In this document: one piece after another, positions 1 through 64,000 of the stretch | Position numbering within the stretch: position 1 is the first letter of the stretch | Layout: the number at the start of each line of letters is the position of its first letter | Source: Zygnema cylindricum | Taxonomy: Eukaryota; Streptophyta; Zygnematophyceae; Zygnematales; Zygnemataceae | DNA: 64,000 nucleotides | Assembly: GCA_037447655.1 (NCBI GenBank) | Contig: JBBHKE010001455.1 | Span: 137,868 to 201,867, forward strand | Direction of reading: 5' to 3' | Notes under the pieces: model-generated | Databases searched by the model: none | Told to the model about the DNA's origin: nothing | What the model saw: the letters and a program-made list of their open reading frames with translations, nothing else | Translations under genes and position numbers: made by a program

Positions 1-545
1 AAGGTCCCACCACATACCAAAGCAAACATGACTCATTGAATACTGTACACTCACCAAAGCTCGACTGTCCAGCTTTTCAACAGGTGCCAATTGTGCTCTT
101 CATCAGGAAGAAAGAGAGAGTCTTCTCTATTTTTGCTAACACTTTTGCCAGTGGCAAACAGCCAGATGCCCCTACCTTTCCCCCTTTACTTATGCAATGT
201 CTCCTAGCCTCCAGTGGATCACATTTTCAGATTCAATGAAGTGACTGGTCTCGACTAACAATTTACAAATCTGTCATGACCTTTGTCTACTACCCACTAC
301 AAAATGCCGCCTCCACCACGTCTGCTATGCACTACCTCATCACCTTTCCCATTTCCCCATCACAAATTTCAACTCTTTAAATGAAAAGCAATCCCTAGAC
401 CTAAGAAACCAAAAAGGTAGTGAAACCTACGAGATCTTAAAAAAAAACGGGCAGGTTCCTGTCCGTAAGCATCAATAAAAAGACCCTAAAATTCATATTC
501 CTCTACAATGTAATCAACTACTGCAAATGCGATGGAACCACCAAC
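1..545. other. Distal DCL intron sequence, no exon recognised
   Basis: This follows the DUF283 exon in the direction of DCL transcription. I looked on the minus strand for linker or PAZ coding sequence. There are possible splice-like borders near 57-140, but none joined in frame to recognisable Dicer sequence. It is treated as intron or undetermined DNA. Confidence 0.5.
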
Positions 546-3500
546 CTCCACGAGCCTTGGAGGAAGCTCCTCCAGTTGATCTCAACTCTTCATTCCCAGT
601 GTTGGGAAGAAGTACATCCGTCAATCCATTTAGTTGATGAAGTTTTTTTATGACTTCTAAGCAAGCCACCTGCTTGGCTCTCCATGCGGTCGAGCAGATT
701 GGTCCTCGAACATTTTGAGCATCCAAAGGGGCAATCAAAGGCAGACGGACATGGACTACATATCCTCCTAAAACTGTCTCTGTCACATATCTTGGCTGAG
801 TATCACAGTACCTGCATGCATTCAGGCAACGGTTGACTTCCATAACCTCAAGGAGTGGCCACTAGTTCAATAATGGGCCAGCATGAGAAATATACATTGG
901 AACGATGACATCTGGCTTTTTATTACTGTTGAATGAATATGACTCGGTCAATAGTATAGCACTACACAAGGAGCATTCAGGAATGGGAGACATACGACAA
1001 GTTATGTCCTGTCATAGAAGAGAAAACATTTTTTCCCGGTAACAAAAGATATCCTCCTCCTAAACACTGGAAAAACAGCATTGTCAAATCCTGAAGGGCA
1101 CAAGGCGACCACAATCTCTGAATGACCCCAAAAGGTACAAGCCAATAAAGCAGCATAATGCCCCCAAAAGGTACACCGTGTACTGCTATCGAAAGGTAAA
1201 AATATTACATTTCCACCGCAACATTGTGACCGACGAGTGTGTAAGGAGAAAAATGAGTTAAAAAGGCCGGAAAAAGCTAACGCTAATAGCGATACCCGGT
1301 ATATTATTATGACCAAATTTTGCAGAAATACTTCACATTTCACTCAGCCATTAAAGAGAACGAGACAAAGGTGCTGAAGTAACAAACAAACAAAAAACCA
1401 AACAGGCATGTGAAATATATAACAACTATTCACTAGAAGGGATAATATAAAATTTAACTCTTTGTGACCTCCCTTCAGTGTTAACCCAACCACTGTCTAA
1501 GCCCATCCTATTCGCCAAAGCTCGTTGATTTGCTCCTTTCTCACCTGTCCCCCGGCAACGAGGCGCAGTAATGATGCACTAGAGCGATACTGCAATGAAT
1601 ATTGGCAACTGCCCCTGTGGAAGCCACTCTGTATTCCTCCACAGGCAAATGAGAATCAACCTCCATATAATCGCACGTGTTTCCCTCCATCGACTTTTCC
1701 AATATCAAATTGTGACTTTGTTGCAAGTTCTTAACTGCATCAGCATCAGGAGATTCCCTGGAAATAGAAGAAATCTGTTAATCCTGGCTAAATTTGGCTT
1801 AAGAAACATGTAGTATGGGAAAGCGCTGAAAAAAAAAATACATTAAGCTTAGAGAGGCTGCCAACGCCTGCATAAGTCGATTTATATATTCAGTAGTCAG
1901 TATCAGTACCACTGTTCTCGTCAAGTGGAGCATCACAATATCTAGAAAGTCCTCGAAATTGCATATGGTGCAAGACTACAGGCAAACATTCATTAATCAA
2001 CTCAATAAGGAACGCAGATTTTACGACCCAGAATTTATCCTCCATGACGGATGAGGAGATCTGTAACAGTTAAGATGCATGGACAAAGAGCTTTCTCCGA
2101 CAATGAGAGCTACTCAACATATAAATTTTAATACAGAATTATGGGTGGGTAAGCATTGTAAGGAAGGAGCGAGCATGGAGGCAAGAAGCAAATTTGAAAA
2201 CGAATGGCAACCTACACCTAAGAACAAGAAACAATTGACCAACGTAAATTCAGTATAACTAGGATATATGCCTGAAAAAGAATTAAAAGCCTTGCTCAAG
2301 TTCAAAACTTGCATCCTCTGAGACATAGTTTACAGTTTTCACTCAAGTTGATACAGACTCGAGAGAAGCAAGAACGAACAAAGTTGATGACAACAAAACA
2401 CATACCCCTCAATAAACACAATGTATCTGGAGTTTTTCTTGCGAGCCCGGCCTCGACCTTGAACGTACGACCGCACAGTGTTGCACGGATCAAATCTGAC
2501 CACTACATTGCAAGATTGGATGTCCAATCCTTCCTCCGCAACGTCAGTTGCAACCAGCACGTTTATCTGTCAAAAGGACCAATAAACTTAGAAACTCTCA
2601 TTTCAGGCTAATAAAAATTGTCTCGCTCTACACATTGGTGCTTTAGTCGATGGAAACTAACAGAATACTCCAGTCGTTAGCCAACATATCTGTGAGAACT
2701 CATGACGGCTGCTTCAGTGAACATTTGAGAAGACTGAACGCTGAAATATTTAACACCTAAATATTCGCAGTTGACAAGCTGTTTCCTTCCCGCAGAAATA
2801 GGTTTCGACTGAAAACCATTCCAAGGTCTGTGTTTCATGAAGAAACTCCTCTAACATGAACACAGGCAACTAATGAAACAAGCGGGGCCAACAAGGCACT
2901 GTGGTGTATGCAAGAAACAAGTACCTCGCCATTCCTGAAGGCTTGGAGAGCCTTTTCCTGTTTTGGAAGGCTCAGATGTTGTCCTCCAGTAATAGCATGG
3001 GACTTGATGAAGTCTCTCGCCACTTCAGAAAGCAACATATTGAGAACGTTGACAGCGACCACTCGCTGAGCAAATACAATACAGTGGAACTCATCGCCCT
3101 CGGCAGCATTCCTGAGGGGGAAAAGGCACACAGAGTAAACATACCAATGTTCAAAACATCTATGTTCTTGGAAATTCTTCAATGAAAACTTTGTTTTCTT
3201 CCACTGAACATATAAACTTAGTTAGGAACAAAAAGGTCATCAACGCTGCCTATTTGACGTGTGATCTTGGTTTTTGAACCAAAATACCTAACGTCTTGAA
3301 TTATTGCTCAGATTATCAATAAAGCTTACATAAACTGACCACCTAGGTTTTGCTGAACCGCAAGCGTGATTGATAAGTCAAACAAAAAGTCATCCAATGT
3401 TCAAGTTAAATAAAGTTAAAAAGACTTTACCGGTTCCTTAGAAGCTCCAGTACGAGCATTTTCACTTTTGGCGTCAGGAGGTCCTGCGATATTGACACAT

Positions 3501-6500
3501 TGAGCTGTTCTTTAACTGCCGTCTCCAGTGAAAACCTATCAGAGCCCATCGTGTCTTCAACTGCAACCATGTAAAAAAAAAAACCATTAAATAGACAACT
3601 TCCAGGTTTTCCAAGCACACCTGCAAGTGCCATCCATCAAATTCTAGCTGCATTCTTTGCAAAAAACAGTAGAAGATAATGGTACTTTTTTTGAAGATAA
3701 AACAAATTCCGTCCACAATAGCACGGCAGAGCAATGTGATGGCTTCACTGACTGAACACAGCCACACCAAACTGACCTCATCAAACTTATCCAATCCGGA
3801 AATTCCGGGAATATGTTTACGTAGGGCAAAAAGAATTAGAACAAATAAAGGGTACGTAAAAATGTAGCAGGTCTTGTTTTATTTTTTTCTGTACCCGCCC
3901 CTTTTCCGGCCCACAAATATCGGTATCCCGGTTGCAGTGTTAAGAGCGTCTTTATTGCTTTCAAGAGTGTCAAGGAGTGAGGTACTTAATGAACCTTTAA
4001 GGGCTAGCTGCAAGGCAAATTTCTGATTGCTAAAACCCCTGGCTGTAGTCATGATAAGACTCATACTCCATAATTACTTAGTTTTAGCAACTGAGATATA
4101 GGTGTGCAAAACCCCTGGCTGTAGTCATGATAAGACTCATACTCCATAATTACTTAGTTTTAGCAACTGAGATATAGGTGTGCACTTTTCTAGCAACTCA
4201 GAGGCAAGAAACTTTAGAGAGTCGAACTCATGACCTCATACTTAGTTGGCCGACAGCTTGGCCAAACGCCAAAAGTTAAAAAGAAACTCATATGCTAAAC
4301 ATAACAATTTGAAAAATACATTTGAAATTGAAAAGTACAGAAAGGTTTTGTACTTTCGCAAACAGGGAAAAACGTCGCTTGGCAGCTAAAATACGAAACA
4401 TGGATATCCACCGCCGTCGGCCATACCTAAGTTTAGGGGATTATCTTCATAAGACAATCCCCCAAAACAATAAGCAGCAAAGCTCAACAAACCAGCACCA
4501 AGGACTAAGTTTAAGATCCATGCCAAGTCAACAAGCTTTATCACCACAAAGGAAACAGGAAAGCTTTACATCGACTTCATGAATATGAAGGTTTGCCATG
4601 AAAGCAGAGGATGTCAATTGCAGCATTTATTTATGTCAGCGAGTCTAAAATCAAGAGGGAGAGGCATGCCTTAAGGTATGAGCTCACCAGCTGGCAACTC
4701 GCACTTCAGGTAAACTAAGGCCTGTTGCAGGAATGTTAATCTGCTATTCAGAAGGGTTTGTCGAATTGATTCGTTTTTTTCATTGGGTTCAGCACTGCCA
4801 ATCTCCGCCTCGTTGTAAAACATCTTTGCCGCCTGGAAAGAAGAAAAAAATTGTGTCACTGAAAGCAGAACAAATCAATGACTCGAATCTTCCTCACAGG
4901 CACATGTTCAGGAGTTAGCTGTCAAAATTTGATGTGGATCATTGAGTAACCATTTGAAGTGGATAATGAGTCGTTAATGACCTCCGCCTTTATTGTTGCA
5001 GACATAAAAGAATGAAAACCGGATATGGAAGCATCATACTTTACTTTAAATGTTCACATCCTTTACATGGTTGCAAAATCAGAACAGCAAACATGTGGAA
5101 AACATAAAATAGATGAAACTGCAAAAGGCCCTCCATACTCGGTGTACGATAAACACCTCAGGAGACACTTCACAAGGTAAAATGGATTACTTCTTGATTC
5201 GACGATTGATGAGTGGTGCATTAAGAAAATTAGGATTTAAAGGTTTCTTTCAAAAATTTTAAAGAGAAAACGGAAGTGCCATTGATGGTCCATATTGCAA
5301 AAAGCGTGTGGTTTACCATAAATGAATTGTGAGACAGCTGATAGACTATTGCTTGGCTTTCGAGACCACGCAAATAGGAGGAACGAGTCAAGACTTGCGT
5401 GGCATAAACATGCCCAGGAAGACTCTACAAAAGCTAAGCAAAATATTCAACCTATCCTGTTGCTTGTCAAAATCCCCAAGAAGCAAGATGTAATCACAAG
5501 AGTGGGTCAGTCATTAATCCTGCATCCAAGCAAGAAAGTCCAAAAGAAAAAACGCAAGAAGGTGACGCCCTTATTTCTTTAAGCATACAATAGAAATGAA
5601 ATTCTTTAAACACCTAATCCTCCCATGTGAGACCATTCGGATTCAGATGATAGCACTCCAATTAGTAGTATCAAACAAAGAGGGTTCAAAGATTTTAGAC
5701 ACCATTGCTGGGTCTCTAAACCTGCATTCTTGCACAGTCAGCAAACGCAATGGAGCCATGGTTCTGTGGATACATAGGTCCTGTAACTTCCTTGAGACAA
5801 TTTGAACGGAGACCAAATAACCTCATAAACCTTGACTCATCCATTAAAGAACATCAAGCTCACCTAATCATCTAAACTTTGACATGCAAGCACATCTCGA
5901 ATGAGAGGAGAAGCAACTTCATCTACATTCTTGTCACAACGAAATACAAAACCCACCTGAGAAAATAAGAAACCTTGGAGGGCGGTAAGCCCCCTAAAGA
6001 TGAGAAGACACACCTGAATGCCTCACACATTGCTCACTTGCCAAAAGTAACCTTGTTATGAGTTAAAACTGGAATAACACATCTCAAAGTCAATTAGCTT
6101 TTATGACACACTGATTTACCGTCATTTCAAGTTTAGGTCGTCCATAGGGTGACAACTTACTTGAAAAGCACAGTAAAGCCCGAGATGGACAATGCAGTAC
6201 TCCAGTGCGTTATACAAGGTAGTCACGCGCTTTATGCACCTTTTCCGCTCATTTTCTGCAATTTGTTGATCAATTGGATCCTGCCAAATACCAGCAAAAC
6301 GTTTCAAATACGATAACAGAATAAGTGTTGGTAGTGCATGCTTCAGCCTGTATAAATACCGAATTCTATCATAAATGAAGCAAAAGCTTTGCAGTAGATG
6401 CACAACCCAAGTCACCAGTTCTAAAAAATCATTTTGTATCGGTTGTCATGCCAAAAATCTACGATTTTGATATTATCAAATATTGATCAGTTGCATCCGG

Positions 6501-9500
6501 GGTTTTTTTTCTGACCATACCGAATGTCGCCAATTAATTGACGATGAACAATTTGTAGGGTGTAGAAAGGTAATACTACTGTACTCGCCTACATTTTTTA
6601 GAAATACATAAAGGTTTTCGGTTCGCGACAATATTTCTGCACTAAGAATAAAATAAAAACTGCAAAATGTCTGTTTTGTCATTTTCAATGCTGGTTTGTC
6701 TGTTCTTTGTTGAATGCATTCTCACCGTCTCAATATTTGATGACCGTTCAATCGTCCGTCAACAACGTATTTTGTATCGAAAAGGTTCACCCTTTTTGGA
6801 TGTGCCACCGGTACACATCAAAATCCGCGATTTGCACGTGATGTGTCATTTAATTTAAAAAATTTTGTTGCGTGTGCGTGTCCGCATTATCGAATAAAAA
6901 TCAATACTATTTTTAGGACTGATAGTAATTACCGGGGACCCCCAAAAGACCCCATTACTATCAGTTATCCCAAATTGGCCTTCCATATGAATGCCTAACT
7001 CATTCCCTATTTGACACAACGGAAAAGCCAACTACAGAGGCATAGACTAGATATGGTCAACTTCAAGGGCACACTGAAATTCAATGCTGAAAACACCTCA
7101 TAATCACAAAAGTGAAACCAAAAAGCTCCCTGGAAGTCTTTCATTATATGTTCAAACCTTTGAATTGGTACCGTGCGAGAAGGAACTTATTAAAGCGTTC
7201 TTTAGATCGTCCAAAAATACAAGAGCTCCTTTAGAGGCATCTGAGAAAACGTGCGATTCAAATTGCAAGGTATCCTCTTGGCATTCTTCAGAATCAATCT
7301 TAACAGCAACAAGCTGAAAAGGCATACAACAACCATCCCCAAATCCATAGTTTAGACCTTTCCTGTTTTCTTTTTTCAAGGACAAACAAAGCATTAGTTT
7401 GCCAATCCAAATATTCCAATGCATACTCAACAAGTTCAAAGTTTGGGCAAAGGCATAGAAAAATAAAACAAAAACCATATCAAAGCAAACATAATGCACT
7501 AGACAAAACTTACCAAGCTTTGCAAAAGCCATGTCTTTGACCAAATGTGGTGGTAAAGAGCTCACAACCCGAAAAAAGACGACTGGGTGATGCAAAGGTC
7601 TAAAACTTATGCCAAGATATGAAAAACATAAACAAGACTACTAACTAGCTTATCCGGACTATGGTGAAATCTCAAGATGTTGACCTACATTTGTACCTTA
7701 TTGGTCCTTGTTTACTATAAAAGGTAAACATCTCAATCAACATTCCAAGATTTCACCATAGTCCCAAGAGGTAATATTACTCTTCTCAACCTCGACAATC
7801 ATCAAAGAATACCTTTGCATCTAGCGTTTGCTCGAGTGATTGTAAGAGCTTTGTACAATCGTCCGCGGACTTCACACCTGCACACAAAGAACCATAATGG
7901 TGTCCGAGTATAGCATAGAGATGCCTTCCCAAATAAGAACAAACAAAAAAAAGCAAAAAAAACGCAAAAAAAAAAAATGGCAAATAAAACTTGACGTTTA
8001 CATTACTTTGCTACTAGTAGTTACCTTGTCCTATACAACCTTCCTTAATAGTTACCACCTTCCTTAATGGTCCACCTTCCTTAATAGTTACCTTATTCTT
8101 TTACAAACTTCTTTAAATTTCATTATAAATAATGTAACGACTATTTTTTTTTTTAGTGTTCGATCACACAAATAAAGATTGTTGGTGACATGACTAAATG
8201 CAACCCAATAGTGGGAGGCTTTTTTTTCACTTTTGCAACAATAAGTTGTATTGGATAATAACAATGGGTTTGATTGCCTTAGTCTTTAGTTTTTTTTTTT
8301 TTTTAAATGGAAAGGCATATGCGTACTATGGTTGGAGAACATTACGGTTTTTGTTTGCAAATGTGAAATCTACGGACGATTGTACAAAGCTTTCGCAATC
8401 GCTTGAGCAAACATTTGATGGGAAGGTATTCGTTGATTTGAAACGTCGAAGTAAAAGAACGTCAATAAAACTTATCTAAACTCTAATGAAATCTTTAACA
8501 TCTTGAGATTTCATCATAATTTACATAAGTTTATTGAATTTTCCCAACCTAAATCAAAAATACTTTGCATCAAATGCTTGCAAAAACAATTGCGAAAGCC
8601 TTTTAGAAGCGTCAGCAAATTTCACATTTGTACGCAAAAATCATAATGTTGATTAACCATAGTACGCATGTGCTTTTCCATTTAAAAAAAGAAAAAAAAT
8701 TGTAAGACCAAAGCAATCAAACCCATTGTTATTATCTAATACAACTTAGTGTTGCAAAAGTGAAAAAAAGCCTCTTCTTATTAAACTGTATTCAAATATG
8801 TCACTCAAACATGTCACTCGTAACCTTTACTTGTAATAGTTGCTACATTTTTCATAATGAGAGGCTAAAGAAGTTTGTTAGGAACAAGGTGACTACTAAC
8901 AACAAAAAATCTACAAGCTTTTAAAAAAAACTCTATATGAGAAGTTGAAGAAATTTGCAAAGGAACAAGGCGACTTCTAATAACAAAAAAAACTCAGCTT
9001 TTAGAAAGAACTCCATAACGACCTCTCTAATCTTGAATGTAAAAAACATTTTTTCTCAAAAACTCACCCCGCTTACCACAGTCCTCTCTAAATTTGAATG
9101 TAAAAAACAATTCTTCTCAAGAGCTCACCCTTCCTGTTAACCGGCGAAGCTGTCATACCGAATATCTTTGGCCTCATATTTACCTCCATTTTATGATAAA
9201 ATTCCTGAATCAAAAAAAAAAGCAAGAGATCTTCACATGCCGCACATGGGAGAAGTATCTTTTTGTTTTCAAGAGATGAACAAACCGAGAGCAAACACGG
9301 TACCAAGGAAGAGCAGTTCAATTGCATCCAATAATTGGCATGTTCGTAGACAGCAATATTTTGTGCAATGTCGACCTATAAAATACCTACTTTAAAGTTG
9401 AAACTGTACATACTATATTCGTCCATTTTAAACAAGGTATAAAAAGCTTTCAATTAGCTAATCAACACAAAGTACGAACAGATAATGGCTATAAACTTGG

Positions 9501-10982
9501 TTTTCAATTTGTTACACCTTGACAGAACAACAAAAAAAAAAAATATTAACAATCCGCCACCAAGACGAAGTATACATTCACTTTGACACAAATTGCAAAA
9601 CAGTTCAAAAACATCTCCTTACTGTATTCTTTGTTTATTCCTCTCAAATTTGTACTCCAGTTTGTTACCTCCATTCCCGTGATTGTGATGTAAGTAGTCA
9701 GCGTACCCGCATAATCACCGCATAGGGATGGTCGCTCTGGGCATGGTGACATTCGTCAAAAATCAGCAAGTCTACCATCTCCAGCTTAAGAAACGAGTGA
9801 GATAATGCGTTGAAGAGGACTTGTGGCGTCATGACCAACACCTGCGGTCCATTGCGATTGTGAGGCAGCCAGAGAGCACAGCTGATGTGAGTACCATTTG
9901 TCTTTCCCCGTTAACTCCCTTTGAACTGCGCGTCGTCTATATTTTCAGTGAAGGTGACGATGTCGCAGAAATATGCATACATCTAGAAATATCCAGCCGC
10001 TGCAACTTCATACTGTAAAAATATTACTAGAAAAAACAGTTAATTTACAGGCCAAGATAATCGACATAACAGATATTCCAGCCAGATTGGCAAGCAAGAG
10101 AATAAAAAAAGGGCATAAAGAGATTATTAACATGAGTGCCTGCACCTCATTTGCAGCAATTTCTTTTTCCCAGCGCAAAGAATCCAAAGAATCCATTTTA
10201 GCCCCAACAAGGTCCTTGACAGAAAAATCTGTTAACTTCTGAATCGATTTTTTTTGCTGCAAATCACCATGACAACTATTAGAGAAGGAAAAACGATGTA
10301 CCAAAAATTAAGTATTTAGAGAATCGTCAACTGCATTGAGCAGCATACCTCGATTTCGACACCCATAAAAATTCTAACCAAACAAAACTGCAACTGCGAA
10401 CACTTATGACTCACAGAAAAATGACCTTTCTTCTTATATAAATTAGGCATCAAATACTGCACTTGTATTCCGAAGAAAGTACCTATCTCCTTAAAATGTT
10501 GACACCAAATGTACAAATGTTTCCAACTCGTGGAAAAACAACGAGCCAACCAGCAACAGTGTGTAAGAGATTGTCCATAACATAGTTCAAATGCGCGAAA
10601 ACAGTTGGAGACGCTAAATGCGGTTACCACACACTGAACACGTATCATGCAAAGCGTATAGTATGGAATAACCTCATTTAGCATCTTAAATTGTTTTCTC
10701 CCATCTGAACTATGGTAGATACTCTTCCCTAGATCTCAGCAAGCTATACACAGCTTCTAAAGCACAAAAGCGGGTGTAAACCAGAGGGAAAGCTAACTCA
10801 CTTGATCAGCAAGTGGTACACTTGGAACAAGAAAAATGACAATCTTTTTAACATTTAAGTTGCGAAAAATTGAGGCTCGAAATTTCATCAGCAAAATAGC
10901 TATATAAGTTTTTCCAGCTCCTGTTGTGAGATGTGCAATGACATTTTTCTCCTTCGCTATCTCCAAGATTTCCAATTGATAC
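546..10982 (-). CDS. DCL: Dicer-like protein, helicase and DUF283 part (5' portion of gene, truncated by window)
   Basis: Dicer-like RNase III enzyme that cuts double-stranded RNA into small RNAs. Only the helicase and dimerisation half is in the window. Exons, in transcript order, are 10802-10982, 10146-10256, 9707-9841, 9129-9204, 7813-7877, 7158-7313, 6161-6280, 4688-4832, 3431-3560, 2925-3111, 2406-2566, 1545-1757 and 546-811. All have AG/GT borders and every junction keeps the frame. Motifs in order: [13 protein letters not shown] then TGAGKT (motif I, ATP binding), DECHH (motif II), GMTASPV (motif III), the helicase insertion, TPKV then [22 protein letters not shown] (motif V), QGRGRAR (motif VI), and a DUF283 domain ending [15 protein letters not shown]. 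The key helicase residues are intact. PAZ, RNase III and dsRBD domains are not visible. The exon joins and family are strong; the DCL subclass is not assigned. Introns carry MITEs, tandem repeats and a large inverted repeat made from one of the gene's own exons. Confidence 0.93.
1174..1299. mobile_element. TA-flanked MITE in a DCL intron
   Basis: The 126-bp segment begins CACCGTGTACTGCTATCG and ends with a diverged inverted copy (CTAATAGCGATACCCGG). It is bordered by TA on both sides. The same terminal repeat recurs at 44667, 50413 and 51878. Tc1/mariner-type elements duplicate TA, so a small non-autonomous member of that group is the likely origin. Confidence 0.5.
4032..4183. repeat. Perfect 76-bp tandem duplication in a DCL intron
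   Basis: Two directly adjacent 76-bp copies, 4032-4107 and 4108-4183, read the same base for base. The lack of divergence means a recent duplication (or a very recent assembly-level event). It lies between the exons at 3431-3560 and 4688-4832 and does not touch their splice sites. Confidence 0.9.
5864..5956 (-). other. Possible stop-containing cassette exon in DCL
   Basis: A 93-nt block lies between constitutive exons 6161-6280 and 4688-4832. It has a good acceptor (TTCTCAG) and a strong donor (TTAG/GTGAGC), is a multiple of three, and enters in phase 0. It reads as 30 protein-like residues and then an in-frame TAG as its last codon. The flanking exons join perfectly without it (LGLYCAFQ to AAKMF), matching Dicer family order, so it is normally skipped if used at all. 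Confidence 0.3.
6918..6965. repeat. Small perfect inverted repeat in a DCL intron
   Basis: A 12-bp perfect stem (ACTGATAGTAAT and its complement) flanks a 24-nt GC-rich spacer containing runs of G and C. It could fold into a short hairpin. No target duplication was seen. Confidence 0.6.
7656..7766. repeat. Inverted repeat just downstream of the DCL exon at 7813
   Basis: GGACTATGGTGAAATCT near 7656-7672 returns as its exact reverse complement near 7750-7766. One side (ATGGTGAAATCTCAAGATGTT, one mismatch) also matches the tip of the big hairpin read on the minus strand. This shows that the duplicated block included intron sequence on both sides of the exon. Confidence 0.7.
8361..8425 (+). pseudogene. 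Inverted (antisense) copy of the DCL exon 7813-7877
   Basis: This plus-strand block is 65 nt, exactly the length of the functional minus-strand exon, and keeps the codon pattern of the [19 protein letters not shown] stretch against [19 protein letters not shown] in the true exon. The acceptor AG is changed to AA, while the AAG/GTATTC donor is kept. Since DCL is transcribed from the minus strand, its pre-mRNA carries this copy as antisense. The longest perfect match to the true exon is 19 nt (CGGACGATTGTACAAAGCT). Confidence 0.9.
8563..8627 (-). pseudogene. Decayed same-orientation copy of the DCL exon
   Basis: This second 65-nt copy lies upstream of the true exon in the same orientation. The acceptor AG is lost (TACAA in place of GTGCAG), the donor GT is gone, and the reading is degraded, so it cannot replace the true exon. 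It pairs with the antisense copy at 8361-8425 to form part of the hairpin stem. Confidence 0.8.
8881..9130. repeat. Diverged tandem duplications reaching a DCL splice donor
   Basis: GGAACAAGG units start at 8881 and 8962 (81-bp spacing). A second pair, starting CCTCTCTAA at 9022 and CCTCTCTAA at 9083, has 61-bp spacing. The second pair includes the splice donor of exon 9129-9204, so a similar GGTGAG donor lies 61 nt further on at 9067. Confidence 0.6.
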
Positions 10983-11579
10983 CTGCCAGGAAAAATTCAA
11001 CCAGAAAAATCTAAGTAATCTAATTAACAGCCAGCAAAGTTCCAAAAACCAAAACAAAAAGAGTAAAAAAGTTCAATGAGATTAGACACACTAACGAGAA
11101 AGAATAGTCAAACTCAATCAAGGGGAGGGAGAGTGCGCCGTCTACTATCTGAAGGTGACTCCTCGAGAGCATCAAAAAAACAATACCGAAAGCAAAATTT
11201 GGGGACAGCTCCGCCAATCATTCAGCGACAAGGACAAGAGTTTCACAAAGATCATTTCACAAAAAGCAGCTAAAGACAAAAAAACTGTGGTCACAAAACC
11301 AAGCAAGAAAAAAAAGACAAAAAAATAATGAAGTTACCAAGACCTTTTTCTTGGTTGCCGCGTTAGAAACAATATAATTTTTTGACAAAGGTAAGTCTAG
11401 AGTGAAGTAGGAAAGCAACAAAATAAGAGGAGAGAGTTTAGTCAAGAAGTTTAATGCGAATTCCACAATCGCAAAAAAATAACTCCCATCATTTCGAAAA
11501 AAGGTAAAACTAAAACTTAAAACACAAACGGCTTAGAAAGAGTACCAAAACGTCGGTCACGTAGTTAATTACGAGGAAG

Positions 11580-12170
11580 AGGAGGGGGGGGAGGGTTGGA
11601 GAGAGAGAGAGACAGAGAAAGAGGGGGGGAGAGGGGGAGGGAGAGAAAGCGAGGAGAGAGGGACAGAGGGAGATACTAAGAGGAAAAGTTAAAAGGGAAA
11701 TTAAAGAAAAGAATAGCAAAAAAGAAGAAAAAAAAGAAGCTTTCCCGCGCTTTTCCTTCAAGAAGCAAAAACTCAGTTTTTGTTTTTATTAGATTATTAT
11801 CTTACTTAACCTTTAGAATTTTTTCGAGTTTTTTGTTTTTTCATCCAGCTTTCTGGTTTTTCTTTCTCTTGTTCATTTTCGGCTGCTCATTTCCCTTTTT
11901 TTCTTCCCTTGCCCCTTTTGGGGAGGGGGTGGAAGAGGTGAGAGAGGGAGAGAGAGGGAGCGAGACAGACAGAGAGAGAGGGGGAGAGATGTAGAGAGAG
12001 AAAGAGAGAGGGGTGAGAGAGGAGAGAGAGGGGGAGAGAAAGAGGGAGGGAGAGGGGGGGGGATCAGAGGGAGAGCGAAGGCAGAGCGAGGAAGAGAGGG
12101 AGGGGATGGGGGAGGAAGCAGGGAGGGAGAGGAGGGGAAGGAAAGAAAGGGGAGGGAAGAAACGGGAAAT
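11580..12170. repeat. Polypurine (GA-rich) microsatellite tracts
   Basis: The plus strand is almost pure G/A at about 11570-11680 and 11895-12170, mostly GAGAGG and GGGA units. On the DCL transcript these are CU-rich and probably intronic, or lie in the 5' leader. Such tracts can form triplex (H-DNA) structures and resemble GAGA-type promoter sequence. The AT-rich stretch between them (11690-11890) holds no recognisable gene. Confidence 0.8.
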
Positions 12171-12192
12171 AACAAAGCAATCAGAACTTCAC

Positions 12193-12283
12193 CTTCTTCC
12201 CCGTTCTCTCCTTTCTTCCGCTTCTCTCCCCCTGCGATGCTGTCCATCGCCCTTTTCTTGCTCTCCTGGCGTCCAGACGTCAT
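12193..12283 (-). CDS. Candidate first coding exon of the Dicer-like gene
   Basis: An ATG at 12283 opens a short basic, hydrophilic reading frame (MTSGRQESKKRAMDSIAGG and onward) that stops at a GAAG/GTGAAG donor at 12193. It lies upstream of the helicase motif I exon, which needs two bases from a preceding exon to keep frame. This exon leaves only one base, so at least one further small exon must lie between, or the call is wrong. A short basic N-terminus before the helicase is common in Dicers. No other exon was recognised between 10983 and 12192. Confidence 0.3.
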
Positions 12284-13615
12284 GCAGACCGACGAGGTAA
12301 AAACAGTCAATTGGTGTGGACGCCCTAGCAGTCTATGGACGACATATGTCCGCCTTAAACTGGCCTTAAGCTGGTTGTTAGTACCCCTTCCAAGGTTCGT
12401 ACCCTTTCCAGTGAATGTGAGTTATAAGCCAACACAAATATCTTCCAGAGACATAAAACTCTACAATGTAGAATAGATGTGAGTTAACATCACCGCATTC
12501 AAATAATCCTGCTCATAAAAAAAGAAAATGCCAATTGTCATAGGTGCGCTAGAACAATAAAGATAATCAGTGTAGAAAAGTGAAGGGTTGGGAGTGATTG
12601 CGGTGACCTACCGAGGAGCGGACCGAGCGGTGCTGGGGCTCACGAGGACGACCTGGCTGGCTGCACGCGATGCATGGCGGTCATTGGCGTCATGCAGGAC
12701 ATGACTGGAGAGATGACTTGAGAGAGGCCTGCCGGACGCCTGCTTGCTTATTCGATTACTGCAAGATTTGTACGGCAAGCTTGGTACGGCGTACGGTAGA
12801 CGAGTTTTGACTTTTAGACGTTGACGCCTTTCGGCTGACCGTAGGACTCGGTCCACGTTTTGGACTTTTGGCGTGAAACCGAACCGAACCAAAACGATTT
12901 TTTCATAGTTCGGTTCGTAAATTTGTCTTTGTACGGCGTGTTTCGTTCAGACGAATTATTGCACCCGGTTTCAACCGATTTACGTTGCGGTCGTACTTTA
13001 GTGAAGTAACAGATGTCATTTCATTGCACGGTTGTTTGAAGTTTGAAGTTTGAACTTTTGAAATTTGTAAACCCGTTGAAGAATGTATTTGGCTATTTGC
13101 AAATCGATTTTCAGTGGAGGTTCAATCCGATTTGGGCCAAACCGAACCGAACCGAGTCGAATTTAACCGGGCCAAGTGCTGGAGACATCATCGTCATCAT
13201 CATCATCATCACAAGTTCAATACTGTACTTCGATCTCCACTATTGCGGTATTGCTACGTGGTGTAATGCCGTACCGGCTACCCAGACCAGCAAAGATCGT
13301 TTTCAGCTTCAGGAGTCAGGACACTTTGCTCCGCCATTGTCTGCTCTTCTTTGCTACTTTCTGGGCTCTCATTAGACTGACTAGCGGTCTCATCTGTATT
13401 TCCCCTTAACATCTTTCCCAGTGGAAGATCCGTTACACGGTCATCAAGAAGGCCGCCTTCTACCAAACTATTCATTCAACATGCCAGGCTGTAACTGACT
13501 GGCCAACTTCCACCTCGTCTATCCTTTATTGGTGTGGCTGGTCCGTGCGATTATTCGTACAGATTATCCTTTCAGATTACGGGAGTGCGGGTAACGTAAC
13601 TCCCTTCCCTCGTCT
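12284..13615. promoter_or_regulatory. Divergent intergenic region between DCL and the SEC23-type gene
   Basis: About 1.3 kb separates the putative DCL start from the SEC23-type ATG, and the genes face away from each other. No confident coding exon was found. An ATC trinucleotide run lies at about 13185-13212. The stretch 12600-12900 has higher GC and an open frame on the minus strand without recognisable protein features. Promoters for both genes are expected here, but no clear TATA box stood out. Confidence 0.45.
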
Positions 13616-16600
13616 ATGGCTGTCCGCTTCACTGTGGGGCAGTTTCCCCGTACCCCTGCCCTTCGAGACAGTTGTGGCCTCCCCTGGGCCTGTGTAGTCC
13701 AACCCTTCAATTTGGACGACAGTTCCTCCCTCCAATCCGCTGCTCCTCTTACACGTGCGGATGTCATTGCACGCTGTGAAGAATGTTTTGCGTACATCAA
13801 CGCCTACTGCACGCTGGAGCGGTACAGCTGGCGTTGTTCTCTCTGTGAGGCCGTCAACTCTTTTGCAGATCAAAACTACCAACGGTATGGGAACAAAGCG
13901 CGGATAATGGAGCTTCCGGAGATAGCGAGCACGGTGGTGGAGTTGGATGTGGCGATGGAGGAGGAGGAAGAGGGAACCATTGAGAGGTTAGGGCCAAAGT
14001 ATGATCTCTATAAACGGCCGGTGTATGTGGCAGCTGTGGATCTTGCGAGTTCGGAGGAGGTTTTGGAGCTTGTGAAAAGTGCTCTACTCGCGGCTTTGGA
14101 GGCTCTGCATCCATCCGCTCTGTTTGGACTTCTCACTTTTGGGCACAAGGTGTGAACACGGTGGGAGATTTTTCTGAAGAACTTTTTCTGAAGCGTCCAT
14201 CTGTCATGGTCGAGGAGGTCCTTTTTTGCATGTTTTTCAATTAGAAGCCAGAAAATATCTGCTGGTTTGAATAGACAAAAGAATTCAGGGGAGATGCATC
14301 AATGATAAGAGATTACCAGGCAAATTTGCATTGGGGAATTGATACTTGAGACAGGAAGTTACTTGAGGCAGAAATCATTCTTTGTTGATGGATTTTTATT
14401 TTGAGTCTAATGAATGGTTTGGTGATGTCGTCAAATTTATGGGAGCCGTTGTCTTCAATGTGAGAGGTAGATCCTTTTCATCTTTGCAAGTTAAATTATG
14501 ATCTGCATGAATGCTTTGACAACTCATTAACAAAGTTGATCTGTCTGCCATTGTTTTGGCACTGAATCGGGAAACTCTTCCAGGATGCTCTCTCCAAATC
14601 CATATGCCTCAAATTTTAAAAGCTTTTTCAAGGTTCTGAAGCATATGTATAGTTGAGACATGTGGTTAGTTCAATAAAACTGGCATTTAGCCCAGCCTAT
14701 TCCAGCAATTTGGTGGTGTTCATCAGAGTGACGCATTTGCAGGTTTGTACAATACCTGTTTCGATTGTATGTCAGTGAACGTTAATATTGTAGGTGAATG
14801 TTAAGCATTCATGGCAGAATAACTCTTTGATGTTTTGTCTTTCTGCCTGCTTTCTGTGGGTGGGGAATTCATGCGAGCAGGTGGGACTCTATGACGTGCA
14901 AGGCAGTATTCCAGTCGTGAAGTATGTCACGATCCCGGCTGGCAAGGATGCAACACTCCCAATGGAATTGGAAGACGTGATGCCTTTAGAGGTATGTGAC
15001 AAGGCCAGGGGACCATCTGGTATTCTTGATGGCGCTGGATCCATGGCATGTGTGAGAAAATCATCTGCACATGTTTTCAAGAAGTGAAGTTATGGGTAGT
15101 AGCTCGCCCATCTTTGAATCATTGACGTTCTTAGGGAAATTTGGAACCATGAGCAACCTTTCATGCCTTGGGGCACATTTTCCTAAAGTTTTCTGTTGCA
15201 TTCAAACAAATCTGAATTGTGAAGTTGTAGGTCACTGGCGTCTAGATTTCTCAATGGTAGCAGTTGTAAGTAGCGGGGCTAAGGGTGGATGCCTACCTCC
15301 ATACTATTGTGCATACTCATTATGCTCTGCAGTAAGGTTTGCAGAAAATGGTGTAAACCTAAATGAATTTTGAACTCTGTTTGTACATCAAAAAGTAACT
15401 GCGGCGATTGACTCGTGGAGAAGAGATCGCGATCATTTTTTGAAATGTCTGGAATTTTTGAAATTACAGGCGTCACACACATGTTAGATCTGTTGTTGTT
15501 TGTGCTTGTTTGGGTTGGCAAGTGCAATATTACAATGACACAAATCGTCTAAAGACAGGTATTTGTAATAAAAGATTAGTCTATTGCACAATCCTGGTAT
15601 TATGTATCAAGGCGAGTTCTTTAGTTTCCGGCTTTGGCATATTTGCAAGGTTGCGGCTTTTGTTGTTATGTCGGTTCAGTAGTTATAGTCAGTGTATCAA
15701 ACCGGGCAATTTAAACGTTGTAGGTATCTTATTTTTGCTATTCCGAAATGTTTGGAGGTTGTTGGTATCGCTTGCCGATGCCGTTACAATTTTGATGAGT
15801 GAACATGTGAAACACATATTTTTCTTGCCCCTGTGAGTACCAAAGCAAGACATAGAGTCAAAACTATGTGTCAATGGGAAGATGGCGGGAAAAGCTGCTT
15901 CAAAAGTGACTCTGGAAAGAGTTCAGTAAAACCCTACGAAGTTGAAGCTGTATTGATGGCAAATCCGCAATTGCTGTAAATTTCTTACCAGAACGACATG
16001 CAAACTAGTACTTGCCAGGTGTTGAATATTATACCGATTGTATCAAAATAGGTCGAATAAAATACAGTTACGATGGGCAACAGTGACGATTCGCTGATTT
16101 GTAATTCCAATACCTGGCTGGTAGATTCTGTTGCTTTTCTCTGGTGTTGGGAACTTGGGACCTTAATAATTGTTGTAGATCTCTGATGCTTGCATTTTGT
16201 TCTGGAATGCACTCTCCTCTCATGCACGTTAGAAGTCCTTTCATAAGATATAAGCTTTGTAATTTTACCTGTTATTAAGATGCAAATTTTGGCAGCGTTC
16301 AAGCCACAGGTATTATATAAATGAGATCTCTCAACTTTGTTAGCAGCTTCATCCTGAGGCTGGAGGGGGGTGTGGAAAGCTTAATCTGCATACCGTTCAT
16401 ACGTCAACTCTCAGTTTTTTAGTGGACCGTTTTGAGAGCAATACTCAAACACGTTTAGTTGCTTGTTGATGTCTTTCGACAGACATTGTTCATTTATAAT
16501 ATATAGATTGATCTAAACTTCTTGGAAAGGTCTGCAGCCTATGCATTTGGCAGACAAACTTCGAGGTGATCACTCAGGGGGTCTATGGCTGAGATCTTAA

Positions 16601-19600
16601 TTAGCAGGGATCATCTGAAATTAGCAGGTAAGGATTGAGTTAGGTGATCTTATAGCAAAGATTTATTTGCGCTAAGATGAAAGAAGATACGTTCATGGAC
16701 CTTGGCCGATGTTTTAATCTCAGAATTGGTGCAACAGGTTCTTCAACCAATGTTTGTGATTGCACTTGCTTTATTGGGAACTAAAAAGCATGAAATTTGC
16801 ATATGCTTGTTTGGAAAACTTTTCATTGGTTATCTTTCAACTTATATGTGGATTACAACAACAGCATTGTTCCAAACTTCACAAAAGACTTCATAATTGC
16901 ATCTGAGGTTGTTTCTTTTTTGTTTCTGCTTTTTGCAGGCGTTTCTTGCACCCGTCGACAAACACAAAGATCACATTACTGCAGCTCTTGAGACACTTAG
17001 GCCTGCCAACCAGTCAGAAACCGCCAGCTCAGCAGCCCCAGTGGATCGGGAGAATGGCCAGGAACCTTTGCAAGGAGATGGAAAACGGGGATTTGGGGTT
17101 GCAGTTGATGCTGTTCTAAGGTACTTTGGTGCAGAAGAAGGAGGCAGATTTGTTAGCGCACGGTTGTTTACGTTTCTTTCAGGACCTCCCAATTTCGGTA
17201 TAGGAAAGTTGGATGTAAGTAGATACAAGGTGCATTCTAGTGAGAATGATTCTGATCCAGCTAGCCTTCTTGTTGAACAGACTAGTTTTTATAAGGATAT
17301 GGCTGCTGCAGCAGTGCAGGCAGGGCTCTGTGTTGATCTTTTTGTGATTTCAAGTGAATATGTGGATCTCGCATCACTCAAGTTTCTAAGCGTGGAGTCA
17401 GGTGGGAGCCTTTTCCTGTACTCGAGCGCAGAAGAGGCTACACTACCTCAAGACATTTATCGGATGCTTAGTCGCCCTCATGCTTTGGGAGGACTTTTGA
17501 GACTTCGATGCTCTCCTGATTTCCGTCTTGTGCGAGCCTATGGCCACTTTTTCCCTGATGTGCAGTATGAGAATCTCTATCATATTATTTCATGTGACTC
17601 ATTTGATACATATGCCTTCGACTTCGAATTCAATGGCAATCAAGGTTTCAGCCGACAGTCAGAATCCCTTCCTGTGCTACAGTTGGCCTTTCAGTACACT
17701 GTGCTTGTTCCGTCTGAGAGAGAAGAAAACGACCACGAAGGGCAAGTGGGACTGGAGTTCTCTAAGTTGCATCTTTCAGAACCAGAGGATGCTGCAGCGA
17801 CCAGTAACGGTACAGAAGACGCTCAGCCGGGATATGTATTACGGAGGCGAATGGTGATCCGGACAGTGCAAGTCCCCGTCACAAGAAACGTCGAGGAGAT
17901 CTACGAGTCAGCAGATACAGAGGCCATACTGACTGTTCTCACCCATAAGGTCTCGATGCCCAGCCACATACATTACGCTTAACAGATTACTGCAATAGAT
18001 TTTGTATTCGCACCCTTTGCAGGAACAGCATCACTGACTCCTACGTGGTCCCGTGTGCAGGTTATCCTTGCGAGTTTGACAGAGAGTGTGGCAGAGGGCC
18101 GGCTTCTTCTGCAGGCCTGGCTCGTGATCCTGACTGCCCAGTACAACCACCATTTCCGTCTGGCGCAGTTTTCTGCGCCCCGCAGCGCCCCCATGCTCGA
18201 CGCTGCGTTCACACGCTGTCCGGCGCTGCAGCCAATCCCGCGGCTCGCATTTGCACTGCTGCGCAGCTCACTGCTTCGGTCGGGACGCGAGACCGTGCAT
18301 CCCGACACCCGAATCTACGTGCAGTGCCTCTACAGGTGAGCCAGACGACTGATGTGCAGTGTTGTCATGCATGAAATTAGTTTTATTTTCAAAAATTGCA
18401 GAATACCATGGAATCCATTACAAGCAATGAGGTCCCACAAGAACACATCTTTACTCGGTTCTGCCGGTTTCACGAATGTATCTGTACATGTTAGTGGCCG
18501 TATACAAGAGTAATAATGGCCAAGGCTAGTGTAGTTTTTGTTTAGGAGCTCTGTCTTGATGCATGCTTGCGATCTAGTGCAGTAGAGGCAAGTTGGGCAT
18601 TCAGGGGGGCGGTTTTGCGCCATCCTCAATGACAGGTTTGAGGAATTGGATTGGTTATTTAAAAGACTGTACCCATTTTTCTTCGAAACGCTTGGTCCAA
18701 TTCAGTTGACACAGAAAAATGGAGGAAGCCTGGAGAGGAAATATGGAAAAGCCATTCACACGAAGAAAAGCTTGGAAAGCTTTGGGGCTTGTTTGTGTCG
18801 TCTAGAAACTGTATAGAGACTCGGAAAAAGCATTTTCTGAAGCCTAAGTTCTGCTGATGTCATAATAGGATGATCTAATCCTGCGTAGGCGTGAGAAGTT
18901 TTAGTTTTGAATGGATTTCAAGCTCGCCAGACTAGTTGTCGATCTCTGTCCGGAAAATTAAAAATTCGGAATGAAAAAAGGTAAGATGAAAATTCTTGCT
19001 TTGTAATCATAACTGTTATGTGCTACAAAGTTTTTGCTGAACCTGTTGGAATACATGGAGATGACTTCAGTTGTAAAGAGAGTCCTTTACTGTTGTCTAA
19101 GGCATTAGCATCCTTGCTGTTAGCTGAACTCGTGAGTGGAAAATGCTTCTGCAGCTCTCTGGATCCAGCCTGTCTTCTTCGGGCAGTTTATCCTGTACTC
19201 TCGTCTTATTCTACACCGGACAAACTTGCCTTCCCCCGCCATTCATTGAGTCGGGCCGCACTGATCACCAGTGGGAGTCCAATTTTCCTCCTCGATGCCT
19301 TCACCATACTGATTGTTTACTATTCCCCAGCTGCGCCCCCCGACCTTCCCTTCCCACCGCCTCATAACAGTAGGGCCTCCGTTGCTGATCTGACTTTCTA
19401 GCTTGAAATTGTCCTTTCTATTTTATCTATTCAGCTCTTTCTCCCCTCCAGTCTCATTGCAATTTTTTTTCTTTTCAGTGTGCCCACAGCCGTGATGTAT
19501 TGCATTCTGTTTGCCAAGCATCATTAGGTGAGAAGCAACTTAAAGCAGTGAAACTTTTACCTTGACTTTTAAGGTTTCGACCAGACTACTTACTTTTTCC

Positions 19601-19846
19601 TACTTTCTCCTGGTTTGCTTGAACTTCTCAGCTTTGTTACGGAACACCATCAACCGACTGAAGCAAGATCGCAATATCACGCCCCGTCTTCTCATGATCA
19701 GAGGAGGATATGATAATACGGAACCATTTGAACGCTTTTTGATAGAAGAGCAAGATGTGGATGGACAAGCAGCAGGACAAGGGGCAGGTTTTGTGTCATT
19801 TTTGGAGCAAGTAATTGCAAATGATGCCCGCGAGTACATGAAATAG
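13616..19846 (+). CDS. SEC23-type COPII coat protein
   Basis: Predicted COPII inner-coat protein of the Sec23/Sec24 family, which binds the small GTPase Sar1 and shapes vesicles leaving the endoplasmic reticulum. Six exons join in frame: 13616-14149, 14881-14991, 16939-17949, 18061-18335, 19155-19369 and 19632-19846 (TAG), giving about 786 residues, a normal length. The start MAVRFTVGQFPRT fits plant Sec23-like N-termini. A zinc finger has Cys54, Cys57, Cys74 and Cys77. The trunk domain (YVAAVDLAS, LFGLLTFGHK), beta-sandwich, helical domain (exon 4) and C-terminal gelsolin-like domain (SGSPIFLLDAF, then PRLLMIRGG) follow in order. The third exon ends at an unusual GTCTCG donor and the fifth at GTAGGG, both of which keep frame. 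It resembles the divergent Sec23-like branch known in plants more than canonical Sec23, but that placement is inference. Confidence 0.92.
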
Positions 19847-22581
19847 AAGACGTCTAAGTGTGTGTATTCAGCAAACAACTATACAGTTGCATATGTTAAT
19901 GAACCCACCTGTTAGGTTTGATCTACACTTGCCCCACCTTATGTTCCCTGCTCCAAAGACAACGCCACCTGTAAACCGATTAGTGTCACAACCCATCCCA
20001 TTAAGTGTCACATGAAGGGCTTTGGGCCCGGGTTATAGCTCTTTAATCCGTTTATGATTTCGACAACCATTCTTTTCTCCTCAGGAATAATGAAAATGTT
20101 TTGTAGAAAGCTAAGTAACCAGCATACTTCACAGTGCTGTTTTTTGATTAGGATAAAAGCGCTTCATGAAATCGGCGTAGAAAGGTTTGTGTCACTTTTG
20201 ACACCTCAAATAGTGGATCAGCAGTCCCCAATCAAGTCTTCCTGCTTCAAAAGTGTATTCATGGCTGATATAGTCGCAAGGTTCTCTTTTGCCTCCACAA
20301 TGTAGGAGGCAGTATTTTAATAAAATTTTGTTACTTCAGAAGTTCATCCTATGGTGGGGATTTCTGTTTTATTCTTTTATAATCCGGACCTGTTGCATTA
20401 TATACATTGTTTATATGTTGTGTATTTGCAACCAATACACAGGTACATTGTGTGCATATTCTCAGCTGAAACGCCTCCAGAAGTCCCTACTAATTTTTGG
20501 AAGGCCCTAATTAGTTTATTTCTGCAGTAGCACAGGATGATGATTGGATTAAAAGTAGAATGGTGATTGACTTTGTTCTGTTTTTCTTTTTTTTTCTTTT
20601 TCCCTTTTTGTTGCAATTGATTGACACTCCAACTATATATCACTGTAAATTTATCAACAAAGAGGTAGATGAGAAAGTTTAGAAATTGACTTACAGGAAT
20701 TTAAGCAGAATGTAGTTTGGTCACCTTATTCACCTTTCATTACTTTTATTTTATCCCAGTTAAAGATTCTATCAATTTCTACACGACAGGATTTTTGGCT
20801 TATTTGTCCAAGAGGCAGGTTCGTTCAGCTTAATTCAAAGCAATATTGAAATATGCGATGGGCAAGGTGACAAATAATGTGCCAAACAATGTTATAGTGG
20901 ATATATTACCGGTGATAACGATTTATTGCAATGGAATTTATCTTACTAAGTAATTGGATAGCACGCACGATGAAACATATTCAGCAAATTGTGAACCATG
21001 TAGATCATTTTATCATTCCATCAAAAATTTTGCAGAAGAGATCTATTCAGGAAATTTATGCTCCAAAGGAGAAGACTTCATATCTTGATTATGATTAAAC
21101 CCGGATGGTCTTAAAAATAGGAAACATTTTGTAGATGTTGAAATGTGTCCTTTGCTAAGACAACAAATATCTGATTTTTTTTTAAATTGCTCAAACATAA
21201 CCATGCATATTATCAAAGGAAAATTACTATTGATTTAGTATACAAGTTAAATTATATTACAGAGTATTATAGAAATAATAAAACTTGGTATAGATACTTC
21301 TTTTGCGTGTGTGGTTGCTCTAATTCTTTCTATATTTACCTTGGAGTTGGTAAATGCTAAATTTGCAATTGTAACTTCGTTTATGGATAAAAGTAAATTT
21401 TACTATATCAGCAAATGTACTTTTTTGAAAATGAAAAGCAGGATAAATTAAAAAGCACGATGGTAAACCATCTGATCCCAAGTTATCTAATATTAATAAA
21501 CCATACAAAAGGGTAAAATTATTCAGGCACTCCAAAAAAAAGTTAAGTTATCGGCAGAAGTCTGCATGCAGCATATTTTTGGATTTGGCTTATATATGCT
21601 TAATCTTTTTGATTTATAACAGGTAGTTAGTTGTTACCTTTTAGTGGCTTTCAATCAGGTGAAGGTACTATAGGAGGCTTTGCCTTAGTAGTTGGACTTA
21701 ATATAGCAATAGTTGACTTTTTTAGATGAGCTATACGACAAAATTTTATAATCACTGTGGTAAGATTCAGATTGCTAAGATGAAGAAGAAAAAAAAAATG
21801 AAGTGAGAGAGTGACTTCTCTTCTGTGAGTAACAAGTGTGTGATTTGCTTGGTAAACCAGCAGGCATATCTTTACGTTCAGGTACTATGTGTAATGTAAT
21901 TTCACACAAAGCGTAGATAGAAAGGCCTGGAAACTATATGGGGGCAAGATAAATTAAAAAGCATTATAGCATTTGATGTAACATCACATCCATTAAGAAA
22001 AAAAAAAGGCCCCAGTTTCCAAACCTCTCTTTTGAGAAGCAGAAGGGGTCAATGTTAACATTGGAAAACCATCTGAAGATGCTCCGGGTATTTTCCCTCC
22101 ACTCATTGGTTTTCAAAAAATCTGTTGACAAAATCAACACTATCCTACACAAGAAATGCCAAGGAAAGGAGCTGAAACATGTGGTTGCTTCAAACATGAT
22201 GTACATACAACAAAGAAATAGAAAGAGTAGACGAAGGAAGAAGAACAAACACGGACCAATTTACAATGCCACAAGATGACATTTTGAACAGTTGAAATGC
22301 AACATCTTATCCTGTGTATGTGGCCAGGACTTATTTTGGAGTTCACATTTTAGCTCCTTTTTCATGCTAAAAAAAACTGGCACTGCTGCTGATCGCATTC
22401 TTTTTTGAAGAACACACAGACACAAATCTACAAGATATGCCGAACAATTTCCTAGCCATCACCGAGCCTCTAAAACACTTCACATCCTTCCTTTCTTCCA
22501 AACAAAAAAACTTTCGTAACAGTCCAAAAACGTTCAGAACAACATCAGCTGTGAGTCAGTCCAGTTTCTTCTGACTTTCAA
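19847..22581. other. AT-rich intergenic region between converging genes
   Basis: This 2.7 kb separates the 3' ends of the SEC23-type gene and the coiled-coil gene. It is AT-rich with homopolymer runs (for example at 20580-20610 and 21785-21800). I found no exon, RNA gene or clear mobile element. The polyadenylation regions of both genes must lie here. Confidence 0.6.
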
Positions 22582-25500
22582 TCAAACTCCTCTAGCAGCC
22601 CTTAACCTGAAAGGTTCCTTCAACTTCCCCTGGTCCGTTTCGCGCACAGTTTTGTCCAAAGCAGCTGCACTCCATTGCTTGGAATACAACGGACGTGACT
22701 TTGGAAGAGCCGACCTATTTTCACTTTCAATCAAAGCAGAAGCTGACGAATCCCGAGCCTTTCTTAACCCTGTTGCCAGCTGAGAAGCCCTTACCTTAGC
22801 ATTGGCCAAATCCTGCTGCAGTGCCGCCAGTTTCAGCCACAAGTGGCGATCGGCCATCGCCCCCGATACAGTAGAAAGAGGCTGAGAGGGAGCCTCGGCT
22901 GTAATCGGCTTGGGAGCCAATTGCGAACTAGTCTTTGATTCTTGTAAAGACAGGCTTCCATTGTCAAGCTCTGTGCCAGGAACAGCCCCTGATGCTGAAA
23001 TTTGTTTAGCATTGCTCTCTACCCTGCCTTCATTGCTCTTCTGGGCCTTGAAGTCCAGTCTTCTCCGAGCCTCTGCAACGCCCAATGGCACATCTCTTTG
23101 GTTGTCTACGCTGACACCACCTGCATGTTCCTGATTTCTGGCTTCAACGTTAGTATCTGCAGTCAGTTTCTGACTACATCTTTCCCCTTCACCGGCAGTC
23201 TCTCTCCTTGGAGAGGGAGGATTACCCAGGGCGATTTGTTCTGATCGGAGCCTCCCCTCCAACTGGCACCGAACTGCTAGTCTTTGGGCCTCAGTCCGTG
23301 CCGCCTTCTCTCTTGTATTCCACTGCTCAATCTCCAACATCGTCAATTTCGTGCTCTTTTCATATTTTTGAACTAAGGACTTCACAGACACAATGTTACT
23401 CGCATCTATCTTTGACTTTCCGTCCTCAAGCATCCGACCGACATCCCCTAACTCGGGACTAAAGAGTGGGTTGTTGTGTAGGTTCCCGGAATCTGTTTCG
23501 CTTCCCTCTACAGTCGCTCTCTCCATCGCCAGCTCTTGTGAAGTGGCCTTCGCCTGTTTCCTAAGTCTGTCAGCTTCCTGATCGATGGACTTGAGATAAT
23601 CCTCGTCAGGAGGTGGCATCTGACATTTCGGATGTTCACTGTCAGTCATATTCCCCCTTCTCAGAGTCGTCTTCATTTCCTCCCGCAAGACAAGCAACTC
23701 ATGAATCAACAGTTTGACCAACTCTTCCAATGATTTCTGGGAAACCAATTCCCGATTTTCTTGATGTTTTTCTCCACGAAGCAAACAAAACTCTTCCACT
23801 GCATCTGATAGAAGTGATCTTAGAGACTGTAACTCTCGCTGCAAATTTGCTAATTCCTTCTCGACTAAGGTATCCTTCTGATTCACAGCACTGGATTGCG
23901 CAGGATTGTTCCCTGGCTTCTCCTTTACATGACTCTGCCATGGCGCTTTCCGGTTCGGCAACAGTTTCCCCGGCTCGCTCCTCTCTGTAACCTGATCGCT
24001 TCCATTCGCCACTTCTACTTTTAGCTTTGAGGCTGCCACAAATTTCCTCAGCTCCTGCAGCTCTCTTTCAATTTCACATTTGGCTCCTTCTTTTGCCAAC
24101 AACATTTCGCGTGTGGTTTCCAACTCCTGCTTAGTCTGGGAAAGACATTCCTGTGCCGTGGAAGCCTTTGCAGCTTGTTCTCTTGCCAGTTTCTCCTGAT
24201 CTGCCAACTCTTTCTTCAACTTTGCCACAATCTCCATTTCCGACTCCATTTGTATCTGAAAAGCATGTGTCCTCCCTGAAGCAGCAACATCTGTTATGAC
24301 AACATCAGAGCTACCTGTCTGCTCCACTACATCACCTGATTTCGGCTCAGCCTCATTAATCACTTCTGGTGCAGATTCTTGTTCCATTGATTTTGCATGT
24401 CTACCTTCTACTATGTGCCTCCCTCTTTTATCCTCTTTCAAACTTCTTTGTTCCCCCAAGTTTCTGTGTCTCTCATTTCGCGAGGACAGCTCCATTTTTC
24501 TCAGCTCCTTCTGTAGTCTTTGTACCTCACTCTTCAACTGAACGACCTCATCAGAGTCAATGCCTACCTTTGATGATGTCGACATGTTTGCAGGAGAAAG
24601 AATTCCACTTGATGCTGAGGCTGATATTCCTGCTCCTGCCAATCTGGCAAACTCAGCTGATCCAATCAGCTGTCTTCGTTTTGCATGAAGCTCCTCTGAG
24701 AGCCGCAGAGTCATAGCCTCCAAAGCAGCCGCTCTGTTTTTTGCTTGATCACGCTCAGCTTCCAGTCGTGCAGATAAAGCCTGGTTCGCCAATAGTGCAG
24801 ATCGAGCTTCTTCCAAATGTAGTTGCTGCTCTGCTGAGAGAGGTGCATCGCCCAAAGACTGCAAGTGGAACAAATCATTGTCTTCCTCCTGCACAAAACA
24901 TGTGAGCTTAAAGACATAAATGAAAAGGTATAGTGCGTGCAAAACAAAGATCCTAGCCTACGTGATCAGTAAGTAAAAATTCACCATAAAAAGTACCAAA
25001 AGGCAACAATAATCTGAGAAAGAAATCTTGCTTTTCAATCATATAACACGGTTATATCAGCGTCAAAACTTCTCTACTACTTCAGTGTATTTACAAAATC
25101 GTGCATTAGAACCAAGACCATTATACTGCAACAATGAATATTATTTACTCAAAGTGTTATTCTGTGCATGTCCGTGATAAAGCTGGACCTAAAAAAGGGA
25201 CCTGAGAGGCGTAATTTCTCAATCAGGATACAAATTTAGAAAATCACTCACAGAAACGAAAGACCAATAATTTTCATAAAAACTCAAACGAGTCGTGTGT
25301 AAAGGAGCAAAACATGAGGCAGTTGCTGTACTTACTCCATGCTCTCTAGTGGGAACTGCCCGAGGAATCTCATGGTGCATGGCAAGTTGGTAAGCTTCCT
25401 CCAGAAAATCGTCCAGGCCATCGTCTTCTTCCTCTTCGTATTCTTCCTCTTCTTCCTCTTCTTCCTCTTCCAAATCTTCGGGGGCCGGGTGTAAAACCTT

Positions 25501-26202
25501 GGGGTTCAACGATTCTACAAATTCCGCCCCCTCTTCCTCTGCCTCCACTCGAATAGAAATGCCCTGAGAAACGATAGAAGTATCACGCAGGTCAGCCCCT
25601 TCATTCTCTCTTGGACTTAACTCCCCTTCTTCTCCTCCAGAAGACGATCCCGCCTTAGTGGCCATAATTTGCAATCCACTGCTACTCACAATTCCCTGTT
25701 CTTCCTCCATATCGTCGCTTTCAAATTCTACGCTATCCTCCTCTTCCTCCTCCTCCTCCTCGTCAGTGTCACTCTCCAAATCACTTCTCGCCCTCACTCG
25801 CGGCCGTACTGGATCAACACCCGAATTCTCCCAATTCTCGTTTGCAATTATTTTAGGGTTGTCGTCATCGCCATCTAGAACTAAGAGTCTACTGGCAGAT
25901 GTATCTCTCCTGTTCTTTTTCTTTTTGCCGTCTCGGTCAGGCACATAGTAGTCGTCGTCTTTCCAATCCTTCTCAGAAACGCTCAAGGCGGGATATCGAT
26001 CAACAGAACCAGCAGTCTCCATGTTGGCCACATCTGAAAAACCTGACTCTACTGCTTCTAATTTGAATCTTCCTTCGACACTTTCCTCAGCGTCATTATT
26101 TGAAAAAGTAGCCAACTTTGCCAAACCATTTGTGTTACCTGCAGAAACCACAGCCTTCACATCTTCATCCCGCCAAGTCACTTTCGCTGCAGGAGCATCC
26201 AT
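22582..26202 (-). CDS. Acidic coiled-coil protein of unknown function
   Basis: I do not recognise this protein. Two exons, 25336-26202 and 22582-24888, join in phase 0 through a GGA/GTAAGT donor and a TGCAG acceptor, giving about 1057 residues. The N-terminal third is highly acidic, with several runs of glutamate (near residues 150-160 and 240-265), a short KKKKNRR basic patch near residue 95, and an FLEEAYQLAMHHEIPRA helix-like end. The second exon begins EEDNDLFHLQSLGD and is dominated by heptad-type coiled coils (for example near residues 315-385, 420-450, 535-605 and 665-720), with polar linkers between. There is no signal peptide or membrane segment. A scaffold or tethering role is possible but not shown. 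It is transcribed away from the GBP-type gene from a shared promoter region. Confidence 0.85.
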
Positions 26203-26966
26203 GGCGTAGGCAGGAAGCTACTAATACTTCTACGAAAGGAAATCACTCTTGATTATAATATCCAAAACCCGTCAAATGAAGGAAAGACACTAAAATGAAA
26301 TTAAAAAGTCTCCACACACCACATCTAATTGGTCCCAAACCTGGGAAATGAAAAGCATTTCAAATTTTCATCAACACACAAAGACTACTCAGAAAACATG
26401 ACATTCAGCGACATGGAGTTGAAAGCACTTCAGAAACGATGCGCATCAAGTCATCTAGACGCCATCGTCTGCTACAGCTACAGCTACAGTACAGTCCATT
26501 CCAGTATTTTATCCTTTTCATCAGCTGCTGTCGCGATTCATGGAAACAGGAAACTCCTAAAATTTGAAATTTCGTACTCTCCAATCCCCGTACGGAACAT
26601 TCCTCCGGTACTGTACAGTACTATAAAAGACCCATACTGTACTTCCATGCGACGTGGAAGCAAAAGGTGCGCTTTTGCTCTCCGGGAGTTTGCGTTCCAT
26701 TGCCGTATGCTTACTTCCCGGGTACGGCCTGGCAGCCGCTGTGCAGAGGACAAACTAGTGTCAAATGCTTCCTGCACAGACTCGCCCAACGGCTCTATGT
26801 CGTTCACTCCTGCTTCTCTCCCTCTTTCACTCTCTCTCTCCCTCGCTCTCTGACCACAGGAGCACGCACACACTCTTGTTCACACCTACCTCTCTCTCTC
26901 TCTTCCACACAATTACACGCACATATATTCTTCTGACGCCCGTCACCCTAAACGTTAACGGACGTC
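26203..26966. promoter_or_regulatory. Shared divergent promoter region (coiled-coil gene and GBP-type gene)
   Basis: Only 764 bp separate two opposite start codons. TATAAAAG lies at 26622-26629, in plus orientation, about 340 bp upstream of the GBP-type ATG. It directly follows a perfect 14-bp palindrome, GTACTGTACAGTAC, at about 26608-26621. Downstream, 26815-26935 is CT-rich, as in many plant 5' leaders. No TATA box was seen for the coiled-coil gene. The element assignments are inference. Confidence 0.55.
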
Positions 26967-29900
26967 ATGTTCTGGTCACGGAGTCCTCAGCGTCCCTCGG
27001 CTCCAAAGCCTCCGGTGGCTCCAAAGCCGTCTGTTTCTGGACCAGCAACTGTTTGGACGGGAGGACCGAGGGCCGTACGTTTGGTGGCCCATGATGAAAG
27101 AGGAAAGTTCTTTATGGATCCTGAAGCCATAGCCGTATTGAGGAGATTAAAAGGACCTCTGGCAGTCGTTAGTGTATGCGGTAGGGCGCGGCAGGGGAAA
27201 AGTTTTATTCTAAATCAGGTATCTTACTTTCTACTTTCTTTTACTGTACTTTGGTTCAGTTCTATACTGAAAACTTCATATTTCTCATTCGTAAATCCTG
27301 GTTCTATTTTGCTCGTGTTCCTTCTTTCTCTTTTTACTTTTTTCTCCTTCAGCTGCTTGGACAAAGTAGTGGTTTCCAAGTGGGCCCCACCCACCGTCCT
27401 TGTACTAAGGGACTGTGGATGTGGAGTTCCCCCATAGAGAGAACGGCTCCCGATGGAAGTCGGTACCATCTTTTATTACTGGACAGCGAGGGAATAGAGG
27501 CGTACGACCAAACGGTAGGCCCTTTGAATATTATTGTGACTGTTGTAGTTGATTGACTTTTATCTCAAAGTTTTTGTTTTTGTCAAAGTCCGTCCAGTTA
27601 TTTAAATTATTTATGAAATAGTTTTGTAAAAATCTGTGTAGAATTGTGAATTTTATGTGGAAATGTGTCAATTTTGCGTGAAATTGTTTAGAAAGACCTT
27701 ATGTTTCCAGGTCAATGCATTGTGTAACTAAACTTTGTAGTCGTCTTTCGCTCTTTTTCACTGAGAATGTGTGCAAATCTTTTACAAGAAGACACGCGAG
27801 AGAGGGAGCGAAAAGCGAGGGGGAGAGAGAGAGAGAGGCAGAGAGAAAGTGGGAAAGAGAGAGGGAGAGAGAGAGGAAGAGAGGAGGAGAGCGAAAGATT
27901 GAGGGAGAGCGAGAGAGGGAGGGAGAGCGAGGGAGAGAGGGGGAGAGTGAAAGAGGTAGGAATAGAGGGAGGAAGAGAGAAAGGGAGGGAGGGAAGGAGA
28001 GGGAGCGAGAGTGGAGAGGAAAAAGGAGCGAATTAATTTGATAATTTCACTGTATGAAATTGATTTTGAAGGTTAAGGCCCAAAACAAGTTGACGACAAA
28101 TAAACTTGACCAGTCTTGACTCTATTTGACTTGACTCTTCTTGACTTGTCTTTTCCCACGTTAATACAGATAGTTGTAATCCAATTCGAGAGATGAAAAG
28201 TAACACATGATTGTCGTTTTGATGATTTTTTTTTTTTTTTTAAATCTGGTACAGGGAACATATAGTACTCAAATCTTTTCTCTCGCTGTACTTCTCTCCA
28301 GTCTGTTTGTCTTCAATCAGGTATGCGGTACAAAACTGCTTAGAAAGAATCAGACACTTTTCCTTATTCCAGTTTTACTTCCTATTCTTTTCAGTTTTTC
28401 TTAATTACCATGTCTCCGTACTTGTTATCTTTCTAAAAAGTCCTTTCTGCACTTAGGTTTTTAGAACTAAATTTTGTTATTTTATGCCATTTGTTTTTTT
28501 AGGAAGTTATGAAATGTTGTTATCAGTACAATCTATGAGCTACTTTGGACTAGGCCTTATTTGAAAATGCTACATAGGAGATACTATGTATACTGTGTAT
28601 ACTTTTACCATAGTTAAGCAAAATCCTCGCCCTTTGAATCCACAATTATTATGGTGTGATTAGTGCACTACCTCTCCCTGTATGTTGATCCAAAAGAATC
28701 CCCTATCGTCTTTCGGTTTTTTTGTCTTTCAAGTAAAATTGGTGCTCGATATATCTCCTCTCTCTGACCCTCTTTGTTGTGTCTTTTCCTTTTCCCGTCT
28801 CCCTTCTCTTGTGGACCTTTTTCTCTCTCTTCGCATTTTCTCCTTCTCTTCTACTTCACCCTTGGTCTACTTGCTCCCCAATTTTTTCCCTCTGTCTTTT
28901 CTTTACGATCTTTTCTCCCTCAACTCTCCTCCTATCTTTCCTTGTCACCGTCCTTTCTTGCTCTCACTCTTCCACAACTCTTTCCCTCTCTCTCTCCTAC
29001 CCTCTTCTCCCCTCTCCTCCCCTCCCTCTCTCCCCCTCTCATCTCCATCCCTCCCTCCATTCCTCTCTCCCCCCCTCCCCCTCCCTCCCTCCCTCCCTCC
29101 CTCCCTCTCCCCCTCCCCAGATGGGCGGCATCGACGAGGCGGCCCTGGACAACCTGGCACTGGTGACGGAGCTGTCACGTCACATCCGTGTGAGAGCCGA
29201 GGCGGGCGGGGCGGCCTCCTCCGCTCACGAACTCGGGGCCCACTCGCCCGTCTTCGTGTGGCTGCTGAGGGTGAGGGGAGGGAGGGGGCGAGGGAGGGGG
29301 GGTAGGAGGAGGAGGGAAACGATCCCCGGTGTCTGTTCCTTCTTTCTATGAGAGTTTTCCATCACAATGTCAACAATGTCTACAACGTTTTCCCTCGACG
29401 TTGTTTGTCGGGTTACTTAGGCAGGAGGAGTGTTCGTTGTTCCGCTCCGTTGGTCCGGAATTGTTATTCATAAGTGATTCTTTTAAAAGTGTTTTTTTTT
29501 GGCAAGTGATGTATGGAGGGAGGGAGTGTGGTTTGGCAGGACTTCTATCTGGACTTGACGGAGGACGGGCACAAAATCAGTCCCCGGGACTACTTGGAGG
29601 AAGCGCTGAAGCCCATGCCAGGCAATAACCAGGCCGTGCTGTCCAAAAACCAGGTCAGAATTGGTATTGGGATTGGGGATTGGGGAATGCGGAATGGGGA
29701 ACGCGGAATGGGGATCGCAGAATGGGGAATGGGGAATTGGATTGGGAATCGGGAATCAGGTTTGAAATTCACAAGAAATGTTTACATTATTGAAATGGTT
29801 AGGTTGTCTTTGTTTTTACAATCTCTCTTCTCTTTTTAGTTACAATGTGAGATTTTTGTGTGTATTTTCAGCGAAATAAATTATCATTTTGAGCCATCAT

Positions 29901-32900
29901 AGTATGCCGGTGCTTTGATGTAAATTTCTTACCCGATGTTGTTCATTTTTGATTCTATTTTATGTTTAATGCAGATCCGTGAATCAATTCGACAACTTTT
30001 TCCGAATCGAGATTGTTTTGCCCTCGTTCGACCCTTGACCAACGAGACTCAACTTCAACGTCTCGACGAAGTCCCGGTAAGTTGTGGTAAAAAAACAGGA
30101 AATTTTGACAGAAAAATGGAAGTCTTGCATCACATATTATAAAGCAAGTATCCTGTTTGACTTACAGAACAAGAATGAGTTGTAAGTCGTGTGTTGCGGT
30201 AAAAAAACTGGAATTTTACAAGGGAAATTTTAAACTTTAAAATTTTAAACATCGATACTATTTTAGTTACACGACAAGAGTAATTTGCAAGAAACGGTTC
30301 TTTTTTTACGGAAAGTTCAAGCAAGAATGATCCTATGGTCACAAGAAAAGAAAACTCTGCAAGAATGGGAATTGTACGGCGGCAGAGACGATAGTCATAG
30401 GTTTTTTTTTTTTTTAAACAGGCAAATCCTATGTTTACTTCACAAAAATCAAGGATTCGTGTATAATACACTGATGGGTTTGATTAATGTATATGGATAA
30501 TAGATGGAGAATTTGAGGCCCGAGTTTCGACAAGGACTCCAGAACCTAACTCTGTCCATTTATGAAAAGGCTCTGCCAAAACGAATGGGCAATTCTGTCC
30601 TTACAGGTAATGAGCAATTCTTTTTAGCAAAAGTTTTTTCCCCGTACTTTCTTTTTGTAGTGGAGAAGTCTTTGAGAGAAAGGGAGATGTTGTGGTTTTT
30701 TTTTTTATAATCCGCTAAGATGATGATTTTTTGACAAGACAGTTTTTGATGAGATTTTGATAATGAGGTTGGGTTCGTCTGTTCTATACTGATACAGAAT
30801 ATGGACGTTGAGGAAGCCTCTGTTTTGTTTACTCTTTCTCTTTTCATTCCAGTTGTTCATAGTGTCTAGCACTCCATTTCCTTACTTTCAACACTTTTCG
30901 TCCATTGCCTTCTAGAACTATTTTTAAGACGCGTTTTTCTTCTCTTTCCTGATTGTTTTTTTCTTCGCTTTCCTTCTTCTTATAGGTCCAATTCTCGCCT
31001 CTCTCACTCAAGCCTATTTGGACGCTATCAACGCCGGAGCAGTTCCTGTCATCGCATCCTCGTGGCAGGTGACACCTCCAGTTCCATGCTCAGTTCCAGT
31101 TTCAGATTTAATTTTGATTTAGGTTTCAGTTCTAATTTTTAGCTTCGCATTCAGCTGCTCTCAGCTCTAGTTTAAAAAATCTGGAAGGGATTCGAATACA
31201 CCAAGTGGCTTAGAGGGGAGAGGGAGAGGGAGAGGGAGAGAGAGAGAGGGGGAGAGTGGGAGAAAGGGGCAGAGGGGGAAATAGGGGGAAGGAACTCGTG
31301 TTTTATGGTTCTAGGATTTGATCCTTTTTTTCGTAGCTGATTTGTGACTCAGATCAATTTGCCATTTGGTACTATTCTCTTTTGGCAAAGCATGCCTAGG
31401 GCGCCAAAGCAGTTCATCTCTGCAGTACACCATCGCTGTTAGAGTTAGTGGATTATTATCGTTAATACTTTATTAGAAAGAGCTACACTAAATTACATTT
31501 TGCAACGTGGCTTATTTTGGGCGAGAACTGTATGAGACGACAGGAGTTATGAAGTAGAATTTCAATCGTGCTCCTTTTTGGATTTCATTTGGTACTTTTA
31601 AATTGACCTATGATCGCAGAGTGTGGAAGAGCAACAATGTCGTCTGGCTTTGGATAAGGCTGTGGAAGCTTACATGGAGGCATTCGACAAAAACGCCGAA
31701 CCGGAGGAGGTAAGAATCTCCCTCTTTATCAGTCCCTCTCGGTCAATTGCATCCCATTGGAGATGACTCCTGAATCATTATTAGCGTTACTAACTGAGTT
31801 AGAATTACACTTATATAAACCTGATTGTTTCGATATTTTGCTGATTATTTCTTTACTCTAATAACAATTCACGGTGTAGTGTCGTAAAGTTGAAGACAGG
31901 AGGGACAAATGGGATGGAGATATTGGCAAGGATGGTGAAGACAGGAAGGACAAACTGGATGGAGATAGGGTCACAAAGTTGAAGATAGGAAGGACAAGAT
32001 GGTTGGGCTTGCAGGATGCTCTGAGAGCCGCCCACAAGGCAGCCATGGCTGTGGCACTCCCTGTGTTCGAAGAGGAGGCTCTCGGCACGGGAAGCGTACG
32101 GCAAAACTTTCAATTGAAGCTTCTGAGCTTACTAGAGTCCCGTTTTGAGGTCAGTGAATGCCTGTTCACATCCCAATGTTGTTTTTGTTCCGGTTCTTGT
32201 GAACTATTGATTTTTCCGGCTATTTTCGTTTTTTTGCTCCTTTTTTCCTATGTTTTTTGGTTTCCTTTCGTTTTTTTTTTTTTTTTTGCAAGTGTTTGTG
32301 TTGCTATGGCTCTCTTTGACGTTGCTCGGTGTATTGTGGATGTTTTGGTCTGGGTCGAAAGTAAAAAAGGATGCAATTATAGGGGAATAAGTGAAGAAGG
32401 AAAGGGAGGAGGGCGTCATAACTTAAATTAGAGGGGAACAAAAGGAGGAGTTGGGGAAAGTGTGCAGAATGTAGAGCGAGGATGAAATTAGCAGTTACTA
32501 ACAAGAAAAGGGGGGGGGAGAGGAGGGTCCAGGAGCGGAGGGAGAGGATGTGCACGGAGGCGGAGTTGAGATGTCGGGAGGTTCTTGCCCGAATGGAGGC
32601 GAGACTTCAGACCAGTGCCTCTAAAAAAGATGCAACACCGGACGGTTTCTTTAAGGTGCTTCCGTCGAGCTGTTTCTATGGCATTTCTATGTCATTTTTG
32701 AATTTTAGGTTCCTGTCACACACTATTGCTATAAGTGTCAATAACACTAATTCGTTCATGAAGCCTTTAGAACAGTACAAACAACACTCAAAGTCACCAG
32801 ACTTGAATTAGGATTTTTGAGTCTCAAACAAGAAGGTTATTTTGCAGGTGCTTGAGGAGATGGTTAAAGAATACCAGGGGACGGCAGTTGGGCCTGCCAA

Positions 32901-35900
32901 ATGGAACAATTTGGCAATTTTTTTAAGCAATGCGTAAGATGTCCTTCATCACTCTCCATTTTTATGTGCGATTTGCAATGTGAGATTACAGTTTTATTAG
33001 CCAGGTTGAGGCTGGACCCAAATCTCTTCTCTCATAGGGTTTTAAACTTAAATCCTCTGAATCGCAACACATACCCTTCAAATTTGTAAGCTAAAGTTTT
33101 AAACCGTACCTTTCCTAACTTCGAAGGATCACAACAAAATTTGAAACAGAGTTAACAGCTTGATTTTTGAAGTTACAGCATAAGCTGTTTAATGTGTTTT
33201 GTTTCTTCACTTGTAAAAGCATTATATTTGTAATATCTCAAAAAGTCTCCGATAGCCGCGATATTCTTTTGTGATATGTATCTCAGAATAATGTTGTGAA
33301 GTAATCGAATCGTCACACCGTGAATATTGTTGAAAAGACTGTTATTTGTTCTTCTGGGTGCAGTTTGCAAGGGGTGGTTAGGACGTTCGTCTTGGATCTC
33401 CAAGAGCATTCGAATGAGAAGGTCACAAGACTAGAGGGGGAAAGAGAGCGAATACGTGGTGAAGTCGACGATTGGAAGTCGCGTGCTCAAATTTCATCCG
33501 CCCAATTGAGCGGACGAGAAGAGGAGCTGACGAGGATGAGGAGACAGGGCAAAGATTTGGAGGGCCAACTGGCTGCATTGTTGGCCAATCAGAGTGCAGT
33601 AGACCGTGAGAAAACCGCTTGGTTGGCCAAGCTCGATAAGGCGGCCGAAGACATGGGAAGGAAGGAGATGGAACTAGTAGCCTTGAGGAAGGAATCGGTC
33701 ACTCTGAAGAAGCAAGTGGCAAAGCAAGCGGAATTGTTACGAGAGAGGGACACTAAGGTGATGGAGATGACGGCAAGGGTGAGCTCTCAGACTGCGGCGA
33801 TAGCAGCTGCTAGTAAGGAGAGAGGAGAGCTTCAAATTAGTTTGGAAAAGGCAAGGCAGGAGCTGAAAGCGGTACAGGTGGACATGGAGAATTGGCAACG
33901 GCGCCATAGTGAGGCTGTGGAAGGAGCACGAAAGCAGAGGGAGGAGGCCCTTACAGAGAGTACGGAGCAGAGAAAGAGATGGCAAGAACAGCGAGAAGGA
34001 CTGCAACGAAAGAAGGTACTCCGAAGAGTTTACAAGAGTTGACTCTTTTTGTCATTTCCCCTTTCTTTTTTTTTCGGTTCTATTAGATGTTGATGGGATA
34101 GTTTGTTCACATTGCATATGTGTTTTGGGATTGCAGGATGCGGAGTTTCAACAGTTGAAGGCTCAATACAGTCAGCAAATGGAGGAGGTGGCACGCCTTT
34201 CGATGAAATTAGAGGTAAGCATGTGGTGATGTTTTCTACAACGCAGTGAAATGTGTGATTATATCTATAAATGCATTAAATTTGTGGGCTTCAAGAACAG
34301 CAGTACTCTTTCAAGTTTTGACCAATTTCTATTGATTGATTGATTCCTGAACTATTCAAGTGAATTCATTTCTTTACTTTGAAGTAATCAGCATCTAAAA
34401 AGATATATATTGTATAATCCAACTCCTTACTCTCACAATTGGAGTCATTTTCTACTTCACAAAATACTGTTGTAAAATCAAATATTGGGAAGCTCATAGC
34501 TTAACCAGAAGATCTTAGTGTAAGTATTATTAACTTGATTGTGCAGTCTTGCTAAAAAAAAAATAGATATAGCAATTTCCGTTTTCCCCTGCAACTGTAG
34601 TTTACAGTCTTTTGTATACAATGTCCCATTATACCTTGCAATCATATAACGCCAGTAAAATAATATTTGTGTTCAATAGCTTTAATGATTGAAACTACAG
34701 CCCCTTTACTTGTGTACCAATATGTTTTTATTTCCAATTGTTTCATGCAACCACAAATCACTTTTTGAAATGTGATAAATGTTGGACTTAGTACTTTGCT
34801 AGAAGCTCACCTTATCTTTAGCCTTAGGCCTCTGCTATAAGCTTGTCTTATTTTTGTTATTTCTGGTTTTATTTAATAACGAAAACTAGCATTCCAGTTT
34901 TCGTTATTTAGTTAGCCTTCTTATTCTAGTTCACGTTATTAGTCAGTTTGTCCTTTCTGTTCTTTTTGTTTACTTTAAAGCGTTCAACTTAGCATCTAGT
35001 GTCATATCAGATCCTAAGCTGTCCGCCGCCTAATTAGAGATCTTCCTGCCCTTTCGGCATTATGTGTCAGATGACCTTTCAGGTCATCTACGGTTTCTAG
35101 ATCTTGAGAAGTCACTTTGTGACATTCTCTTCTCTACTTAACGATCTCAACATGTTGTACCTTTTACACTTTCTAATCAAAAGCTATTTTGTTTCTTGCC
35201 CCCTTTTGTCCTTTCCATTTTTCTTTTCCTTCCTACTTTATCTGCTGCCATGTCATCTGCTGCAATAATAAACACACAATTAGCTTCTCATATTTTCGCT
35301 AAGTTGAAGGGGCTTTCTTTCTATAGAAACAACGCTTAGTCTACGAGTTATTGTGTAAAAAAAACCATCCCAACAATTGTTGTAGTTTAGATTTTATAAT
35401 TAGTTTAGCATGTATGGAAGTTTGATAGTTTTATAAAATATTCAACTGTGTTTGGTCAAATATTATTGTATGCACATTGGAGAAACCGCAAGTTGGTGGT
35501 TCAATACTGTAATATCATGATGTGTTATGAGATCGTAAAGAAACTTTGTTCCTTTATGAAATATGGACCAAGCTAATTTGGAACAGACACTAACCATTCT
35601 AGTGTGTATTTTGTATATTTTCCAAATGCGACCTCAGCAGTGGAAAAGCTCACTTACCAGTTAGCTGCGAAAGAAACGATGGTGTTGATGAGTATTTTTG
35701 GAAACCATCGATTTTGACGAGGCGTTTTGTTCTGATCTGTGGACTTGTTTTGTTTTTGTAGGATGTTGAGGCCGAGCTGCTCTCTACGAAGCAATCTCTG
35801 ACAGCAGCTCATTTGCAAGTGAATGCGCTCCATGAAGAGTTGGAGGTCGCCAGGGGAGCCACATTGAGTGCGAACGCAGAATTGCAAGCCTCTCGAGAGC

Positions 35901-36472
35901 TTCAAATGGCGAATCAGAGGGAGTTGCAAAAGGCAGTCCAGGCCTTACGACAGGCAGAGAATGCGAAAGTTAGTGGGGAGTTGCAGTGGAGGAAGGAGGC
36001 GGAATTACTTCAACAGTCAGAGCAACGAGTGGAGGAGCTTGAGAAGTATTTGAAAGAACAAGCAGGATTGGCCTCGGAGTTGAAAGCTCGAAATGAGGCG
36101 TTGGAAAAGGAGTTGCGAGGAGCATTGGTGGAGAAGGCGCAAATTGCGAACCTTTTGGACGATGCAGAGAGGAAGGTACAGGCGGCAGCCATGGCTGAGT
36201 CGGCAAAGCAGGAAGGTTCTGCAAGAGAAGGCTTTTCAGGAAAGAAACGACGGCGTCGTGACTCAGAATATGCCTCCACTGTGGAAGGAATAGGTGAGGG
36301 GGCTTCAGACAGTACAGTGGGGGGAATGAGTGTAAATATAAAAATGACGAAACAAGAGTTAAGATCGGCCATCACCGATTTAGGGTTTGGGGATAAATTG
36401 TCGTTGATGAGGAATCCCCCTCGCGGGGAATTGCTGAAATTATATTTAGAGGCAAAGGAAGGAAACCTTTGA
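26967..36472 (+). CDS. Guanylate-binding-protein family GTPase with long coiled coil (plant GBPL type)
   Basis: Large GTPase of the GBP/atlastin superfamily. Fifteen exons keep frame: 26967-27218, 27353-27514, 28255-28320, 29121-29270, 29540-29653, 29975-30076, 30504-30606, 30986-31068, 31620-31709, 32015-32149, about 32521-32655, 32848-32933, 33364-34015, 34137-34214 and 35762-36472 (TGA), about 972 residues. The P-loop GRARQGKS is at residues 72-79, the switch threonine near residue 103, and DSEG at residues 128-131. FALVRP near residues 263-268 stands where other GBPs have their guanine-contact loop. A helical middle follows, then a long coiled coil, a KKRRRR patch near residue 897 that could be a nuclear signal, and a C-terminal motif (TKQELRSAITDLGFGDKL...MRNP) like that of plant GBPL3 proteins. 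There is no CaaX lipid signal. The acceptor of exon 11 is uncertain because it lies in a run of G. Plant GBPLs act in defence gene control and nuclear condensates; a similar role here is inference. Confidence 0.9.
27795..28025. repeat. GA-rich tract in a GBP-type intron
   Basis: Almost pure purine on the transcribed-sense strand, with irregular GAGAGG, GGGAGA and GAAAG units, inside intron 2. It is broadly complementary in base type to the pyrimidine tract in the next intron. Confidence 0.9.
28740..29118. repeat. CT-rich tract ending at an exon acceptor in a GBP-type intron
   Basis: A pyrimidine tract of about 380 nt (CTCTCC, CCCTCC and similar units) runs to the CCCCAG acceptor at 29120. 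It acts as an exceptionally long polypyrimidine tract before exon 29121-29270. Confidence 0.9.
29661..29757. repeat. Short G-rich minisatellite in a GBP-type intron
   Basis: Repeats of roughly 7-8 bp (GGGAATGC, GGAATGGG, GGGAATCG) follow exon 29540-29653. The many spaced G triplets could favour G-quadruplex folding in the RNA. Confidence 0.75.
31205..31285. repeat. GA microsatellite in a GBP-type intron
   Basis: A run of GAGAGG and GGGAGA units on the plus strand within the intron between exons 30986-31068 and 31620-31709. Confidence 0.8.
31880..32010. repeat. Imperfect tandem repeat abutting an exon acceptor
   Basis: Three diverged units of the form AAGTTGAAGACAGGAGGGAC lie in a row and run almost to the GCAG acceptor of exon 32015-32149. 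A partial MITE-like end (ATTCACGGTG then TA) precedes them at about 31867-31878. Confidence 0.7.
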
Positions 36473-37070
36473 GTTGTTTTTTTAAGTCTTATTTGCACCG
36501 TGTTGGTGTTATGTTGTTATGTATGAGAAGTAGTTTTAGGGGGAGGAAATGCCAAATAAGTTCATTGGTGTAATAGCATTGTAAATCTTACGTCCTGCTA
36601 GTGGATATTCATCGTCGAAGCTTAGTTGTCGTGAAGTTCATCAGTTTATGTACAAATAGATGAACCCATCGTATGATTCCTATAATGGATTCTAAAAATT
36701 GATAAGTTTACCAGACAATTCTTGAATCTCTTAGCTGATGGTGAATGTGACAAAATACTATGTGCTAGGTTGTTACAAAGAATTGATTTTGAATTCTTTC
36801 ATTATTTTGTGAGGAGGTGGAAGCTGCAAATGGTTCGGCGATCATCAATTTTTTGATCCTGAAGCCTTTGTGTCCACCTTGACAGCTTCTTCTCAGCCTG
36901 GGATGTTGCTCTGTGCTTCACAATAACAACGTGCCTTAAAAGACCGTATGATATTCTAAGGAAGACTTACATATTAAGATGAAGAGGATGTGAAATAACA
37001 ATAACTGATCAGTGGTCGGGTTAAAGAGTACTCGGTACTTTTTGCTTTGTCGTTATCGACCATAGTTCAA
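36473..37070. other. Region downstream of the GBP-type gene
   Basis: This holds the 3' untranslated and polyadenylation region of the GBP-type gene and ordinary AT-rich DNA. No exon or RNA gene was recognised. Confidence 0.6.
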
Positions 37071-37628
37071 AAGAAGGTGACCGTACGCCCACACAATATG
37101 CCTATTGTACGTAAAACATACTATATGCCCTTAAGACCCATATTGTATTGGCCGCAAAATGAAATAAAATAGGAACAGGGTTGAGTTGCACATACATGGA
37201 TAGAGAATTAAACGTCATGTCTAAATTTTGAAAAACATTCGGACAAAAAAATATTTTTCCTTGAGTTTTGAGGTATTTTTACTTTAAACCGTCAGATTTG
37301 GACGATCGGACGGTCGCTGATCAAAGTAGCGATCTAAGAAGGTCACATGAAAAGCCCATAGTACAACTTACGATAAGACTTACGTCCGCGTTTTTTTTTT
37401 TTTTCCGGGATTTTTTTCCCGCGGAATGTCATCCTATGCCGTGTCAATTCGCTAAAAAAATTCGTCCGCCGGCTTGCGCTGTACTATGATGATACGTCAT
37501 ATTCGTACGTTCGTACAGGGGTGTGCACAACGCACACACATACAGTATGCCTCATCTGCGCGAGTTTTGTGCCAAGTTTTGTGCGCCTACCAAACGCCTA
37601 CCATAAAAACGCCTACTTTTGAACTATG
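37071..37628. mobile_element. hAT-like MITE, older copy
   Basis: A 558-bp element begins CATAGTTCAAAAGAAGGTG and ends with the inverted form (CCTACTTTTGAACTATG). The flanking 8-mers TTATCGAC and TTTTCAAC agree at six of eight positions, a decayed target duplication. Its inner sequence (for example GATCAAAGTAGCGATCTAAG) recurs inverted in the copy at 38289. No transposase is present. Confidence 0.7.
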
Positions 37629-37636
37629 TTTTCAAC

Positions 37637-38280
37637 AAGGATTTCACCTAGCTCGGGTTATTTTTATGCCAAGGGTATTTCTGTATTTCAACAAATATTC
37701 TACTTTAAAATCAAGATCCCTGTCGGTTCCAAAACCTGGAAATCGACGGTTGCGACTTGATAGGCAACATTGGTATTTAGTTCCTCATATTGTTCGATAC
37801 AGCTGGAGCTAATGGTATTAGCGTTTAGCAATAAAGTACGAAATCAAAAAAGAACTTACGGTTTTGCCGTACATGGTATGGCCATTTGTACCTGTTGCAA
37901 ATACAACAATTGTAAAACAAGCAACGACAAATGCAAAACACATGTCGGGCTGATGGTTTTGGGGAGTTCTGGCAATCGACGTTTCTCATCACCCTACGCA
38001 AAAGCCGGAAAACCGCGGTGTAACGAGCACATAGAAACGCGAAAATCTTTCGTTTCTATGTTCACTCTGTATCGCTTTTGCGCTTTTTGCTTATGTTGAC
38101 GCTTTCGCTCTGCGGCCAGTTGTAGTCGCTCGTCCGCTGACAGCAATTGTTTCAACATTCCACTTGTAGGCGCTCGCGCTTTTGTTTCTAAGCTCCAACT
38201 GTCTTTTCATTGGCCAACGTAGGACGCATTTGCTCTATTATTTTCGTGTTTTGTATGTTCCAGTTACCACGCGTTTGCTG
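37637..38280. other. Unique spacer between the two hAT-like MITEs
   Basis: About 640 bp without a recognisable gene. Together with the inverted MITEs on either side it forms a larger foldback structure spanning 37071-38594. Confidence 0.5.
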
Positions 38281-38288
38281 CTTTCGCC

Positions 38289-38594
38289 CATAGTTCAAAA
38301 GTAGGTGTTTTTATGGTAGGCCTTTGGTCGGCGCCTTTATCGTAAGTTGTGTTATGGGCTTTTCATGTGATCTTCTTAGATCGCTACTTTGATCAGCGAC
38401 CGTCCGATCGTCAGAATCTGACGGTGTAAATAAAATTTTTTGGTCCGAATTATTTAATTGGTCCAATTTTTGGTCTGAATGTTTCAATTGGTCCGAATAG
38501 GTTCGAATACAATATGGGTCTTAAGGTCATATTATATGTTTTGCATACCATAGGCATATTGTATGGGCCTACTTTCACCTACTTTTAAACTATG
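38289..38594. mobile_element. hAT-like MITE, younger copy with perfect 8-bp target duplication
   Basis: A 306-bp element runs from CATAGTTCAAAAGTAGGTG to its inverted complement CACCTACTTTTAAACTATG. It is flanked on both sides by CTTTCGCC (38281-38288 and 38595-38602). Eight-base duplications are typical of the hAT superfamily. It is non-autonomous and opposite in orientation to the copy at 37071. Confidence 0.85.
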
Positions 38595-38602
38595 CTTTCG
38601 CC

Positions 38603-38906
38603 TTTAAAAAGGACGCTTGTCTCCGCGTAAAATGTTCGCCGGTCGTGAGGTAAACACATCCGACGTGTTGTGAAAAGTGAAGGCACTCCATAAAGTGTTG
38701 TGCAGCCTTTAGGCGATAACTTCGATAATCGTTACATCGGTTACAGAGGTCGCAAAAGTCAAAAACTTAAGATACACGAATCCGACATTTTGTTTTTTTT
38801 TTCAAAATTTGAACACCCGAAATCCGGTTGGGTTATTGCAAGCTCCTAAATTGTCACCCAGTACCCGATACGCGTTTACCCGAAACTCGATATCTCGCGA
38901 CTGCGC
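38603..38906. other. Intergenic sequence, nothing recognised
   Basis: About 300 bp between the hAT-like MITE and the 10.9 kb copia element. No coding or repeat feature was identified. Confidence 0.5.
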
Positions 38907-38911
38907 GTACC

Positions 38912-39438
38912 TGAAAGGATCTCACACAAAAATCAGTGTCGAGATGACAGCGGAAGCATTCCCATAAATCACACGAGAGAGAGTTGTCCACAGAAGCCAA
39001 TATATTCCGTAGACATTTTCTCCTATAAAAAGTCAAGTGACACACTCCCACTAAGCTGTTGTATATAGTACACCAACTATGACGTCACTACTTCAAACTA
39101 TAAATCAAACCAAACATAAAGTGCGCACGAGGCGCCTACCAATCAAACTGCGTCCACACGCGAAACACCGTAGTACAAATGTACTTCGTATACGTACACA
39201 CAAAACGTTCACACTAAACGACTACAACGCCGTTGACATCAAACGACAACTGAACCTGGTCGTCACAAAACCGAATCAACGCGAGACCAGGAATCTACTA
39301 AACCACCTGACCGACGAAATGACAAAAGCCAAACAAGACCACACACTTGACTTAAAGACAAACAAGCTGGCCACGTAAGGACAAACTAGCCGGCCGCGCG
39401 ACAGACTGCGACGGTCGATTACAACATTGAATCTAACA
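38912..39438 (-). repeat. 3' LTR of copia element 1
   Basis: Closely matches 49277-49805 over its whole length with scattered substitutions. It is followed inward by the polypurine tract. Confidence 0.92.
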
Positions 39439-39779
39439 ACCCCCCTCTCAAAGTTGTAATCATTACACCAAACCTAATTTAGGTCTCCCCCTAAAAAGTA
39501 CATCATGGGCCGCCGCTTTCTTCAACATACCTGCGGCTTCCTCCAACGTCAAAACGTACAAAAACTCAATCACCTTCGCAGCGACCAAATCAAGTACGAA
39601 GTGCCATTGAATCCTGGTATGCTTTGTCTTTTATTTTATGAAAGATAAGGATTCTTAACCAACGTCATCGAACTCATACTGTCAGAAAATATTTTCATGC
39701 AGCCAATAGAAATCCCTAATTCCCCAAGTAACTCGTAGATCCAAATCGACGCTTTAGACGTGTGACACGCTGCGATATA

Positions 39780-42700
39780 TTCTGCTTCGGTTGAACTTAA
39801 TGCGACAGTTGCCTGAAGTCGCGAAATCCAAGAAACTGCCGCGCCGCCAAAAACAAAGGCATAACCACCAAAAACAAAGGCATAACCAGACGTTGACTTT
39901 CTTGTGTCGAAGTCGCCGCCCTAGTATGCGTCACAATATCCCACACACTCCGAAGATTCATGTCCATATCGAAATAATAATCCAATCTCAATCGTACTTG
40001 CAAGGTAACGAAAGACTCTCTTCACGGCCTCCCAATGAATCTTCTTAGGAGCCTGACAAAATTGGCTCACGACAGAAACTGTTGCTGAGATGTCCGGTCG
40101 CGTGGCCACACTTAAATACATTAAACTCCCGACGGCCGCACGATAGGGCACGTGGACTCTTTCCTACTCCTCAAATTTGTGATATTGAAGTTTGGAATCT
40201 AGTGGCTTCAAATCCGGCTTAGAATCCAACATAGCAAATTTTGTCAGTATTTCTTTACAATATTGCGCGTGCGACAATTTAATATCACCATTATCGTTCC
40301 TTAAAACTTCCACTCTGAGAATATATCGTATGTCCCCCAAATCTGTGACTTTAAAATGTAGACGCAGGTACTCCTTCAATTCCGTGATTCGCGTAAACTT
40401 GTCACATATCATCAAGAAGTCATCCACGTAGACTGAAAATATAATTTGATCCCCCCCCTCACCTTTGACACAAACGCCAGAGTCTAAAACTGTACGTACG
40501 AATCCAAATTCAGTAAAGACCTTGTGTAATCGTAAGTACCAAGTCCGAGGTGCTTGTTTTAGTCCGTAAAAGAACTTTCGCAGCCGCCATACCTTCCTTT
40601 CCTTCAACACTACCCCCTCCGGAACCTTCATATAAACCTCCTCTTCTAAATCACCATTTAAGAACGTCGTTTCTACGTCCATTTGGTGAAAATGCTTCTT
40701 GCCGGCAGCGGCAATAGCATCAATCATTCTTAGAGAATAAAATTTGACCACCGGTGCATATGTTTATGAATAGTCAACCCCCTCCCTTTGTTGAAAGCCC
40801 TTGCAAACTAACTGAGCCTTGTGTTTCACTATTTCCCCCGATGCACTAAGTTTAGTTTAAAAAATCCATTTCGCATCAATGGCATTTTTACCCTCCGGTA
40901 AGCTTACCTCCTCAAAAGTACGGTTGTCAATAATTGATTCAAGTTCTCTTTCCCATGCCGGTTTCCAATGTGTCTCCCAATCGCATGATTTTTCTGCTTC
41001 CACATACGATAGCAGATCACGCGGCTCATTTTCGCATAATGATTGCTATAAAATAAAACCATCCTCTCTCTCTGCTGAAATAAAATAATACGAATTCTCC
41101 ATATTTCCCTTACCATCAAAGGAAAGGCGAGCCAGTTTCTTTCCCCTATTTTCTTGCATACTCCTCCTTGGCTCAAATTCTTTTTCCTTCTTCGCCGGTT
41201 CCTCCTCAATGATATTCGGTTCACTCGATTTAGAAGACGAAGATTTCCTCGTGTCCGAAGACATTCGGGAATTTTCGCTTCGTGAATCCCCACGAAACGT
41301 TACCAAAATTTACATTTTCCTCAATTTTACCTTTCCCCCACTTAATATTGGAGGTGGATTCCAGCTCAATTTCCGAATCCGAACCCACAATGTCATTCAA
41401 ATCCGCAATGTCAAATTCCTTATGAAAATCAAGATTAGAAGGTCGCTTAGCCGATCGAGAAATCGTGGATAGTAAATCCTCGTGAAAATCCACATTCCTC
41501 GATTCCTCAATTATATTTCGAACCAGATCGTAAACTCGATAAAGACTTCCTTTCGAACTATACCCCACAAAATATCCACTCCAATTCCTCGAATCAAATT
41601 TCCCCTTTCTCTTTTGTGATTAAATATAAACCGATACACGACATCCCCAAATCCGAATGTGGTGAAGAGTAGGTTTTCGTCCATACCACAATTTATACGG
41701 AGTTTTGTCACCCGAAACTGATGTAATCCTCCGATTAAAAATATAATTGCTGTCAAAATCGCATCGCCCTATAAGTTAATGCTCCTTCCGGATCTGTATA
41801 CCATAGATCGTACCATTTCTTGAAGTGTACGGTTCTTTCTTTCCGCCACTCCATTGGATTCCGGTGAGTAAGATGCGGTATATTGGTGAAAAATTCCCCA
41901 CTCTTTACAATAAGGATCAAAAGCAAGAAATTCCCCTCCATTATCCGATCTAATAGATTTTACTTATTGCCTTTCGGCCATCACATGCCACTCTTGAAGC
42001 GTAAAAATGCTTCCGATTTGTGTTTAAGTAATATTACCCATGTGAAGCAAGAGAAGTCCTCCACCACCACCGTAATATATTTGTTTCCACCAATCGTCTC
42101 CGATTTTACGTCCCCACATAAATCAATATGCACTAGATCAAGCGGATGCTTAGATCGATGCATCGGATCCTTAGCCGGATGTGGCTTTCGGATTTATCTC
42201 CCCTTATTACACCCCTCACATCCGTTAATTTTCTCCCCCGGCGCCAAATCTCATCCCCTTACCCTCCCATTTTTAACCATCTGTCGTAAACTCCCTTTGG
42301 ATGTGTGACACATACGGTGGTGCCACAAAGTTAGATCGCCTTTCAATTCGGAGATTTGCGAAATAATTCCACCGGAATTTGGGGGGGAAATTTTCGGCCG
42401 ACGCCATTTTAGACGACTATGCATAAAATCCGTGACTTCTCCTTCACCTATTAGTACACCATCATATCGTACAATTTTTATTGTGGAGTCGCCATACGTA
42501 AGTACGCAGACGCCCGTTTGCTGAATCTGTGGTACAGTGAGAAGATTCACACCTTCAAGTAAGTACAAAACATTTGTTAGTTGATTTTGCGTCACTTTTT
42601 CAACGCCACGTGCGTCCAAAATTGGTAAATCTTGTACCGATCGAAATCACTTGTCCACTTGCGACAATGATTCGTTTTGGGACCGTGAGTTGACGCATCT

Positions 42701-44002
42701 CGTCAAAAAACAAGGCGTCCGTACATACCTGGTGAGATGCGCCAGAGTCAATAATCCACTTTTTTTCTTGTGGCGCAGTACCTATCAAAACATCAAGTGA
42801 AAAGTTAAGAGCGGAAAAGAAATACGCGTTTTCTCCTCCTTCAAATTGATCGTCGCCCATAAAATGTCATCCTCCTCCTCCTCTACCATGGCGGCCTCCA
42901 CGACCGCCGCGGCCGCCAAGACGACTGCGGCCGCGGCCACCATTCCGGCCGCCGCCGTCTCCTTCACCACCGCCGCCTCTATTTTCGGCCTTTGAATATT
43001 ATTGGGGGCTTATATGGCCCCATTTCCCGCAACAATGGCATTGTCTCTCCTTATCCGGGCAAGAGGCCGCCATGTGGACGAGTTCACCACACTGAAAGCA
43101 ACTAAGTTTACATAGATCTTGATATCCCGGCTGGGAAGGAGATCTCCCGGCCCTTTCGTGCCCTCTTCCCCCTCTTCCTCTCGGATTTCCCCTTCTTCTT
43201 CCTCCTCTTCCCCTAAGATAATTTAGATCGAGCGTTTCCAATGTCGTTCCATTGAGGGAACCGGTCGGTTGGGCTCCCTTCGATGAACTCGGACGATTTG
43301 ACTCGGTTGATTTGAGGAATGTAATGATGGAGTCTAAAGTATTCGAATCCCTCGATAAGAGAATATCCCTCAAATGTATCATTTTCTCCTGTAAGGCATG
43401 GGTGAAGACCGATGCCTTATCATTCTCTTCAATAAATTTTCCCATATTTGCGAGTTGCTCAATAATAATGTTAAATCTATTTGCGGCCATATCGATAGAT
43501 TCATTTGGTTTCACTTTGAAAGATGTATAATCAAAATAAATATGTTGCCTCTTATTTTGAAGACTCTTCTCAAAGTGATTTTCAAAAGCCACCGAACAAT
43601 CATGGGCGAATCTTCGGGTAAGAAATAGATCATGTATAGAAGCATACAAAATTGGAAAAAACCGCCAACGGCGGAAAGATTTTTCTTCATCCACACTCAG
43701 TAAGCCCTTTAATCCGAAATAGAAATTTTTTCCACCCCTTTTACCATCTTCTAAAGCCGTTTTAGTTTAAATTGGCCTTTGATGTACTTCTTTAACGATT
43801 GATAATTCGTTCCATTGAAGATGACCATCTTTCCAAACATAGATTCAACCCGTTCGTCCCCTTCACTCCAATAATCAAGATCGGAATCATCATCGATTGG
43901 AAGTTTCCCCTTTCGAATCAATTCCCTCCACTCCTCTTCATCTACTTCCGGATCTCCAATGCTTGGATCCAGATTCGGATCTCGAAAGAACGGAGGTCTC
44001 AC
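39780..44002 (-). pseudogene. Broken gag-pol of copia element 1
   Basis: Reading on the minus strand from 44002, a gag region (FNGTNYQSLKKYIKGQ near 43800, then a UBN2-like part at 42999-43694) carries CCHC-type knuckles (CFQCGELVHMAASC and CHCCGKWGH). An aspartic protease follows (WIIDSGASHQVC near 42750), then the pre-integrase HH region near 42300, fragments of integrase at 41.75-42.2 kb, a reverse transcriptase at 40164-40751 (HQMDVETTFLNGDL, YGLKQAPR, YVDD), and an RNase H remnant below 40151. At least eight frame changes or stops separate these pieces, so no functional polyprotein can be made. Confidence 0.85.
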
Positions 44003-44031
44003 GCTGCGGTTCCCCTCGGAGATCCGATGAT

Positions 44032-45342
44032 CTGTTGAAATTTAAATATTTTCTAGATCAGTATTTTTTCTATGTGTTTGAGAGATAACATTAAAAGGTT
44101 TCTCAAAGTTTCTACCTGGTGCAAGGAAATACTTCTATCTCTATATACTTGTCGTAGTCAATGAGAGACAAAAGAAACTCCATGTCTACCCACAGATAGT
44201 TAGGGAGACAAGCATGAGGGTAGAGAGGATAGTCTGACAAAAGTTAGATGGAACATACCAGATTTGATCCTGCCTCTATGTTCCTATCATATAGTCATTA
44301 GTACTATCCTATATATATAGATCGGCAATCGTGATAAAGAGTTTGAAGTTTATATAAACATATACAATGCAATGAGAGAGAGAGATGGAGGAATAATCAA
44401 AGTAAAATATGACCTTAGTGGGATTTTAACTTAGGTCTACGTATTGATATGGACATTCGCCTAATCCACTAGGACGTTGACGAAACAACACATATATTGA
44501 GTTCATAAATTATCTAAACGCAGTACAAATCTACATACTCCATTTCACGGATTACGAAACGAAACGACGTCAAGTTTTAAGAGACGCGATTAATTATGGA
44601 TTTCATATCGGACGGCTTGAAGTGGAGCCGAAGCACCAGAATGGACATTTGGCGGTTTGCAAGCTACATCGTGAAACGTTATTAGCTTTATGTACGCTGT
44701 ATCGCCACCCCAAAATTTGATGTTGATATTTTAAATATAATAAATTACACTATTTTAGGACGTGGACCATAATTTGCCATGTCTCCTATCACTAAATTAG
44801 AATTAATGACGCTAATTTTTCTTTACACTAATAATTTCTATACGCTAATAAAGATTCAAGGTGTAAAGTAGGCGGACGACACGTGCCGAGTTATGATTAG
44901 AAATCGGATATTACGCGGGGAGCAACTACAACTCAGAAGACATTTAGGCCATGTCGTACAATGGTCGTACATAAAGTACACCGGCAGCTGTACTTTTGTG
45001 TACGAAACTGAAATCTGATTGGCTCCGTACATCAGTAGATAGAGTCTGTGAGAGAGATAGGACTTAGAAAAATTAGAAGATAGGACCTTCTCTCCCTGAG
45101 AGCTTCTGTACAAAAGTTAAACTTTGACCCTCCATAACTTACTGCTCAGGGGAGCAAATTCAGAGATTCTTATTGCTATCGACTCAGGGAAGTCTTGTCT
45201 TCACAGGGGTGAAGTTGGCCAGAGTTTTTGTCCGCCAGGGTGGCAGTTATTTTTGCTGAAACACAAAGGGGTCAGGGTTATCCTAGAGGCTTCTTGGAAG
45301 CTTTCCACTCTGAGGACTTATTGAGGTCTCAGAGTTTGATCT
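44032..45342 (+). repeat. Nested LTR of the element-3 family, plus orientation
   Basis: Starts TGTTGAAATTTAAATATTTTC and runs to CTCAGAGTT, resembling the LTR of the 52.6-59.0 kb element read in the opposite direction. TGATC directly precedes it and TGATC follows the end, a possible 5-bp target duplication that would make it a solo LTR. A TA-flanked MITE (44667-44863) interrupts it. The right boundary is approximate. Confidence 0.65.
44667..44863. mobile_element. TA-flanked MITE inserted in a nested LTR
   Basis: A 197-bp insertion with ends CATCGTGAAACGTTATTAGC and its diverged inverted form (GCTAATAAAGATTCAAGGTG). Comparison with the related LTR at 48310-48330 shows the LTR without the insertion, and TA borders the insertion on both sides. 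Confidence 0.75.
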
Positions 45343-45856
45343 CACTCTTACAAATTTGAAATACTGTTTCCCAAATTTCCGAAGACTTGGTTAGATATAA
45401 AAGAATGATAGCTATAGACTTAGACACGTATCTAAGTATGAGATGTTTAGCTACAGTGTTTTTGTACTCCCATATTTTTCTATCATTTTTTTCAGTTTTT
45501 GGTTCAGTTATAACCCCTACAACTGAAGCTGTAGCTCAGAGCCTAGCTCCCCTCACCATCAGTGTTTCTTTTCCCTTCTCCCCTTTTCCCCCTTCCATGA
45601 CAATAGTTTTCCCGTCACCTTCCGTTGCATCTGAACTCAGGTTGGTTTTCTGGGAGGCCCAGATGATTCTCCATAGTGAGTTCCACCAAAGTCGGGTGGC
45701 GGACACCTCACTTGTCCCGAAACGATTCCCCACAAGTGCTTTTCAAAAAGCAACCCCTCCATCGTAAACTCCCAATAAGTGAAGTCTTTTCCATCAAACA
45801 TAGGCACCCTAGATGGTGGGCCCATAACCTGAAATTCTATGGGCTCCATTGCCACA
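45343..45856 (-). pseudogene. Gag fragment of a nested copia element
   Basis: Minus-strand frames read MEPIEFQVMGPPSRVPMFDG at the start and, further left, AKHLILRYVSKS and SSEIWETVFQ. They match the gag of the 52.6-59.0 kb element (MEVSEFQVMGPPSRVP, ATKHFILRHL). The fragment is cut at about 45343, where the nested plus-strand LTR begins, and the rest of this element is missing. Confidence 0.7.
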
Positions 45857-47219
45857 CAGAATTCGCAGGTCTTAATGAAGCTTAATCTAGATAGTGTCGA
45901 CTCCAAGTTTATATAAACCCAATTGATTGACCCCTTTACAATCAGAACCCCATTACAAATTCACCCCTGTGAAGTTAGACTTTCTGTGTGCTCAGTTCCA
46001 CCACAGAATGCAAAGTTAGAATATGAGATTTGGACACATTCACCCACTTTGAATTTCCCTTAGAAATGCAGCCACCTAGGCAGGCAAAAACTCTTGACCG
46101 ACTACACCTCTGTGTAGCCTAGACTGCCCTGAGTCCGTAGCAAAAAGAATCACTGAAATTGGTCAACTAAATTGATAGTTATGGCTGCTCAAAATGATCC
46201 TTTTATACAAGATGCTCTCAAGGAGAGAAGACTACCTACCAAAAATATTCTAAGTCCTAAAACCTACTCACAACCCCTCTAGACCAATAAAATTACAGCA
46301 CACTACATAATGTACATTAAAAGTACGATAACCGCCGTACTTTATGCACGAAAATATTTGGCACCACTCTAGGCATGCCACGTGGCGAAAAAGTCGTCGT
46401 CTTTCTGTCCTTTTTTTTCCGGTATCCAATAGGATGATGCCACGTGTCAGTTTGACTTGCCGAATGGATCTTTGTTGACCGTTAAATTTCAGCGGTCGTC
46501 ATTCCGTGTTGACCGTTGAAATTCTCGTCAACATGGAACCAGTTGTGGTACGGACCAATCACATGACTGTATCGTACAGAAAGTACAGGTGCCAGAGTAC
46601 CTTCTGTACGGTCCATGCACAACATCGTCATAATGTGACATTTCTCACACCTTGACTTGTCATCTCGCGTTCCGGATTTCTCACAACCCTCCAAGATATT
46701 GCCACGTGTCATCCGGAGTGGCTGTGCCCGAAAACGCCAAGGCGACCAATCTGGAATCTTGGCTCGCACCACGGCCGTAGATTTAAAATATCCTTTTTGT
46801 CCGGACCGTCAAAACAAATGTCCGTCACATTTGTTTCGTGCGGCATATAAGGTACAGTGGGTTCTATGCTCTAAGATTCCGTTCTATCAGTTAAATGAAA
46901 TCTTTGACGTGTATTTATTTAATTATATGACGTACCCCATACACGTTAGCTGTTCTAGACTTAACGGACAAAGCTACCGGTTACATCGACGGATGACAGG
47001 TATCAAGTTCAAATCTTGGATCCGTCATATACCTTTTTTAAGTTAAACTACCATTATCACTCCTGTTTCTCTAGAGAGCTTAGGCAGCCATAGCTCTAGC
47101 TCCCTTTCCAGCCTTCAGTGACTACAACAAGTGTGGGGCTTGGAGAAAGAGTCAGAGGCAGACTACCTCTACTTTTTTTCTATCATAAAACAGACTTAGA
47201 AAATACTCAAATATCAACA
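45831..47219 (-). repeat. 5' LTR of the nested, truncated copia element
   Basis: About 1.39 kb, minus orientation, bounded by TGAAATTCTATGGGC on the left and ATATCAACA on the right. The primer site GGTTATGGGCCCACC (minus strand) directly adjoins the left end. It contains several ACGTGTC/ACGTGGC cores and an antisense tRNA-like module at about 46955-47030. Confidence 0.7.
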
Positions 47220-47556
47220 TTAGTCATTTAGATAAATAAGTATATATGCGTAAAACATATCGTGTGTATCGTTTCGTTAGTGCCTTAATGGATAAGGCGT
47301 AGGTCTACAAAGTATTTTGCAAACCCCGGTTCAAATCCGGCCAGAAGCAATATTTTGCTAAAACTAGTAAAATACCTTCTAATTTATTTTGCCTCCTTCT
47401 TAATGACGCAGCAGCCATGGCCTACCTTTGGTCCTCTCTTTCTCTCTCTTTACATTCTAACTAAAATAAAGAAGTGAACTATTAATTACCTATTTTCAAC
47501 ACTCTATTTATTTTTCCAATACAGACCTAGAAAATACATAAATTTCAACACAGCTC
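47220..47556 (-). repeat. LTR fragment with a well-kept tRNA-like module
   Basis: Ends ACCTAGAAAATACATAAATT then TCAACA, as the other LTRs of this family do. It includes the best tRNA-like module of the window (about 47274-47350). The rest of the LTR is missing. Confidence 0.55.
47274..47350 (+). other. tRNA-like module in an LTR (best preserved copy)
   Basis: A D-arm-like block (GCCTTAATGGATAAGGC, with a four-base stem) is followed about 30 nt later by a canonical T-arm, CCGG-TTCAAAT-CCGG, the B-box core. The anticodon arm and acceptor stem are poor, so it is not called as a functional tRNA. Related modules, all antisense to their LTR, lie at about 44411-44486, 46955-47030, 48061-48136, 53341-53420 and 58720-58800. 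Confidence 0.6.
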
Positions 47557-47688
47557 ATCTAATACACCTTTTCAAATACAAAGGTATTCACTTAAAGTTT
47601 TACGATGAGAAAAGAAAGAAGAAAAAGAAAATAAGAAAATAGTTTTTAATGGGAATTGAAAGAAAAGTAGACTAGAAAATAAGGGGAG
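47557..47688. other. Purine-rich spacer before a nested LTR
   Basis: A-rich and G-rich sequence ending AAATAAGGGGAG directly before the TGTTG of the next LTR. This looks like a minus-strand-reversed polypurine tract position and may be internal retroelement sequence. Confidence 0.4.
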
Positions 47689-48943
47689 TGTTGAAATTTA
47701 AGTATTTTCTAGGTCTGTATTTTTTCTATGTTTGAGAGATACTATTAAAAGGTTTCTTAAAGTTTCTACCTGGTGCATGAAAATACTTCTATCTCTTTAT
47801 ACTTGTCGTAGTCACTGAGAGACAGAAGAAACTCCATGTCTACCCACAGATAGTTTGGGAGACAGGCAGGAGGGTTGAGAGGATAGTCTGCCAAAAGTCA
47901 GATGGAACATACCGGATTTGAACTTGACTCTATGTTCCTATCATATAGTGAATATTACTATCCTATATATGTAGATCGGCAATCATGATATAGAGTTTGA
48001 AGTTTATATAATCATATACAATGCAATGAGAGAGAGGGAGGAATAATCAAAGTAAAACGTGACCCTAGGGGGATTTAAACCTAGGTCTACGTATTGATAT
48101 GGACATTCGCCTCATCCACTAAGGCCTTGACGAAACAATACATATATTGAGTTCATAAGTTATCTCAACGCAATACAAATCTACATACTCCATCTCACAG
48201 ATAACGAAATGAAACGACGTCAAGTTTTAGCGGACGCGATTAATTGTGGATTTCAGATCGAACGGCTTACAGTGGAGCCGAAGCACCGGAGTGGACATTT
48301 GGCGGTTTGCAAGCAAATTTCGGAGGACCACACGTGGCGGGTTATGGTCGGAAAGCGGATATTACGCCGGGAGCAACTACAGCTTATAAACTGACACGCG
48401 TCAGCGGAGCAGCCATGCGTACTATGGCCGTACAAGAAGTACAACGACACCTAAACCTTCTTGTACCTTACAGTCCTTTGATTGGCTAGAAACACTAGTA
48501 GTAGGTTCAGAGAGGGAGCTAAGGACTTAGAAAAATTAAGGTAGGTGCCTCTCTCCCAGAGGGCATCTGTATTTATAGGTCATCTTTGGCCTGCTATAAC
48601 TTAATGCTCGGGGAGCGAATTCAATAACTCTTTTTGTCACGGACTAAGGGGAGTCTAAGCTACACAGGGGTGTTGTCGGTCAGAGTTTTTTGGGTGCCAG
48701 GGTGGCGGTATATCTAAGGGAAAGTCAAAGTGGGGAATGTTGTCCAAAACATATGTTCGAGTTTTGCATTTTGTGGTGGAACTGAGCACACAGTAAGTCT
48801 TCTTTCACAAGGGTGAGGTTGTATTGGGGTTCTGATTGTCAAAGTGTCAGTCATTTAGGTTTGTATTAATTTAGAGTCGACACTATCTAGATAAGCTTCT
48901 TTGGATCTGCGATTTCTGTGGGGGAATGGAGCCCATAAAATTA
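47689..48943 (+). repeat. Nested LTR, plus orientation, same family as 45831-47219
   Basis: Runs from TGTTGAAATTTAAGTATTTTC to GGAGCCCATAAAATTACA. Its right end is the inverted counterpart of the left end of 45831-47219. No primer site follows, and no matching target duplication was found. Confidence 0.6.
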
Positions 48944-49276
48944 CACCACATAACAGAAAAAGACCGTCGATCAATTTTTGAAAGCGATTTTCCATTAACT
49001 CATCTTCCTCCTTATTTTTCCCCTCATTTTCCTTCTTTTGACCGAACGGATCGATCGAAATGGTTTCCTCAAAAGTTTTGCTGGTGAAAGCAAATGGAGT
49101 TTGTACTTTCGGATCCGATGATGATTAGGATGTATCAGGAGGATCCGGATTTGGAGGTTGATGAATCATCAAAGAAGGCAACATAGGAGAAGGGGTGTTC
49201 TTCTTCTTTCTACCCATGGCAGCCAAACTAGCCACCCTTCTACACCTTAATGGAGCACACAAGCTTCGATACCACT
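48944..49276. other. Leader of copia element 1
   Basis: Host-element sequence between the nested insertions and the 5' LTR. On the minus strand an ATG near 49216 starts a short frame (MAAMGRKKKNTPSPM...) broken by a stop, perhaps the original gag N-terminus. Confidence 0.5.
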
Positions 49277-49805
49277 TTAAAGGATATCACAAAAAAATCA
49301 GAGTGCAAGATGACAGCGGAAGCATTCACATAAATCACACGAGAGAGAGCTGTCCACAAAAGCCAATATATTCCATAGACATTTTCTCCCATAAAAAGTT
49401 AAGTTACCCACTCCTACTAAGCGACTATACATAGTACACCAACTGTGACGTCACTACTTCAAACTATAAATCAAACCAAACATAAAGTGCGCACGAGGCG
49501 CCTACCAATCAAACTGCGTCCACACGCGAAATACCATAGTACAAAATTACTAAGTATACGTACACACAAAACGTTCACACTAAACGACTACAACACCGTT
49601 CGCACCAAATAACAACTGAACCTCGTCGTTGCAAAAACCGAATCAATGCGAGACCAAAAATCTACTAAACCACATGACCGACGAAATGACAAAAGCCAAA
49701 CAAGACCACACGCTTGACTTAAAGACAAACTAGCTGGCCACGTAAGGACAAACTAGCAGGCCGCGTGATAGACCGTGACGACCGATTACAACATTGAATC
49801 TAACA
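49277..49805 (-). repeat. 5' LTR of copia element 1
   Basis: Partner of 38912-39438. The minus-strand primer site TGGTATCGAAGC starts two bases inside it, similar to the 3' end of plant initiator tRNA-Met. Confidence 0.92.
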
Positions 49806-49810
49806 GTACC

Positions 49811-51877
49811 CGCCCGTACCCGAATAAGTACAAATTTAGTGGTACATTTCCCTTATACCTTCTACGATACCAAGAGTACAAAGTACAATAATGTTGGATA
49901 GTATGGACACTATAATATTGTACTGTAATGTGGTGTAGCCTACCTACGAAACCTTCAATTTCTTTCGTTTTTTGCATACCCGACTATACCCAAAGATGTT
50001 TTTTTTTTTTAATCACTTTGTCGAATCCGGGCAATCCCGTAAATTTGGCACCCTTAAATCGTTCCAGATCAAACGCGAGTGGGCAGGTATCGATCGCGTT
50101 CAAATTAAAGTACCCGATTGCAACCTCTAGAGGGGGGTGCTCAACCGGCGGGGGTGGAGGGGGGGGGGGGTGTGTGTTTTTTTTTTTGAAGTCGGGGTAA
50201 GGCACTTTTAGTACGTAATAATACTAAGCCCTAAGTATGAAGTCAGACCGATTTATATCGATTCATCGATAGGTCTAAAGAAGGTACATATCGGTATTGG
50301 TAAAATGCTACCAACATACAACACTAAATATGTTGTCAATTCCTACCAAGTCCGTACGAACTATGTACGCTACAGTACAATCTCTCTTACCAGACGTTTT
50401 TTTCTTATATTACACCGTGTATCGCTATAAGGGTTAACATTAATAGCGATTCACGGTGTAGTTCGCATTTTGTACAGTTAGGGTACGGCCCCATTTAATT
50501 GTCACTTAGTGAACCTACTTTGTATTTTGCGCGGATCCTACGGACCCAAATTTCAGTTGTCTAAATGTGTTTACTCCAAATTGTTACTTAAGTTTGTGAC
50601 AATTGTATACGTCGACAATACCCGTGACAAATGTCCCATTGTACAATTTGTCTTTGCTGCACTGTATTTTTACAAAAAAAAATTGAAGCCTCGCAAGACA
50701 CATCGTAATTTTTGAAACGATTGGTTTGTCGCATGTCATTGCGTGACATCGTAGACGTACAGCCTTGCAGCCGTGGCTGTACAACATGCCTTTGAGTAAA
50801 TATCTCTTGCCCGCCCGCCATGACTTCGCATATTTTTCACCTTCGCCGATTTTTTAACTCTGCGTGACACTGCATCCTCGAGACTCGTGCAAAAAAATAA
50901 TCATACAAGGTGAATGCAGACAAAAACGAACAGCACTGTACTTTTTCAGTCGTCAAAACTTTTGAAAACTTTTCACACGTAGGAATATGTTTCCCTATTT
51001 GTGTAAACGGTTCTACTTTGCAAAAAACACATTGCCGTTGTGGTTTATGATAAGTTTGAAGATCACGTGACAGTGCGTTGAAAAAACACAAGACGTCAAA
51101 TTTTCGTACATCCTAAGTTTGAGAATGACGCAAACTGTACTCTACAAAATTGCGATTTCTTCGTACGGTTTCAACTTAGGCAGTATGGCGCAAAGTTTGA
51201 AGGCAAAACGACAGAAAAAAACCCGAACTTAGCCACATGGGGCCGTACCCTTAACCAAAAACTCTTGCTTTTTCCACGTGTGAAGTCGCCTTGACGCCGT
51301 ATGATGCCCATACGTGTGCGCACGCCTAAACCATGCTTAATGTTTAAAGTTTAAAGTTTTACACGGGGAGCTGTCAAGGGAGTTTCACAATTTCACCCCT
51401 ATGGAGATTTTCCGTTGGAACCTAACCTTCCATCGGTCACATCATCGCCGCTGACCTGTAGTTCATGTCGCTGTGCATTAACTGCAAAGCCGAAACCCAA
51501 TGATATTGCCAGAAAAATTTATGTGTCCACTTAAAACGAAACCAAGTGATTATTAGCAAATAAAAACAGTTTTTTAAAAGGAAAACATCGAACAGGTATC
51601 GTTACCTTGATTGCTTTTGTTTTTTGTAGCGTACGATTTAGTTACAGGAAACAGTTTTTTAAATTGGAGATGAGTCTTCAACTGAACGGAGCCTCTACTG
51701 GAACATCATCCACATGGTTTCATGAATTAGCCGCACGAAATTTCAAATATAGTATTGGTAATTTCGTCACAGTATTTGGTATGCCGTTTTCGTTTGATTT
51801 ATGCTCGAAGTGTCTGCACTTTCTTTACAATAGTTTAACATGAGTGTGCAAGGCGGTCGTATTGGGAAAACAGCTAC
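49811..51877. other. AT-rich intergenic region between retroelements
   Basis: No gene was recognised. A G-rich/T-rich low-complexity run lies at 50143-50188 and a 46-bp mini-hairpin at 50413-50458. Several stretches are rich in TACG/CGTA words. Confidence 0.55.
50413..50458. mobile_element. 46-bp minimal TA-flanked hairpin element
   Basis: CACCGTGTATCGCTAT at the left is matched by ATAGCGATTCACGGTG at the right, with only about 14 bp between, and TA on both sides. It appears to be almost only the terminal repeats of the MITE family seen at 1174, 44667 and 51878. Confidence 0.75.
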
Positions 51878-52397
51878 ACCGTGAATCGCTATTAGCGTGT
51901 TGGACGCTAATTGAGGTACCCTGTTTTTTTCGGCAAATTCTCAAATAGAATTAAACATTCTAAATGTTTCTACACGTTATTTGAGGTATCCCATTATTTA
52001 GGATTCATGACTCTAATATAGTGACAATATGAATAGTGTGGTGTACGGTCTGTCAGAGCCGTACCTTTTTGTAATTTTTCAAGTAGAAAAGTACAGAACA
52101 GATATTCACGCTGTCCCGTAGTCGCGCTAACATGTAATTGCGTAAATATTTTCCGGCATTCGCGGATGTCAAAAAAACGCGACGGCGTACGATTTGAACA
52201 ATTTTGTACATGCACATATTTTAGTGTGGAGATATTCTGCACCGAAAATTTTTACAAAGCAGTTTACAAATTAGAGTATACGAAAAATTAGAATAAAAAT
52301 TATTTCCAAAAAAAACGACATTCCCAATTAGCGTAAATAACGCTAATTGTTTCATTACGCTATCTATTTCATTACGCTAATAGCAGATTTTATACAC
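51878..52397. mobile_element. Longer member of the TA-flanked MITE family
   Basis: The left end CACCGTGAATCGCTATTAG is a clean copy of the family terminus. The right end (CGCTAATAGCAGATTTTATA) is diverged. TA borders both ends. About 520 bp, no transposase. Confidence 0.45.
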
Positions 52398-52577
52398 TAA
52401 AATAGGTACATGTAAATTGGGTGGAATGGTACGGTTGTTCTTATTTCGTTCACTTGTAAATACAATTGTAATAATGGTTTTTTTCCCACGCGTGAATATT
52501 ACTACAGTAAAAGATGTGCGAGTACAAGATAAGACAAACTGTACATTTATCGATTCCTTGTTTCGACCTGTAAAACG

Positions 52578-53636
52578 TGAAACTCTGAGACCTCCATAAG
52601 TCCTCAGAGTGGACAGCTTCCAAGAAGCCTCTAGGATAACCCTGACCCCTTTGTGTTTCAGCAAAAATAACTGCCACCTTGGCAGACAAAAACTCTGACC
52701 AACTTCACCCCTATGAAGACAAGACTCCCCTGAGTCGATAGCAAAAAGAATCTCCGAATTTGCTCCCCTGAGCAATAAGTTATAGAGGGTCAAAGTTGAC
52801 CTTTTTTTTAGAAGCTCTCTGGGAGAGAGGGTCCTATCTTCTAATTTTTCTAAGTCCTATCTCTCTCACAGGCTCTATCTACTGATGTACGGAGCCAATC
52901 AGATTTCAGTTTCGTACACAAAAGTATAGCTGCCGGTGTACTTTGTGTACGGCCATTGTACGACATGGCCTAAATGTCGACACGTGGTATGTCCGGATTC
53001 GCTCCCTTAATCCTCGGAGATGCCGCGATCCAATGTCATTCCGCCACGTGTCATCCGATGTGGCGATGACCACAAACCGCCGAAATCCTCTTCCGCGATC
53101 TCGGCGTTAATTCCGGCCGTCCGATTAAATTCACATTTAATCGTAGCCGTAATAAATACATGCGCGGTATTCGTTTCACTAAATAATTAAATGCGCGGTA
53201 TTGGTTTCTTGTCCGTACCGGAATCCGTACTTTTACATTTACTAGATATATGTCTCCCGTAATCAGTTACTGTTAAATGAACTATCCTACGTATAAATGT
53301 TTAAGTAATTATCAAACCATAAAGTACATAACACTACTCCTAGACTTAACGACTAAGGCTACCGCCTACTGGCTGTCTGCCGGCCGGCAGGTTTCAGAAT
53401 CAAATCCTGTCGCCAGTACATATCTTTTAGTAAATTAAACCCCTAACTAAAATATATTTTCCCGTAAACCTCTGGATAGCCTAGGTAGCCATGGCTCTAG
53501 CTCCTTCTCCAATTTCTCAGTGACTGCGACAAGTTTGAGAAGTTGGAGAGAGAAGTTAGAGATAGACTGCCTCGGCTTCTTTCTTATTTCTATTCAGACC
53601 TAGAAAATACTTTAAAAAGACCATTAATTTTCTACA
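52578..53636 (-). repeat. 3' LTR of copia element 3
   Basis: 1059 bp. Contains at least two CACGTG-type cores near 52980 and 53045 and a tRNA-like module at 53341-53420 that is antisense to the element. Confidence 0.93.
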
Positions 53637-56600
53637 CTCCCTTTATTTTGTAGTCAATCTTTAATTTCAGACCACACTTTTCCCTGTAGAAAATTAGATT
53701 AGGGGAAGGCACAGGTTGGGTCATCATATCTGCTACCATCTCACTATCTGGTCGGTACTCTAAGCTGATTATTTTGTTTTCTACTTTCTCTCTGACAAAG
53801 CTGAGTCTAATGTCCATGTGTTTAGCTTTAAAATGATGTTTAGGATTGGCAGAAATAGCGATTGCTGCCTAATTATCACAAAAAAATTTATGCACACCAC
53901 TCTTAAGGTGACCAAGCTCACCAAGCAAAGACTTGACCCACATCAATTCTTTTATAGCAGAGCAAGAGGCGATATACTTAGCCTCCATGGTGGACTGAGC
54001 AATAACTTTTTGCTGTTTGCTACTCCAACAGCAAGCCCCATCACCCATATATAATACATATCTAGAAGTGCATCTCCTCATCGAAGCATCACTATAACTG
54101 GCATCACTCCAAGTAGTGATGTCAGTATTCTCCCCACCCAAATGCAACCATAGATCCCTAGTTCCTATCAAATATCTAAGGACTCTCTTAGCTGCCTCCC
54201 AATCCCTCTTAGTGGGAGCATTTAGACTTCTACTCAGCACTCCTACTGCTGCAGCTAAATCCGGCCGGGTACAATTCATAAAATAGATTAGACTTCCCAC
54301 TACTTGCCTGTAAGGAATAGTCTGCATGAACTTCTGTTCTTCAGGAGATAATTCCTCGTCTAAGACTATGACTCCTTCTTCCTCACTCCCCTCACTTCCC
54401 TTCTTCAACTCTATTGGAGTTGTACAACTACTAGCTTTATCCATTTCAAATTTTTCAAGCATGTTCCCTATTGCTTCTTTTTGAGTCAATCTTATAATTT
54501 TTCTTTTTCGGTCTCTCTCTTCTTGAATTCCCAAAATATATTTGGCTTCCCCCATATCCTTCATTTCAAATCTCCCCTTAAGATCAGTTTTCAATTTATT
54601 AATTTTTTTCCATTGATTTACTTAAGACAAGCAAATCATCAACATAAATTGCAATAAATATTAAACCTTCCTCATCTTCGAAAACATAGATTGAGTGATC
54701 TGAGCTGATCCGGATATATCCGAGACCGGTAAGAAGCTCATCAAGCTTCTTATTCCATTGTGGAGGCGCCTGTTTCAAACCATAAAGAGATTTAATCAGC
54801 CAGCATACCTTACTCTCCTCTCCTTCCTCCACAAACCCTTCGGGTTGTCGCATGAAGATCTCCTCTTCCAATTCTCCATGCAAAAAGGTTGTCTTGATGT
54901 CCATCTGGTGCACTTCCATGTCTTCCGCTGCTGCCAAGCTGAGAAGTATGCGGATGGAGGGAAATCTGACCACCGGGGCAAAGGTTTCCTCGTAGTCAAT
55001 TCCCTCTTTTTGTGTAAATCCCTTTGCCACTAATCGGGCCTTGTAGCGCTCGATTGTGTTATTTGGGTTCAGTTTTAATTTGAAAACCCACTTACAACCG
55101 ATTGGTTTTCGGTTAGGTGGACAATCGACCAGCTCCCAAGTATCGGCTCCCATAATTTAGGCCATCTCCTCATTGATGGCTGTCTTCCACCGGTTTCTTT
55201 CTGGACAAGTCATCGCCTCTCCATAAGTTTGAGGTTCATCTTGATGAGATAGTTTAGTTACCTTGTTATTAACCTGTTTTTCTTGTAGTCTTTTGCTACT
55301 TCTCCTTCCCCCCTCAAAATCTGAGGCCGGAATAGATGGTTCTCGTGGATTCTTTCGAACAAACTCGGCTTCTCCCCTATCCCTTGATTCCGAATCAATT
55401 TCCACCACGTCTTCCGCTTCGGGTAGAGTTGTCACTGGAGTTTCCACAGCCGAGTCCTTTTCGGTCTGATTTGTATCTGCAAGAATGTCATCTTCTCTAA
55501 AACCCGGATAGTTAGGGAGCTCAAAGTCATCGGAATTTTTTGACTCAAATCTGATTTTTACTGACTTTGTATATTTGAAGGGATCCACAGACTTTCTTTC
55601 ATCCATAACTACTAGATGCTTTACTAAGATTATATCTTCTCTTTTTAGATCATAAACTCTATATCCTTTAACATCCTCATCATATCCTAATAAGTATCCC
55701 GGTTTTCCTTTAGGATTTAGCTTCCAATTAGACCGATCTGTATCTAGACTGAATACTTGACTGCCGAAAACCTTTAAGTGAGATAAGTTTGGTTTCCGGC
55801 CTGTCCATCTCTCATTAGGTGTTTGATCTTTTATTGCTGAAGTAAGAACTCTATTTTTGAGGTAATTAGCACAGTTCATTGCTTCTGCCCAAAACCTTTT
55901 TCCTATCTTCTTATCTGACAACATACTTCTAGAACTATCACTTAGTGTTCTATTTAACCTTTCAGCTACCCCATTCTGTTCCGAGTTTTCAGGAACTGTC
56001 TTTTGGTGTTGAACCCTATCTTCCCTCAGAAAATCCTCAAACAGGTTAGAAGTATACTCTCCACCATTGTCACTCCTTATTCTTTTGACTGGAGTTTCAT
56101 GAAGTTTTTCGCTCCATGCTTTATATTGTCTAAAACAATACTGAGCTTCGGACTTGTTTTTCAAAAAAATACACTCGGGAATACCAAAACCAATCATCAG
56201 TGATAGTCATCATAAATCTCTTCCCCCCTGGTGAGGGCACTTTAGCTGGTCCCCAAATATCTGTGTGTACTAGATCTAGAATTTTTTCTCCCTTATAGGT
56301 GGATGTTTTAGGAAAGGGTAATCTGTGTGTTTTACCTTGAGCACATCCACTACAATCACTTATATTATCATTCTCACTAAACTTAATCCCTTCCACCACT
56401 CCCATCTTTTTCATCTCTCTTAACTTGTCTAGATTCACATGCCCAAGCCTCTTATGCCACATCATAATATCATGAACACCAGCATAATAAAGTTTCTTCT
56501 TTTCATTACTTAAAACCAGCCTAAACATCCCATGGCTACCTTTCTCAACAATGAAATAGACACCCTCCTCAAAACTAGCAGTAAAGACTCCTTCCCTAGT

Positions 56601-58009
56601 GCTAGTAAAAAAACCCTTATCATCTAATACGGATGTAGAGATGAGGTTTTTGTTCAGCTCCAGAATAAACAATACATCGGAGAATGTTACTATGGATGTC
56701 TTTCCTTCTACTAACTCTTTCAAATCTACCGATCCTACAAGAGTAGTGATGACTATCCTTCCATCCCCGTACTCTATCTCTACGGTGGGAATATTTCTTA
56801 TCTTAGTGAACAGGTGCCTATCCTTACACATGTGCATTGAGGCACCTGAATCTACAATCCAGCCTGCTTCACCTTTCAATCCACCGTAAGCACATTTCTG
56901 CCTTCGAGGTATTTCGACCTCGTTTTTCGCATCCAACTCCTCATCCAAAAGGAGCTCATCGTCCTTGTCCTCGGATTTCGCCTTATGTACCTGTGTCACA
57001 AGGGCCTTTTTCTTTCCTCTCGAGGTACCACCGATCTACCCCTCCTTTAACCGAAGCGCGGTTAGCTTAGTGCACTATGCCATATAGTGCCCGGTTTTTT
57101 ACAAAAATGACATAAACCTTTGGGAGCCCTTGGTCCGAACTCGTCGGTCTGATTTTTTTGCTCCCTCCCCCCATAGTTTCCTACCGGTTTCCGGGAATCC
57201 TTGTTCCTCCAATCGGTCGCAGTTGCCAAGGCTTGGCTACTCTTTCCTCCTCTTCGGATCTCAATCGTATTCTCCCGAACGAGAATCATCCCTACCACTG
57301 AGTTCCATATCCACCTTTAGTCTGGCAAGTCCTGCACACGGTTGACTATGTTCTCGAACTCATGGGGTAACTTCATCAATAAACAGTTAACCTTTTCTTT
57401 TTCACTAAAATCTTTTCCCGCACTCTCTAGCTCCATGAAGAGTGTAGCAAGCTCATTGCAAAAATCCAACAACTTCCCCCCTTTGTATACATACTCCTTA
57501 ACTTTCTGATCAGCCAACTCTTGTTGCTGAATCGTACCACTTCGGTACATCTCTATGAGAGCCATCCAAAGATCGGATGCCGTTTCTACCTGCAAATGAG
57601 GACATGCAAGTCCTTGAGTGAGATGGCGTAGGATGAAGTGCTTTGTCGCCATATTGTTGAAGTCCCAGGTTTCAGTATCATTCTATTCGTTCCTCGGAAT
57701 AGGTGACATGAATGCCGAACCAGTTGTTATTGGTGTGGTCGCCTCCTTCTCCTTTCCTTTGTCCACCACCGCTCCTTCTTTTGTTTCCTCCGTTGAAGGT
57801 GGATCCTTTTTTCTGGTGAATCTGCTTCCTCCAAACCCTGGAGGAATTCCAAGACTTGATGGACGCCCCAACCGTCCACTCACTATCCTCCAAAACCTTT
57901 TTTCGCATAGAGCTCCTATCATTATACTTTCCCCGTATATGAAGCCAGTTCCATTAAAGATTGGTACCCTAGAGGGTGGGCCCATAACCTGAAACTCTGA
58001 GACCTCCAT
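53632..58009 (-). pseudogene. Broken gag-pol of copia element 3
   Basis: Reading on the minus strand: gag from 58009 (MEVSEFQVMGPPS), UBN2-like gag 57317-57652, a damaged zinc knuckle (CHFCKKPG) near 57110, protease and pre-integrase 56130-56999 (WIVDSGASMHMC, then MMWHKRLGH), integrase with DDE residues continuing at 55157-56197 (LDLVHTDIWGP, SDNGGEY, EQNGVAERLNRT), reverse transcriptase 54599-55153 (HQMDIKTTFLHGEL, YGLKQAPP, YVDDLLVL) and RNase H 53632-54594 (EAKYIA). In-frame stops occur near 57683, 57317, 57062, 55154 and 53866, with frame changes near 56170 and 54596. Several stops sit where glutamine codons would be expected. Confidence 0.9.
57975..57989 (-). other. Primer-binding site matching the initiator tRNA-Met anticodon arm
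   Basis: On the minus strand GGTTATGGGCCCACC directly follows the CA end of the 5' LTR. Its complement GGTGGGCCCATAACC is the anticodon-arm sequence of plant initiator tRNA-Met, including the CAU anticodon. Priming by a cleaved 5' half of that tRNA is known for Drosophila copia and relatives. Confidence 0.8.
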
Positions 58010-59014
58010 AAGTCCTCTGAGTGGACAGCTTCCAAGAAGCCTCTAGGATAATCCTGACCCTTTTGTGTTTAAGCAAAAAGAACTGCCACCTTGGCAGACA
58101 AATACTCTGACCACATTCACCATTGTGAAGGCAAGACTCCCCTGAGTCGATAGCAAAAAGAATCTCCGAATTTACTCCCCTGAGCAGTAAGTTATAGAGG
58201 GTCAAAGTTGACCTTTTTTATAGAAGCTCTAAGTCCTATCTCTCTCACAGGCTCTATCTACTGATGTAGGGAGCCAATCAGATTTCAGTTTCGTACACAA
58301 AACTACAGCTGCCGGTGTACTTTGTGTACGGCCATTGTACGACATGGCCTAAATGTCGACACGTGGTATGTCCGGATTCGCTCCCTTAATCCTCGGAGAT
58401 GCCGCGATCCAATGTCATTCCGCCACGTGTCATCCGATGTGGCGATGACCACAAACCGCCGAAATCCTCTTCCGCGATCTCGGCGTTAATTCCGGCCATC
58501 CGATTAAATTCACATTTAATCGTAGCCGTAATAAATACATGCGCGGTATTCGTTTCACTAAATAATTAAATGCGCGGTATTGGTTTCTTGTCCGTACCGG
58601 AATCCGTACTTTTACATTTACTAGATATATGTCTCCCGTAATCAGTTACTGTTAAATGAACTATCGTACGTATAAATGTTTAAGTAATTATCAAACCATA
58701 AAGTACATAACACTACTCCTAGACTTAACGACTAAGGCTACCGGCTACTGGCTGTCTGCCGGCCGGTAAGTACCAGGATCAAATCCTGTCGCCGGTACAT
58801 ATCTTTTAGTAAATTAAACCCCTAACTAAAATATATTTTCCCGTAAACCTCTGGATAGCCTAGGTAGCCATGGCTCTAGCTCCTTCTCCAATTTCTCAGT
58901 GACTGCGACAAGTTTGAGAAGTTGGAGAGACAAGTTAGAGATAGACTGCCTCGGCTTCTTTCTTATTTCTATTCAGACCTAAAAAATACTTTAAAAAGAC
59001 CATTAATTTCTACA
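57990..59014 (-). repeat. 5' LTR of copia element 3
   Basis: 1025 bp, the same as 52578-53636 except for substitutions and a deletion of about 34 bp near 58225. The tRNA-like module is at 58720-58800. Confidence 0.93.
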
Positions 59015-59019
59015 AAACG

Positions 59020-60340
59020 CAGTGACCGTATAACTTTAGTACATTCGTTCAGTTCAGCTTATTATCGTGTATGAACAAAACTATGACGGCATGCATTCTA
59101 TGTATTGTTTCGTTTCATTTAACTAGCATAGAATTATGTGAAGGATTTGAGTTTTCCTTGTCATTCGCGTGGATATCGAGCATTGTATGACGTTAAATAT
59201 GGACCGTTAACTTTAAAAAGATGCCAGTTGGGTTGCTTTATTCGAATTCATATATTGTAATACAAGCACTTAGTTCTAATGTGGATGCGTTTAGTCGCGT
59301 CAAACATGTAACGATCCTCTTTTTAGTATCATAGTTAATTGTAATTGAGGGTCCAACATATAACAAACCTCATTTAGGATACATTTTAATTCCTATTGGA
59401 GGTAAATTGCCGACGACAGCTAGTCAACGGCCGTCGAAAGATAATCATTGGCTGTTGCCGAAAAACGTGGCATGTTTAATGTCCACGTATTTGTAAAGTT
59501 GGTTAGTGATCGAAAACAACAATGGAAAAACCATGTATCGGTGTTACAACCATCGAATGTCATCTAATCTATTATTAGCCGTACAACATGTAATCTGGAG
59601 GTGTTCCATCGCGCTGTCAATTTTTTTCGGCGACGACGTGATTTTTGAAATATTTAGCCAAATTGCTCCAAATTATATTTTTTCCCGCTTTTATTCTCTC
59701 GTTTTTTAATATTTACAATAGTGAGGATTCAAAAAACGTTCAAATTTGGACGTTTATGTGCAGCGCTGTCCGTAAAGATTTTCAGTTAAATAGATACGCG
59801 GAACAAATTCTTATACGTGGCATTCCACGCTATATAATGAAAATTATATAATACAGTATGTTATATAGTACTATTATATGCATACTATATTTTAAAAAAG
59901 TTATTGCCGATATGGAATTTGTTGGTCCCAGACCGATATATCGGAACCTCTGACCGTTCGATAACCGATAACTATCGGTATCGGTGTTATCGCGATAAGT
60001 TTTTTACCGATACACAACACTAGTAAAAACCCTCCCTAACTACATGTGCGCGCGAACCTACACTGCTTCGCGACTTAAATAAAATATGTATATCGAAGCG
60101 TCACCAGGGAATCGCGATTCGCCTCCAAACGATACTCCTCGTCCATACTTCGAAATCGCGTGCATACGTACGAATCGAAGCATACCGCACGAAATAATCC
60201 AAATCGAAATACCTGCGCACGAAATGAAAGGTCTAGCACAGCATTAGTATTTTTAAACGAAACGTGCACGCGAATTGCGCGCACGTCATAAATAAGTGAA
60301 TCGAATAAGTTTCGCACTTGCGAATGAAAATCGTTCCGGC
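59020..60340. other. AT-rich intergenic DNA
   Basis: No exon or RNA gene recognised. The stretch 59930-60020 is full of CGATA/TATCG words and short inverted repeats (CCGATATATCGG), possibly the edge of another diverged repeat. Confidence 0.5.
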
Positions 60341-60350
60341 GTGCCGAAAT

Positions 60351-60630
60351 ATCGTGCGTGCGTGCGTAAAATCGCGCGTGCATGCATTAAACCGCGCATG
60401 CGTGCAAAATACCGCTCGTGCGTGAGAAATATTGCGCGTGCGTAAGAAATATTGCGCGTGCGTGAGAAATACCGCGCGTGCGTGTGGAATACTGCGCGTG
60501 CGTGAGAAATATCGCGCGTGCGTGAGAAATATCGCGCGTGCATTCATAATATCGCGCGTGCGTGCATTATATCGTGCACGCGCGCCAAATATCGCGCGTG
60601 CGGGCATGATATCGTGCGCGCGAGCAGCCG
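60351..60630. repeat. 20-bp CG-rich minisatellite
   Basis: About 14 tandem units with the consensus ATCGCGCGTGCGTGAGAAAT keep a strict 20-bp period. Alternating GCGCGTGCGTG favours Z-DNA and supplies many CpG sites in an otherwise AT-rich area. Confidence 0.92.
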
Positions 60631-62116
60631 ACACGATGCGGCATGACAACGGACAACCACCCTCCGTACACCACACTATTCATGAAATATGTACGGTGAC
60701 ACCATTGACGCTAATTCACAAGAACCGTAATTAACGTCACGGAAAAAATAGAATCAGTCACTGTATTTCGGGTATCAATGTCAAAATTTTGGTGCGCCGA
60801 TATAGAGTACATAATTCCAATAACGATTCACGGTGTAGTGTCAATCTCTTTTCCTCTCTGATCTTCCTCCAACATTCTTTTCTTACTCTCTGTCTCTCGT
60901 TTGCTTCATTCTATCTTTCTTGACAAAATTATTTATCGGTAAGTTGTGGTTGACGGAGGGTTCCTAAGCCGGATGTTTTTTTTCCTTTGAGAAACTTTAG
61001 TGAAGATAGCTTAGAGTACGAGAATAAACCTGTTTATGGTGCAATGTGTAGCAATGTTACAAAGTTCAGTCACAACTTTAGATAGTTTGACGCTTTAAGT
61101 GATAGAAAAATGTTTTTCGGGTTAATTGCGCCCAAATCTACATGATATCATAATTTAAACCAATCAATTCCCTAAATTCTCCTTTGTTTTTCCATGAAGA
61201 AAAATAGTGGTTCAGTGTTACTTTTGGATCCGAAATGCGGCATTTTTTACATTAGTTGGATTTACTAGAATTGTATTTTTTCTCTCTTTTCTTTTTTGAA
61301 CTTGCTTGTTTTTAATGATACGCACTAATTTCTAGCTGCATGTTTTTTTAGTAGAAATCGTGATTCGTTATCTTTACATAGGAATGATGCATTTCACATA
61401 TAACGGTGTTAGTAGTTTTGTACTTTTCGTGTAGTTTTAGCTAACTTTTGTTGTATTGAATGTGAAACAACACATCTTTCATAGAATGAACTGTAAAAAC
61501 TGTTAGTGTAATTCTAACATAAACTGACGTAATGTATCGAAAAGGGAAACTAATAATTAAAAAAACAAACTCAAACACAAACACAAACAAAAAAATTTCT
61601 CCCCTGCCCTCCCCTTCCGTCTTCTGTTTTTTTCCCTATTCAAATCTTATCATAAAAAACCCGTAAATCACTTTTGTGTACTAAAGCACAAGGGCTTAGA
61701 GCAAGGCAGTTTGAAACATTTAAAAAAGGTTATTAAGTACATTTCGATGGACCTCTCCAATCCGGTCTCATACAAGATTCCTCTCGCATGTTTTAGAATA
61801 TTAGCTCTATTTCAATCATTCCACAACCTGTAATTGTTAAATATTATGACATAACATTACATTATGTTGCACATCATTATATTACGCTCTTTATTTTGTT
61901 TCCTTAGGCACTGTCGATCTTGTCAACTTTTTCTCTTAAGGCAGACAAGTCCACGGCACTTGTGTACACCCACACAAAATTTTATGGATATTGTACAGTC
62001 ATAGTTGACCAGGAAGATGTGTATTTTTTTCTGTAGAGTATAAGTAAGCAAGCAGCTAAACTCTTTTGATCAGATGATATATTGTTTGCATTACCATAGG
62101 ATACTCTTCTTCTGGT
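60631..62116. other. Intergenic region upstream of a small gene
   Basis: AT-rich sequence. A single MITE-like end (GATTCACGGTG then TA) occurs at about 60824-60836. The promoter of the gene starting at 62117 should lie here. No TATA box is firmly assigned. Confidence 0.5.
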
Positions 62117-63449
62117 ATGTCAGGAACAGTGATGTCGTCAAGAGAGGAGCGTCTCGCAGTTTTCAATGCCTATAATTTTGAAGCTGATCAGCAATGGAAG
62201 GAATATTTTGCAAATCTTACAATACCGCCGGATCGAGATGAAGCTTCAGTGATTCGACGGTACAAGCAGAAATACTACAAGCGTCACATTGTAGGTTGTT
62301 CAGACCCACTTTTGCCCAAACATAAATAAAGTTTGCACTTGTTAATGTTTTTGAACTTTAGCTTAACAACAAAATCAATGCTTGCTAAACAGTTTTGAAG
62401 GAGTACTGAAGGCAAAGCTAGAGCTCTAAAGGTGTTTTTGCCAGACTATGTTGCTTTGCAGGAAGGTCTTTCAGCCATCTCAATAATTTTCGCCAGTAGG
62501 TGGAGTAACTGAAAATCGTCTATTGTGTTTAATCGTTTCTGCAGGACCCTGACTTTGAACTAGATGTCCCTCAGCCTTCTGTGCCTCCCCCGTCAAGACC
62601 ATCTTCTAGACCGGAACCCCCTCCAGAAGGACTCCGACCCAGACCTCGGCCAGCACCTCAAAGAGAGGCTGCAGGTGGGAAATCATGCTGTCATATGATT
62701 CGTGCATTTTTAAGGTGCAGACTACACCACTCACCGCCATTAGTGGGTTGTTTTCGTTGTTTATTCAACATCATCAATCCGCATTTGATGTACAATTCTC
62801 ACGGATCACATGCCCTCCGCTCATATTTCAATTTAGACAGGTTCCTTAATTCTGCATGAGAAATTTGTAATGGACTTTATTCATGAATAGTGTGAACTAT
62901 GTTAATGAGGGTAGATGATGTAGTTTGCCTGTTGCTTTCCATCAGGATTTGGGAATGAAGGGAGTCAAAGATTGGCATTGCTTCTGTTAGAGCAGAGAAG
63001 AAATCGTTGCAGTCACTTTTGTTAATAAAAAAGATGAGGAAATGTGGCGAATTGATGGAAAATGAATGATCAGATATTCTGATCTTTGTTAAATGGATGT
63101 ACGATTTGGTGATGGCGTTTTCCTTTGGGTAAAGAGAAGGAACATTTTCAAGTATTTATTATAAGAAACAGTTAGAGTGAAGGAGAGCAATAAAGTATCC
63201 TCAGGAGGCTGCAAAGAATATGCAACAAAGGAGATTTTGTCCTTTCTGTTGGCAAAAAAATTGTGAAATAATCAGTTTTGTATTGCCTGGAATATAATCG
63301 TACTTATTTTTCCCTTTCCTGTACCAATAGCAAGCTCTCTGGCGACTCATGTGTACAATAAGGCATGCTATAAATGGATGTATGCAGGTCCAGCTCCTCC
63401 TCAACAGAGGCTTGATGGCGATACTATACTCTTTCTCGCTAATGCAATT
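62117..63449 (+). CDS. First three exons of an unidentified small eukaryotic gene (continues beyond window)
   Basis: I do not recognise the family with confidence. Exons 62117-62290, 62545-62674 and 63388-63449 join in frame. The first gives MSGTVMSSREERLAVFNAYN (a second possible start is the MSSRE methionine at 62132), a predicted helical, charged domain rich in aromatic and basic residues, ending KQKYYKRHI. The second begins DPDFELD and becomes proline/arginine-rich (PSRPSSRPEPPPEGLRPRPRP). The third (GPAPPQQRLDGDTILFLANAI) ends in a hydrophobic stretch that could start a membrane segment. A possible further exon begins after a TTTCCAG acceptor at about 63879, but I could not confirm its frame. 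The N-terminal block followed by a proline-rich linker suggests a small membrane-associated protein; that is inference. Confidence 0.65.
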
Positions 63450-64000
63450 GTAAGCCTGAAATGTCGTGCCTTTGGAATTACTGCTCAGAGCTTTATTTAA
63501 GAACCTCAGTTCAGTCGTACGGTTTTTTCCTCTGTTGACTGCTGGCTGACTGTGAGATGTTTCCTCTCACGACTGTATTTAAAAAGGACAGATGTCAAGT
63601 CGCCTATGGCCTTCTAAGTTCTAGTTGTACTGTCTTTCTCTTGTGCTGTTGTATGCATGCACTTATCCAAATGCGGAACCAGTGGACCCATATTTGATAT
63701 TCTTGGTTGGTTGTAAGCAGAGCTGGTCCAAAGCCTGTCAACATTTGTGTGTAGCACATGCAGTCTTTTATATGCAGCCACATTATGTGAACAACTTGCT
63801 TAATATTGACTTAAAAGCAAATGTCTTTGAACTAATCAAACTCCATCTAAATCTTCTGTATATTTTCTATCTTTCCAGACGTGTCTGACAAGGGCCATGA
63901 TTTGGGAAAGTACAGGTTCTTGTCATGGGATTACTTGCCGTATTTCCCTTTACTCCTCCGACTCTGGCATCGCGTGGCTTTCGATGGTGTTTCTTAGCGA

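Follow-up and report, generated by a model that had tools for sequence, protein, structure and literature searches.

A Dicer-like gene of Zygnema cylindricum with a predicted long hairpin, formed from copies of its own exon, within an intron

Does a Dicer gene whose intron holds a long foldback made of copies of its own exon control itself through that foldback, or is the foldback a by-product of the way in which it arose? The question is posed by a locus of the alga Zygnema cylindricum. The sequence analysed here (the window; 64,000 nucleotides) corresponds to positions 137868–201867 of contig C1086, within a 353-Mb genome of 2689 contigs, and all coordinates below refer to the window unless another contig or locus is named. 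A preliminary description of this sequence had placed the hairpin in a Dicer-like gene and had proposed that small RNAs cut from it could limit expression of the gene.

The Dicer-like gene was characterized from its domain content. Its helicase and Dicer_dimer part lies on the minus strand (10984–597) and was recognized from Pfam and solved-structure (PDB) matches: DEAD, ResIII, Helicase_C and Dicer_dimer scored 39.4, 41, 41.2 and 44 bits, respectively, each above its Pfam cut-off, and the top solved-structure match was Dicer homolog 1 (7eld, 2.9e-40, with one frame), which we take to be an Arabidopsis protein structure. In the adjacent 10 kb on the left (L009), none of the three minus-strand frames matched a Pfam family. 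The 10 kb to the left of that (L010) contain, on the minus strand, two RNase III domains (40.4 and 55.9 bits; threshold 27), and on the same strand a PAZ-like match that, at 22.8 bits, falls short of the 28.8 required. We infer that the helicase/Dicer_dimer part and the RNase III/PAZ-like part belong to one long Dicer gene that extends across the match-free L009. In a protein search with the Dicer-like gene, the named proteins among the best 120 of 1420 matches were plant DCLs, and no near-identical DCL was present among these or among the best 120 of 244 proteins. The neighbouring gene, a member of the Sec23/Sec24 family, had one match at 91% and others at 49–59% among its best 120 of 393; its listed matches came mainly from land plants and included Klebsormidium.

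The exon at the centre of this study is 65 nucleotides long (7813–7877, minus strand), with phase 1 on entry and phase 0 on exit, and owing to this length its skipping or doubling shifts the reading frame. It is separated by an intron of 1251 nucleotides (7878–9128, minus strand) from an upstream exon that encodes a helicase motif (9129–9204, minus strand); the latter was located by a phmmer match to 7eld, and its boundaries were set by hand from CAG/GAAT and AAGG/GTGAGC, as were the splice sites of the intron and of the 65-nucleotide exon. Exon 9204–9129 joins exon 7877–7813 in frame. In agreement with the earlier identification of the gene as Dicer-like, the joined peptide aligns at the same place in 118 of the 120 listed DCLs, the remaining two being without the anchor motif used for the alignment. 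At the 65-nucleotide exon, the L of LE is present in 117 of 117 aligned DCLs, the E in 116 of 117 and the L of LD in 114 of 117. In the predicted gene model, 7813–7877 belongs to the Dicer-like gene and is presumed to be functional. A 48-nucleotide tandem duplication (9022–9069 and 9083–9130, 88%) reproduces the sequence around the 5' splice site of the same intron, and provides a second GGTGAG-like donor about 61 nucleotides into it, use of which would shift the frame.

Two further copies of the 65-nucleotide exon are found within the intron, at the places where the preliminary description had put them. One is inverted (8361–8425, plus strand), so that in the DCL transcript it runs antisense to the exon; it is identical to the exon at 51 of 65 positions (z 19.0). 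The other is a decayed direct copy (8563–8627, minus strand) in which the acceptor AG is lost, with 43 of 65 positions identical (z 9.6; each z value for copies and arms relates a local score to 300 dinucleotide shuffles). The similarity to the inverted copy continues into the flanks, the exon and its surroundings aligning over approximately 200 nucleotides (151/198 identical). The longest perfect run between exon and inverted copy is the 19-nucleotide stretch pointed out previously, CGGACGATTGTACAAAGCT. When 14 mismatches were placed randomly in 65 nucleotides, a run of at least 19 appeared in 5.8% of 20,000 draws; the run is therefore unremarkable in itself.

The two copies lie in opposing arms of a single foldback. 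The 5' arm in the transcript contains the direct copy (8506–9003, minus strand; 498 nucleotides) and the 3' arm contains the inverted copy (7984–8494, plus strand; 511 nucleotides), with a loop of 11 nucleotides between them (8495–8505). The loop is as originally reported, while the arms, drawn from a local arm alignment and the fold, are longer than the 400–490 bp given at that time. Arm-to-arm identity in the inner part of the hairpin (8215–8774) is 79.5% by BLAST and is weaker in the outer part: 227 of 267 aligned positions are identical in the inner arms (z 33.1) and 136 of 173 in the outer arms (z 8.8). Folding of the intron RNA, a check that the preliminary description had suggested, gave −392.6 kcal/mol with RNAfold for 7984–8960 on the transcript strand, about 200 kcal/mol below 20 shuffled sequences, which averaged −193.2 (z −23). 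The predicted fold of 7984–9003 contains 366 cross-arm pairs, and its longest uninterrupted helix is 33 bp. Membership of a known miRNA family was considered for the hairpin and rejected on Rfam scores: within 7500–9300 nothing reached its gathering score; the best match, MIR8562, had 45.1 of the required 211 bits (E 2e-6), and MIR2863 had 20.2 of 94.

A second contig made it possible to compare two versions of the locus. C1651 (16.8 kb; L006 and L007) aligns with the window over approximately 7 kb and carries the same hairpin structure at about 1.2% divergence. In bins of 250 nucleotides, substitutions between the two range from 0 to 1.6% over 5161–11660 and from 5 to 13% in the last 500 nucleotides. 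The inner arms differ at 5 of 274 and 5 of 262 positions and the whole intron at 15 of 1252; the 65-nucleotide exon carries one substitution in 65, synonymous by reading, and the segment 9661–10410, which includes the DECH exon, carries none in 750. A G-to-A difference at 8374, in the inverted copy, leaves 17 nucleotides as the longest exon match within C1651, and the 19-nucleotide run is thus polymorphic between the contigs. C1651 is probably the other haplotype of the DCL locus, or possibly a recent paralogue. Past its match to the DCL locus, C1651 also matches 53869–57035 and other regions of the window.

The sequence next to the exon offers a clue to the origin of the hairpin that the preliminary description had overlooked. 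A palindrome at 7647–7772 has matches on at least 21 contigs besides C1086 and C1651, several of them on both strands. An alignment of 24 intervals from 21 distinct loci (L015–L017 were excluded as repeats of L026, L038 and L032) contains fuller copies with long terminal inverted repeats and several half-copies. Being short, with terminal inverted repeats and many dispersed copies, the element can be classed from its sequence as a putative miniature inverted-repeat transposable element (MITE). The apex of the hairpin (8461–8543, including the loop) shows similarity to MITE copies from 4 of these 21 loci (E up to 1e-3, best 3.8e-6), and its match to the neighbouring MITE at 7647–7772 is modest, with z 4.8 in one orientation and 1.8 in the other. 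The apex is probably a degraded relic of a MITE. By eye, the exon, the inverted copy and the direct copy each abut MITE-like sequence at the same place, and the order along the transcript is direct copy, MITE relic, inverted copy, exon, MITE.

We consider it fairly likely that the hairpin is an old, decaying, MITE-seeded inverted duplication in the Dicer-like gene, an incidental Dicer substrate in which no feedback has been kept by selection. A MITE would have been located just downstream of the 65-nucleotide exon at the start. Copying would then have folded back at the terminal inverted repeats of the MITE, with or without an earlier tandem duplication, to yield the order of copies and elements given above. 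In the pre-mRNA, the direct copy, which is transcribed first, would have paired with the neighbouring inverted copy by the time that the real exon is made, and the exon would thereby be left free and be spliced normally. Small RNAs produced incidentally from such a hairpin would be low-level and heterogeneous; with no feedback held by selection, the hairpin would constitute raw material for a miRNA of the inverted-duplication type.

The copies themselves provide information on the number of steps involved. In both the inverted and the direct copy, AA stands where the exon has its acceptor AG, and at the same two codons L is replaced by S and by F, respectively; S occurs at the first of these codons in none of 118 aligned DCLs and F at the second in none of 117. 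The shared loss of the acceptor and the two shared codon changes suggest that both arms descend from, or have been homogenized to, a dead copy of the exon. Such shared states conflict with an origin in a single event unless the arms were converted, and a single clean event is thus unlikely; probably, a tandem copy had died before its inversion, or the arms were converted to each other. In the flanks, private changes (31 on the exon side, 14 in the inverted copy and 19 in the direct copy, counted in ungapped columns, with 51 gapped columns left out) reject a star-like relationship of the three (p 0.028), but the test is weak because significance is lost without the T-rich stretch 7931–7993 (21, 13 and 17 changes, p 0.39). 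The second junction of the rearrangement lies in A-rich sequence at approximately 7949–7984.

The two contigs were compared for signs that the hairpin is kept for a function. The arms differ between C1086 and C1651 at about the rate of the intron. From the window to C1651, 13 arm substitutions convert six Watson–Crick pairs to mismatches, two Watson–Crick pairs to G-U and one mismatch to a Watson–Crick pair, and leave four mismatches as mismatches; no compensated change was found among them. The substitutions are unpolarized and exclude indels, and two haplotypes give little power against weak selection. An excess of G-U over A-C oppositions was considered as a sign of selection on the RNA and was rejected, with 12 G-U against 11 A-C and hence no strand-specific excess in the core of the hairpin; over the full arms the excess is weak (35 against 24 in the window, p 0.19; 41 against 24 in C1651, p 0.046), and the two contigs are not independent. 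The inverted copy has accumulated fewer private changes than the direct copy, both in the exon part (3 versus 11, p 0.057) and over all ungapped columns (17 versus 30, p 0.079), which could hint at constraint or conversion. Within the inverted copy, the exon part is not significantly slower than the flanks (3/65 versus 14/151 private changes, p 0.29), and between the arms the exon-like part is not better kept than the inner arms overall (14/65 versus 40/267 mismatches, p 0.20). Judged by these comparisons, the hairpin sequence shows no clear sign of upkeep for function.

These comparisons bear directly on the self-limiting loop envisaged in the preliminary description, in which the inverted arm would give rise to siRNAs that are complementary to the mature exon and guide cleavage of DCL mRNA. 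The sequences would permit such targeting: the best 21-mer of the inverted arm has a single mismatch to the exon (two in C1651), and 19 of the 45 possible 21-mers over the exon have three mismatches or fewer to the inverted copy, which is also the less changed of the two copies in its exon part, as noted above. The distribution of the mismatches, on the other hand, argues against it. By codon position 1, 2 and 3, the 14 exon–arm mismatches number 2, 3 and 9, indicating that the exon drifts synonymously and that the arm does not follow, a skew that coding constraint on the exon can explain. Identity between exon and arm (51/65) may be compared with 38/52 in the intron just upstream and 37/60 downstream, and coding constraint may or may not account for the higher value at the exon. 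The 19-nucleotide match is moreover polymorphic, and the haplotypes show no compensated change. Cleavage of the mRNA in trans appears improbable to us; a loop is possible from the 21-mer matches, but a maintained one is without clear support in the sequence, given intron-like divergence, the lack of compensated changes and the lack of a G-U excess in the core. Complementarity to the exon would not be necessary if Dicer cleaved the still unspliced transcript of its own gene at the hairpin, in the manner of miR838, so that truncated transcripts limited its level. Feedback in cis of this kind is in keeping with the length of the predicted foldback and its 33-bp helix, with the two RNase III domains and the PAZ-like match further along the same strand, and with the precedents in intron 14 of Arabidopsis DCL1 (miR838) and intron 7 of Physcomitrella DCL1, PpDCL1 (miR1047), as described in PMC4429486 and PMC12825306. 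Upkeep of pairing between the two haplotypes is nevertheless without sign, and we regard cutting in cis as unlikely, albeit more likely than targeting of the exon, should feedback exist.

Two other accounts leave small RNAs aside. In one, the inverted copy would hide the exon by pairing with it and so cause a skip, with the direct copy acting as competitor. The energies allow this, the predicted arm–exon duplex (−185.5) being near the arm–arm duplex in strength (−198.3), and a skip of the 65-nucleotide exon would shift the frame; the direct copy, however, is adjacent to the inverted copy and is transcribed before the exon, and in the minimum-energy fold of exon plus intron, as read from the dot-bracket, arm pairs with arm and the exon is left out. 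A splicing switch is therefore very unlikely in our estimation. In the other account, the hairpin is an artefact of assembly, a concern that had been raised at the outset, or a mobile foldback element into which the exon was taken up. Foldbacks are indeed ordinary in this genome, several being present in a sample of 197,169 bases comprising the window, seven pieces of 6.8–10 kb and 20 loci chosen for holding the MITE. Six further palindromes or clusters with arms of at least 80 nucleotides were found there, in L010, L022, L029, L035 (two) and L041 (a cluster, arms up to 235). The inverted repeat is carried by C1651 too, however, and with the structure thus present on a separate contig that diverges by about 1.2%, the hairpin is not an assembly artefact; the arms, furthermore, are diverged and not identical. 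The segment 8221–8769 matched the genome at C1086 and C1651 only (best candidates scored, very common words skipped), and the candidacy of the whole hairpin as a dispersed mobile or foldback element was rejected, with no match beyond these two contigs. We give artefact and mobile element together almost no weight, and retain the MITE-seeded, decaying inverted duplication as the preferred reading.

Within the foldback sample, the hairpin of the DCL intron is the longest palindrome (arm 280 by BLAST). Inverted repeats with longer arms have spacers of 0.9–1 kb: one of 2023 nucleotides in L040 (2290–4312 and 5198–7232, arms of approximately 2 kb at 84% identity, spacer 885 nucleotides) and one of 316 nucleotides in the window (37061–38594). 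The palindrome in L010 (90–251, arm approximately 81 nucleotides, 69%) lies in the 10 kb that bears the RNase III domains, approximately 20 kb to the left of the first base of the window. C781 (L029) was examined as a second inverted triplication and set aside, since by eye it appears to consist of nested MITE copies. A second palindromic element of approximately 230–260 nucleotides, common to L022 (1795–2024) and L018 (2653–2909), was also noted by eye. Elsewhere in the window, Copia-like retrotransposon reading frames were seen by eye at 40164–43766 and 53869–57035, and a reading frame at 26952–27437 presumably resembles the N-terminus of a guanylate-binding-protein-type GTPase, with coiled-coil-like frames further on.

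We favour a reading of the structure as an old, decaying proto-hairpin that Dicer could use as a substrate, similar in type to the DCL1-intron hairpins miR838 and miR1047. miR838 resides in intron 14 of Arabidopsis DCL1, where cutting of the pre-mRNA acts as feedback (PMC4429486 and PMC12825306), and miR1047 resides in intron 7 of PpDCL1 (PMC4429486). The analogy with miR838 drawn in the preliminary description holds in that the foldback lies within a DCL intron, on splice sites set by hand; as in both precedents, it is transcribed with the gene and could be cut by the gene's own product. It differs from them in its arms of approximately 500 nucleotides, which are partly copies of the neighbouring exon and are centred on a probable MITE relic; homology to an exon is unmentioned for miR838 and miR1047 in the available portions of the same two papers. 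The 5'-UTR of Arabidopsis DCL1 contains a stem–loop that is bound by DCL1 and to which no sRNA reads mapped (PMC12825306). Like the present hairpin, that element belongs to a DCL transcript and has been proposed to act in feedback; unlike it, it is not an intronic foldback derived from an exon. DCLs of streptophyte algae are covered in PMC7994812.

Parallels also exist in the ways that plant hairpins are thought to arise. The hypothesis that plant MIRNA genes originate by inverted duplication, as cited in PMC3086885, likewise posits an inverted copy of a coding segment that becomes a hairpin arm antisense to its parent, and homology of the arm to its target here extends well beyond 21 nucleotides (151/198), as expected of a proto-MIRNA of this type; the hairpin differs in lying inside the parent gene's own intron, adjoining the parent exon. 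The same source describes hairpins and miRNA genes derived from MITEs in plants, in which, as here, a palindromic MITE gives the centre of the fold; in the DCL intron, unlike in those cases, the arms are mostly non-MITE sequence, made up of the exon copy and intron flanks. DUP-TRP/INV-DUP rearrangements, which arise by template switching at inverted repeats (PMC4352052), have the same direct–inverted–direct order and a junction at an inverted repeat, as the apex of the present hairpin probably is. The present rearrangement is, by comparison, sub-kilobase in size and belongs to a plant-lineage genome, and the states shared by its copies favour two steps or later conversion. Among the best-ranked matches in the open-licence literature, as represented by titles and the starts of abstracts, we recognized no hairpin formed from a gene's own exon in an intron of that gene, and nothing on the topic of template switching linked to miRNA genes was found in the open-licence literature.

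It is improbable, in our judgement, that the Dicer gene of this streptophyte-lineage alga regulates itself through the intronic hairpin made from its own exon, with the enzyme dicing the hairpin and the antisense products hitting that exon in its own mRNA. Were this true, an inverted-duplication miRNA would have been observed as it arises within the gene that it targets, seeded by a transposon palindrome, and a further independent intronic DCL hairpin would stand beside miR838 and miR1047. If the hairpin is diced, the Dicer gene would carry its own thermostat, built from its own exon. The parent exon, the hairpin and the MITE all lie within 1.4 kb, so that the model is testable with ordinary small-RNA data. 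Even if inert, the locus would show legibly how a coding exon can become, through a transposon palindrome, a long hairpin within the same gene, a conversion that is the first step needed by the inverted-duplication hypothesis of miRNA birth.
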